This document shows, one piece after another, positions 1 to 46,851 of a stretch of DNA of 46,851 nt (position 1 is the first letter of the stretch; each line of letters starts with the position of its first letter). The notes under the pieces were generated by a model. It saw only the letters and a list, made by a program, of their open reading frames with translations. It had not been told where the DNA came from and searched no databases. The translations under genes and the position numbers were made by a program. The DNA is from Deltaproteobacteria bacterium. GTDB lineage: Bacteria > Myxococcota > Myxococcia > SLRQ01. The stretch spans positions 1 to 46,851 of the forward strand of contig JARGFU010000031.1 in the NCBI GenBank assembly GCA_029210625.1. The letters run 5' to 3'.

Positions 1-41
1 CGACCTCCTCGTTTCAAGGCCGCGCAGGATCGGCCTGGAGG

Positions 42-274
42 TCAGGCGCTACAAGGCGTCGTAGTTCGGACGGTTACGTGGCTACCGTCGGAGCTCACCG
101 ACCAGGGGGCCTGCTGGAGGTCGGGCGACCAGCCCTCATCGAGGAGGGAGGTCGAGCAGTCGGTGATCACCTCGACCTTGCCCGCCGGGCAGGAGAGGGC
201 TGCCGTGGCGTCAACCGGCGACAAGGCTCCGAAGAGGAGCAGGAGGGCCGCTAGAACCGGGGGGGGGCTCTCAT
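42..274 (-). pseudogene. small secreted protein, frame broken at a C9 tract
   Basis: Read on the minus strand, an ATG at 274-272 opens Met-Arg-Ala-Pro and stops at TAG a few codons later. The adjacent frame carries a convincing hydrophobic signal-peptide core (LAALLLLFGAL) followed by a short mature part with Cys residues, ending at TGA 44-42. The two frames join across nine consecutive C (259-267). One more C would give a continuous 77-residue secreted protein. The span is 233 bases, one short of a multiple of three, which agrees. It could be a decayed gene, a homopolymer sequencing error, or a slippage-switched gene. No family is recognised. Nothing else is supported in 1-41 or 275-458 apart from the leader of the next operon. 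Confidence 0.4.
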
Positions 275-458
275 CTTGCCGACACCGTCCTCTCTCCTGC
301 GGGGAGGCGAACCGAAGGGAGCGTGACAGGTCGGTGTGGGTATCGTGTGATCGGGCCCCCCGCCCACTCGCGGATCAGTCTAGGCGATCGGGGATCGCCC
401 TGTCGCTGTAGGAGATGTAGGGAATGGTCGCCCATCTGGGATACCCTGCGGCCCGACG

Positions 459-1547
459 ATGAAGCACCCCGAGATCCCCGGCCGTCAGGCCGCCATCGAC
501 GCTCACCGGGCCGCCGGTGGAGGCCTCGCGGCGGTCTATCCCATCCACCCCCCGCGGGCCCTCCTGCGCGCCTTCGGCCTCCTGCCGGTGGAGATCTGGG
601 GGCCGCCGGGCGTCGACTGTGCCCGGGCCGACGGGCACGTGCAGGCCTACGCCTGCTCGATCGTCCGGGGCGGGCTGGCCTTCCTCCTCGACGGCAAGCT
701 CGACGACGCCGACCTGATCCTGGTGCCGCACGGCTGCGACAGCCTCCAGGGGCTGGGCAGCGTGCTCATCGACTTCGTGAAGCCGAAGGCCCCGGTCGAG
801 ACCTTCTACCTGCCGCGAGGCGCGGAAGGAGGGCCCTCGCGGGCCTTCGTGAAGGAGGAGCTGCGCCGCTTGCACGACAGCCTGGTGAAGCTCACCGGCA
901 AGCAGCCCACCGAGGCCGAGCTCCTCGAGGCGCTGGAGCGTGAGGTGGACGCCGACGATCTCCTGGCCGCGCTGCTGGCCGGCCGGCGCAGGCTCGAGCT
1001 CTCGAACGCGGAGTTCTACCGGCTGGTGCGCGCCCGCGAGTACCTGCCGGCGGAGGACTTCTCCCGGATCGTCCGAGAGGTCCTCGAGGGGGCGAGCGAG
1101 GAGGAGAGCGGGGCGCCCGGCGTCGTCCTCTCGGGGCTGGTGCCCGAGCCCAGGGCGCTGCTCGAGCTCTTCGACGAGGCCGGGGTGCTGATCGTGGGCG
1201 ACGACCTCTGCAGCAGCGGGCGGCGGCTCTATCCGGCGGGGGAGGGGAGCGACGCGCTGGCCCGCATGGCCGACCGGCTGATGTCGGCGGCCCCCGACTC
1301 CACCCGGGGGGACGGGGTGCAGGCCCGCGCCGACCACCTGCTCGGCCTCTGCGCGGCCGGCGGGGCGAAGCAGACGCTCTTCCTCATCGTGAAGTTCTGC
1401 GAGCCGGAGCTCTTCTACCTGCCGCAGCTGCGCGAGGCGCTCACCGCCGGCGGGGTCGCCAGCCAGGTGCTGGAGGTGGACGTGACCACGCCGCTCGCGG
1501 ATCAGACCCGCACCCGGATCGAGGCCATGCTGGAGGTGATGTCATGA
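459..1547 (+). CDS. 2-hydroxyacyl-CoA dehydratase-family subunit, smaller (HgdB/BcrB-like)
   Basis: A 362-residue protein of the family that includes the D-component of (R)-2-hydroxyacyl-CoA dehydratases and class I benzoyl-CoA reductases. These enzymes use a [4Fe-4S] cluster in each subunit to accept a high-energy electron. Candidate cluster cysteines are C54, C66 in YACS, C93 in PHGCDS, and one near residue 247 in GDDLCSSG. This is the family's usual pattern of Cys spread over the two lobes. The ATG at 459 gives a full-length N-terminus. Its stop overlaps the next start by 4 bp, so the two subunits are probably translationally coupled in equal amounts. The substrate cannot be read from sequence. 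Double-cubane cluster proteins are relatives and a possible alternative. Confidence 0.85.
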   Translation: MKHPEIPGRQAAIDAHRAAGGGLAAVYPIHPPRALLRAFGLLPVEIWGPPGVDCARADGHVQAYACSIVRGGLAFLLDGKLDDADLILVPHGCDSLQGLGSVLIDFVKPKAPVETFYLPRGAEGGPSRAFVKEELRRLHDSLVKLTGKQPTEAELLEALEREVDADDLLAALLAGRRRLELSNAEFYRLVRAREYLPAEDFSRIVREVLEGASEEESGAPGVVLSGLVPEPRALLELFDEAGVLIVGDDLCSSGRRLYPAGEGSDALARMADRLMSAAPDSTRGDGVQARADHLLGLCAAGGAKQTLFLIVKFCEPELFYLPQLREALTAGGVASQVLEVDVTTPLADQTRTRIEAMLEVMS

Positions 1548-2896
1548 GCGCGAAGTATCCGCGGGCCGAGACCAGCGGCCTGAAGAAGGCGCAGTACCTC
1601 CTGGGCGCCAAGGTCGCGGGCGGCGCCCTGCTCAAGCTCGACCGGATGAAGCTGGCGCGGAAGCTCGCCCGCCCCCCGAAGCCCGGCCCCTTCGGGCCGC
1701 CCCTGAAGTCCTCGGCCTGGCTCAAGGAGCTGATCACCGGCCACTACCTCAAGGGCCGCTTCGCCAGCGGCGCGCGGCCCGTGGCCTGGGTCACCAGCGG
1801 CGCGCCGGTCGAGCCCCTCATCGCCCTGGGCTTCTTCCCGATCTACCCGGAGAACCACGGGGCGGTCTGCGGGATCCGCCGCAGCGCCGAGGAGATCTGC
1901 GAGGAGGCGGAGAGCGCCGGCTACAGCCGGGACATCTGCTCCTACGCCCGCACCGACATCGGCAGCATGCTCTCGGGCAAAACCCCGGTGGGCCGCCTGC
2001 CGCCGCCGGACCTGCTCGTCTGCTGCACCAACATCTGCCAGACGGTGCTGCTCTGGTACCGGGTGCTCGCCCAGCACTTCGGCTGCCCCCTGGTGAACAT
2101 CGACACCCCCTTCCTCTACGGCGAGGCGCAGGAGCACCAGATCGCCTTCGTGGAGAAGCAGCTCGAGGAGCTGGTGCGGGCCGCCGAGGAGGTGTCGGGC
2201 AACCGCCTGACCGAGAAGAAGCTTCACCAGGTGACGCGCTACTCCAAGCAGGCGACCGAGCTCTGGGCCCAGATCATCCAGATGGGCCGGCACCGCCCGG
2301 CGCCGATCACCGCCTTCGATCAGTTCATCCACCTAGCGCCCATCGTCGAGATGCGCGGCGAACCCTTCACCGTCGACTACTACGGCGCCCTCCTCGAGGA
2401 GCTGCAGGAGCGGGCGGCGCAGGGGGTCGGCGCCCTGAAGGAGGAGAAGATCCGCCTCGTCTGGGACAACCTCCCGGTCTGGCACAAGGTGCGCTGGCTC
2501 TCGGAGGTGCTGGCCGAGTCGAACGCCACCCTGGTGGCCTCGACCTACACCAACGCCTGGGGTGAGCTCACCGAGTTCATCGATCCCGAGAACCCCATGC
2601 GCTCGGCGGCGCTGACCTACCTCCACCCGATCCTCAACCGCGGCACCGGCCACAAGCTCTCCCTGATGAAGGGGATGGTGGAGTCCTTCGAGGCGGACGG
2701 CGTCATCCTCCACTCGGATCGCTCCTGCAAGCCCTACTCGATCGGCCAGGTCGATCAGCGGGAGCGCCTCACCAAGGAGGCGGGGGTGCCCGCGCTCCTG
2801 CTGGAGGCGGACCACAACGATCCCCGGGCCTTCTCCGAGGAGCAGTCGCGGGCGCGGGTCGAGGCCTTCCTCGAGGTGGTGGAGGCGAAGGCGTGA
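1544..2896 (+). CDS. 2-hydroxyacyl-CoA dehydratase-family subunit, larger
   Basis: A 450-residue partner of the preceding gene. The C-terminal part contains the family's typical stretch GVILHSDRSCKP (Cys near residue 395) followed by LLEADHNDPRAFSEEQ, as in HgdA/HgdB and FldB/FldC proteins. Further candidate iron-sulfur ligands are C109, C119, C132 and the C160-C161/C165 group. With the upstream subunit it should form the heterodimeric dehydratase/reductase that receives electrons from the activase encoded next. Such enzymes are oxygen-sensitive, which suggests anaerobic or microaerobic use. The ATG overlaps the upstream stop (ATGA) and its own stop overlaps the next GTG start by 4 bp. Confidence 0.87.
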   Translation: MSAKYPRAETSGLKKAQYLLGAKVAGGALLKLDRMKLARKLARPPKPGPFGPPLKSSAWLKELITGHYLKGRFASGARPVAWVTSGAPVEPLIALGFFPIYPENHGAVCGIRRSAEEICEEAESAGYSRDICSYARTDIGSMLSGKTPVGRLPPPDLLVCCTNICQTVLLWYRVLAQHFGCPLVNIDTPFLYGEAQEHQIAFVEKQLEELVRAAEEVSGNRLTEKKLHQVTRYSKQATELWAQIIQMGRHRPAPITAFDQFIHLAPIVEMRGEPFTVDYYGALLEELQERAAQGVGALKEEKIRLVWDNLPVWHKVRWLSEVLAESNATLVASTYTNAWGELTEFIDPENPMRSAALTYLHPILNRGTGHKLSLMKGMVESFEADGVILHSDRSCKPYSIGQVDQRERLTKEAGVPALLLEADHNDPRAFSEEQSRARVEAFLEVVEAKA

Positions 2897-3681
2897 GGCA
2901 GGAGATCGTCGGGCTGGGCGTGGACGCGGGCTCGACCACCACCAAGCTGGTGGGGGTCGACGGCCGGGGAGAGCGCATCTTCGATCGGATCGAGCCGACC
3001 CGGCCGCAGCTGCAGCTGCAGGTGAAGGGGCTCCTGGCCGTCGCCCGGGCCTCGGGCGCGAAGGAGGGGACCCCGGTGGTGGCCACCGGCTACGGCCGCA
3101 AGCTGGTCGAGGACGCCGACAAGCGGGTCACGGAGATCACCTGCCACGCGCGGGGCGTCTTCCGCAGCGTCCACCACGGCGGCACGCTCATCGACATCGG
3201 CGGGCAGGACGCCAAGGCGATCCGCTTCGACGACAAGGGCGCGGTGCAGGACTTCGCCATGAACGACAAGTGCGCGGCGGGCACCGGGCGCTTCCTGGAG
3301 GTGGTGGCCGGGCGCCTGGGCCACGATCTCGACGAGTTCGCCCACCTGGCCGCGAACGCCGGCGAGACCACCGCCATCTCCAGCACCTGCACGGTCTTCG
3401 CCGAGTCGGAGATCATCTCGCTGATCGCCCAGGGGGAGACCATCGAGGCCATCGCCCGCGGCCTGCACACCTCCCTGATGGGGCGGATCGCGGCGCTGGC
3501 CCGCAGCGTGACGGTCACGCCGCCCCTGCTCCTCTCGGGGGGCGTGGCCCGCTCGCCGGCGGCGCAGCGCTACCTCGGCGAGGCGCTGGGGCTGCCGGTG
3601 GAGGTGCCCGAGGGGCCCCAGCTGATGGGCGCCTACGGCGCGGCCCTGATGGCGCTGGACATCGCCGACGGAAGGGGTTGA
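2893..3681 (+). CDS. acyl-CoA dehydratase activase (BadF/BadG/HgdC ATPase family)
   Basis: A 262-residue ASKHA-fold ATPase. The phosphate-binding motif GVDAGSTTTKLVG is at residues 9-21, GGQDAK at 103-108, and the cluster-binding helices carry C127 (NDKCAAGTGRF) and C166 (SSTCTVFAESE). In this family a homodimer holds one [4Fe-4S] cluster between these two cysteines and uses ATP hydrolysis to fire a low-potential electron into the dehydratase. The length is normal for HgdC/FldI. The start is GTG, overlapping the preceding TGA. The position directly after both subunits confirms the system. A ferredoxin or flavodoxin donor is not encoded here. Confidence 0.92.
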   Translation: MRQEIVGLGVDAGSTTTKLVGVDGRGERIFDRIEPTRPQLQLQVKGLLAVARASGAKEGTPVVATGYGRKLVEDADKRVTEITCHARGVFRSVHHGGTLIDIGGQDAKAIRFDDKGAVQDFAMNDKCAAGTGRFLEVVAGRLGHDLDEFAHLAANAGETTAISSTCTVFAESEIISLIAQGETIEAIARGLHTSLMGRIAALARSVTVTPPLLLSGGVARSPAAQRYLGEALGLPVEVPEGPQLMGAYGAALMALDIADGRG

Positions 3682-3685
3682 GGAC

Positions 3686-5014
3686 GTGTCGAAGGGAATG
3701 CTGGAGCTGCGCTTCGCGATCGAGGAGCGAGGGTCGAGCAGCCGCCGGGAGGTCCTCGGCGGCCTGACCACCTTCCTCACGATGGCCTACATCGCCTTCG
3801 TCAACCCGGCGATCCTCTCGGCCGGCGGCATGCCGCGGGAGGGGGCCTTCCTCGCCACCTGCCTCGCGGCGGCGGTCGGCTGCCTCCTGATGGGGCTGCT
3901 GGCCAACCTCCCGGTGGCGCTGGCGCCGGGCATGGGGCTCAACGCCTTCTTCGCCTTCGGGATCTGCCTGGGGGCCGGAGTGCCCTGGCAGACGGCGCTG
4001 GGGATCGTCTTCTGGAGCGGCGTGCTCTTCCTCCTGCTGACGGTCACCGGCGCCCGCCGGGCCATCGTCAAGGCGATCCCGAAGAGCCTCCGCTTCGCCG
4101 CCGCCGCCGGCATCGGCCTCTTCCTGGCCCTCATCGGGCTGGAGCACGCCGGGCTGGTGATCGATCACCCGGTCACCCTCGTGACCCTGGCCTCGCCCAC
4201 CAGCGCGCCGATCCTGGTCGCCCTCTTCGGGCTGGCGGTCGGCGTCGTGCTGATGGCCCGGGGCGTGATCACGGCGGTCTTCTGGAGTCTCCTGGCCTCG
4301 ACGCTCCTCGCCCTGATCCTCGGGGTCGTGCCGCTGCCGGAGGCGGTGCTGGCGCTGCCCACGGGATCGCTGCCGGGGGCCGAGATCGACCTCCTGGGCG
4401 CGCTGAAGCTGCAGTACCTGCCCCTGATCTTCGTCGTGCTCTTCTTCGACGTCTTCGACACCCTCGGCACCCTGCTCGGGGTCAGCCACGAGGCCGGGCT
4501 CCTGGACGAGGAGGGTGAGCTGCCCGTCCTCGATCGCGCGATGGGCGCCGACGCCGGGGCGACCCTGGCGGGCGCGCTCCTGGGGACCTCGACCGTGACC
4601 TCCTACATCGAGTCGGGGGCCGGGGTGGCGGTGGGCGCCCGCACCGGCCTCGCGGCGCTGGTCACCGGCGCCGCCTTCCTCCTGCTGATGCCCTTCGCGC
4701 CCCTCGCGGCGGTGGTGGGGGCGCCCATCGAGGGCGGCCTGCACCCGGTGACCGCGCCGGCGCTGATCCTGGTGGGCGTCCTGATGGCCCGTACCCTCGC
4801 CGAGATCCCCTGGAAGGAGACCCTCGAGGGGGTGCCGGCCTTCTTCACCGTCGTGCTGATGCCCCTGACCTTCAACATCACCCACGGGCTGGCCGCCGGC
4901 ATCGTCTGCTGGGCCGGGATGCGGCTGGTGGCGGGGCGCGGGCGGGAGGTGCACTGGGTGCTCTACCTGATCTGTGGGCTCATCGTGCTGCGGTACGCGC
5001 TGCTGGCGGTCTAG
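3686..5014 (+). CDS. NCS2 family permease (AzgA-like purine transporter)
   Basis: A 442-residue polytopic membrane protein. The N-terminus RREVLGGLTTFLTMAYIAFV with the following NPAIL and the APGMGLNAFFAF segment are characteristic of the AzgA branch of nucleobase:cation symporters (adenine, guanine, hypoxanthine). FFDVFDTLGTLLG in the middle is the conserved region carrying substrate-binding residues. The translation start is GTG 4 bp after the activase stop, so it belongs to the same operon. Its pairing with a 2-hydroxyacyl-CoA dehydratase system is unexpected, and either it imports a purine-related substrate or the link is only transcriptional. Confidence 0.88.
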   Translation: MSKGMLELRFAIEERGSSSRREVLGGLTTFLTMAYIAFVNPAILSAGGMPREGAFLATCLAAAVGCLLMGLLANLPVALAPGMGLNAFFAFGICLGAGVPWQTALGIVFWSGVLFLLLTVTGARRAIVKAIPKSLRFAAAAGIGLFLALIGLEHAGLVIDHPVTLVTLASPTSAPILVALFGLAVGVVLMARGVITAVFWSLLASTLLALILGVVPLPEAVLALPTGSLPGAEIDLLGALKLQYLPLIFVVLFFDVFDTLGTLLGVSHEAGLLDEEGELPVLDRAMGADAGATLAGALLGTSTVTSYIESGAGVAVGARTGLAALVTGAAFLLLMPFAPLAAVVGAPIEGGLHPVTAPALILVGVLMARTLAEIPWKETLEGVPAFFTVVLMPLTFNITHGLAAGIVCWAGMRLVAGRGREVHWVLYLICGLIVLRYALLAV

Positions 5015-5017
5015 CCC

Positions 5018-5950
5018 ATGCGAGCTCTTCGCTTCGAGGGTGAACACCCCAGGGTGGCCACGGTGGACACGCCGGTTCCCGGTCCAGGCGAGGCCCTGGT
5101 GAAGGTCCGCCTGGCCGGGGTCTGCAACACCGACCTCGAGATCGTCCGGGGCTACATGGGCTTCACGGGCACCCTCGGCCACGAGTTCGTGGGGGAGCTC
5201 GCGGACGGCCAGCGGGTGGTGGGCGAGATCAACCTGGGCTGCGGCGCCTGCCCGGCCTGCGCGGCGGGCCTCTCCCGTCACTGCCCCACGCGAACCGTGC
5301 TGGGGATCCTCGGCAAGGACGGCGCCTTCGCCGAGCTGCTCACCCTGCCGGAGCGGAACCTCCACCCGGTCCCGGCGTCGATCACGGACGAGCAGGCGGT
5401 CCTGGTCGAGCCCCTGGCGGCGGCCCTGGAGATCCTCGATCAGGTGACGATCGAGCCCGCGACGCGGGTGCTCCTCCTCGGCGCCGGCAAGCTCGGCCAG
5501 CTCATCGCCCGGGTGATCGCGAGCACCGGCGCCCGCCTCACCGTCCTCGGACGCAGCCCGGCCAAGCTGAACCTCCTGGAGGCCGAGGGGATCGCGGTCA
5601 CGACCGAGCCGCCGCCGGCGGGGTCCCAGGACCTGGTGATCGAGGCGACCGGCAACCAGGCCGGGCTCGAGCTCGCCCTCCAGGCGGTGCGCCCGCGAGG
5701 CACGGTCGTGCTCAAGAGCACCTTCGCCGGCACCCACACCTGGAACGCGGCCAAGGTGGTCATCGACGAGCTCACGATCGTGGGCTCGCGCTGCGGGCGC
5801 TTCGAGGCGGCCCTGCGCTGGCTGGAGGAGACCGGCGCGGATCTCTCGCCCCTCGTCTCCGATCGCTTCCCGCTCTCGAGAGGAGACGCCGCCCTCGACC
5901 GCGCGGCCGAGGACGGCGTCCTCAAGGTGCTGCTGGATCCGGCCGGCTGA
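5018..5950 (+). CDS. zinc-dependent MDR alcohol/threonine dehydrogenase-like
   Basis: A 310-residue medium-chain dehydrogenase/reductase. C36 (GVCNTD) and H55-E56 (GHEF) fit the catalytic zinc site. C75, C78, C81 and C89 form the structural zinc lobe. The Rossmann nucleotide motif GAGKLGQ lies near residue 154. It is shorter than typical 340-350-residue family members. It starts 3 bp after the permease stop and completes the five-gene operon. It converges on the next gene with a 4 bp gap. The substrate is unknown. Oxidation of a hydroxy compound or sugar alcohol feeding the upstream pathway is an inference only. Confidence 0.85.
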   Translation: MRALRFEGEHPRVATVDTPVPGPGEALVKVRLAGVCNTDLEIVRGYMGFTGTLGHEFVGELADGQRVVGEINLGCGACPACAAGLSRHCPTRTVLGILGKDGAFAELLTLPERNLHPVPASITDEQAVLVEPLAAALEILDQVTIEPATRVLLLGAGKLGQLIARVIASTGARLTVLGRSPAKLNLLEAEGIAVTTEPPPAGSQDLVIEATGNQAGLELALQAVRPRGTVVLKSTFAGTHTWNAAKVVIDELTIVGSRCGRFEAALRWLEETGADLSPLVSDRFPLSRGDAALDRAAEDGVLKVLLDPAG

Positions 5951-5954
5951 TCCG

Positions 5955-8180
5955 CTACTGGCAGATCCCCGGGCAGTCGGCGCCACCCGCGTTCGGGTCG
6001 CAGTCGTCGCTCGGGTCGTCGACGCAGAGGAGACCCTGGGCGCAGGGCAGCCCGGCGAAGCCGCCGCAGGCGTCGCCCACCTGACCCACGCAGCTCGGAT
6101 CGCCCGAGGCGCAGGTGGCGTCGGGCTCGCAGATCCCGGCGCAGTCGGCGCCGGTGGCCGGGTCGCAGTTGTCGGTCGGATCGTCCACGCAGACGTGGCC
6201 CGGGGCGCAGGGTACGCCGGCGAAGCCGCCGCAGAAGTCCCCGGTGACGCCGCAGGCCGGGATGCTGCTCCGGCACTGGCCCCAGGCGTCGCAGGACTTC
6301 AGGACGGCGGTCTCGGCGCAGGTGGGATCGTTCGGATCACAGAGGGTGCAGCCCTCGCCGCAGGCCTTCCCCCGGCAGGGATCGTAGGGGAGGCCGTCGG
6401 TCTGGCAGACGCCGTACACCATGCAGGGGGCACCGCAGGGCATCGTCGGATCGTTGGCGCAGTCGGGGCACCAGGTCTCCATGATGCAGTAGGCGCCGGA
6501 GGGGCAGTCGGCGTCGGCCTGGCACTCCGAGGGCGGCGCGTTGGTGCCGCACTCGGGGAAGGCCCAGCTGCAGCCGCCGCTGGCGTCGCACCACTTCACC
6601 ACGTCGGTCTCGGCGCAGCTGGCGTCGGCGGGGTCGCAGAGCTGGCAGGTGTCGCCGCAGGCCTTGCCGGCGCAGGGCTGGTAGGTCCCGCCGCAGGCCG
6701 GCGGAGCGCCGCCGGCGGTGGCGCTGCAGGCGCCGTTCGCGTCGCAGAAGCCCATCAGGCCGTCGGGGGTGGCGCAGAGCTCACCGCAGGGGAGCCCCGC
6801 GCAGTCGCTGCTGGTGGGCTGGCAGGCCCAGCCGGCGTAGCAGGGCATGGCGCAGGCCGGATCGGCGTCGACGCAGGGCGGGCAGTACTCGTAGGGGAGG
6901 CAGGCCTCGCCCGGCGCGCAGTCGGCGTCGGCGTTGCACTCGGGCGGCGGCACCACGCCCCCGCACTCCACGGCGCCGGAGGGGTCGGGCATCACGCAGG
7001 CGCCCCAGCCATCGCAGACGCCCATCACCGCGGCGCAGCCCTGGTTCGGGTCGGCGGGATCGGTGGCGTCGCAGGGGTTGCAGAGCTCGCCGCAGAGCTT
7101 CCCGGCGCAGGGGTCGCCCGGCGTGGGGAGGCAGACGCCGTGGCTGTAGCAGACTCCGTCGCAGGTCGGGTCGTTCGGATCGGAGCAGCCGGTGCACCAG
7201 GCCTCGCCCACGCAGATCTCGCCCGGGGCGCAGTCGAGGTCGCCCTGACACTCGGGGGGCGGGGGCGGGAGGATGCCGCAGTCGACCTGGGCCGGGTCGG
7301 CGTAGACGCAGGCCCCGAAGCCGTCGCAGGTCATCAGCACGCCGGGCTCGACGCAGCTCGTGGCGTCGGGCGGACAGAGGGAGCAGGGCTCGCCGCAGGC
7401 CGCGCCGGCGCAGGGGACGTAGGCGCCACAGGTGGGCTGGTTCATGCCGCAGAGGCCGGCGTCGTTGCAGGTGAGGACCACCGCGGGCTCGAGGCAGCCG
7501 GTGGCGTCCGGCGGGCAGAGGCTGCAGGTGTCGCCGCAGGCCAGGCCGGCGCAGGGATCGTAGGCGCGGCCGGCGCAGGTGCTGCCGTCGACATCCGGCG
7601 CGCCGGGCACGCAGGCGCCGTTCGCGTCGCAGTAGGTGGGCGCCCCCATCGGGATGCAGCTCGGGTCGCCGTCGGGGCAGGTGTTGCAGGGCTCACCGCA
7701 GGCGCGCCCGAAGCAGGGGGCCGAGATGTCGATGGCCCCGTAGTTGGAGAAGTGCCGCAGGTTGCCGGTGAGGGTCCGGGCCGCGGGATCGTAGGTGCTG
7801 CCCTCGATCACCTGCGGGGCGGCGCCGTCGAGGTTCGCCAGCACCAGGGTGCCGCCGGGCTGGTAGTCACCCACGTCGAAGCGCATCGTTACCGGGCCGT
7901 CGAAGGTCAGGCCCTCGGGCCCCAGGCGGTAGGCGCGCCCCACCAGGCCGGTGGGCGTGAGGTCGGAGAAGCCGACGGTCACCAGGGTGCCCTCGGCGAC
8001 CGCGCCCCGGGTGAAGTCGACCGTCAGGCGGCCGTCGGGGCTCACCGCGACGCGGGTGCCGCCCTCGATCGTGGTCTCGGTCTCCTCCTGGACCGCGTTC
8101 TCCACGGGGCAGCCGGCCGAGAGCAGGAGCAGCCCGGTACAGCCCAGGGCAGCAGCCAGATTCCAGTACTTCCGCTTCAT
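5955..8180 (-). CDS. Cys-rich repeat lipoprotein with ZU5-like N-terminal domain
   Basis: A 741-residue exported lipoprotein. The N-terminal signal ends in LLLLSAGC with lipidated C24. Residues of about 45-150 resemble a ZU5-type beta domain (RLGPEGLTFDGPVTMRF, then HFSNYGAI), common in Myxococcota lipoproteins. The rest is a long array of Cys-rich modules built on PCAGxxCGxxC, a short LC spacer, and CDAxGxC. The modules are partly degenerate and interleaved with CxxDxDCxxGExC units. Many disulfides are expected, implying an extracellular location. A strong SD (GGAGGGAAACGAG) precedes the ATG. The catalytic function, if any, is unknown, and a structural or ligand-binding surface protein is most likely. 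Confidence 0.8.
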   Translation of the reverse strand: MKRKYWNLAAALGCTGLLLLSAGCPVENAVQEETETTIEGGTRVAVSPDGRLTVDFTRGAVAEGTLVTVGFSDLTPTGLVGRAYRLGPEGLTFDGPVTMRFDVGDYQPGGTLVLANLDGAAPQVIEGSTYDPAARTLTGNLRHFSNYGAIDISAPCFGRACGEPCNTCPDGDPSCIPMGAPTYCDANGACVPGAPDVDGSTCAGRAYDPCAGLACGDTCSLCPPDATGCLEPAVVLTCNDAGLCGMNQPTCGAYVPCAGAACGEPCSLCPPDATSCVEPGVLMTCDGFGACVYADPAQVDCGILPPPPPECQGDLDCAPGEICVGEAWCTGCSDPNDPTCDGVCYSHGVCLPTPGDPCAGKLCGELCNPCDATDPADPNQGCAAVMGVCDGWGACVMPDPSGAVECGGVVPPPECNADADCAPGEACLPYEYCPPCVDADPACAMPCYAGWACQPTSSDCAGLPCGELCATPDGLMGFCDANGACSATAGGAPPACGGTYQPCAGKACGDTCQLCDPADASCAETDVVKWCDASGGCSWAFPECGTNAPPSECQADADCPSGAYCIMETWCPDCANDPTMPCGAPCMVYGVCQTDGLPYDPCRGKACGEGCTLCDPNDPTCAETAVLKSCDAWGQCRSSIPACGVTGDFCGGFAGVPCAPGHVCVDDPTDNCDPATGADCAGICEPDATCASGDPSCVGQVGDACGGFAGLPCAQGLLCVDDPSDDCDPNAGGADCPGICQ

Positions 8181-8243
8181 CTCGTTTCCCTCCAGGAAGA
8201 GTGCGACCGTTCGAGAGCTTGGTTGCCGAAGGGCCGCTCGACC

Positions 8244-8273
8244 TTCAAAAATAACAGGGGCGCTCAGGGCGCC
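8244..8273 (-). terminator. candidate intrinsic terminator after anti-sigma gene
   Basis: On the minus strand GGCGC-CCTGA-GCGCC forms a short GC-only hairpin (8273-8259). It is followed by CCTGTTATTTTTG, the only T-rich stretch in this area. The stop codon of the FecR-domain gene lies in the loop. The stem is only 5 bp, so confidence is moderate. Confidence 0.45.
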
Positions 8274-9859
8274 AGGCGCCGCAGGAGGGCCTGGTGCCGG
8301 GCATCCCAGGCCGGGGAGAGGCTCTCGAGCCGGGTGGCGGAGAGCAGGCGCCGGGCCGCGGCCGGGTCCGACGCGAGGCGCTCCTCGGCCAGGCGGATCC
8401 GCAGGCGCTCCAGCTCGGGGCTGTGCAGGCCCTCGGCGGCCAGCAGCGCCTCGAGGGCGGCGCCGGGCTCGCCCTCGCGGCCGAGGAGCTCGACGCTCAG
8501 GGCCACCCGCTCCGGGGCCAGCATCCCCTCGGGGAAGCGGCGCTCCGCCTCCTCCAGGGCGGCCAGCGCCGCGCCGGCCTGGCGCTGCCGGTCGCGCAGG
8601 ATGGCCAGCTGCAGCAGGCTCTCCTCGGCCAGGCCTTCTCCGGCGGGGTGGTGGGCCACGCGGGCGTAGGTCGCGGCGGCCTCCTCCAGCTGGCCCGCGC
8701 GGCGGTGCCCGTCGGCCATCACCGCCAGGGCCGCGGCCTCGATCTCCTCGCTGACGGCCTGGTCCAGGACGCCCCGGGCCAGATCCACCGCCTCGCTCGG
8801 GGCCTGGCGCAGCACGCGGCGGGCCTCGGCCAGCTGGCGGCGCTGCTCCCGGGGGCGATCCGGATCGGCGACGTGGGTGGGCGGCGGGCTGAGCTCGACC
8901 GGCGCGGGCGGCGGCGCGGGGGCCGCGACCGGCGCCGGGCGGTCACGGCGGGGGCGACGCTGCCGGGCCCGCTCGCGGAGGGCCAGCTCGGCCAGATCGT
9001 CGGGATCGACCCCCGGGGCCTCGGCGGCCTCGGCGGGGGCCGGCGGCGGGGCGAGGGTGGGGGCCGGAGGGGCCTCCTCCTCGGGCGGGAAGACCGCCCG
9101 GTCGCCGGCGCGCAGCTCGAGGCGGCGGCGGCCGTCCGGGCTCACCGCGAGGACGACGCCGTGCTCGACCTCGACCACCGTGCGGCCCTCGGCCCGCTCC
9201 ACGCTGAAGGCGGTCCCGACCACGGTGACGAGCGCCTCCTCGGTGTGGACCGCGAAGGTGCGGCCCTCGCGCAGGGGCGTGACCTCGGCGTGCACCCGGC
9301 CGGCCCGCAGGCGGACCTCGCGCACGTAGCGGTCCCGCTCCCTTCGCCCGGGGGCGGCCCGCAGCTCGAGCTCGCTCTTCGGGGCCAGGGAGAGGCGGGA
9401 GAGGTCGGTGGCGATCCGGGTCTCGCCCCGGGTGAGCAGGGAGGTCGCCAGGGGGACGGGATCGTCGGTGGAGAGGAGGCCGGCCTCGGGGTGGCCGAGG
9501 GTGGCGAGGGAGCCCTCGGTGACCACCGCGCGCTCCCGGGCGTCCACCTGGAGGAGGAGGGCGAGGACGGCCGCGGTGGCGGCGAGGCCCAGCCCCAGGA
9601 CGAGGCGCTGGGAGAGGGAGGGGCGGGGGCTCGCCGGGAGGGCGGTCGCCACGCGCAGCTCGGCCAGGATCCGCGCCTCGACCCCGGGGCGGGGCACCGG
9701 CGCGTGCTCGGCGAGCTCTTGGCGGATGCTCACCAGCCCCCCGGCGGCCTGCTGGCAGTCCGGGCAGCCTTCCAGGTGGGCGGCCAGGGCCTCGGGCGAG
9801 CCGGTGCGCAGGGCCGGCGGCAGGAGGAGCTCCTCGGTCCGGGGGCAGCGCGCGCTCAT
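8264..9859 (-). CDS. anti-sigma factor: zinc-finger, TM, FecR domain and TPR-like region
   Basis: A 531-residue membrane regulator. The N-terminus has an anti-sigma zinc-finger pattern (HLEGCPDC, HxxxCxxC) at about residues 28-35. A single membrane helix (LGLAATAAVLALLL) follows, then a FecR-type periplasmic domain (ETRIATDL to VGTAFSVERAEG and VVEVEHGVV). A Pro/Ala-rich linker and an alpha-helical TPR-like C-terminus complete it. The ATG at 9859 was chosen over longer upstream frames because it overlaps the sigma-factor stop by 4 bp and starts exactly at the zinc-finger domain. It presumably sequesters the sigma factor encoded upstream and releases it on an envelope signal. Confidence 0.85.
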   Translation of the reverse strand: MSARCPRTEELLLPPALRTGSPEALAAHLEGCPDCQQAAGGLVSIRQELAEHAPVPRPGVEARILAELRVATALPASPRPSLSQRLVLGLGLAATAAVLALLLQVDARERAVVTEGSLATLGHPEAGLLSTDDPVPLATSLLTRGETRIATDLSRLSLAPKSELELRAAPGRRERDRYVREVRLRAGRVHAEVTPLREGRTFAVHTEEALVTVVGTAFSVERAEGRTVVEVEHGVVLAVSPDGRRRLELRAGDRAVFPPEEEAPPAPTLAPPPAPAEAAEAPGVDPDDLAELALRERARQRRPRRDRPAPVAAPAPPPAPVELSPPPTHVADPDRPREQRRQLAEARRVLRQAPSEAVDLARGVLDQAVSEEIEAAALAVMADGHRRAGQLEEAAATYARVAHHPAGEGLAEESLLQLAILRDRQRQAGAALAALEEAERRFPEGMLAPERVALSVELLGREGEPGAALEALLAAEGLHSPELERLRIRLAEERLASDPAAARRLLSATRLESLSPAWDARHQALLRRLAP

Positions 9860-10455
9860 CGCGAGACCTCCTCGTCCGGCGGCAGGGCCGCCAGGATCTC
9901 CTTGCGGGCGTGGTGGAGGCGGGTCCAGACCGTGCCCTCGGGGATCCGGAGGGCCCGGGCGATCTCCGGCCCCGGCATCCCCTCGAGCTCGTGGAGGACG
10001 TAGACCGCTCGCTTGCCCTCCTTCATCGAGAGGAGGACCTCCCAGACCTTGCGGAGGCGGTCCCGGGACGCGGCCGAGCGCTCCGGCGCGTCGGCGGCGC
10101 TCTGCCTCGTCTCCGCCTGCAGCTCCAGGGCGAGGGCCTCCCGCAGCCGGCGGCGACGGCCCCGGCCCCGCATCCACTGCAGGGTCGTGCGCATCGCGAT
10201 CCCGCAGAGCCAGGTGGAGGGCTTGCAGTCGCCCCGGAAGCTCGCGAGGCCCCGGTGGGCCTGGAGGAAGGTGAGCTGGGTGAGGTCCTCGAGGTCCGCG
10301 GGGGAGGCCCCGGGCCCCAGGCTCCGCCCGACGACCCGGTAGACCATCGCGAAGTGGGCCCGGTAGAGCCGCTCGACCGTCAGCTCCACCTCACCGGTGG
10401 CAGCCTGCGCCCGGGAGGCGGCCTCGGGGCCTGGGAGGGTCATCGCGTAGAGCAT
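9856..10455 (-). CDS. ECF-type RNA polymerase sigma factor
   Basis: A 199-residue sigma-70 family protein with only regions 2 and 4. Region 2 includes VERLYRAHFAMVYRVV, the DLEDLTQLTFLQAHRGL core, and GDCKPSTWLCGIAMRTTL. Region 4 contains EGMPGPEIARALRIPEGTVW with a helix-turn-helix and TRLHHARKE. The stop overlaps the anti-sigma start (ATGA), the usual coupling of ECF factors to their regulators. No clear SD precedes the ATG at 10455 or the alternative in-frame ATG at 10443. The immediately upstream secreted protein gene (34 bp gap) is probably in the same operon. Confidence 0.92.
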   Translation of the reverse strand: MLYAMTLPGPEAASRAQAATGEVELTVERLYRAHFAMVYRVVGRSLGPGASPADLEDLTQLTFLQAHRGLASFRGDCKPSTWLCGIAMRTTLQWMRGRGRRRRLREALALELQAETRQSAADAPERSAASRDRLRKVWEVLLSMKEGKRAVYVLHELEGMPGPEIARALRIPEGTVWTRLHHARKEILAALPPDEEVSR

Positions 10456-10489
10456 TCACGAGATGAGTTGCCGGGACCAGGGGCGCCCT

Positions 10490-11470
10490 TCAAAAAATCG
10501 CGCGCAGGCCCACCTCGAGGACCGGCATCAGGAAGCCCTCCTCGATCCCGGTGCGCTCCTCGCCCAGGCTCGGCGGCAGCACGACCCGCCGGGGCAGGGG
10601 CCGCAGGGCGAAGCCCGCCCGCCCGAGGAGCTCGACCCGGGGATCCCCCGGATCGAGGGCCAGGTTGGCCGTCACCTGGGCCCAGGGGGCCGGATCGAAG
10701 AAGTGGGAGACGACCCCCTTCGAGCCCGGCGCCGCCGGGAAGCGGGCCCGGGCGGAGGTCCAGCCCAGGAGCAGGCCGGCGGCGGCCCCCAGCCCGAGCT
10801 CGCCGCGCACGCCCCGCAGGAGGCCCAGCTCGACCTGCGCCGCGAGCTGGGCGTCGGTGATCCGCGCCTCGACCTCGGCGGTGGTGATGGTCTGGGGGGG
10901 CGCCGCCTGGAGGCGGACCGAGAGGCGCAGGAGGTCGGTGCCCACCCCGGACTCCAGGGCCACCCCGGGGTGAGGCAGCGCCGGGCGCTGCCACCAGGGG
11001 AGAGTGGCGAGGAGGGCCAGCGCGGCCCGGCGCCTCGCCGGGGCCGGCGCGGCGGGCTCTCGCTCGAGCTCGGCCTCGACCGGTGCCGGCTCCAGCTCGA
11101 CGAGGGCCTCGGGGGCCACGTCGTCTCCGGGGCCGAAGCGGGCCAGGGTGCGCGAGGTGAGGAAGACCACCACCCGCAGGGCGGCCTCCTCGCCGCCGCC
11201 CAGGGCGAGCTCCCGGGAGAGGAGGAGGCGCCCGCCGGGGCGACGCAGCTCCAGGCGCCAGCCCTCACCGGCGGGCAGCACGATCACCCGCATGGCGTGG
11301 GGCTGCTGGAGGGCGGCCCGGGCTCCGGGGAGCTCCTCCTCCAGGGCCAGCTCCAGCGCGGGCGGCGCCGGGCCGCGGATCAGCAGGTAGTGCGGCCCGC
11401 CCTCGGCCCGGAGGGCGGCCGGGCCCCCGAGGGTCACGAGCAGGACGAGCAGGGAGAGGGCGCGGCGCAT
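10490..11470 (-). CDS. secreted hypothetical protein, possible outer-membrane barrel
   Basis: A 326-residue protein with a signal peptide (LLVLLVTLGGPAALRAEGG). Residues of about 20-120 form a compact alternating domain. After a Pro/Ala-Arg segment, residues of about 165-326 show amphipathic beta-strand patterning and end in LEVGLRAIF with a C-terminal Phe, as in outer-membrane beta-barrels. It precedes the ECF sigma and anti-sigma genes, and in myxobacteria an envelope protein often completes such a module. No known family was recognised. It could be the sensed or controlled envelope component. Confidence 0.7.
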   Translation of the reverse strand: MRRALSLLVLLVTLGGPAALRAEGGPHYLLIRGPAPPALELALEEELPGARAALQQPHAMRVIVLPAGEGWRLELRRPGGRLLLSRELALGGGEEAALRVVVFLTSRTLARFGPGDDVAPEALVELEPAPVEAELEREPAAPAPARRRAALALLATLPWWQRPALPHPGVALESGVGTDLLRLSVRLQAAPPQTITTAEVEARITDAQLAAQVELGLLRGVRGELGLGAAAGLLLGWTSARARFPAAPGSKGVVSHFFDPAPWAQVTANLALDPGDPRVELLGRAGFALRPLPRRVVLPPSLGEERTGIEEGFLMPVLEVGLRAIF

Positions 11471-11490
11471 GTCGGCCCCCCGACGCTCCC

Positions 11491-12090
11491 TCAGGCCTCG
11501 GCGCCCGAGCCCGAGATCATGAAGCCGCCCGGGGTCAGGCCCAGGCGGCGCAGCGCCTCGTCCCAGCGCTCCTCGAAGGGCACGTCGAAGACCAGGTCCT
11601 CGGTCAGGCCCAGGGGCAGCCAGGCCCCGGCGTGGGTCTCGAGCTCGAGCTGGCCCGGTCCCCAGCCGGCGTAGCCGAGGATCACGTGGAAGGGGCCGGC
11701 CCGCCGCCCGCTGACGAAGTCCTCGAGGATGTCCCGGGTGGCGGCCACCGCCAGGTGCTCGCCGACGCCGAGGATGTCCTCGCCCTCGTCACCCTCGAGC
11801 TCCTCGTCGCTGCGATGGAAGAGGAGCCAGACCGCGGTCTGCTGCACGGGCCCGCCCACCAGCACGTCGTGGGAGCCGAGGCCCGACTCCCGGGCCAGCT
11901 TCGCCAGGTCCTCGTCGACGTTCTCGAGGAGGGTCTCGAGGTCGATGGTCGCCGGGCGGTTCACCACGAAGCCCAGCGCCCCCTCCTGGTTGAACTGCGC
12001 CATCAACACCAGGGTCTCGGCGAAGTTCGGATCCTCCAGCTGGGGTCCCGAGATCAGGAACCCCGGCGCGACGGTGGCGACCTCGGTCAT
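11491..12090 (-). CDS. yqgE: YqgE/AlgH family protein
   Basis: A 199-residue member of the YqgE/AlgH (UPF0301) family. It shows APGFLISGPQLEDPNF and the ETLVLM that follows, GALGFVVNRP, LVGGPVQQ, and GYAGWGPGQLE. All are hallmark segments of this conserved cytoplasmic family, whose biochemical role is still unclear (AlgH was first linked to alginate regulation in Pseudomonas). The length is typical. It lies 9 bp downstream of the M16 peptidase gene and 20 bp upstream of the secreted barrel-like gene, so co-transcription in this minus-strand block is likely. Confidence 0.93.
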   Translation of the reverse strand: MTEVATVAPGFLISGPQLEDPNFAETLVLMAQFNQEGALGFVVNRPATIDLETLLENVDEDLAKLARESGLGSHDVLVGGPVQQTAVWLLFHRSDEELEGDEGEDILGVGEHLAVAATRDILEDFVSGRRAGPFHVILGYAGWGPGQLELETHAGAWLPLGLTEDLVFDVPFEERWDEALRRLGLTPGGFMISGSGAEA

Positions 12091-12099
12091 GAGATCAGT

Positions 12100-14943
12100 C
12101 TACTCGTCCTTCGGCACCGCTTCGACCTCGACCATCTCGATGGCGCCGCCGAGCTCGCCGAGGGCCTCCTTGATCAGGCTGGCCGGGCCGACGAGGCCGA
12201 TGACCTCGTTGCCGATGCAGGGCTCGAGCTGCGCGGCGACCACCTCGGCGTTCACCTTGGAGAGGCGGTCCGGCACGAAGGCCAGGCTCTGCGGGGCGGC
12301 GCCCCAGGCGGCGCGGCTCATCAGCTCGCCGGTCATCGCCTGCAGGCCGAGGTAGCGGCTGTGGGAGGAGCGGGCGATCTTCCAGCGGGCCTTGTTCAGG
12401 CGGGCGGGATCGATGCCGCCGTCCTTCAGCTCCTGCATCCGGGAGAGGATGGTCTTGATGGCCGGGATGGCCTTCTGGACCATGATGTTGCCGCCGACGC
12501 CCAGGGTGGCGGCGCCGCCGGGCAGGGCGTTGATGTAGGCGCGCACGCCGTAGCTCGCGCCCGACTGCTTGCGGATGGTCTGGAAGAGATCGTCCGAGAG
12601 CATCGAGGAGAGGACGTCGCGGATCTCCTCGGTGTCGGCGGTCGCCCGGGGAAGCTGGCAGGCGAGGGTGAGCTCGACCTGGGTGGCGTCGGGTCGGTCG
12701 GCCAGGAGGATGGTGCGCTTGGGCGGCGAGGGCAGGGAGGGCAGGGGATCGATGGCGGTGCCCGGGTTCGCCGGACGCCACTTCTCGAAGCGCTCCCGCA
12801 CCTTCGCCTCGGCCTCGGCCAGATCGATGTCACCGACCACGAAGAGGGTGGCGTTCGCCGGCGCGAAGACCCGGTCGATGTAGGTCTTGTAGAAGTCCTC
12901 GGTCAGCGGCTCGACGGCGTCGAGGTTCGCCTCCCGGATGCCCAGCGGGTGCTGGGGCATCAGCTTCGCGGCCACCGCCTTGGAGAGCTGGTAGCGGTGG
13001 TTGCGCTTCATCAGCTTCTGCTGGCGGCGCAGGGTCTCGAACTGGATCCGCCGCTCGTCGATCTCGATGTAGGAGCGCACCGTCTCGACCTTGGTGGCGA
13101 GGATGTCGAGGGCCGCCGGCAGGTTGCCGGAGGGGGTCGAGGTGGAGAAGTAGTCGGCGGTGGCGGTGGTGCCGCCGCCCTCGCGGCCGGCGACCTCGAG
13201 GGCGGGCCGGGCGTCGTCGCGGATCCAGACGTAGTCGCCGGCGAAGTAGGGGGTGATGCCGTAGTCGCCGCCGCCCATCCGCAGGGTGGTCTGCACGAAG
13301 GGCGTGTTGCCGTGCTTCTTCAGGACGACCTTGAGCTGGTTGGCCAGCCGGAAGGTCTTCATCGTCGTCTCGTCCGGCGCCACGGTGGCGGCCTTGACTT
13401 GATCGTCGCTGAGCTTCTCGAAGAAGGGCTTGAGGGCCTCGGACTCCTCGAGGAGGGCGCCGGACCAGGCGGCGTCCGAGTCGAGGTTGATGTCGGGCTC
13501 CTTCTCGTCCTTGTCGAGGGGCTCGATGATCATCGCCACCGCGCGGTCGCGGTTCAGGTACTTGTAGGCGAACTGGCGCATCTCGAGGTCGTTGAAGCTG
13601 TTGAGCTCGACGATGGCCTTGGAGAAGGCGTTGGGCTCGCCGGTGTAGTGGATGCTGTCGGCGACCTCGAGGGCACGCATGAGGCTGGCCGTCGAGAGGA
13701 AGACGTCCGCCATCCGGTAGGTGCGCATCCGCAGGAAGGCCATCTTGGTGAGGTTGGCGGAGGAGACGTCCCAGGCCTCCCAGGCGCCGTCGATGGCCTT
13801 GCGGGCCACGACCTCGGGATCCATGTCCTCGGTGGGCTGGATGATGCAGATGACCTGGGTGCCGTGCATCCCGCCGTTCGGGAAGCAGCCCATGCCCTCG
13901 ACCTTGTCCTCGTCGTGGAGGGAGTCCTTGCGCAGGTAGGCGCCCACGGCGTTGTTGAGCATCGTGGTGGCCGACTGCATCAGCGCGTCCTGGCCGCGGT
14001 AGGAGCCGGGCAGGGACCAGGCGACCAGCACGTTGGTGGAGGTGACCGGGCCCTTCACCCGCTTGATGCTCTTCGAGTAGGGCATCGGCGGCGCCGGCGG
14101 CGCGGGGGCCTCACCGGAGAGGCGCACCTTCGGGGCCGCCAGCTCCAGGGGGGCGTCCGGGGCGGAGCCCGGGGCCGCGACCAGCTCGCGGGGGAAGGTC
14201 TTGCCGAGCAGCTCCGGCACCTTCGCCGGATCGAAGTCGCCCACGTAGACGGTGGTCGCGTTGTCCGGGCGGTAGTTCTCCTTCACCCACTTCTGCACGT
14301 CGGCCAGGGTGATCGAGGTGAGGCTCTCGTGGGAGCCGATGATCGAGCGGTGGTAGGGGTGATCCTCGGGGAAGAGGAGGGGGTTGAGATCCTCGAGGGA
14401 GCGCCCGAGCTCCTCCATCTCGACCCGCTGCCGCAGCTCGTTGCGGACGACCTCGATCTCGACCTTCACCACCTCCTCGGTGACGTTCTCGAGGGGGTTC
14501 TGGATGCGGGCCGCGTCCAGCCGCATCAGATCCTCGAGGGCCGCCTTCGGGGCGATGGCGAAGTAGGTGGTCTGATCGGAGTTGGTGAAGGCGTTGGAGA
14601 CCGAGCCCAGGGAGTCGAGGGTCTCCCAGACGGTGGGGACGCCCTCGCCGTGGCGGGCCCGGAAGATCAGGTGCTCGACGAGGTGGGCGAGGCCCTCCTT
14701 GCCGATCGGATCCTGGGTGGCGCCGCTGCCGAAGGTCGTGACCGTGACCACCGAGGCCTGGTCGTGATCCTCCTGGAAGAAGAGGCGCAGGCCCGAGGGC
14801 ATCGGGAAGTCGAGGCCCTGCAGATCGTAGGGCTTGAGCTTGGGCTCGTAGAGGCCCGCGGTCTTGATGGCGGCGCAGCCGGCGGTGAGGCCCATGAGGG
14901 CGAGGAGGACGGCGAGGCGGCGCAGGATCGGGCGGTTCTTCAT
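12100..14943 (-). CDS. M16 (insulinase/pitrilysin) peptidase lipoprotein, two halves fused
   Basis: A 947-residue protein with lipobox LTAGC (C23), so it is anchored as a lipoprotein. The first M16 unit has the zinc motif H87-LV-E90-H91 and the third ligand E169 within EIEVVRNE, matching the pitrilysin spacing closely. The second half (from about residue 500) is a catalytically silent M16 repeat with LFVVGDIDLAEAEAKV and ASYGVRAYINALPGG, which in this family closes the peptidase clamshell. The single-chain arrangement resembles pitrilysin rather than the two-gene bacterial pairs. Degradation of periplasmic or surface peptides is the expected role. An SD-like AAGGGAG precedes the ATG. Confidence 0.92.
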   Translation of the reverse strand: MKNRPILRRLAVLLALMGLTAGCAAIKTAGLYEPKLKPYDLQGLDFPMPSGLRLFFQEDHDQASVVTVTTFGSGATQDPIGKEGLAHLVEHLIFRARHGEGVPTVWETLDSLGSVSNAFTNSDQTTYFAIAPKAALEDLMRLDAARIQNPLENVTEEVVKVEIEVVRNELRQRVEMEELGRSLEDLNPLLFPEDHPYHRSIIGSHESLTSITLADVQKWVKENYRPDNATTVYVGDFDPAKVPELLGKTFPRELVAAPGSAPDAPLELAAPKVRLSGEAPAPPAPPMPYSKSIKRVKGPVTSTNVLVAWSLPGSYRGQDALMQSATTMLNNAVGAYLRKDSLHDEDKVEGMGCFPNGGMHGTQVICIIQPTEDMDPEVVARKAIDGAWEAWDVSSANLTKMAFLRMRTYRMADVFLSTASLMRALEVADSIHYTGEPNAFSKAIVELNSFNDLEMRQFAYKYLNRDRAVAMIIEPLDKDEKEPDINLDSDAAWSGALLEESEALKPFFEKLSDDQVKAATVAPDETTMKTFRLANQLKVVLKKHGNTPFVQTTLRMGGGDYGITPYFAGDYVWIRDDARPALEVAGREGGGTTATADYFSTSTPSGNLPAALDILATKVETVRSYIEIDERRIQFETLRRQQKLMKRNHRYQLSKAVAAKLMPQHPLGIREANLDAVEPLTEDFYKTYIDRVFAPANATLFVVGDIDLAEAEAKVRERFEKWRPANPGTAIDPLPSLPSPPKRTILLADRPDATQVELTLACQLPRATADTEEIRDVLSSMLSDDLFQTIRKQSGASYGVRAYINALPGGAATLGVGGNIMVQKAIPAIKTILSRMQELKDGGIDPARLNKARWKIARSSHSRYLGLQAMTGELMSRAAWGAAPQSLAFVPDRLSKVNAEVVAAQLEPCIGNEVIGLVGPASLIKEALGELGGAIEMVEVEAVPKDE

Positions 14944-14980
14944 GACGGGCTCCCTTCTTCGAGCCCGGCAAGGTAGACGC

Positions 14981-17900
14981 CTACGGGGCGAAGGTCCAGC
15001 GGCTGCAACCCCACCGCTCGAGGGCCTCCTCCAGGCCCTGCTCCAGGGAGGCGGCCTCGGCCGCGTCGCCCTCCGCGAGGGCGCCCTGGCGGGCCAGCAG
15101 GAGCAGGAAGCGCTCGGCGTGGCAGTCTCCCCGCTCGCGGCAGGCCACCACGCTGCGCTCGAGCACCTTGCGGCGCTGGGCCGCGGAGGTGACCAGCAGA
15201 TCGAGGCCCCGCAGCTCGACCTCCAGCCGCCAGCGGCCGCTGCGCCGGGCGTGGCGCCAGTTCAGCTCCAGCAGGCTCTCGGCGGCGCGCCCGGGGGTGC
15301 CGGTGAGGAGCCGGCAGGCGGCCCCCAGCACCTCGGCCCGGGCCACCTCGTCGCCGGCCTCGATCTCCTCGGCCTCCTCCTGGATCTCGGCAAAGCGGCG
15401 CTCGAGCCCGGAGAGCTTGCCGGCGAGGAGGCGCTCGACGGCGTCGTCGAGGCGGCAGCCCACCGACTCGTAGCGCATCCCCACCCCGGTGTAGGCCTCG
15501 ATGGTCCGGCGGCGCAGGGTGGAGGCCTCGCTCCAGCGCCCCTGCAGCTCGTGGAGGTAGGTCGTGCGGGCCGCCAGATCGGCGGTGAAGCGGGTGTCGC
15601 CGGTGGAGAGGGCCGCCTGGCGCACCGCCTCCAGGTACTCGGCCACCTTCTTGGGCTGCGCCCGGAAGTAGGCCACCAGCCCGCGATCGAAGGACATCGC
15701 GGCCCGGGCCGCCCCCTCGGTGCTCTCGTGGGGAGGCAGGACCTCGAGGGCCTGCTGGTAGTGCCCGAGCTGGATCATCACCGTGGCGAGCGCCGAGCGG
15801 ATGCCGAAGAGCGGTGCGTCCGGGGCGACCCGGAGGGCCTCCTCCAGGTACTGCCGGGCGTCGGGGTAGAGCCCCCGGCCCCAGGCGTTCCACCCCTGCA
15901 CCATCAGGAACTTGGCCTGGAGGAGCCCGTCGCCGAGGGCGGCGGCGCGGGCCAGGCCCCGGGTGATCGCCTCGTCGCTCTCCGGGTAGCGGGCGAGGCG
16001 GGAGTGGATCGAGGCGAGATCGTAGTAGAGGCTCGCCTCGTCCTCGTCGAGGCGCAGGCGGCGGGCGTCGTGCACCAGCCGGGTGGCCAGCTCGAGGGCC
16101 TGCTCGCGCTCGAGGGTGAGGGCCAGGGCCCGCACCCGCACGATCTCCAGCTTGCAGCGCAGCAGCTCGTCGTCGGTGTGCTCGAGGCCCAGGGCGGTGA
16201 GCTCGAGGCAGCGGGTGCTGGCGCCGAGGCGCGAGGCCTCCTGCGCCGCCTCGTAGGCCAGCTGCGCCAGGCGATCCGTCTCGCCGGCCTCGACGAGGTG
16301 CTCGAGGAGGGCCTCGGGGTGGACCTCTTCCCGCGCCTCCAGCTCGCGCAGGACCCGGCTGTGCAGCCCCTGCCGGGCCCGGAAGGGCAGGGTCTCGTAG
16401 GCCGTGCGTCGCTCGAGATCGTGGGTGAAGCGGAGGTGATCCCCGACGCGGCCCAGGAAGCCCTCGCCGACGAGGTGGCGGATGGCGCCGGCCACCGCCT
16501 CGGGGGGGACGTCCTCGACCACCCGGGAGAGGAGCTCCGGCTCCACGTGCATCCCCAGCACGCTCGCGGCGAGGAGCACCCGGCGCTGCACGGGGCTCAG
16601 GGAGTCGATCCGCAGCCGCAGCGCCGCCTCGAGGGAGGCGGGGAGGGCGCCCGCCTCCTCCTCCCGGTGGCGCACGAGGGCCTCGACGTAGAGGGGGTTC
16701 CCGAGGGAGCGCTGGGCGATGAGCATCGCCGGCCCCTCCTCGAGGCGGGGATCGAAGTGCCGGGCCAGCTCGCTGGCCTGCAGCTCCGGGAGGGGAGGGA
16801 CCTCCAGGACCGTCCCCAGGGAGACCTCGGGGTTGCGGCTCGTGGCCAGGAGGAGGAAGCCCAGGCGCTCGGCCAGGAGGGCCAGCTTCACCACGCTCTG
16901 CAGCTCGTCGGCGGCCGCCAGGTGGAGGTCCTCGAGGATCAGGAGGGTGCTGGCCGCGCCCGCGGCCTCGGCCGCCTCGGCCAGGTCCCCGAGGGGATCG
17001 TCGCCGACCTTGCCGCCCAGCGCCCGGGTGAGCTCGTGGATGGCGCTCTGGGACTCGCTGCCCCCGAAGTGCCCGAGCACGGGCGAGAGCCCCAGCGCCA
17101 GGGCGAGGCGGGAGGTCTCCCGCACCAGGCGGCTCTTGCCGATGCCGGTGGGGCCCTGCAGGGTGAGGGGCTCGGCGGCGGCCTGCTCCAGCCAGGCGGT
17201 GAGGCGGGCGAGGAACTCGCGGCGGCCCACCATCGGGGTGCGCTCCTCCACCTCGTAGCTGGCGAGGCGCTCGACCCCGGCCTCCGGCGTGAAGACCTTC
17301 ATCTTCCGCGAGAAGCCCTTGGGCTCGATGGCGGAGAGCTCCTTGAAGCGCAGGTCCTCGAGGGCGGCGCGGGTGTTCTCGTCGCAGACGAGGGTGCCGG
17401 CCTCGGCGGACTGCAGCAGACGCGCCGCGAGGTTCACCGGCGCGCCGATGGCCGTGTGCTCGTGCCGCCGGGGCGAGCCGAGGACGCCGGCGAAGACCCG
17501 GCCGGTGGTGAGGGAGGCCGTGAGGGCGCCCCGGGCGGTGAGGGCCCGGGCGGCCATCAGGGCGCGGCGCGCCGGATCGGGCTGGGCCAGGGGGAGGCCG
17601 AAGAAGGCGATGAGCAGGGTGCCCTTCTCGGCGGACTCGATCTTCTGGAGGTAGCCGCCCTGCCGCTCGATGACCCCGGCGGCGTGATCGAGGGCGGCCT
17701 CGACGGCGGCCAGGCCCGGATCCGTGTGGTCGGTCTTCTCGAGCCGGGCGAAGAGGGTGGTCACCGTCCGGTGCTCGCCCAGCTCGGGGGGCAGGAGGAG
17801 GGCGTCCCAGATCGCGGGGGCGAAGAAGGCGCGCAGGGTGCCCTCGGCGGCCTCCTCCTCGCGGGCCGGGATCGGCTCCTCCTCCGGCGCCAGGGGCGCG

Positions 17901-18508
17901 GGCCGCGGGGCGGGGGAGGGCAGGCGCACGGCGCCGAAGCCCTGGCCGGCGTCGGCGACCGGCAGCTCGTCGTGCAGGGCCGGCGCCCAGACCTCGCCCT
18001 CGGCCGCCAGCTCCATGGCCGTGGCGGCGGTGCGCACCGCGAAGCCCAGGGTCACGGGCTGCCGGGTCCGCTCGGTGCCCACGGTGCCCACGCTCACCGG
18101 GCCGTCGGCGACGCCGACCCGCACCGGGATGGGGCTGTCCTCGATGATCCGGGCGGCGACCTCCACCGCCCGGCGCAGGCGATCGGGCCGGGAGGGGCCC
18201 TCGAAGAGGGCGGTGCAGCAGTCGCCGCCGAAGGCCACCACGTCGCCGCCGTTGTCGAGGATCGGGGCGAGCACCGCCTGGAACCAGGCGCCCAGGCGAT
18301 CGAAGACCTCCTCGGTGCCGGCGGCGCCGCGCACCTCGAGGCGGGTGGTGAGGGAGGTGAAGCCCGCCATGTCGACCAGCAGCACGCACGCGTGGAGGCT
18401 GCGCGGCTCGCGCAGGGACTCACCCCGCCCGGCGGCCTGGAAGACCCAGCGGGGCAGGTAGGCGCGGGCGGCGGAGAGGAGAGCCTGGTGTTCGGAAGCG
18501 CGGGCCAT
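14981..18508 (-). CDS. class III cyclase-domain, AAA ATPase and TPR signalling protein
   Basis: A 1175-residue cytosolic multidomain protein. The first nucleotidyl-cyclase homology domain has metal aspartates at D46 (LLVDMAGFTS) and D96 (FGGDCC). A second, divergent cyclase-like domain follows (residues of about 235-400; HTAIGAPVNLAARL), lacking the first-strand metal Asp. The ATPase domain has Walker A GPTGIGKS near residue 453 and Walker B LLILEDLH. From about residue 700 to the end are TPR-like helical repeats. This is the layout of large myxobacterial and actinobacterial cyclase/ATPase regulators. The ATG at 18508 was preferred because a longer N-terminus would overlap the divergent gene and precede the conserved domain. 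Cyclase activity is uncertain. Confidence 0.87.
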   Translation of the reverse strand: MARASEHQALLSAARAYLPRWVFQAAGRGESLREPRSLHACVLLVDMAGFTSLTTRLEVRGAAGTEEVFDRLGAWFQAVLAPILDNGGDVVAFGGDCCTALFEGPSRPDRLRRAVEVAARIIEDSPIPVRVGVADGPVSVGTVGTERTRQPVTLGFAVRTAATAMELAAEGEVWAPALHDELPVADAGQGFGAVRLPSPAPRPAPLAPEEEPIPAREEEAAEGTLRAFFAPAIWDALLLPPELGEHRTVTTLFARLEKTDHTDPGLAAVEAALDHAAGVIERQGGYLQKIESAEKGTLLIAFFGLPLAQPDPARRALMAARALTARGALTASLTTGRVFAGVLGSPRRHEHTAIGAPVNLAARLLQSAEAGTLVCDENTRAALEDLRFKELSAIEPKGFSRKMKVFTPEAGVERLASYEVEERTPMVGRREFLARLTAWLEQAAAEPLTLQGPTGIGKSRLVRETSRLALALGLSPVLGHFGGSESQSAIHELTRALGGKVGDDPLGDLAEAAEAAGAASTLLILEDLHLAAADELQSVVKLALLAERLGFLLLATSRNPEVSLGTVLEVPPLPELQASELARHFDPRLEEGPAMLIAQRSLGNPLYVEALVRHREEEAGALPASLEAALRLRIDSLSPVQRRVLLAASVLGMHVEPELLSRVVEDVPPEAVAGAIRHLVGEGFLGRVGDHLRFTHDLERRTAYETLPFRARQGLHSRVLRELEAREEVHPEALLEHLVEAGETDRLAQLAYEAAQEASRLGASTRCLELTALGLEHTDDELLRCKLEIVRVRALALTLEREQALELATRLVHDARRLRLDEDEASLYYDLASIHSRLARYPESDEAITRGLARAAALGDGLLQAKFLMVQGWNAWGRGLYPDARQYLEEALRVAPDAPLFGIRSALATVMIQLGHYQQALEVLPPHESTEGAARAAMSFDRGLVAYFRAQPKKVAEYLEAVRQAALSTGDTRFTADLAARTTYLHELQGRWSEASTLRRRTIEAYTGVGMRYESVGCRLDDAVERLLAGKLSGLERRFAEIQEEAEEIEAGDEVARAEVLGAACRLLTGTPGRAAESLLELNWRHARRSGRWRLEVELRGLDLLVTSAAQRRKVLERSVVACRERGDCHAERFLLLLARQGALAEGDAAEAASLEQGLEEALERWGCSRWTFAP

Positions 18509-18539
18509 GGGGTGGGGCAAAGGTAGTATCCTTCGGCCC

Positions 18540-19214
18540 ATGAGCGAAGAGCGCGGACAGAAGCTCCTCAGCGCCGTCGAGCGACTGGTGGCGGACACCG
18601 AGAAGCTGCTGGCGATCGTCGCCGAGCACCAGGAGCGGGTCGACGCCGGCCGCCACGAGGACGAGGCCGCCTACCGCAAGGCCGTGGCCGGGGAGCTGAT
18701 CTCGACCTTCTCCAACCGCACCGCGCTCTCGGGCGGGGCCGCGGCCCTGCCGGCCGTGATCCCGGGCCTCGGGAGCGTCGTCACCCTCGTCGGCGGCACC
18801 CTGGCCGACATGGCCCTGATGCTGAAGTTCGAGGTCGAGCTGGCCCTCTGCCTCACCGCCCTCTACGGCTACGACATCCACCAGGACCGCGAGCGGCAGC
18901 TGGCCTTCCTCCTGGCCGGGGTGAAGACCTACGAGGAGCGCGAGCAGCGCCACGTGGTCCTCGACGCCGCGATCGCCGAGGGGACGGCCATCTGGAACTA
19001 CTCGGGCCGCGAGATCACCAAGGGCGTGACCTCGGTCTTCACCAAGATCGCCCTGATCGGCGTGAGCCGGGGCTTCCTGCGGGTGCTGCCGGTGGTGGGC
19101 GTCGCCGTGGGGGCCGGGATGAACAAGGCCCTCACCCGCCGGGTGGGCAAGCGCTGCCAGGAGGAGCTCGCCCGCCGGGTGCAGTTCGAGGACGTGAAGG
19201 TCGCCAACAGGTAA
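18540..19214 (+). CDS. EcsC-like family protein
   Basis: A 224-residue protein. After a charged N-terminal helix comes a hydrophobic, glycine-rich stretch (GGAAALPAVIPGLGS, VGGTLADMALMLKFEVELAL) and a second one (RGFLRVLPVVGVAVGAGMN), a pattern seen in EcsC and DUF697-like proteins that associate with membranes. No catalytic motif is evident. The ATG at 18540 is only 31 bp from the divergent start of the cyclase-TPR gene, so the two share one small promoter region. The function is unknown and the family assignment is tentative. Confidence 0.7.
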   Translation: MSEERGQKLLSAVERLVADTEKLLAIVAEHQERVDAGRHEDEAAYRKAVAGELISTFSNRTALSGGAAALPAVIPGLGSVVTLVGGTLADMALMLKFEVELALCLTALYGYDIHQDRERQLAFLLAGVKTYEEREQRHVVLDAAIAEGTAIWNYSGREITKGVTSVFTKIALIGVSRGFLRVLPVVGVAVGAGMNKALTRRVGKRCQEELARRVQFEDVKVANR

Positions 19215-19264
19215 GGGCCTGCGGTCTTGCCGGGGTCGCGGCGGGCTGCTCTCTTCCGGCGCCT

Positions 19265-20650
19265 ATGAACCGGTTCATCCTGGTGGGGGCTCTCCTCGTT
19301 CCCTTCTCCGCGGCGGCGCTCACCGCCGACGTGGGCGAGATCGCCGTGATCGAGGATCTGCAGGGGACGACCTTCTGCAACCCGGATACCGACGAGAACT
19401 GCTTCCCGGCCCCCGACGTGCTCTGCCGGGAGACCGCGAAGATCTTCTTCGAGACTCACTGCGACGACTACGACGGCCTGGTGGTCTTCCGGCAGGCGTC
19501 GATCGCGGGCAACCCGATCCTCGCCAGCATCCTCAACGTGCAGCAGGGGACGCCCGTGCTGCAGGAGGAGCAGGGCATCGGGCGGGTCGCCTGGAACCAG
19601 ACCGCCGCCTACGGCAGCGCGGGCCGCCTCGAGCAGTGCGTCTCCATGGCCGGGCTCTACTCCATCCCGGACAACCCCGAGGACCGGGCGACCGCCCTGC
19701 TGGGCATCCCGATGGGGATCTCCGGGCTCGAGCTGCTCGCGCACGAGTACGGCCACCACTGGCTGCTCTCGGTGCAGTACGACCAGGACGACGGGAACGG
19801 CCCGCAGGGCGACCTGCGTGGCTACGAGAGCGGGCCGAACCAGCACTACAGCGCCCGGGTCCACTCCGAGTCCGTGATGTACGGCTCCTTCATCACCGAC
19901 AACGGCGGCGGCAGCTTCGACCTCTGCGGCGGGGACCGGAAGTTCGGCCCCCTCGATCAGTACCTGATGGGCCTGCGGGGACCGGCCGAGGTCCCGCCGA
20001 TCCTGCTGGTGGACGACGGAAGCGGGCAGGGCGATCCGGCCACCGGCGCCGCCCCCAACCAGTGCTACGGCGCCACCGGCACCGCGAAGTACGTCACCAT
20101 CGACGACATCGTCCGGGTGGAGGGGCCGCGGATCCCCGCCTACGGCGCCGAGCGCACCCACCACAAGATCGCCTTCGTGCTCGTCACCCCCGCCGGGGTC
20201 GACGCCACCCCGGCCGAGATCGCCAAGGTGGAGACCTACCGCGCGGCCTTCGAGGCCTGGTGGCCCTGGGGCACCGACTATCGCAGCACCATCGACACCA
20301 CCCTCGAGCCGCCGGGCAACTGCGGGATCACCCCGCCCACCGACGGCGGCACCCCCGACGGGAGCGTCGCGGATGGCGGCGTCCCCGACAGCGGCACCCC
20401 CGACGCCGGCACGCCGGACGCCGGCCTCCCCGACGGCAGCGAGCCCGACGCGGGTGACCCCGACTCCGGCTTCGACCCCTGCCTCCTCGGCGGCTGCGAG
20501 GACGGCGGCACCCCCGACGGCGGCGGCCCCGACATCGAGACCCTCGATCCCGGCGGCTGCTGCTCCACCGCCCCGCGGGCGGCCGATCCCCTGGCGCTGG
20601 CCGTCGCCCTCGGCCTCCTCGCCCTCGCCCTGACCCGGCGCCGGCGCTAG
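19265..20650 (+). CDS. secreted zinc-metalloprotease-like protein with MYXO-CTERM anchor
   Basis: A 461-residue exported protein. The signal peptide is RFILVGALLVPFSAAAL. The HEYGHHW motif near residues 159-165 (HExxH) suggests a zincin-type metallopeptidase. Supporting sequences are GISGLELLAHEYGHH and a later FGPLDQYLMGL, seen in related myxobacterial proteins. Residues of about 360-420 are a low-complexity Asp-Gly/Pro linker (repeated PDAG, PDSG, PDGG). The C-terminus GGCC, a hydrophobic helix (LALAVALGLLALAL) and TRRRR is a MYXO-CTERM sorting signal, implying surface anchoring after processing at the Cys. The protein is probably displayed on the outer surface, with an unknown substrate. 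Confidence 0.85.
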   Translation: MNRFILVGALLVPFSAAALTADVGEIAVIEDLQGTTFCNPDTDENCFPAPDVLCRETAKIFFETHCDDYDGLVVFRQASIAGNPILASILNVQQGTPVLQEEQGIGRVAWNQTAAYGSAGRLEQCVSMAGLYSIPDNPEDRATALLGIPMGISGLELLAHEYGHHWLLSVQYDQDDGNGPQGDLRGYESGPNQHYSARVHSESVMYGSFITDNGGGSFDLCGGDRKFGPLDQYLMGLRGPAEVPPILLVDDGSGQGDPATGAAPNQCYGATGTAKYVTIDDIVRVEGPRIPAYGAERTHHKIAFVLVTPAGVDATPAEIAKVETYRAAFEAWWPWGTDYRSTIDTTLEPPGNCGITPPTDGGTPDGSVADGGVPDSGTPDAGTPDAGLPDGSEPDAGDPDSGFDPCLLGGCEDGGTPDGGGPDIETLDPGGCCSTAPRAADPLALAVALGLLALALTRRRR

Positions 20651-20664
20651 AGCTAGAGCTAGAG
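20647..20664. repeat. three tandem CTAGAG hexamers at a convergent junction
   Basis: CTAGAG occurs three times without interruption between two convergent genes. It contains the stop codon of the plus-strand metalloprotease gene (TAG 20648-20650) and that of the minus-strand lipoprotein frame (TAG read from 20661). The repeat supplies stop codons in several frames on both strands. Confidence 0.9.
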
Positions 20665-21067
20665 CCCGTTGCGCGCCAGCAGGTGCGCCAGGTCGGGGGA
20701 GGTGCAGAAGGGCGTGGGGTCCGCCTCCAGGCGCAGATCCGCCAGCACCGTGAGCAGCCGCCACCCGCGCTCGGTATGCACCCCCACCGCCCAGATCGGC
20801 AGGGTCAGGATCTCCCCGAACTCGGTGCCCCCCGTGATCTTCCCGGTCACGATCGTGACCGGCGCCGCGCCCTGCAGGCGCCCCGGGCACTCCACCGCCC
20901 GACCCACCTCGAGCTCGCCGGGGTTCCGGAAGAGGGCCTGTCCCCCCCGGTTCTCGACCCAGCAGTCGTCGCAGCGGCGCCTCCCGCGGGCAAGCCGCCA
21001 GGAGCAGCCCCACCAGCACCACCAGCCCGACCGCCCCGAACCTCCCGCGCTCCGTGATTCCTGCCAT
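20659..21067 (-). pseudogene. small lipoprotein with a single-base frameshift
   Basis: From ATG 21067 the frame encodes a clear lipoprotein signal ending in VGLLLAAC, then loses coding character. The adjacent frame continues with RCDDCWVENRGGQALF and later VTIVTGKITGG up to TAG 20661. Removing one base in the GC-rich stretch around 20970-20990 joins them into a 135-residue lipoprotein (LAACPREARCDDC at the junction). The span of 409 bases is one more than a multiple of three, which agrees. Either the gene is inactivated or the assembly has an indel. No family is recognised, and the CxxC after the lipobox and small beta-rich domain are all that can be described. Confidence 0.6.
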
Positions 21068-21142
21068 CTACGCGTCCTCCAACCCGGAAGCGCCCCTCCA
21101 CCCCCAAAGGTTCAAAGAGAATGGTACCCCCGGCTCGCCCTA

Positions 21143-21251
21143 CAAATCCCCCCCGAGCAACTGAAAGGCCGATCCAGGCCCTCCGATGGGGCAGAGCCGC
21201 CGCACAACCAAAGAGAAAAGCCGCACCTCCAACGGAGATGCGGCCTTTCAG

Positions 21252-21269
<18 letters not shown>
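21143..21269. repeat. inverted copy of the tRNA-fMet 3' end
   Basis: The plus strand at 21143-21171 matches the minus strand at 21269-21241 at 27 of 29 positions. The matched segment covers the T-loop end and 3' acceptor strand of tRNA-fMet plus about 12 bases of its downstream flank (including GCAACTGAAAGGCCG). The arms are 69 bp apart and enclose the tRNA terminator. The two mismatches are adjacent (GA for CC). The intervening and flanking DNA, 21068-21251, holds no gene. Confidence 0.85.
21210..21244 (-). terminator. intrinsic terminator of tRNA-fMet
   Basis: On the minus strand, GCCGCATCTCC (21244-21234) and GGAGGTGCGGC (21230-21220) pair as an 11-bp stem with one G-U and a GTT loop. TTTTCTCTTT follows directly. 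It lies 7 bases after the tRNA 3' end. Confidence 0.9.
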
Positions 21270-21325
<56 letters not shown>

Positions 21326-21346
21326 GTATTCGTTGGGCGGCGGAAT

Positions 21347-23089
21347 CTAGGTGGAGGCGGACCCGGTGTCAAGCGGAACGTCCCAGCCTTCGAACTTCTC
21401 CTTCCGGGTCCAGGCGAGGAGGGCCTCCAGGAGGAGCCAGATCGCCAGGACCAGGAGCAGGCCGCCGACCACCGTCAGCAGCCAGGAGTGGCTCGGGGAG
21501 GCCGGGTCGGCGAAGCCGATCAGGTTCTCCACCATCGCGAAGAGGGTCACCGCCAGCATGTAGAACATGGGCACAGCGGTGAACCAGGGGTTCTTGCCCC
21601 GCTGCTTCAGGTAGAGGCTGACCACCAGGAGGGTGAGGCCCGCCAGGAGCTGGTTGGTGGTGCCGAAGAGGGTCCAGAGGGCGAGGGCCACCGGCTTGCC
21701 GCCGACCTTCAGGGTGGCGAAGCCCAGGATGACGAGCACCGCGGCGAGGGAGGAGACGATCCGGCGCTCGAAGATCCTCGGCAGGTGGAGCGATCGGACC
21801 ATCTCCTCGATGTTGAAGCGCAGGAGGCGGGTCGCCGAGTCGAGGGTGGTCAGGGCGAAGCTCACCACGATGATCGCCACGAAGGAGGCGGCCAGGTCGC
21901 GGGGCAGGCCCAGCTCGGTGAGGAAGGTGGCGGCGCCCCCGATGAAGGCGTCGATCTTGGTGGCCAGCCCCGCCGAGGACTTCCAGGTGGCGTAGTGCTG
22001 GTGCCAGACCTCCGAGGAGCTCATCCCGGCGGTGGTCGCCAGGACGGCCAGCAGGGCCAGGAGGCTCTCGCCGATCATCCCGCCGTAGCCGATGGGGCGG
22101 GCGTGGCTCTCCCGGTCGAGCTGCTTGGCGGTGGTCCCGGAGGAGACCAGGCCGTGGAAGCCGGAGACCGCGCCGCAGGCGATGACGATGAAGACGAAGG
22201 GCAGCATCGGCGGCGCGCCCTCGGGGTCGGTGTTCACCGCCGGGGCCTGGAAGGTGGGCGCGAGCACGAAGAAGCCGAGGTAGGCGAGGGCCAGCCCCAG
22301 GTAGAGGAGGAGGGAGTTGATGAAGTCCCGGGGCTGGAGCAGCGACCAGACCGGCAGGACGCAGGCGGCCAGGGCGTAGGCCATCAGGATGAAGGTCCAG
22401 GTCAGGGGCGAGGGCCAGGCCTCGGCCGGCAGGCCGAAGGTGGGCGCCATCATGGCCAGGCGCACGCTGCCCAGGGTCAGGAGGAAGGCGAGGATCGTGG
22501 GCCAGCCCAGGCCCACGCCCTTCTTGAAGGTGAGCCAGCCGACGATCAGGGCGGCCACCATGATGAAGGCCGAGGGGCCCACCGCCTGGGGGTAGCCCGG
22601 GCGCCCCGGGGCCAGCTCCACGGCGAAGAGGCGGGCGATCACGAAGACGAAGACGCCCATGGCCAGGGCGATGCCGAAGAAGATGATCGCGTGGAAGAGG
22701 CCCATGGCCCGGCGGCCAACCACGCCCTCGGCGACCACCCCGATGGAGAGGCCCCGCGCCCGCAGGGAGACCACGAGGGCGGCGAGATCGTGGACGCAGC
22801 CGATCAGGATCGCGCCGCCCACCACCCAGAGCATGGCCGGCAGCCAGCCCCAGATCACCGCCACCGCGGGGCCGAGCATCGGGGCCAGGCCGGCGATCGA
22901 GGCGTAGTGGTGGCCGAAGAGGATCCCCGGCCGGGTGGGCAGGTAGTCCACGTCGTCCCGGAGCTGGTGGGCCGGGGTGGGGCGGGCGTCGTCCAGGCCG
23001 AAGATCCGCGTGGAGAGGAAGCGCGAGTAGAAGTGGTAGCCCGCCGCGTAGGCGACGAAAGCCAGCAACACCGGCCCTACGGCGTTCAT
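21347..23089 (-). CDS. cstA: carbon starvation protein A, pyruvate/peptide transporter family
   Basis: A 580-residue polytopic membrane protein of the CstA family. It shows the hallmark N-terminus (FYSRFLSTRIFGLDD), the GILFGHHYASIAGLAPMLGP block with its conserved His pair, GAVSGFHGLVSSGTTAKQ and DSATRLLRFNIEE. CstA and its relatives import pyruvate or peptides when carbon is limiting. The ATG at 23089 has a good SD (GGAGG, 8 bp upstream). It is shorter than the roughly 700-residue enterobacterial CstA and closer to the compact versions. The initiator tRNA follows 21 bp downstream. Confidence 0.95.
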   Translation of the reverse strand: MNAVGPVLLAFVAYAAGYHFYSRFLSTRIFGLDDARPTPAHQLRDDVDYLPTRPGILFGHHYASIAGLAPMLGPAVAVIWGWLPAMLWVVGGAILIGCVHDLAALVVSLRARGLSIGVVAEGVVGRRAMGLFHAIIFFGIALAMGVFVFVIARLFAVELAPGRPGYPQAVGPSAFIMVAALIVGWLTFKKGVGLGWPTILAFLLTLGSVRLAMMAPTFGLPAEAWPSPLTWTFILMAYALAACVLPVWSLLQPRDFINSLLLYLGLALAYLGFFVLAPTFQAPAVNTDPEGAPPMLPFVFIVIACGAVSGFHGLVSSGTTAKQLDRESHARPIGYGGMIGESLLALLAVLATTAGMSSSEVWHQHYATWKSSAGLATKIDAFIGGAATFLTELGLPRDLAASFVAIIVVSFALTTLDSATRLLRFNIEEMVRSLHLPRIFERRIVSSLAAVLVILGFATLKVGGKPVALALWTLFGTTNQLLAGLTLLVVSLYLKQRGKNPWFTAVPMFYMLAVTLFAMVENLIGFADPASPSHSWLLTVVGGLLLVLAIWLLLEALLAWTRKEKFEGWDVPLDTGSAST

Positions 23090-23319
23090 CTCTGGTTCCT
23101 CCCCGGCATCGATCCCGGATGCTGTGTCGCTCGTATAGCACGGCGCGCGGCGGAGCCTCGACCTCCGGGCCCGGCGGTGCGTTCCCGAACCTCCTTCGAG
23201 GGTGTAAACTCCCGCACCCCCTGGGGCCTCGATCTCGAGAGGTCCTGGCCTTCACGAGGCGGCCGAGCCGCAGCCCCGATGGCCTGCGCGCCGACAGCCC
23301 AAGCAGAAACGACACCTCG

Positions 23320-26300
23320 ATGACTAGCAGTCTCCGATCCCCTCGACTCGCCCTCTCCGGCGCCCTCCTCCTCCTCGCGCTCGCGACCACCGGTTGTCCC
23401 AAGAACGGCGACGATCCGGTCTGCGGCAACTCGATCACCGAGGGCAGCGAGACCTGCGACGACGGCAACACCACCGACGGGGACGGCTGCTCGGCGCTCT
23501 GCCAGACCGAGTCTACCTCTCCGGTCTGCGGCGACGGCGTCCTCGGAGCGGGCGAGGAGTGTGACGACGGCAACACCACCGCCGGCGACGGCTGCTCCGA
23601 CACCTGCACGAGCGAGGTCGTCCCCGGCTGTGGCAACGGCATCCTCGAGGCGGGTGAGGACTGCGACGACGGCAACACCACCTCCGGCGACGGCTGCTCG
23701 GATCTCTGCGCGGTGGAGATCCCGCCGGGCTGTGGCAACGGCACCCTCGATCCGGGAGAGGAGTGCGACGAGGGCGCCCAGAACGGCAGCGGCAACTGCC
23801 AGGCGAACTGCACCCTGGCCGAGGTGGTCGTCTGCCAGACCCTCACGCCCCTGGCCTCGGGGGTCTGCGAGGTCACGGCCGGGAACGCCAGCCGCCTGAT
23901 CGTCGGCAACGTGCTCGGCAAGAACACCCTCTTCCGGGGCGGCGAGGTCCTCGTCGACGGCTCCGGCGCCATCACCTGCGTCGGGTGCGACTGCGCCGCC
24001 CAGGCGGCGGGCGCCACCGTCGTCACCTGCCCCGAGGGCGTGGTCTCCCCCGGGCTCATCAACGCCCACGACCACATCACCTACGTCAACAACTGGCCCT
24101 ACACCGACAGCGGCGAGCGCTACGAGCACCGGCACGACTGGCGCAAGGGCACGAACCAGCACACGCCGATCCCCTACGACAGCGGCGCCACCTCGAACCA
24201 GGTGCGCTGGGGTGAGCTGCGCTTCTTCATGGGCGGCGCGACCGCGGTGAATGGCTCGGGGAGCGCCTCCGGCTTCATGCGCAACCTCGACCGCGCCGCC
24301 CAGGAGGGCCTCGGCCAGCCCGAGGTCTACTACCAGACCTTCCCCCTCGGGGACGGGAGCGGCACCCAGCTCGATCTGGCCGACGGCTGCGGCTACAGCT
24401 ACCGGGACACGAACAGCTCGATCCAGGGCAACGACGCCTACACGCCCCACATCTCCGAGGGCATCGACGAGTACTCGCTCAACGAGTTCGTCTGTACCCA
24501 GTCGAACGACCCCGGAGAGGACCTCCTCGAGCCCTTCAGCGCCTACATCCACGGCATCGGCCTCACGCCCTTCGAGTACTCGCAGATGGCCCTGGAGGGC
24601 ACCGGCCTCATCTGGTCGCCCCGATCGAACATCACCCTCTACGGGGACACCGCGCAGGTCGCGGTCGCCTCGCGCCTCGGGGTCACCGTGGCGCTGGGCA
24701 CCGACTGGATTCCCACGGGCTCGATGAACCTGCAGCGAGAGCTGCAGTGCGCCGACAGCTGGAACCGAGACCGCCTCGACGGCCACTTCACCGACCGGCA
24801 GCTCTGGCTGATGGCCACCCGCAACGCCGCCGAGCTCCTGGCCGTCGACGACGCCATCGGCAGCCTGGCCCCGGGCCTGGTGGCCGACCTCGCCATCTTC
24901 GATGGCAGCGCCCACCCGGACTACCGGGCGGTCATCGACGCCCAGCCGCAGGACGTGGTCCTGGTCATGCGTGGTGGTGAGGTGCTCTACGGTGACGATG
25001 CCCTGGTGAGCACCCTCGGCCCCGGGGGCTGCGACACCCTGGACGTCTGCGGAACCGGCAAGCGGGTCTGCGCCACGGCCGACACCGGCAGCTCCCTCGC
25101 GCAGCTGCAGGCCGACAACAACGGCCAGTATCCGCTCTTCTATTGCGGCGCTCCCCAGAACGAGCCCAGCTGTCATCCCGTGCGGCCCGCAGCCGTGAAC
25201 GGCAGCACGGTCTACACCGGTGAGCTGACCGCCGCGGATCCGGACGGCGACGGCATCCCCGACGCCTCGGACAACTGCCCCAACGCCTTCAACCCGGTGC
25301 GACCGGTCGACAACGGCGCGCAGCGCGACCACGACGGCGACGGGCTCGGCGATGCCTGCGATCCTTGTCCCCTCGACGCCGACACCCTGAACTGCTCCAC
25401 CCCGGATCCGGCCGACATCGACGGCGATGGCGTCCCGACGGTCTCGGACAACTGCCCCAACATCCGCAACGCCGACCAGCTCGACGGGGACAACGACGGG
25501 CGGGGCGACGTCTGTGACGCCTGCCCGGCCGACTCGAACCCGGCCCCCCGAGCCTGCCCGGTATCGGTCTACGACGTGAAGCAGGGGGTCGCCACCGGCG
25601 TGGTGGCGCTGCGCAACATGCTGGTCACCGCCTGCTCCTCGAGCCGCGGCTACTACGTCCAGATGAAGGACGGAGACCCGGGCTACCTGGGCTCCGACTA
25701 CTCGGGCATCTTCGTCTATTCGCCGGACGTCTCCTGTGGCACCACCGTCTCGGAGGGCGATCGGGTCGATCTCGATCCGGCGACCGTCGAGGACTGGTGG
25801 GGCCAGATCGAGCTGACCTACGCGACCGTCACTGTCCTCTCGAGCGGCGAGGCCCTGCCGGCGCCCGTGGTGGTCACCCCGGCCGAGGCCGGCGGCACCC
25901 TCCCCACGCCCCTCGAGTCCGTCCTCGTCCGGGTGCAGGGCGTCTCGGTCACGGAGGTCGAGCCGGCCCCCGGTCCGGGCGACGCCAGCCCCAACAACGA
26001 GTTCGTCGTCGACGGCCAGCTGCGGGTCAACGACTACATCTACCTGACGACGCCGCTGCCGACCGTGGGGGAGACCTACTCGAGCATCACCGGCGTCCTC
26101 GACTATCGGAACGGCAACTCCAAGCTCGAGCCGCGGCGGGCGGCTGACCTGAGCAGCGGGCCCCCGGTGCTGCGGCCCTTCGACGGCGCCACCCGCTTCC
26201 TCCGCGAGGGCGTCACGGCGAGCCCGACGATTCCGGCCGCGCTCGAGGTCGTCCTGAGCGCCCCGGCGCTCACCGACACCTTCGTGACCCTCACCTCCGG

Positions 26301-27309
26301 CGATCCCACCGCGGTGGGCGTGGTCGGGGGCGGCGTCACCGTGCCCACCGGCAGCACCCGCGCGGTGGTCCTCCTCGATGGCCTGCAGCAGGCCGCCGCC
26401 GTGACCCTCACCGCCACCCTCGACACCGCGACCTTCATCACCGACGTGCGGGTCGTCGGCGCCACCGAGGTGCCCCAGGTGATCGAGGTCCGCCCCGCCG
26501 GCGCCTCGGTCCCCCTCGGTGGCACCGTGGACCTCGAGGTGGTCCTCGATCTGCCGGCCTCGCCCACCACCGGTGAGTCGGTCGTCCTCTCCTCGGCGCC
26601 GGGCACGTCCGGGAACGTCCCCGCGACGGTCGTCGTCGCCCCCGACACCCTCACGGCGACCTTCACCTTCACGGCGACCACCACCGAGGGGGCCGAGACG
26701 GTCACGGCGACCCTCGGCGCGAGCAGCGCCAGCACCGACGTCTACGTCGTCGCCAGCGTCGGCGGCCTCGTGGTCAACGAGGTGGACTACGACCAGGTCG
26801 GCACGGACAGCCTGGAGTTCGTCGAGCTGCTCAACGGCTCGTCGGCCCCCCGGGATCTCACCGGGCTCGCCCTGGTCCTGGTGAACGGGAGCGGAAACGC
26901 CGAGTACGATCGGGTGGTCCTCGACGGGATCACCCTCGCCTCCGGCGAGTATCTGGTCATCGGCTCCAGCGCGCTGCTGGCGACCGTGCCGGGCGGGGTC
27001 CAGACCCTGGCCTTCGGCGCCGCGACCAACAACATCCAGAACGGCGGCCCGGATGCCCTGGGCATCCTCGACGTGGCCGCGGGTACCCTGGTCGACGCCA
27101 TCTCCTACGAGGGCCTCGTGACCGCGGGGATCGTGTCCGGCGTCACGGGGACCCTCGACTTCGTGGAGGGCACCTCCGCCACGGCCACAGACAACAACAG
27201 CACCGAGGCGTCGATCTGCCGGCTGCCCAATGGCACCGACACCGACGACGCGGAGGCGGACTGGGCCGTCTGCGCCACGCCCACCCCCGGCGCCGCGAAC
27301 CTGCAGTAG
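23320..27309 (+). CDS. mosaic surface lipoprotein: DUF4215, amidohydrolase, TSP3, lamin-tail
   Basis: A 1329-residue lipoprotein (lipobox ATTGC). Residues of about 30-165 hold DUF4215-type Cys repeats (CGNG.. CDDGNTTxGDGC). An amidohydrolase domain follows at about 200-560, with metal ligands H250 and H252 (NAHDH), H377 (HISEG), H411 (IHGIG) and D462 (LGTDW), closing with [24 protein letters not shown]. Two thrombospondin type-3 calcium repeats follow ([28 protein letters not shown]), then an OB-like region near 750-920, Ig-like strands, and a C-terminal lamin-tail domain ([20 protein letters not shown]). The ATG at 23320 places the signal peptide correctly. A secreted hydrolase is likely, with substrate unknown. 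Confidence 0.87.
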
Positions 27310-27324
27310 CGGCGACATGGCGCC

Positions 27325-27352
27325 TTGACCGGGGAGCCCGGAGGCATAGATA
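27325..27352 (+). promoter_or_regulatory. sigma-70-type promoter candidate for fabI
   Basis: TTGACC at 27325-27330 and TAGATA at 27347-27352 are separated by 16 bp. The -10 box ends 8 bases before the fabI ATG, so the expected transcript would have almost no leader. The only SD-like GGAGG (27340-27344) is 16 bases from the ATG, too far to be useful. Confidence 0.55.
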
Positions 27353-27360
27353 CCCGGCCC

Positions 27361-28239
27361 ATGCTGGGAATCGATCTGAAGGGGAAGCGCGCCCTCGTCG
27401 CCGGGGTGGCCGACGACGGGGGCTTCGGCTACGCCATCGCGAGGGCCCTCGCCGACGCCGGGGCCTCGGTCTGCGTGGGCACCTGGCCGCCGGCGCTGGG
27501 CATCTTCGAGAAGCTCATCGCCCGGGGGAAGGTCGACGGCGCCTTCATCGAGCGGGTCTACCCGCTGGACGCGCTCTACGACACCCTCGAGTCGGTGCCG
27601 GACGAGGTGCGGGAGAGCCGCCGCTACAAGGACGCCGGAGACTTCTCGATCCAGGGCCTCGCCGACCGGCTCGTCGCCGACTTCGGCGAGGGGGGCCTCG
27701 ACATCGTGGTCCACTCCCTGGCGAACGGCCCCGAGGTGAAGAACCCCCTCCTCGAGACCAGCCGGGCCGGCTACCTCGAGGCCATCAGCGCCAGCGCCTA
27801 CTCCTACGTCTCGATGCTCCAGCGCCTCGGGCCGGTGATGGCGCCCCGCGGAAGCTTCCTGGCCCTCACCTACATGGCCAGCGAGCGGGTGGTCCCCGGC
27901 TACGGCGGGGGGATGGCGACGGCGAAGGCCGCCCTCGAGTCGGACACCCGCACCCTGGCCTACGAGGCCGGCCGGAAGTGGGGCCACCGGGTCAACGTGA
28001 TCTCGGCCGGGCCCTACGCCTCCCGGGCCGCCTCGGCCATCGGCTTCATCGGCGAGATGATCGAGTACTGCAAGGCCAACTCGCCCCTGCCCGAGGCCCT
28101 CGAGGCCCGGGAGGTCGGCGCCACCGCGGCCTTCCTCGCCAGCCCCCTGGCCAGCGGCATCACCGGCACCACGGTCTACGTGGACAAGGGCTACCACGCC
28201 ATGGGCAAGGCGGTGGCCGGCGACGCCAGCCCCGCGTAG
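27361..28239 (+). CDS. fabI: enoyl-[acyl-carrier-protein] reductase (NADH)
   Basis: A 292-residue SDR-fold enzyme catalysing the last reduction of fatty-acid elongation. The cofactor region is [31 protein letters not shown] matches the family. The active-site Tyr-x6-Lys is YGGGMATAK followed by [26 protein letters not shown] and [15 protein letters not shown] complete the match. Inserted residues around 45-100 ([13 protein letters not shown]) resemble the longer plant- and chlamydia-type FabI. The ATG at 27361 matches the domain start. It converges on the acetyltransferase gene with a 6 bp gap. Confidence 0.94.
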
Positions 28240-28245
28240 CGCGGC

Positions 28246-29235
28246 CTAGCGCCCCTTCGCCGGGCGGATCAGGTAGTGCCGGCGGCCCACCTCCTCGAAG
28301 TCGAGGCGGGTGTAGAGGCGCAGGGCCGGCTTGTTGCCCTGGTCGACGATCAGGCTGACCCGGGTGTGGCCGCGGTCCACCAGGTAGTCGATGGCGGCGC
28401 GGGTGAGCGCGCGCCCCAGGCCGCGCCCCTGGTGCTTGGGCCGCACGCCGATGGACTCGATGTGCCCGCCGTCGGCGGTCTCTCGCAGGAAGAGGTAGCC
28501 CACGCGCTCGCGGTTCACCTTGGCGAAGCGCACGTGCTCCGGGCGGAAGTCCACCGGGCGGTGCTCCTCGAGATCGTCGGCGTCGTGCCGGATGGCGTCG
28601 TCCTGGCCGGCGTAGGCCTCGTTGTGGATGGAGGCCCAGTCGTGGAAGGCCGAGGCGCCGACGAAGCGCTCGATCTTCAGGCCGGGGACGTCCTGATCGG
28701 GCAGAGGCCGCCCGGGCAGCTCGCGCTCCATCACCAGGCGGGTGTAGCCCTTCTTGAAGCCGGCCTTGGTGGCGAAGCGCCGGCCGGCCTCCGAGGACTC
28801 GTCCACGGTGGTCGTGGCGAACCAGCCGGGATCCCGGGAGGGATCCACCGGCTCGCCCAGGGTGGCCTCCAGCAGGCGGGTGCCGATGCCGGTGCGGCGG
28901 TACTCGGGGTGCACGACCACGTAGACCGCGCGGTAGCTCCCGCCCTCCACCCGGGGGGGATCGAAGCGGTAGGAGAAGCCCACGATCTGGCCCGAGGCGG
29001 TCTCGGCCACCCGGAAGTGGCTCTCGCTGTCGGCGTAGGGATCGGCGCAGACGTAGCGCCAGCGGGGAGCGTCGAGGTGGGGAGCCCCGGGGTCGAGGGC
29101 GCGGATCGCCTCGGCGGCGGCCACGATGCGGTTGACGTCCTCGGGCAGATAGCGCCGCAGGTGGACGGGTCCGGCCTCTGCCGCCGCCTTCTTGCCCCCG
29201 GCTCGCCGGCCGGCTTTCTTCTTGCCAGTGGCCAC
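28246..29235 (-). CDS. tandem GNAT N-acetyltransferase
   Basis: A 329-residue protein with a Lys/Arg/Ala-rich N-terminal tail (about 20 residues) and two GNAT domains. The first has VYVVVHPEYRRTGIGTRLLEA as its acetyl-CoA-binding motif A. The second has IESIGVRPKHQGRGLGRALT, with QxxGxG/A-type loops in both. The two-domain build resembles MshD-like acetyltransferases, but the acceptor is not predictable. It diverges from the next operon across 76 bp. Confidence 0.85.
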   Translation of the reverse strand: MATGKKKAGRRAGGKKAAAEAGPVHLRRYLPEDVNRIVAAAEAIRALDPGAPHLDAPRWRYVCADPYADSESHFRVAETASGQIVGFSYRFDPPRVEGGSYRAVYVVVHPEYRRTGIGTRLLEATLGEPVDPSRDPGWFATTTVDESSEAGRRFATKAGFKKGYTRLVMERELPGRPLPDQDVPGLKIERFVGASAFHDWASIHNEAYAGQDDAIRHDADDLEEHRPVDFRPEHVRFAKVNRERVGYLFLRETADGGHIESIGVRPKHQGRGLGRALTRAAIDYLVDRGHTRVSLIVDQGNKPALRLYTRLDFEEVGRRHYLIRPAKGR

Positions 29236-29311
29236 GACCCGGGAATCGTCTCACGACGTCGGTTCTGGAAACAAGCGGCCTTTGTGTGGCCCCCGTGATA
29301 AGGCGAGAGAG

Positions 29312-30280
29312 ATGGCTCCCCCTCTCGAAGAAGGCGCACGGGCCCTGGCCTCCCTGGTGATCGACCGCTCCCTGGCGACCCCCGCCGAGGCGCTCCTGCC
29401 CCCGGACCTGCTGGCCCGGGTGGTCCTGACCTCCCTGCGGGAGGCGGACGCCGAGCGGCTGCGGGAGAGCCTGGAGGAGGGGTTGGAGCGGCACCGCGGC
29501 CGGCTGCAGGAGGTCGCGGCGAAGCGCGGCGACGAGCCCCTGCACGCGCTGCTGCCGGCCGGGGCGGGCAAGCCGCTGGCGGCCCTGGCGGCCGAGGCGC
29601 CGATGCCCGAGCGGGAGACCCTGGCCACCCTCCTGGACCACCCGGCGATGCGCGACATCCTCCGGGCCGTGCTGGTCGACACCCTGAGCGGCTTCGCGAC
29701 GAAGGCCGGGGCCCTCCTCTCCGAGGCCTCGAAGCTCCCGGGCGCCTCCCGGATCCCGGGGAGCGGGCGCCTCTCGGGGGTGCTCGGGGTGGCCAAGGGC
29801 GTCGGCTCGGCGCTGGTCGACGAGCTCTCCCGGAAGCTGGAGGGGAGGGTGGGGCCCTTCGTGGACGAGGCCCTCTCCCGGGCCGTGAAGGTGGGGCTCG
29901 ACGCCATGAGCGATCCCGCCCGGGCCGCCTCCCTGCGGGAGTGGCGCCGCAGCACCGCCGGCGCGGTGCTGGACCTGCCCCTGGAGCTGGCGGTCCGGGA
30001 GGCCGGACGCCTCGATCTTTCGGCCCTCTCCCGGGCGTTGACGGGCCTCGTCCTGCAGGTGGCTCGCTGGGAGGAGGCCGAGGAGAAGCTCACCGAGCTG
30101 TTGCGGGTCAGCGGGGGCGAGCGCTGGGCGATGCCCCTGGGCGAGCTCCTCGAGGCGGAGGGGATCCAGGCGGCGAGCTGGCGCAGCGAGGTGGAGGCCC
30201 ACCTGGCCGGGCACCTGGCGGACCTGCTGGCCTCGGAGGAGTGGGCGGCCTGGCTCGGGAAGCACGGTCCGGGGGCCTGA
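29312..30280 (+). CDS. hypothetical protein heading the DnaC-like operon
   Basis: A 322-residue, mostly alpha-helical, Leu/Ala/Arg/Glu-rich cytoplasmic protein, with no recognised domain. It has no signal peptide and no cysteines forming a motif. The central part contains GSGRLSGVLGVAKGVGSAL, a Gly/Ser-rich bend between helical segments. The ATG at 29312 follows GGCGAGAGAG, a usable SD. It starts the eight-gene run, and the next gene begins 2 bp after its stop. An accessory role for the neighbouring helicase loader is only a guess from position. Confidence 0.75.
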   Translation: MAPPLEEGARALASLVIDRSLATPAEALLPPDLLARVVLTSLREADAERLRESLEEGLERHRGRLQEVAAKRGDEPLHALLPAGAGKPLAALAAEAPMPERETLATLLDHPAMRDILRAVLVDTLSGFATKAGALLSEASKLPGASRIPGSGRLSGVLGVAKGVGSALVDELSRKLEGRVGPFVDEALSRAVKVGLDAMSDPARAASLREWRRSTAGAVLDLPLELAVREAGRLDLSALSRALTGLVLQVARWEEAEEKLTELLRVSGGERWAMPLGELLEAEGIQAASWRSEVEAHLAGHLADLLASEEWAAWLGKHGPGA

Positions 30281-30282
30281 GG

Positions 30283-30576
30283 GTGAGCCTCCGGCGCAGC
30301 GATCGGGCGGGCTTCGTCGAGCGCCTGACGGACTTCTTCGCCCGGGTGCGGGGTGGGGGGCTCGTGCTCTCGCCCCTGGACCTGACCCTGGCCCGGCGCT
30401 GGGAGTCCGAGGGGCTGCCCCTGGAGCTCGTCTGCCGGGCCATCGAGGCGGCGGCGGAGGCGCACCGGCAGGCGAACCCGGCCCTGCCCGTGCCGCGGCA
30501 CCTGAAGTACTATGCCGCGGCCGTGGACGAGGCCGTGGAGGCCGCCCGAGAGAAGTCCCTCGGGAAGCGAGAGTGA
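30283..30576 (+). CDS. small helical hypothetical protein next to helicase loader
   Basis: A 97-residue protein starting at GTG. LSPLDLTLARRWESEGLPLE is weakly reminiscent of the DnaD-type helical domain found in primosomal proteins, a resemblance judged by eye only. Its stop TGA overlaps the start of the DnaC-like gene, so the two are probably coupled and may act together. The residues HLKYYAAAVDEAVEAAR form a C-terminal helix. Confidence 0.7.
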   Translation: MSLRRSDRAGFVERLTDFFARVRGGGLVLSPLDLTLARRWESEGLPLELVCRAIEAAAEAHRQANPALPVPRHLKYYAAAVDEAVEAAREKSLGKRE

Positions 30577-31379
30577 TGACGATGGTGGAAGCGATGCCAG
30601 AAGAGATCTGCCCGGTCTGCGAGGGCTCGGGACGTGAGCTCTTCGAGCGCGAGGGCGCGACGGTGGTGCGCACCTGCGCCTGCCAGGCCGCGCGGGTGGG
30701 GCAGCGCCTCTTCGAGGCGGCGCGGATCCCCCGCATCCTCCACGACTGCGGGATCGAGCAGGCCCCCCTCGAGGCGAACGACCGCTTCTTCCTCCCCCAG
30801 AGCAACCCCCAGAAGAAGGCCCTGGAGGCCGTCCGGCACTTCGTCGAGACCTACCCCGAGGAGCGCGGCTCCCGGCGCGGCTTCCTGCTCATGGGCAAGC
30901 CCGGCACCGGCAAGAGCCACCTCCTGGCCGGCGCCCTGCGGGAGCTCACCCTGCGGCACCACATCCCCTGCCGCTACGTCGAGTTCTTCCACCTCCTCTC
31001 CGAGCTCAAGGAGGGCTACTCCCGCGGGAAGTCCGAGCTGGAGATCATCGCCCCCCTGGTCGACGTCGAAGTCCTGGCCGTCGACGAGCTGGGCAAGGGG
31101 CGCGGCTCGGAGTGGGAGCTCTACGTCATGGACGAGATCATCTCTCGCCGCTACAACGCCGGAAAGGCTACGCTTTTCGCCACCAACTACACCCTCGACA
31201 AGAGGACCACGCTGGAGACCATGGGCCGCTACGTGAAGACCGGGACGGCGCGCGACGCCGAGCGCCTGACGGCCGAGACCCTCGAGGAGCGGGTGGGGGT
31301 GCGGATCTTCAGCCGGCTCTACGAGATGTGCGAGCTGGTCGACATGGGCTCCGAGACCAAAGACTACCGACGTGCGTGA
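30576..31379 (+). CDS. DnaC/IstB-like AAA+ ATPase with N-terminal zinc motif
   Basis: A 267-residue putative replicative helicase loader. C12-x2-C15 and C34-x-C36 form an N-terminal zinc-binding motif. The AAA+ core has Walker A GKPGTGKSH near residue 108 and Walker B VLAVDELGKG near 168, then LFATNYTL (sensor 1) and an Arg near VRIFSRLYEM. The family includes DnaC, DnaI and transposon IstB. No transposase is nearby, and the neighbours YacG and NUDIX favour a cellular loader. The start could also be GTG 30573 or ATG 30582. ATG 30576 overlaps the upstream TGA. The stop overlaps the NUDIX start by 8 bp. Confidence 0.85.
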   Translation: MTMVEAMPEEICPVCEGSGRELFEREGATVVRTCACQAARVGQRLFEAARIPRILHDCGIEQAPLEANDRFFLPQSNPQKKALEAVRHFVETYPEERGSRRGFLLMGKPGTGKSHLLAGALRELTLRHHIPCRYVEFFHLLSELKEGYSRGKSELEIIAPLVDVEVLAVDELGKGRGSEWELYVMDEIISRRYNAGKATLFATNYTLDKRTTLETMGRYVKTGTARDAERLTAETLEERVGVRIFSRLYEMCELVDMGSETKDYRRA

Positions 31380-31893
31380 CGAGCTCTTCCAGAAGTCCTG
31401 CGGGGTCGTGCCGGTGCGCCTCGTCGACGGCGAGCCGCGCTACCTGCTGCTCCACTCGGGGCTGGTGCGCAACCCGAAGGCAACCTGGGAGTTCCCCAAG
31501 GGCTCGATGGAGGAGGGCGAGAGCCCCATCCAGACCGCCCGGCGCGAGTGCCGGGAGGAGACGGGCCTCTGCGAGGTGAGGGTGGTCGAGGGCTTCTTCG
31601 CCCTGGACACCTACTCCTTCCGGCGGGAGGGCCGCCGCATCCAGAAGCAGGTCTCTTACTTCCTGGGCATCGTCGACGACCCCTCGGGCCTCAAGGCGGA
31701 GCCCGACGGCCGGGAGCACGTCCTCGACGCCGAGGGGGAGTGGGCGCGCTGGCTCTCCTACGAGGACGCCCGCACGACCCTCTACCACGAGGGGCAGCGG
31801 GCCGTGCTCGCCTGCGCCCACGCCCACCTCGTCGCGTTGAAGATCCTCGAGGAGCGCGCCGCCCCGGCCCCGGCTCCCCAGGAGGCCCCGTGA
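31372..31893 (+). CDS. NUDIX hydrolase
   Basis: A 173-residue protein with a full NUDIX box: G in [15 protein letters not shown], then [10 protein letters not shown] (REUxEExGU). FPKG before the box is typical of diadenosine-polyphosphate hydrolases, so Ap4A-type cleavage is the best guess, with RNA 5' pyrophosphohydrolase or dNTP sanitising as alternatives. The translation start is GTG within the preceding gene's end, and its TGA overlaps the yacG start. A Pro/Ala-rich C-terminal tail is unusual but short. Confidence 0.9.
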
Positions 31894-32090
31894 TGCGCTG
31901 TCCGATCTGCGAGGCCCCCGCCGGCCCCCGCTCCGGAAACCCCGCGGCGCCCTTCTGCAGCGAGCGCTGCCGGCTGATCGACCTGGGCCGCTGGCTCGAC
32001 GGCGACTACCGCATCCCCGGGTCGCCCGCGGCGGTGCCCGAGGAGGTGCCGGGGCAAGAGGAAGATCCTGAATGGCCAGGATATTCGTGA
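31893..32090 (+). CDS. yacG: DNA gyrase inhibitor YacG (zinc ribbon)
   Basis: A 65-residue protein with [26 protein letters not shown] and RIPG, the complete YacG signature of a four-Cys zinc ribbon followed by the IDLG-W motif. YacG binds the C-terminal part of GyrB and lowers gyrase activity. The acidic tail (EEDPEW) is like family members. Its last 19 bases overlap the next gene in a different frame. GTG at 31890 is an alternative start one codon earlier. Confidence 0.93.
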
Positions 32091-33016
32091 CCCGCCGGCT
32101 CCCCGGGGACGCCCTCGAGCGCCTCCGGGAGGCCCACGAGCTCGAGATCCGCGACGCCGACACGCCCATCGGCCGGGAGGAGCTGATCGCGGGCGCCCGC
32201 CGCTCCGAGGTGGTGATCTGCGCGCTCACCGACCGGATCGACGCCGGGGTGCTCCACCCCGGGCTGAAGGTGGTGGCGAACTACGCCGTGGGCGTGGACA
32301 ACATCGATCTCGCGGCCGCGCGGGAGGCCGGGGTGGTCGTGACCAACACCCCGGACGTCCTGACGGACGCCACCGCCGACCTCGCCTTCGCCCTGCTCCT
32401 GGCGGCGGCCCGCCGCCTGCCCGAGGCCGAGCGCTTCCTGCGGGCCGGGCGCTGGGAGGGCTTCCGCGCCTCGGCGCTCCTGGGCCGCCGGGTGGCCGGA
32501 GCCCACCTCGGGGTGGTCGGCGCCGGCCGGATCGGCCAGGCCGTGCTCTCCCGGGGGAAGGGCTTCGGGATGGAGCTCTCCTACTGGAGCCGAGAACCAA
32601 AGGATCCGGCCCGGGTCAGCGGCGCAACCCACCGGCCCCTGGACGAGCTGCTGGAGCGCTGCGACTTCGTCAGCCTCAACGTGGCGCTGACCCCCGAGAC
32701 CCGGCACCTCCTCGACGCCCGGCGCCTCGAGCGCATGAAGCCCGGGGCGGTGCTGGTGAACACCTCCCGGGGTCCGGTGGTGGACGAGGCGGCCCTGGCC
32801 CGGGTGCTGGCCGAGGGGCCGCTCTTCGCGGCCGGCCTCGACGTCTACGAGGAGGAGCCCCGGGTCCACCCGGCGCTCCTCGAGCTCGAGAACGTCGTGC
32901 TCATCCCCCACCTCGGCAGCGCCACCGACGTCTGCCGGGAGGCCATGGTCGAGCTCTGCGTGGACGGGGTCGAGGCGGTCCTCGCCGGGCGCGAGCCCGC
33001 CAACCGGGTGATCTAG
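32072..33016 (+). CDS. D-2-hydroxyacid dehydrogenase (glyoxylate/hydroxypyruvate reductase type)
   Basis: A 314-residue NAD(P)-dependent oxidoreductase. The Rossmann motif is [12 protein letters not shown] near residue 150. Catalytic Arg is in [10 protein letters not shown], Glu in YEEEPRVHP, and His in [21 protein letters not shown] and [12 protein letters not shown] are typical of glyoxylate reductases of the GyaR/GhrB branch. The start overlaps yacG by 19 bp, and the PHP phosphatase gene follows with no gap. The substrate could be glyoxylate, hydroxypyruvate or a related 2-keto acid. Confidence 0.9.
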
Positions 33017-33736
33017 ATGTACGTGGACCTGCACCTGCACCTCCTGCCCGGGGTGGACGACGGCGCCCGGGACCTGGACGAGTCCCTGGCCATGGCGCGC
33101 CTCCTCTGCGAGCGCGGCTACGAGCGGGCGGCGGTGACCCCTCACATCCGCCCCGGCTTCTTCGACAACGAGGCGGGGGCCCTCCGGGAGGTCCTCGCCG
33201 GCGTGCGGGCGGCCCTGAGCGAGGCCGGGATCCCGCTGGAGCTCGTGGAGGGGGCGGAGCACTACCTCTCCCCGGAGGTGATCGAGCTGCTGCTGGCCGG
33301 CGAGGGGCTGCCCCTGGGCGGCACCACCCACGTCCTGCTGGAGGCCCCCCTGGAGGGACCGGTGCCGGTCCTGGAGCAGGTCGCCTTCCAGCTGGAGGTC
33401 GGTGGCCTGCGGCCCCTCTTCGCGCACCCCGAGCGCTGCGCCTGCCTCCAGGACCTGGAGCGGGCCCGCGGCCTGCACGAGCGCGGCGTGCGCTACCAGC
33501 TGGATCTCGGCTCCCTGGCGGGGGCCTACGGCCGGGCGCCGAAGAAGTGGGCCCGGCGGCTCCTGGAGGAGGGGCTCTACTCCGTCGCGGGCAGCGACCT
33601 GCACCGCGCCGAGCAGGGCAGGAAGCTCCTGGCGCGCTGGCAGGAGACGCTGATCGACCGGATCGGGGAGGACGCCGCCCGGCGCCTCCTCTCCGAGAAC
33701 CCCGGGCGGCTGCTCCGAGGGGAGGCCCTGGCGTGA
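33017..33736 (+). CDS. PHP-family phosphoesterase, CpsB/YwqE-type tyrosine phosphatase
   Basis: A 239-residue protein. D4-L-H6-L-H8 followed by LLPGVDDGA, VTPHIRPG, EGAEHYLS, LFAHPERC and AGSDLHR reproduce the metal-binding motifs of CpsB/YwqE manganese-dependent phosphatases. These dephosphorylate tyrosine kinases of capsule/exopolysaccharide export. No Wzc-type kinase or polysaccharide genes lie in the window, so the substrate here is uncertain. The ATG directly follows the previous stop, and its own stop overlaps the next GTG start. Confidence 0.9.
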   Translation: MYVDLHLHLLPGVDDGARDLDESLAMARLLCERGYERAAVTPHIRPGFFDNEAGALREVLAGVRAALSEAGIPLELVEGAEHYLSPEVIELLLAGEGLPLGGTTHVLLEAPLEGPVPVLEQVAFQLEVGGLRPLFAHPERCACLQDLERARGLHERGVRYQLDLGSLAGAYGRAPKKWARRLLEEGLYSVAGSDLHRAEQGRKLLARWQETLIDRIGEDAARRLLSENPGRLLRGEALA

Positions 33737-34776
33737 AGCACGGCAAGTCGCTCCTCCGGGCCTTCATCGGCTGCGTGGTCAGCGCCTTCTTCATCTGGCT
33801 GACCCTGCGCGGCAAGGACCTCGGCGCCATCTGGGAGTCGGCCAGGAGCGCCGACTACTCCTACCTCGTCTACTACGTGGGCACCCTGCTGCTCATCCAC
33901 CTGCTGCGGGTCTTCCGCTGGGGGATCCTCCTCGAGCGGCTGGGGGCCGTGCGCTTCTCCCGCCTCAACCGGGCCGGGGCCATCGGCGCCGCCGCCCTGA
34001 TGACCTTGCCCTTCCGGCTGGGGGAGTTCGCGCGGCCCTACCTGATCTCGGACCGGGGCGCGCCGCCGGGGGAGGGTGAGACCCCGATCCGGATGAGCGC
34101 CGCCCTCTCGACCATCGTCGTCGAGCGGATCATGGACGGCCTGACGACCTCGGCGGTGCTGATCGTCTCGCTCCTGCTCACGGTGGGGCAGAGCAACGAG
34201 ACCGAGCAGGTGACCTGGCTGCGCTACGGGGCCCTCGGCATCGCCGCGATCTTCGGCGGCGCCGGCGTCACCCTGCTGATCCTGCTCTGGCAGCGGGAGC
34301 GCGCCGTGGGCCTCATCCGCAGGATCGTCGCCCTGGTCTCGGAGCGCCTGGCGGAGCGGGTGGTGGCGATCCTGGACGGCTTCCTCGGCGGCGTGGCGCA
34401 GTTCCCGCGGCCGGCCCGCTTCCTGCTCTTCCTCGTCCTGACGGTGGTCTACTGGGGCGTGAACGGGGCGGGCATGGTCCTGCTGGCCCGGGGCTTCGGG
34501 ATCTACCTGACTCTCGAGCAGGGCTACGCCGTGCTGGGGGTGCTGGTCATCGGCGTGATGATCCCCGCCGGGCCCGGCATGGTGGGCACCTTCCAGTTCT
34601 TCGTGCTGCTCGGCCTGGGGCTCTTCCTGCCGGCCGAGCAGGTGGCGGAGTCGGGGATGGCCTACGCCAACGTGCTCTGGGCGGCGCAGTTCGGGCAGCA
34701 GGTCGGCCTCGGCCTGATCTTCCTGCTGCTCAAGCCCGGCAGCGTCCGGGCCTTCGTCCCCGAGCCGGAGCCCTAG
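33733..34776 (+). CDS. lysylphosphatidylglycerol synthase-type / UPF0104 membrane protein
   Basis: A 347-residue integral membrane protein with about eight hydrophobic segments. The family pattern is visible in the N-terminal helix and KDLGAIWES, LRVFRWGILLERLGAVRF, a central LPFRLGEFARPYL block, and the C-terminal GPGMVGTFQF segment. Members (YbhN, AglD, LPG synthase N-domain) are implicated in lipid flipping or glycolipid handling. The start GTG at 33733 overlaps the PHP gene's stop by 4 bp. It is the last gene of the eight-gene run. Confidence 0.87.
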   Translation: MKHGKSLLRAFIGCVVSAFFIWLTLRGKDLGAIWESARSADYSYLVYYVGTLLLIHLLRVFRWGILLERLGAVRFSRLNRAGAIGAAALMTLPFRLGEFARPYLISDRGAPPGEGETPIRMSAALSTIVVERIMDGLTTSAVLIVSLLLTVGQSNETEQVTWLRYGALGIAAIFGGAGVTLLILLWQRERAVGLIRRIVALVSERLAERVVAILDGFLGGVAQFPRPARFLLFLVLTVVYWGVNGAGMVLLARGFGIYLTLEQGYAVLGVLVIGVMIPAGPGMVGTFQFFVLLGLGLFLPAEQVAESGMAYANVLWAAQFGQQVGLGLIFLLLKPGSVRAFVPEPEP

Positions 34777-34788
34777 AGAGCAGGGAAC

Positions 34789-34805
34789 CGAACCCGCAGG
34801 GTTCG
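34789..34805. repeat. palindrome, upstream copy flanking the RHH gene
   Basis: CGAACCC-GCA-GGGTTCG is a perfect 7-bp stem with a 3-base centre, 12 bases after the flippase-like stop. No T-tract follows, so it is a poor terminator. The same arms recur at 35176-35192 after the RHH gene. Confidence 0.8.
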
Positions 34806-34838
34806 CCCGCACACCTTCTCCGACAGGCGGTCGATTTG

Positions 34839-34890
34839 TTGACGGGATCCGATCGCGTGATACGGCCTGTAACAGGATCGATCATCACGC
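34839..34890 (+). promoter_or_regulatory. candidate promoter and nested dyad operator of the RHH gene
   Basis: A -35-like TTGACG lies at 34839-34844, with a weak -10 (TACGGC, 34861) at 16 bp. Overlapping it is an outer inverted repeat GCGTGAT (34855-34861) and ATCACGC (34884-34890). This encloses a perfect 11-bp palindrome CCTGTAACAGG (34866-34876). Ribbon-helix-helix proteins usually repress their own promoters through such dyads, so autoregulation is plausible. Confidence 0.5.
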
Positions 34891-34903
34891 TGCAGGAGGA
34901 GCC

Positions 34904-35173
34904 GTGAGCGAATACACCCCCGAGAACCCCGAGACCTTCGACCCCGAGGCCCAGGACATCGTCTCCGGCCCCGAGCGCCAGCCCCGCCGGGGCAGGAGCG
35001 TCCCCACGAACGTGCTCATCCCGATGGTGCACCGGGAGGCCCTCCGCCGGCTCTCGGCGGTCACCCGGGTGTCCCAGAGCGAGTACCTGCGGGAGGCCGT
35101 CACCGACCTGCTGCGCAAGTACCGGCACGTCGTGGACGAAGAGCGGTCCCGCAAGGACCGGCTGGCTGGATAG
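34904..35173 (+). CDS. ribbon-helix-helix DNA-binding protein
   Basis: An 89-residue protein with an acidic, Pro-rich N-terminal arm of about 30 residues. An Arc/MetJ-type fold follows: a beta strand in PTNVLIPM, helix A (HREALRRLSAVT), the turn VSQSE, and helix B (YLREAVTDLLRKY). The strand Thr/Asn would contact DNA in the dimer. The GTG start has a strong SD (AGGAGGA). No toxin partner is adjacent, so it looks like a solitary regulator rather than an antitoxin. Palindromes in front of and behind the gene are candidate targets. Confidence 0.82.
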   Translation: MSEYTPENPETFDPEAQDIVSGPERQPRRGRSVPTNVLIPMVHREALRRLSAVTRVSQSEYLREAVTDLLRKYRHVVDEERSRKDRLAG

Positions 35174-35175
35174 GG

Positions 35176-35192
35176 CGAACCCTTCGGGTTCG
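35176..35192. terminator. bidirectional terminator / second copy of the palindrome
   Basis: CGAACCC-TTC-GGGTTCG lies between the convergent RHH gene and the lipoprotein gene. It has the same 7-bp arms as at 34789-34805. A pyrimidine-rich CCCCTCTCTCTATT follows on the plus strand. It can serve both genes as a terminator, although the T-tract is imperfect. Confidence 0.6.
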
Positions 35193-35203
35193 GGCCCCTC
35201 TCT

Positions 35204-36052
35204 CTATTGGAGCTCGGCCGCGAAGCGGTGGCGCAGGGCGATCCGGCCCCGGGCGGGGATCTTCCCCGCGGAGCTGGTGCCCACGTCCAGCTTCACCAGG
35301 CGGCTGCGCTCGATCATCAGGGTGGCGGCGCCCAGGGGCAGCTCCTCGAGGTACTTCGCCTTGATGGTGAAGGCGCCGTCGTCCTTGGCCCGGCAGACGA
35401 CCCGGCTCTCGGCGGCGGAGAGGACCACGAAGAGCTCGTCCTCGGGATCGGTCGAGGCCGGGGCCCAGGTGAGGTCGAGGTCGGTGGTGGAGGGCAGCAC
35501 GGCCGTCCCGGGGCCCGGGGTCACGAAGCCCAGGGTCTCCATGGAGAACTCGGCGGGCGCGATCAGGTTGACCGAGAAGGGCGGGGCCTCCATGCCGTCG
35601 GTGCGCAGCTGGTAGCCGCCGCCGGGCTGGTAGTCGATCTCGCCGGACTCGAAGCGGGCCGTGTAGCCGGTGCCCTCCCCGAAGGCGGGGGCGGTGGCGG
35701 TCAGGGCCTGCTCGCCGGCGGGGCCCCCCAGGTAGGCGGGCCCCGGATCCATCAGGCGCAGCACCGCCACGTCGGAGGCCACCCCGGTCTCTACCCGGCA
35801 GACCTCCAGCGCGGCGTCCACGGCCGGGGCGGCGACCGCCGAGATCCCGGCCCGGTCCAGGCCCATCCAGGCCGGCGCCTTGTCGGCGTCGATGACCACC
35901 GCCGAGGCGAGGGTCACGGCGTAGGTCGGATCACCGCTGCGCTCGAAGGCCACGTCGAGGTAGGCCCCGAGGGGACCCTGCCCGCAGGCTGCGCTGGAGG
36001 CGGCCAGGGCGAGGAGAGCGAGGGAGGAGAGTGGGGCAGCGGGACGTAGCAT
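35204..36052 (-). CDS. hypothetical lipoprotein
   Basis: A 282-residue exported protein with lipobox SSAAC (C23). The mature part is beta-rich (AVTLASAVVIDADKA, YTARFESGEIDYQPGGGYQLR, DLDLTWAPASTDPEDELFVVLSAAES) and resembles the extracellular Ig-like domains of other Myxococcota lipoproteins, without a recognised family. It lies 52 bp after the FetB-like permease gene on the same strand and may be the last gene of that transcript. Confidence 0.75.
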   Translation of the reverse strand: MLRPAAPLSSLALLALAASSAACGQGPLGAYLDVAFERSGDPTYAVTLASAVVIDADKAPAWMGLDRAGISAVAAPAVDAALEVCRVETGVASDVAVLRLMDPGPAYLGGPAGEQALTATAPAFGEGTGYTARFESGEIDYQPGGGYQLRTDGMEAPPFSVNLIAPAEFSMETLGFVTPGPGTAVLPSTTDLDLTWAPASTDPEDELFVVLSAAESRVVCRAKDDGAFTIKAKYLEELPLGAATLMIERSRLVKLDVGTSSAGKIPARGRIALRHRFAAELQ

Positions 36053-36104
36053 GGGCCGGATCCTCGACGCCCTCCCGGCAGGATGTCAACGGCGGCCGGT
36101 CGGC

Positions 36105-36899
36105 CTAGGACACCCGGCGGAGGCGATGGGCCGCGAGCTGGTGGGCTGGCGTGACCAGCCGGCGGAAGGCCAGCAGGGCGGCGATGAGGGAGCCGATGGC
36201 CGCCCCCGCCGCGATCATGAACATGACCACGATCTGGTACTTCACCGCCTGCATGGGGGGCTCGCCCGCCAGGATCTGGCCGGTCATCATCCCGGGCAGG
36301 GTGACGATCCCCGCGACGGTCATCACGTTGAGGATGGGCACCATCCCGGTGCGGGCGGCCTCGGCGACGATCGGCCGGGTGGCCTCCCAGCCGGTGGCCC
36401 CCAGGGCCAGCCAGCCCTCGACCTCGACCCGGCGGGTGTCGAGATCGGCGGTGATCCGATCCAGGCAGAGCGAGAGGCCGGTGAGGGTGTTGCCCAGCAC
36501 CATCCCCATCAGGGGGATGAGGTAGCGGGGCTCGTACCAGGGGTCCACGCCGATCACGATCTCGGTGACGGTGAAGGTCACCAGGACGCAGCTCACCGAG
36601 ACGGCGAGGAGGGCGTCGAGCCAGATCCCCCGGTAGCGGCGGCCCGTCCGGCGCACGCCGGCGATGCCGGCGTTGACGACCATCGAGAGGAGGATGGCCG
36701 CGATCACCCACCAGCGGTCGAGGGCGAAGACCCAGCGCAGGACCAGGCCCACCAGGAGGAGCTGCACCACCGTCCGCGCCGCGGCGACGGCGATCCGCCG
36801 CTCCAGCCCCAGGCGCAGGGCGAGGGAGACCCCGCCGGCGACGGCCACCAGGCTGCTGGAGAGGAGGATGTCGAAGGCGGTGATCGGCAGGGTGTTCAC
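36105..36899 (-). CDS. fetB: FetB/YbbM-type ABC transporter permease (UPF0014)
   Basis: A 264-residue membrane protein with about seven helices. RTVVQLLLVGLVLRWVF, the PLMGMVLGNTLTGLSLCLDR block and NVMTVAGIVTLPGMMTGQIL are the conserved UPF0014 segments. The E. coli relative pairs with FetA in iron export and oxidative-stress resistance. The start overlaps the ATPase stop by 4 bp. Which ion or metabolite this copy moves is not determined by sequence. Confidence 0.9.
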   Translation of the reverse strand: MNTLPITAFDILLSSSLVAVAGGVSLALRLGLERRIAVAAARTVVQLLLVGLVLRWVFALDRWWVIAAILLSMVVNAGIAGVRRTGRRYRGIWLDALLAVSVSCVLVTFTVTEIVIGVDPWYEPRYLIPLMGMVLGNTLTGLSLCLDRITADLDTRRVEVEGWLALGATGWEATRPIVAEAARTGMVPILNVMTVAGIVTLPGMMTGQILAGEPPMQAVKYQIVVMFMIAAGAAIGSLIAALLAFRRLVTPAHQLAAHRLRRVS

Positions 36900-37519
36900 G
36901 GTGTCCCCACCGGGAGGGTGCGGGTGCAGAGGCGCTCGGCGAGCTCGGGGTCGTGGGTGACGAGCACCGCCGCGCGCTCACCGCCGGCGTGCCAGCGCTG
37001 GAGCGCCGCCGCCGCGGCCTCCTTGGCCTCGGGGTCGAGGGCGCTGGTGGGCTCGTCGAGGAGCAGCACCCGCGGCTCGAGGTAGAGCGCCCGGATCAGG
37101 CTCATCCGCTGCTGCTCGCCCACCGAGAGCTCGCCGAGGGGCCGGTCGAGCGCCCCGGGCGGCAGCTCGAGGGAGCCCAGGAGCGCGTCGAGCCGCGCCT
37201 CGTCGAGGGCCACGCCGCCGCCGCTCTGGAAGCCGGCGATCCGCGTGAGCACCTCCCGGCCGGAGCAGGCGAAGGCCGGGGGGAGCTGGGGCAGGTAGAC
37301 CACCTGGCGGCGGTAGGCGGGCAGGGCGCTGGCCTCGACCGGGCGGCCCTCGAGGGCGAGAGTGCCCTTCGCCCGGGCCTCCAGGCCGGCCACCGCGCGC
37401 AGGGTGGTGGTCTTGCCGCTGCCGGAGGGGCCGCCCAGCCGGACGAACTCGCCGGGCGCCAGGTGCAGATCGAAGGCCCCGGGGAGGAAGGGGACCTCGA
37501 TGCCGGTGGCCTTCAGCAT
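36896..37519 (-). CDS. fetA: FetA/YbbL-type ABC transporter ATPase
   Basis: A 207-residue ATPase with Walker A GPSGSGKT (30-37), signature LSVGEQQR (131-138), Walker B VLLLDE (151-156) and switch His in VTHD. It is short for an ABC ATPase, as FetA proteins are. It starts 13 bp after the last BMC gene on the same strand and overlaps fetB, so a single polycistronic message covering shell, dehydrogenase and transporter is likely. Confidence 0.9.
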   Translation of the reverse strand: MLKATGIEVPFLPGAFDLHLAPGEFVRLGGPSGSGKTTTLRAVAGLEARAKGTLALEGRPVEASALPAYRRQVVYLPQLPPAFACSGREVLTRIAGFQSGGGVALDEARLDALLGSLELPPGALDRPLGELSVGEQQRMSLIRALYLEPRVLLLDEPTSALDPEAKEAAAAALQRWHAGGERAAVLVTHDPELAERLCTRTLPVGTP

Positions 37520-37532
37520 CGGGCGCCCCGAC

Positions 37533-38078
37533 CTAGAAGTGCTCGCCGAGGTCGGCGTGGGGCCGGGCCACCCGCTCGATCTGCTGCAGCATCCCGGGGG
37601 TGGTGGCGGCGGCGGCGGCCTCCAGGGCCGCGTCGAGATCCTCGAGGCTGCCCGAGAGGAAGAACCAGCCCTTGCCGCCGAGCTGGTTGGCCAGCTCCAG
37701 GCGGGTGGCGGTCACCGCGGCGGCCTTGCAGGCGGCGTCCAGCGCGGCCACCGCCGAGGCGGAGGTGAAGCACTCGACGATCGCCACGGCGTCCCACTCG
37801 ACGCCCACCGGCTCGCCCTCGAGGAGCGAGAGGAGGTTCGCGTGGGGACTCGGCAGGAAGACCTCGTCCAGGAGGGTGCTGCCGGCGACGGCCTTGCCCT
37901 CGAGGTAGGCCGCCTCGACCTCGCCCACGCCGCCTCGCAGCCGGATCAGGTAGCGGCCGGGGGAGACGCTCCGGGCCTCGACGATCTCGACCACGGCCTT
38001 CTTGGCCATGGCGTCCACCGCGAGGAGTCCGCGGGCGATGGAGTCGAGCTCCAGGAGCGCGAGAGCGTGTCCTTCCAT
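37533..38078 (-). CDS. tandem BMC-domain shell protein (BMC-T, trimer)
   Basis: A 181-residue protein made of two BMC domains. The first (residues 1-85, MEGHALALLELDSIARGLL and later RLRGGVGEVEAAYLEG) follows the PduT/EutL-like layout. The second (about 95-181) has DAVAIVECFTSASAVAALDAA and GWFFLSGSLEDLDAALEAA. Trimers of such proteins occupy hexamer positions in the facets and usually carry a central pore. No cysteine suggests a PduT-like iron-sulfur site. It is the last shell gene of the operon, 8 bp after the dehydrogenase. Confidence 0.88.
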   Translation of the reverse strand: MEGHALALLELDSIARGLLAVDAMAKKAVVEIVEARSVSPGRYLIRLRGGVGEVEAAYLEGKAVAGSTLLDEVFLPSPHANLLSLLEGEPVGVEWDAVAIVECFTSASAVAALDAACKAAAVTATRLELANQLGGKGWFFLSGSLEDLDAALEAAAAATTPGMLQQIERVARPHADLGEHF

Positions 38079-38086
38079 CGCGTCCG

Positions 38087-39667
38087 TCAGACGATCCGGA
38101 AGTGTTCCTTCAACACGCAGCGCCGCTCGCGAGTGAAGGAACGGGCCGTGGTCAGCCCCTCACCGGTGGGCGAGGCGATGGTGAAGGAGGTGAAGCCCTC
38201 GCCCCCGTAGCCCATGCCGGCCAGGCAGGGGGCGTTCTTCACGAAGATCGAGGTGTTCACCGCCCGGGCCATCTTGCTCATGGCGTCGATGTTCCGCGAG
38301 TACATCGTCGCGGTGTGGCCGTAGCCGTGCTCGACGCGCACCGCCATCTCGATGCCGGCCTCGACGTTCGGCACCCGCACCAGGGGGTGGAGCGGCATGA
38401 GCTGCTCGTGCTGGACGAAGGGGTGGGCCTCGTCGACCTCGGCGATGACCAGCCGGGGGTCGCCGCTGACCTTCACGCCGATCCCCTCGAGGAGGACCTT
38501 GGCGTCCTTGCCGATGAAGTCGCGGTTGATGTGGTTGTCGGGGGTGACGATCAGCTTCTCCATCTTGGCGAGCTGAGCGCCCTTCACCTCGACGCAGCCG
38601 AGGTCGATGAGGCGCGCCTTGAAGGCGTCGAAGACCTCGTCGACGATCAGGGTCTCCTTCTCGGAGATGCAGACGATGTTGTTGTCGATCGAGGCGCCGG
38701 CCATCAGGTTGCGGGCCGCGTGATCGATGTTGGCGGTCTCGTCCACCAGGCAGGGCGGGTTGCCGGGGCCCGCGCAGATGGCGCGCTTCCCGGACTGCAT
38801 CGCCGCCTTCACCACGGCGCCGCCGCCGGTGACCACCACCAGGCGGATGCCGGGGTGGGTCATGAGGGCCTGGGCGCTCTCGATGGTGGGGGTGCCCACC
38901 ATCGCGATCAGGTTGTCGGGGCCGCCGGCCGAGACGATGGCCTCGTTGAGCAGCTCGACGTGGAAGCGGCTCGTCGCCTTGGCGCCGGGGTGGACGTTGA
39001 AGACCACGGCGTTGCCGCCGGCGATCATGCCGATGGCGTTGCAGAGGATGGTCTCGGTGGGGTTGGTGGAGGGGGTGATGGCCCCGATGACCCCGTAGGG
39101 CGCCCGCTCGATGATCGTGAGCCCGTCGTCCCCGGAGTAGGCCTCGGGACGCAGGATCTCGGTGCCGGGGGTCTTCTCGACCACCAGCGTGTTCTTCTTG
39201 ATCTTGTCCTCGTAGCGGCCGAGGCCCGTCTCGTCGACGGCGCGGCGGGAGAGCTCCGGGATGTGCCGCCGGGTGACGTCGCGCATGGCGGCGATCATCC
39301 GGTCCCGGGTCTCGAGGCTGGTCATCCAGTGCAGCTCTTCGTAGGCCGCGTGGGCCGCGGCCACCGCCGAGTCGATGTCCTCGAAGATGCCCTTGCGGCC
39401 CCGGAGGATCGCCGGCGGCGGCTTGATGGACCGCCCGATGACGTAGTTGGGGGAGGCCGGCGACTCGGCCAGGGCGAAGCGATCCTCGAGGAAGGTCGGG
39501 CTGCGGTGCGCGCCGGCCGCGCCGGCGGCGATCGTGGCGGTGCCCTCCACGACCGGCAGGGAGCCGGCGCTCGGACCGACGTTGCTGCCGAGGGTGCCGT
39601 CGGCCACGAGGCGGCTCACCACCGCCTCGACGATCTGCCGGACCCGGGTCTCGTCGTACTGGCTCAT
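38087..39667 (-). CDS. CoA-acylating aldehyde dehydrogenase with BMC-targeting extension
   Basis: A 526-residue member of the EutE/PduP class, which converts an aldehyde plus CoA and NAD+ to acyl-CoA. C333 in NNIVCISEKE is the catalytic Cys, and AICAGPGNPPCLVDET matches the cofactor/Cys-proximal block. The first 24 residues (TRVRQIVEAVVSRLVADG) form an amphipathic helix. A Gly/Ala/Ser-rich linker to about residue 65 comes before the enzyme domain, the build of an encapsulation peptide. Position inside the shell operon agrees. It would be the only enzyme of the locus, so substrate identity (C2, C3 or other aldehyde) remains open. Confidence 0.9.
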   Translation of the reverse strand: MSQYDETRVRQIVEAVVSRLVADGTLGSNVGPSAGSLPVVEGTATIAAGAAGAHRSPTFLEDRFALAESPASPNYVIGRSIKPPPAILRGRKGIFEDIDSAVAAAHAAYEELHWMTSLETRDRMIAAMRDVTRRHIPELSRRAVDETGLGRYEDKIKKNTLVVEKTPGTEILRPEAYSGDDGLTIIERAPYGVIGAITPSTNPTETILCNAIGMIAGGNAVVFNVHPGAKATSRFHVELLNEAIVSAGGPDNLIAMVGTPTIESAQALMTHPGIRLVVVTGGGAVVKAAMQSGKRAICAGPGNPPCLVDETANIDHAARNLMAGASIDNNIVCISEKETLIVDEVFDAFKARLIDLGCVEVKGAQLAKMEKLIVTPDNHINRDFIGKDAKVLLEGIGVKVSGDPRLVIAEVDEAHPFVQHEQLMPLHPLVRVPNVEAGIEMAVRVEHGYGHTATMYSRNIDAMSKMARAVNTSIFVKNAPCLAGMGYGGEGFTSFTIASPTGEGLTTARSFTRERRCVLKEHFRIV

Positions 39668-39673
39668 GCGGAC

Positions 39674-39961
<288 letters not shown>

Positions 39962-39970
39962 CTAGGGGTC

Positions 39971-40261
39971 CTACTCGCCGTCGCCGTTGCGACCCAGCGG
40001 AAGCACGGCGTCGATGTTGGCGTGCGGACGAGGGATCACGTGGACGCTGACCAGCTCGCCGACGCGCTCGGCGGCGCGGGCGCCCGCCTCGGTGGCGGCC
40101 TTCACCGCGGCGACGTCGCCCCGGACCACTGCCGTCACGTAGCCACCACCGATCTTCTCGTAGTTCACGAGGTCGACCTTGGCGGCCTTAACCATGGCGT
40201 CGGAGGCCTCGACCATTCCGACGAAGCCCCGGGTCTCGATCATGCCGAGCGCATCAGCCAT
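39971..40261 (-). CDS. BMC-H hexameric shell protein (PduA/EutM type)
   Basis: A 96-residue single BMC domain. [20 protein letters not shown], the pore loop region [20 protein letters not shown] and VISRPH-like IPRPHAN match canonical facet hexamers. The Gly-rich pore loop fits small polar metabolites. As the only hexamer gene it would form most of the shell facets. The start has an SD-like GAGAGGAA at good spacing. Confidence 0.95.
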
Positions 40262-40306
40262 TTCTTTCGTTCCTCTCGTTGCTGGGGGGTAGCCCCGTTT
40301 GAGTCG

Positions 40307-40936
40307 TTACTTCTTCTGCACCTCGACGCCCTCGATGCTCTCGATGGCGGCGGTGCAGGCGGCAGCGGCCGAGTCGATCTCGGCCTCGGTGCCGCTCATG
40401 TAGAGGCGGCCGAAGGCGCCGAAGAAGCGCATCTCGACCAGCTTCACGTCGGCGGCCTTCTCGGCCTCGTTCGCCGCGAAGGCGGCGTAGCCGGCCGGCT
40501 CGCACTCGAAGATGAAGAGGGACTCGCCGGGCAGGATCATGCTGCCGTAGCGGATCCGGTTGAGGAGCTGCGCCTGGTAGGGCTCGACGTTCCGGATGAT
40601 CTGGCTCGTCGCCACCCGGGGGCGCATTCGATCGGTCTCCTTGAGACCGAGGTGGTCCAGGATGGCCTCACCCGCCGAGCGGACCTCACCCTGATCCTCG
40701 TGGTGGAGCTCGAGGGCGCCGAAGGCCCGCTCGACCACCATCGCCGCCGGCGCGACCTTGGTGGCCTTCAGCGCGGCGTCGGTGAGGGTGTTGATCGCCA
40801 TCCCCGGGGCGATCTCGATGAAGAGGGACGCGACGAAGGGCACGGGCAAGAAGCCGCGCGATCCGGTCCCGATGAAGGACGCCAGCTGGGGCTGCATGGA
40901 GTCCAGGAAGCTGTAGGTACGTAGCGTGACGCTCAA
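40307..40936 (-). CDS. BMC-T shell protein, CsoS1D-like stacking type
   Basis: A 209-residue tandem-BMC protein that opens the operon. [20 protein letters not shown] and the segment [17 protein letters not shown] resemble the double-stacking trimers described from Haliangium-type shells. The second domain contains [18 protein letters not shown] and [15 protein letters not shown]. The start TTG 40936 was chosen because it lies 8 bp after GGAGG. The in-frame GTG at 40945 overlaps that SD. Such trimers may gate larger molecules such as cofactors. Confidence 0.87.
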
Positions 40937-40960
40937 AGTTGCCACCTCCGGCGGCCTGCG

Positions 40961-40989
40961 GTGGTAGCACCGTACCCGGGGGCGGTCAA
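40961..40989 (-). promoter_or_regulatory. sigma-70-type promoter candidate of the BMC operon
   Basis: On the minus strand TTGACC (40989-40984) and TACCAC (40966-40961) are 17 bp apart. The expected start near 40954 gives a leader of about 18 bases that contains the GGAGG of the first gene (40949-40945). No other promoter-like pair was seen in the 79 bp between the divergent genes. Confidence 0.5.
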
Positions 40990-41015
40990 CGGAGGTCCGA
41001 GGCCGCTTTCCCCGG

Positions 41016-43157
41016 ATGCCCGCCTACAGGTATCAAGGAAGGGTGAGGAAGCTGCTGGCAACCCTGCGGGCCCCCGGGGTGGGGCTCCTGACGATCCTGG
41101 TCCTGGGGTCGCCCGCGTCCCTGTGGGCGCAGGAGGCAGGGGAGGAGTCCGCCCGCCCGGTGGCGGTCGTCGGGGAGGAGGGCAGCGCCTACCGCCTCCA
41201 GACCCGGCCCGGGCGGATCGTCCTGGGCAAGGATCAGAAGATCACCTTCCTGGTGGAGGCCCCCGAGCCCGAGGGACCCCGGCGGCCCCTGCGCGCCAGC
41301 GTGAACGTGGGGCAGGTGGGCAAGATCGTCCGGCAGAAGCCCGGCCGCTACGCCGTGACCTACCTGCCGCCGAAGAAGGCCTTCCCCCAGGTGGCCATTC
41401 TGGCGCTCTGGCGGGAGACCGGCATCGACGCCTCGGTGGCCTTCTTCCGGATCCCCCTCCTGGGCAGCGCCAAGATCCCCATCGACGCGGTGCCCGGCGC
41501 GACGGTCGTCGCCGACGTCGGGGGGGTGGTCTCGGCGCCGGTGAAGGCCGGGCCCAGCGGCAAGGTCGAGCTGAAGCTGGTGGTGCCGCCGGGGGTGCCC
41601 GTCGCCCTGCTCAAGATGTCGGTGCCGGGGGAGGCCGATCGGGCCGGCACCTATCCCCTGACCGTGCCGCCCTTCAACCGCATGACGATGGCCGCGGTGC
41701 CCCACGCGGTGCCGGCCGACGGGAAGAGCCAGGCCCGGATCCTGGTCTACTACGACGCCTTCGGCAGCAAGGCGCTCGATCCCAAGGGGCTGCTGCTCCA
41801 GGCCAACACCGGCCACCTCTCGCCGCTGGCGGCCCGCGGCCAGCTCCTGGCCTCGGTCTGGACCGCGCCCGAGCGCACCACCAAGGCCAAGGTGGCCCGC
41901 TTCACCGCCGCCGCGAAGCCGGACCCCGCCAGCCAGGCCAGCGCCAAGATCCGCCTGGGGCCGCCGGCGCCCTCGCAGGTGGTGGTCGAGGCCCAGCCGG
42001 AGCGCATCCTCGGCGACGGCAAGGAGAAGGTCTCCGTCACCTTCCACGTCCTCGACGAGGAGGGCCTCGGGGTCAGCGGCCTCAAGGTGAAGGTGAAGGC
42101 CGATCTGCCCGGCACGGGCGGGGCGGCCCAGGGGCTGACCGCCCTGGGCGGGGGCAAGTACCGCTTCGAGATCTCGCCGATCACCTTCCGTCCCAAGGTC
42201 CGGCCCGATCGCCCCTACCACGCCCGCCTCACGGTGCAGGCCGGCGAGGTGGTGGGCGAGGCGAAGGTGCGGGTCGATCCCTGGATCCCCGAGCGGGTGG
42301 AGGTGACCCCCGAGCGCCTGGGGCTGGTCGCGGACGGCAGGACCCGCGCCGCCCTGCGGGTGAGGGTCCTCGACGCCCGGGGCCGGATCATCACCGGCTT
42401 CCCGGTGGAGGCCACCGCCAGCCACGGCACCCTCGACGCCGAGCCCACCCGCGCGCCGGACGGCAGCCTCACCTATGGCTACCGGCCTCCGCGGATCGAG
42501 CAGACCTCGATCGGCAGCGAGGGCGAGCTGCAGACGGTGGACGGCCAGGTGCAGGTGAAGGTGGGCGATCTCGAGAGCACCGTGCCCCTGCGCCTGACCC
42601 CCGAGAGCCGGGTGGTCGGCGGCGAGCCCTCCTTCGTCGAGGTGGCCGGCGGCTACGGCACCAACCTCGGCAGCCTCCTGGGGCCCCGGCTGCGCCTCGC
42701 CGCGGGCACCCGGCTGCTGCGGGCGGGGCGCTTCCTCTTGGAGCTGGGCGCCGGCCTGGGGGGCGCCCAGGGCAGCGCGGCCCTCACCTGGAGCAGCGGC
42801 AGCGGCGGCGCCGACGGATGGCTGCAGGTCTGGGAGGCGTGGGCCCAGGGCGAGCTGCGCCTGGCCCTCGTGGGCACCCTCTGGCGGGTCGAGCTGGTCG
42901 GCGCCGGCGGTGCGGGCTACCTCCACACGAGCGCGGCCTGGGGTGGGGGCGAGCCCGCCACCTACCAGGCGATCGCCCCCTCGGTGGAGGGGCGCCTCGG
43001 CTTCGGGATCACCCTCGGGCCCGGCCGGATCTCCCTCTCGGCGGGCTACGCCCGGCGCCTCCACGAGGAGAGCGCCGCCGCGCCGACCTCGGGGCTGGCC
43101 CTCGGCGGGGCCGTCGGCGGCCTCTTCGGAACCCTCGGCTACCGGCTGGAGATGTGA
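41016..43157 (+). CDS. Ig/invasin-like outer-membrane protein
   Basis: A 713-residue exported protein. The signal peptide ends near SPASLWAQE. The body shows repeated Ig-like strands, including [20 protein letters not shown] and [20 protein letters not shown], the latter typical of invasin/Big1 domains. From about residue 545 the sequence has amphipathic beta strands ([45 protein letters not shown]) suggesting a C-terminal barrel. GTG 41043 is an alternative start. It is followed after 3 bp by the IPT-repeat lipoprotein, so the two are probably co-expressed. It may display or export its partner. Confidence 0.75.
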
Positions 43158-43160
43158 TCG

Positions 43161-46100
43161 ATGCGCCCTTGTTTCAGAGCGGGGCTCGGCTCGCTGCTCC
43201 TCCTCGGCCTGGCCGCCCTCGTCGGCGGCTGTGAGCCCGAGCAGAGCTCTCCCGTCCCCGCCCTGAGCGGCCTCACCCCCGAGCGCCTGCCCGCGGGCGC
43301 GCTGGCCACCTTCGTCGTGCGGGGCGAGAACCTCCTGCCCGGCGCCCGCGTGGATCTGGACGAGGGCACCGTCACGACCCTCCTGGAGAGCGACCCCTTC
43401 GTGATCCGGATCGGCTCGGTCGAGCTCGCTTCGGTGACCTGGGTCGACGCCGGCACCCTCACCGGCGTGCTCGACACCGCCCTGCCGGTGGGGCGCCATC
43501 CCCTGGAGGTGGTGACCCCGGGCGGCGCGCTGCTGCGCCTGGACGACGCCCTGGAGGTGCTCGACTCCCGGCGCCCCACGGTGACGATCCTCGACCCGGG
43601 GGGCGCGGATCAGGTCCACCCGGGGGAGACGATCCGGGTGCGGATGCGGGGGGAGGACGACGAGCGCCTCGCCGCCCTGGAGCTGGGCAGCTGCCTGGGA
43701 GACGCCAGCGGCTGCGCGCCGCTCGATCCCCTGCGCCGGGACCTGCCGGCGGGGCTGACCACCCGGGAGGAGGCCTTCGATCTCGTCGTGGACGCGGCGG
43801 CGAGCGAGGGGCAGGTCCTGGTGATCGAGGCCCACGCCGAGGACGGGGAGGGGAACCGCTCCACCGCGCGGGTGCGGGTGCCGGTGCTGGAGGCGGTCGC
43901 CCTCGACGCGATCGCGCCCGTCGAGGGAGGCGAGGCCGGCGGGACCCAGGTGACGATCACCGGCGCCGGCTTCGATCACCTGACCCGCTTCCTCGTCGGC
44001 CTGCAGAGCCAGCCGGCGACCCTGGTGGCCGTGCCGGCCGTGGTCGACGATCCCACCCGGGCGATCGTGACGATGCCCGCGGGGCAGGGGAGCGTGGATC
44101 TGGTGGCCGAGCGGGGCTCCGCCACCACCGTCCTCCTGGACGCCTACACCTACCGCCCCGGCCCCGCGATCATCGCGGTGGTGCCGCCCGTCGGGCGGGC
44201 CGATCTCGATCAGACCGTGCAGCTGCAGGGCCAGCGCCTGGCCGACGCGCCGGTCGAGGTCCGGGCGGACGGTACGCTCCTGCACCCGGCCTCCGTCGCG
44301 GCGAACCGCGTCGAGGTGGTGGTGCCGGCGGGCACCCCGGGGGACGCGACCCTCACGGTGCGCACCCTCTACGGCGAGGCCAGCGTCACCTACACCCGCC
44401 GCGGGGCGCCGGTGATCACCGGCCTCGAGCCCGACGGGGCCCCGGAGGCGGGCGGGATCGAGGTCTCGGTGCTCGGCTCCGGCTTCGTCGGCGACGGCTC
44501 CACCCGGATCGAGCTGGGCGGGATCTCGATCCAGCCCACGGCCCTCGCCGCCGATCGGCTCCGCTTCCTGGCGCCTCCCGGGGTGGGGGTGCAGTCCCTC
44601 CGGGTGGTCTCCGGCCAGCACCCCCCGAGCGACCTCCATCCCTTCCCCTATCATCCGCCGCCCTGCGTGGAGTCGCTTAGCCCCGACCAGGGGCCGACCG
44701 AGGGAGGGATGACCGTCACCCTCTCCGGGCGGGACTTCACGCCGACCACCACCGTCAGCCTGGGAGGCCGCGCCGTCTCCGCGACCTACGTCGACGAGGC
44801 CACCCTCCAGATCGTCACCCCCGCGACCACGAACGACGGCCCGGAGACCCTGGCGGTCGCTAGCCCCGAGGGCGGCCTGGGGACCTGCACCGTGGAGTAC
44901 TGGCGCAACAACACGCCCCTGATCACGAACGTCGCGCCCACGGCGGTGCCCGCCGGGCAGGTCACCCGGGTCACCTTGTGGGGCTCGGACTTCCTGGACC
45001 CCGGCACCACCACCGTCACCTTCGGCGGCGTGCCCGGGACCGTCGTCTCCCAGGAGCCCGACCGGCTGGTGGTCGACGCGCCGGCCCAGCCCCCGGGCAG
45101 CGCTCCGATCACGGTCACCAGCGCTTACCAGAGCGACGGGGAGTGGCTCTTCTTCACCTACACGAGCGCGCCCGTCGTCACCGCGCTGACCCCGGCGGAC
45201 GGCCCGACCTCCGGCGGGACGCTGGTCACCGTCACCGGCGGCGGCTTCGACTCCGCCAACACCTACGAGACGACGCTGGGCGGGACGACGGTGACCCTGA
45301 CCTACCTCTCCCCGACCAGCCTCCAGCTCACCACGCCGCCGGGGGGGCCGGGGATCGCCGACTTCCCCCTGCGGGAGAACGGCACCGAGGTCTCCTCGCT
45401 CTTCCGGGGGTGGACCTACAACGCGGCGCCGAGCTGCTCGGGCATCGCCCCCGGGGGCGGCCCCCTCGAGGGGGGCGACACCCTCACCCTGACGGGCACG
45501 GGCTTCCGCGACGACGCGACCCTCACCGTCCTCTTCGGGACGATCCCGGCGGCCTCCACCACCTTCGTCGACGCGAGCCACCTCGAGGTCGTCTCGCCGG
45601 TGGGGGTGAGCGTGGGCGAGGTCGCGATCTCCATCGAGAGCGTCCGCCACGATCCCGGCGGCGGGTGCAGCTGGTACTGGGGCGCGCCCCGCCTCCACCT
45701 CGCCTCCCCCTCGGCCGGGGAGGCGCTCCCGGTCGGCAGGCCGATCGGGGTCGTGCTGGCGGCCACCGGCGCCGGCGATCCCATCGAGGCGCTCCGGGCC
45801 AGCATCGATCACGGCGCCATCGGCGCCAGCGTCGCCGTGCCCTCGCTGCTCGAGGCCGTCGAGGTGCTCGAGCTGACCATCGTCCCGGGCACCGCGCCGG
45901 GGACGCCGGTGAAGATCTACCCGCAGGTCCTCCTGGGCGGCGGGCGCCTCGTCAGCGGCGTCCCCCTGGAGGCCGTCGTGGAGAGCAGCGGCGTGCAGGG
46001 CGCGCTCGCCCTCGCGCCGGCCAGCCTCTCGCTGGTGCCCGGCGAGGTCGCGGGCCTGGAGCTGCGCGATCTCCACGGTGACGCGCCTCCCCGCGCCCTG

Positions 46101-46851
46101 GCCGCCGGGGACTACACCTGGGAGAGCCTCGGCCCCGCGGTGGAGGTCTCGAGCGAGGGCCTCGTCCGCGGCGTCCTCCCCGGGAGCGCGACGGTGATCG
46201 CCTGGGATCCCGCCAGCGGCCGCTCCGCCGCCGCCCGGATCGTCGTCGAGGAGCGGCGCACCCGCCTGGCGGCGGGCGACCTCCTCCTCGCCGTGGGGCA
46301 GGGCTTCACCCTGAGCTTCACCGACACCGACGCCTCCGGCACGGTCGACCTCTCCGCCGACGCGCTCACCTTCTGGGCCAGCTCGGATCCGGCGGTGGCC
46401 ACGGTGGACGCGGTGGGCGCGGTGCTGGCCCTGGCGCCGGGGACGACCACGATCAGCGCCGACTACGCCTCCGGCACCCTCGTCGCCTCGGTCGAGGTGC
46501 GGGTCGGCGGCGCGGGGGCGGGGGAGGGCGTCAGCCTGCCGGCGGGCACCCACCTGGCCGGCGGCACCCTCGCCCTGGAGGGCCTCGACCTCGCGCCCGG
46601 CGCCCTCCTGCGCGCCGCGGGCGCCGCCTGCCTGCGCCTCGAGCTCGGCGCCGGGGGGCTGACCCTCCCGGTGGGGGCCCGGATCGACACCACGAGCGAG
46701 CCGGGGATCCTCGCCGAGGGCAGCGGCTGGCTGCCTCCCACGGGCGGCGCCGGGGGCGCCGGCCTCGCCGCGGGCGGCGCGGGCGGGGACGGCAGCGACG
46801 GCGCTGGCGCGAGCGACGGCCTCGGCGCCTCGGCCGGCCTGGGCGGCAGCG
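43161..46851 (+). CDS. giant IPT/TIG-repeat lipoprotein, 3' end outside window
   Basis: An uninterrupted frame of 1230 codons with no stop before the window ends. The ATG at 43161 gives a lipoprotein signal ending LVGGC (C24). About seven to eight IPT/TIG Ig-like domains follow, recognisable by GG-xVTxTGxGF motifs: GGTQVTITGAGFD, EAGGIEVSVLGSGF, TEGGMTVTLSGRDF, TSGGTLVTVTGGGFD, LEGGDTLTLTGTGF. A Big2-like module (SSDPAVATVDAVGAV, then GTTTISADYASG) lies near residue 1070-1110. The last part turns Gly/Ala-rich. It is probably a surface adhesion or scaffolding protein. Codon bias is the same as in its neighbours. Confidence 0.87.
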   Translation, partial: MRPCFRAGLGSLLLLGLAALVGGCEPEQSSPVPALSGLTPERLPAGALATFVVRGENLLPGARVDLDEGTVTTLLESDPFVIRIGSVELASVTWVDAGTLTGVLDTALPVGRHPLEVVTPGGALLRLDDALEVLDSRRPTVTILDPGGADQVHPGETIRVRMRGEDDERLAALELGSCLGDASGCAPLDPLRRDLPAGLTTREEAFDLVVDAAASEGQVLVIEAHAEDGEGNRSTARVRVPVLEAVALDAIAPVEGGEAGGTQVTITGAGFDHLTRFLVGLQSQPATLVAVPAVVDDPTRAIVTMPAGQGSVDLVAERGSATTVLLDAYTYRPGPAIIAVVPPVGRADLDQTVQLQGQRLADAPVEVRADGTLLHPASVAANRVEVVVPAGTPGDATLTVRTLYGEASVTYTRRGAPVITGLEPDGAPEAGGIEVSVLGSGFVGDGSTRIELGGISIQPTALAADRLRFLAPPGVGVQSLRVVSGQHPPSDLHPFPYHPPPCVESLSPDQGPTEGGMTVTLSGRDFTPTTTVSLGGRAVSATYVDEATLQIVTPATTNDGPETLAVASPEGGLGTCTVEYWRNNTPLITNVAPTAVPAGQVTRVTLWGSDFLDPGTTTVTFGGVPGTVVSQEPDRLVVDAPAQPPGSAPITVTSAYQSDGEWLFFTYTSAPVVTALTPADGPTSGGTLVTVTGGGFDSANTYETTLGGTTVTLTYLSPTSLQLTTPPGGPGIADFPLRENGTEVSSLFRGWTYNAAPSCSGIAPGGGPLEGGDTLTLTGTGFRDDATLTVLFGTIPAASTTFVDASHLEVVSPVGVSVGEVAISIESVRHDPGGGCSWYWGAPRLHLASPSAGEALPVGRPIGVVLAATGAGDPIEALRASIDHGAIGASVAVPSLLEAVEVLELTIVPGTAPGTPVKIYPQVLLGGGRLVSGVPLEAVVESSGVQGALALAPASLSLVPGEVAGLELRDLHGDAPPRALAAGDYTWESLGPAVEVSSEGLVRGVLPGSATVIAWDPASGRSAAARIVVEERRTRLAAGDLLLAVGQGFTLSFTDTDASGTVDLSADALTFWASSDPAVATVDAVGAVLALAPGTTTISADYASGTLVASVEVRVGGAGAGEGVSLPAGTHLAGGTLALEGLDLAPGALLRAAGAACLRLELGAGGLTLPVGARIDTTSEPGILAEGSGWLPPTGGAGGAGLAAGGAGGDGSDGAGASDGLGASAGLGGS

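Follow-up and report, generated by a model that had tools for sequence, protein, structure and literature searches.

A putative (R)-2-hydroxyacyl-CoA dehydratase-type triad from an uncharacterised clade in Myxococcota

(R)-2-Hydroxyacyl-CoA dehydratases (HADs) are known mostly from fermenting anaerobes, in which they are located beside their CoA-transferase. At the mechanistic level, which serves here as an analogy, HADs rely on the ATP-driven injection of one electron, the formation of a ketyl radical and the recycling of the electron (review PMC11574389). In related enzymes, BzdO holds an open [4Fe-4S] cluster through Cys95, Cys128 and Cys380 and binds the thioester oxygen through Tyr97 and Tyr298, and HadC carries a [4Fe-5S] cluster (PMC11971306). 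Among the papers searched, none was found joining 2-hydroxyacyl-CoA dehydratase with myxobacteria, nor any joining 2-hydroxyglutaryl-CoA dehydratase with purine permeases. The locus described here encodes two HGD-D subunits (B and A) and an activase, followed by a permease and a dehydrogenase. In our reading, to which a probability of roughly 0.6 is given, the triad at 459-3681 constitutes a complete, self-sufficient, ATP-primed radical (R)-2-hydroxyacyl-CoA dehydratase-type enzyme of an uncharacterised branch. This is of importance in that a whole clade in Myxococcota carries the enzyme as a free-standing triad, and the host of the present one has COX1-family oxidases as well.

The five-gene run and its genomic setting

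The window, that is, the whole stretch of 46,851 bp that was analysed, is an entire contig whose base 1 is the contig end, limiting the upstream view to 458 bp. The five co-directional genes at 459-5950, described in the earlier note as overlapping or 3-4 bp apart, were recovered as such in the ORF list and by Pfam (Table 1). Overlaps of 4 bp join B to A and A to the activase, and gaps of 4 and 3 bp separate the activase from the permease and the permease from the MDR gene, respectively. Because of this spacing the five genes are probably co-transcribed, in a region (1-6100) where neither a sigma-70-like promoter nor an intrinsic terminator was found. No convincing coding frame for an upstream gene is present in positions 1-458. 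Codon usage gives a coding signal in all five genes, with a GC content of 68-73% compared with 67-79% across the remainder of the first 20 kb. For the permease, a second gene caller favours an ATG start at 3698 over the GTG at 3686.

Table 1. Coordinates of the five genes in the window
Feature	Position	Strand	Details
HGD-D B subunit gene	459-1547	+	362 aa, ORF list
HGD-D A subunit gene	1544-2896	+	450 aa, ORF list
Activase gene	2893-3681	+	262 aa, ORF list
AzgA/NCS2 permease gene	3686-5014	+	442 aa, GTG start
Zinc-dependent MDR dehydrogenase gene	5018-5950	+	310 aa; four-Cys structural-zinc motif CGACPACAAGLSRHC

The 6.1 Mb host genome is 98% complete, belongs to an order represented by two genomes in the comparison set, and contains one HGD-D pair, that at 459-2896. 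A profile search also identified a Myxo_Cys_RPT protein encoded near the five-gene run, which, together with the named relatives, points to Myxococcota as the phylum of the host. Other proteins of the host include four POR_N proteins, acyl-CoA dehydrogenase matches at more than 10 places and a single CoA_transf_3 protein away from the triad; all these matches fit a HAD-like mechanism, in which the POR_N proteins could reduce ferredoxin for the activase. Beside the triad, no CoA-transferase, electron-transfer flavoprotein (ETF), ligase or enoyl-CoA reductase is present in the window; the earlier note had named the first two as the usual partners of dehydratase genes, in contrast to nucleobase uptake. 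The lack of a neighbouring CoA-transferase, ligase or enoyl-CoA reductase speaks against our main reading. The same applies to the three COX1-family oxidases of the host, which are unusual with so oxygen-sensitive an enzyme; in such a host, the enzyme would presumably be active under low oxygen.

The permease and dehydrogenase genes

The permease matches Xan_ur_permease (PF00860, 1.1e-37) and shares 43% identity with E. coli AdeP (b3714) across 434 aa, which assigns it to the AzgA subfamily of NCS2, as had been suspected. The MDR protein matches ADH_N (1.9e-18) in Pfam and reaches no NCBIfam equivalog cut-off. From this arrangement a reductive pathway for an imported heterocycle had been proposed. 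In such a scheme the five genes would serve one pathway, the permease importing a purine or heterocycle that the triad and the MDR protein would reduce or dehydrate. The AdeP-like nature of the permease, together with a common strand and a 4- and 3-bp spacing that imply co-transcription, would be in keeping with this scheme, but the relatives of the locus make it highly unlikely. In 24 of the 28 related triad loci examined, the available sequence extends at least 1.5 kb beyond the triad on the downstream side, and a permease or MDR homologue appears in none of these 24. Orthologues of the permease occur in 39 of the 195 genomes of the phylum, several of them devoid of any triad relative, and MDR orthologues (48-55% identical) in five other genomes. 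When 16 permease or MDR orthologue loci were read with their flanks, none had both genes, and the sampled orthologues lie separate from one another and from any triad. Furthermore, the A subunit has a HAD-type active site, which does not suggest heterocycle reduction, and equivalents of the thioester-binding tyrosines. Purine or heterocycle reduction was consequently rejected, the permease being unlinked in every relative read. The best reading is that the permease and MDR genes are two unrelated genes appended in the host lineage, outside the enzyme system. The permease linkage is seen in this genome only and gives no clue to the substrate or function of the enzyme, a point that matters for the reading of the locus.

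The triad itself is conserved, since the B-A-activase order with -4/-4 overlaps is kept in most of the clade. Its neighbours are not: no Pfam or NCBIfam family appears more than twice among 82 neighbour proteins of the clade triads, and therefore the context cannot assign a function. In individual relatives, a gene for an AMP-binding CoA ligase adjoins the start of B (L043), proteins of the same similarity cluster as this ligase occupy the equivalent place in L044, L048 and L036, an SDR gene lies between A and the activase (L048), and genes for a thiolase, an acyl-CoA dehydrogenase and a 3-hydroxyacyl-CoA dehydrogenase, together with 2-oxoacid:ferredoxin oxidoreductase genes, adjoin the triad relative (L051). 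These neighbours point to acyl-CoA metabolism, and the presence of an acyl-CoA ligase directly upstream in some relatives makes a CoA thioester a likelier substrate than an imported purine.

Subunits, clusters and predicted active site

Both subunits belong to the Pfam family HGD-D (B, 1.1e-48, 167 bits; A, 1.1e-74, 252.5 bits; cut-off 28.4), and the activase matches BcrAD_BadFG (4.1e-49) and TIGR00241 (4.4e-68, 229.5 bits against a cut-off of 125.4). The nearest PDB chains by sequence are 3o3m_B for B (4.2e-27), 3o3m_A for A (3.6e-65) and 4eht_A, the activator of 2-hydroxyisocaproyl-CoA dehydratase, for the activase (1.9e-54). In Foldseek, the AF2 model of B (pLDDT 89) has 3o3n_B as its top match (TM 0.90/0.87), and that of A (pLDDT 88) matches 3o3m_A (TM 0.81/0.91) better than MbdO and BzdO. 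HadBC and its activator are thus the closest solved relatives by sequence, and HadBC also by predicted fold, where it ranks before Mbd, Bzd and DCCP; this supports the dehydratase-type reading. At the level of NCBIfam equivalogs, the scores are 255 bits with HadB (cut-off 750), 112 bits with HadC (cut-off 700), and 178.7 bits (cut-off 486.55) and 127.5 bits (cut-off 448.6) with the BCR equivalogs, all below the thresholds.

The activase carries Cys127 in NDKCAAGTGRF and Cys166 in SSTCTVFAESE, both motifs being identical in 4eht_A; placed on this alignment, they correspond to what we take to be the cluster ligands of the activator. The predicted ligands of A are Cys132, Cys165 and Cys395, which align with Cys84, Cys117 and Cys346 of HadB and with the three cysteines that hold the open cluster of BzdO. 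Ser85 and Glu103 align with HadB Ser37 and Glu55, presumably its catalytic residues. Ser85, Glu103, Tyr134, Tyr335, Trp339 and Cys395-Lys396 are all as in HadB, and A has in this way the three open-site cysteines and the Ser37/Glu55 equivalents of a HAD. Tyr134 and Tyr335 also align with the thioester-binding Tyr97 and Tyr298 of BzdO; their equivalents are found in nearly all rows of the alignment, so that they favour a CoA thioester but do not discriminate between reactions. At position 87 the window protein has Ala, and most of its subgroup and the Desulfobacteraceae have Ala or Gly, in contrast to the Phe of HadB, HgdA and the remaining subgroup. This difference near the active site suggests that the pocket and the substrate may differ from those of HadB and HgdA.

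It could also be argued that the triad encodes not a dehydratase but an ATP-dependent reductase, which would either resemble benzoyl-CoA reductase or act on another CoA thioester. The B-A-activase order corresponds to that of bcrC-B-A-D, the N-terminus of A is longer than that of HadB and brings it near BzdO and MbdO in length, and B aligns nearly equally well with BzdN and HadC (Foldseek TM 0.88 versus 0.90). Nevertheless, a reductase is unlikely when the remaining features are taken together. One activase is present here, against two in the Bcr-type loci of the phylum (L079, L080, L082), and A is nearer HadB by both sequence and predicted fold. The position of Ser85 is occupied by Pro in the myxococcal Bcr-type proteins, by Ala in MbdO and by Ser in BzdO, and that of Lys396 by Asn, Arg and Glu, respectively; Ser85 and Lys396 go with the HAD type. 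Neither Trp46 nor His131 of BzdO is kept in A, and the Bcr/Mbd clade is separate from that of the window.

An affiliation with the double-cubane cluster proteins (DCCP), the family within which the earlier note suspected an unstudied branch, has likewise to be weighed. Cys66, Cys93 and Cys314 of B fall in invariant columns and are its predicted cluster ligands, and Cys251, in the motif DDLCSSGRR, sits at a distal-sub-cluster position of the double cubane. This retained cysteine, and weak matches to NF040772 (52.6 and 76.1 bits, with a cut-off of 350), are what a DCCP that reduces small molecules would have in common with the triad. However, among the six cysteine positions common to DCCP and BzdN, B keeps four (66, 93, 251 and 314), as does HadC, whose cluster is [4Fe-5S] (PMC11971306), and MbdN keeps three; positions 28 and 280 of B are Pro and Asp. 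In addition, the window family is heterodimeric, with an A subunit that has an open site. The cysteine count argues against a double cubane in B, which makes membership of the DCCP family hardly credible, and the double-cubane identity was rejected for having four of the six cysteines. The other part of the suspicion stood, as the branch does appear to be separate and unstudied.

Clade placement, proposed mechanism and known systems

Neither subunit groups with the HadBC/Hgd, Bzd, Bcr/Mbd or DCCP references. Window A forms its own clade (98/97), apart from the HAD references (100/99) and Bcr/Mbd (99/99), and window B does the same (100/100), apart from the HAD references (100/100) and Bcr/Mbd (99/96); A is accordingly no member of the HadB/HgdA clade, and placement with the BCR references of class I benzoyl-CoA reductases was not observed. 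These support values cover the clades themselves and not their deeper order, and BzdO, DCCP and MbdO are long branches whose exact places are unsure. The A tree first comprised 58 rows and was redone without G055, a very long branch that is probably frame-broken. Of the two outcomes that the earlier note regarded as adverse to its proposal, a permease linkage confined to this genome is what was found, and no characterised clade to which the trees gave a place included the subunits. The window clade is in these trees an uncharacterised branch within the dehydratase/reductase superfamily, outside the double-cubane proteins.

Relatives of A occur in 46 of the 195 genomes of the phylum, and a scan of the genomes of 84,980 species added loci in Schekmanbacteria, an Acidimicrobiales MAG, a betaproteobacterial MAG and Desulfobacteraceae; the window clade is distributed over Myxococcota and scattered MAGs. 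On plasmids, tblastn returned distant relatives only (about 30% identity or less). In the Desulfobacteraceae relatives a HAD-type A is paired with a B that holds all six double-cubane cysteine positions, a pairing that merits separate study. A tentative and rather doubtful extension would regard the window clade as a substrate-distinct HAD branch spread as a B-A-activase cassette and, with the Desulfobacteraceae relatives, as intermediates of double-cubane loss towards the dehydratases.

By analogy with HADs, the dehydratase-type triad may work as follows. The activase would form a homodimer with one [4Fe-4S] cluster bridged by Cys127 and Cys166, taking an electron from ferredoxin or flavodoxin that ATP hydrolysis would drive into the A/B heterodimer. 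The cluster of B would then pass this low-potential electron on to A, whose catalytic [4Fe-4S]-OH2 cluster would have Cys132, Cys165 and Cys395 as ligands and an open fourth iron. There, the electron would turn a CoA thioester into a ketyl radical, whose loss of water would produce a 2-enoyl-CoA with recycling of the electron. The acyl substrate might be an acid that an AMP-forming CoA ligase activates, as suggested by the relatives with an adjacent ligase.

Among the known systems, DCCP (6eno, 7yyl) has in common with the triad the superfamily fold and an activase, but it is a homodimer with six cysteines per subunit, against four in the B subunit of the window, and the A subunit is much more remote from it. 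BzdNOPQ, MbdONPQ and Bcr (class I) share the superfamily, an open-site [4Fe-4S] subunit and the B-A-activase order; they differ in having two activase subunits, at positions 85, 87, 168 and 396, and in forming a separate clade. The gene order of the window is also a point against our main reading, as the Fusobacterium and Proteus loci examined are arranged activase-A-B. The Fusobacterium locus (L160), whose record has no annotation and which we take to be of the 2-hydroxyglutaryl-CoA dehydratase type, has the same three components and the active-site motif RSCKPWS against RSCKPYS, but its A is 26.5% identical to that of the window and groups with HadB (100/99). The top match in both sequence and fold is HadBC with HadI from Clostridioides difficile (3o3m, 4eht), likewise composed of a heterodimeric component D and one activase, with the cluster cysteines, Ser37/Glu55 and the RSCK motif of A in common. 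In the fold alignment its subunits are about 30% identical to A and 22% to B, and the window triad further differs from it in its separate clade, its B-A-activase order, a longer N-terminus of A, Ala87 in place of Phe39 and no HadA-type CoA-transferase nearby.

HGD-D loci related to the window's triad

All six double-cubane cysteine positions of BzdN and DCCP are present in the B subunits of the Desulfobacteraceae relatives at loci L038-L044, L046-L048, L050 and L052, and the A partners of these six-cysteine proteins carry HAD-type active-site residues. At L043, a gene for an AMP-binding CoA ligase lies immediately upstream of B, and proteins of the same similarity cluster also directly precede B at L044 and L048. 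For the HGD-D pair of L049 and L051, no activase was detected. At L049 and L051 (about 5338-16000) the pair is embedded in a cluster with subunits of a 2-oxoacid:ferredoxin oxidoreductase, a thiolase, a 3-hydroxyacyl-CoA dehydrogenase and an acyl-CoA dehydrogenase; a TPR protein gene directly follows A at L051.

Other features of the window and of the matched records

The window also holds a microcompartment locus; after its genes come one for an ABC ATPase and one for a UPF0014 protein. Next to the zinc-dependent MDR dehydrogenase gene lies a convergent gene for a Cys-rich protein with a lipoprotein-like N-terminal start, the two stops being 4 bp apart. The tblastn matches H2-H4 are plasmid-labelled records of 2.1-4.1 Mb (Fusobacterium vincentii, Proteus mirabilis) with metabolic genes, and look like chromosomes deposited under that label.

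Coordinates of the features discussed
Feature	Location	Strand	Remark
Microcompartment locus	window 36105-40936	-	ABC ATPase, UPF0014 protein genes follow
BMC-domain protein	window 37533-38078	-	microcompartment locus
PduP/EutE-type acylating aldehyde dehydrogenase	window 38087-39667	-	microcompartment locus
EutN/CcmL protein	window 39674-39961	-	microcompartment locus
BMC-domain protein	window 39971-40243	-	microcompartment locus
BMC-domain protein, CcmP-like	window 40307-40936	-	microcompartment locus
Cys-rich protein, 741 aa	window 5955-8180	-	weak Myxo_Cys_RPT match
A-type subunit + activase	L080:9919-11870		no B gene detected
A-type subunit + activase	L081:1281-3256		no B gene detected
A-type subunit + activase	L082:16021-18029		no B gene detected

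Loci with no detected B gene, and two-activase loci

In the alignment, the RSCKPYS motif is replaced by KTCPHNS or KTCPNNS in the three A-type subunits with no detected B gene, which form a separate clade in the A tree (support 100/100). Two HGD-D genes and two activases stand consecutively at the myxococcal loci L079, L080 and L082. These HGD-D proteins cluster with MbdO/MbdN in the trees of A and B, and are probably class I benzoyl-CoA reductases within the window's phylum.
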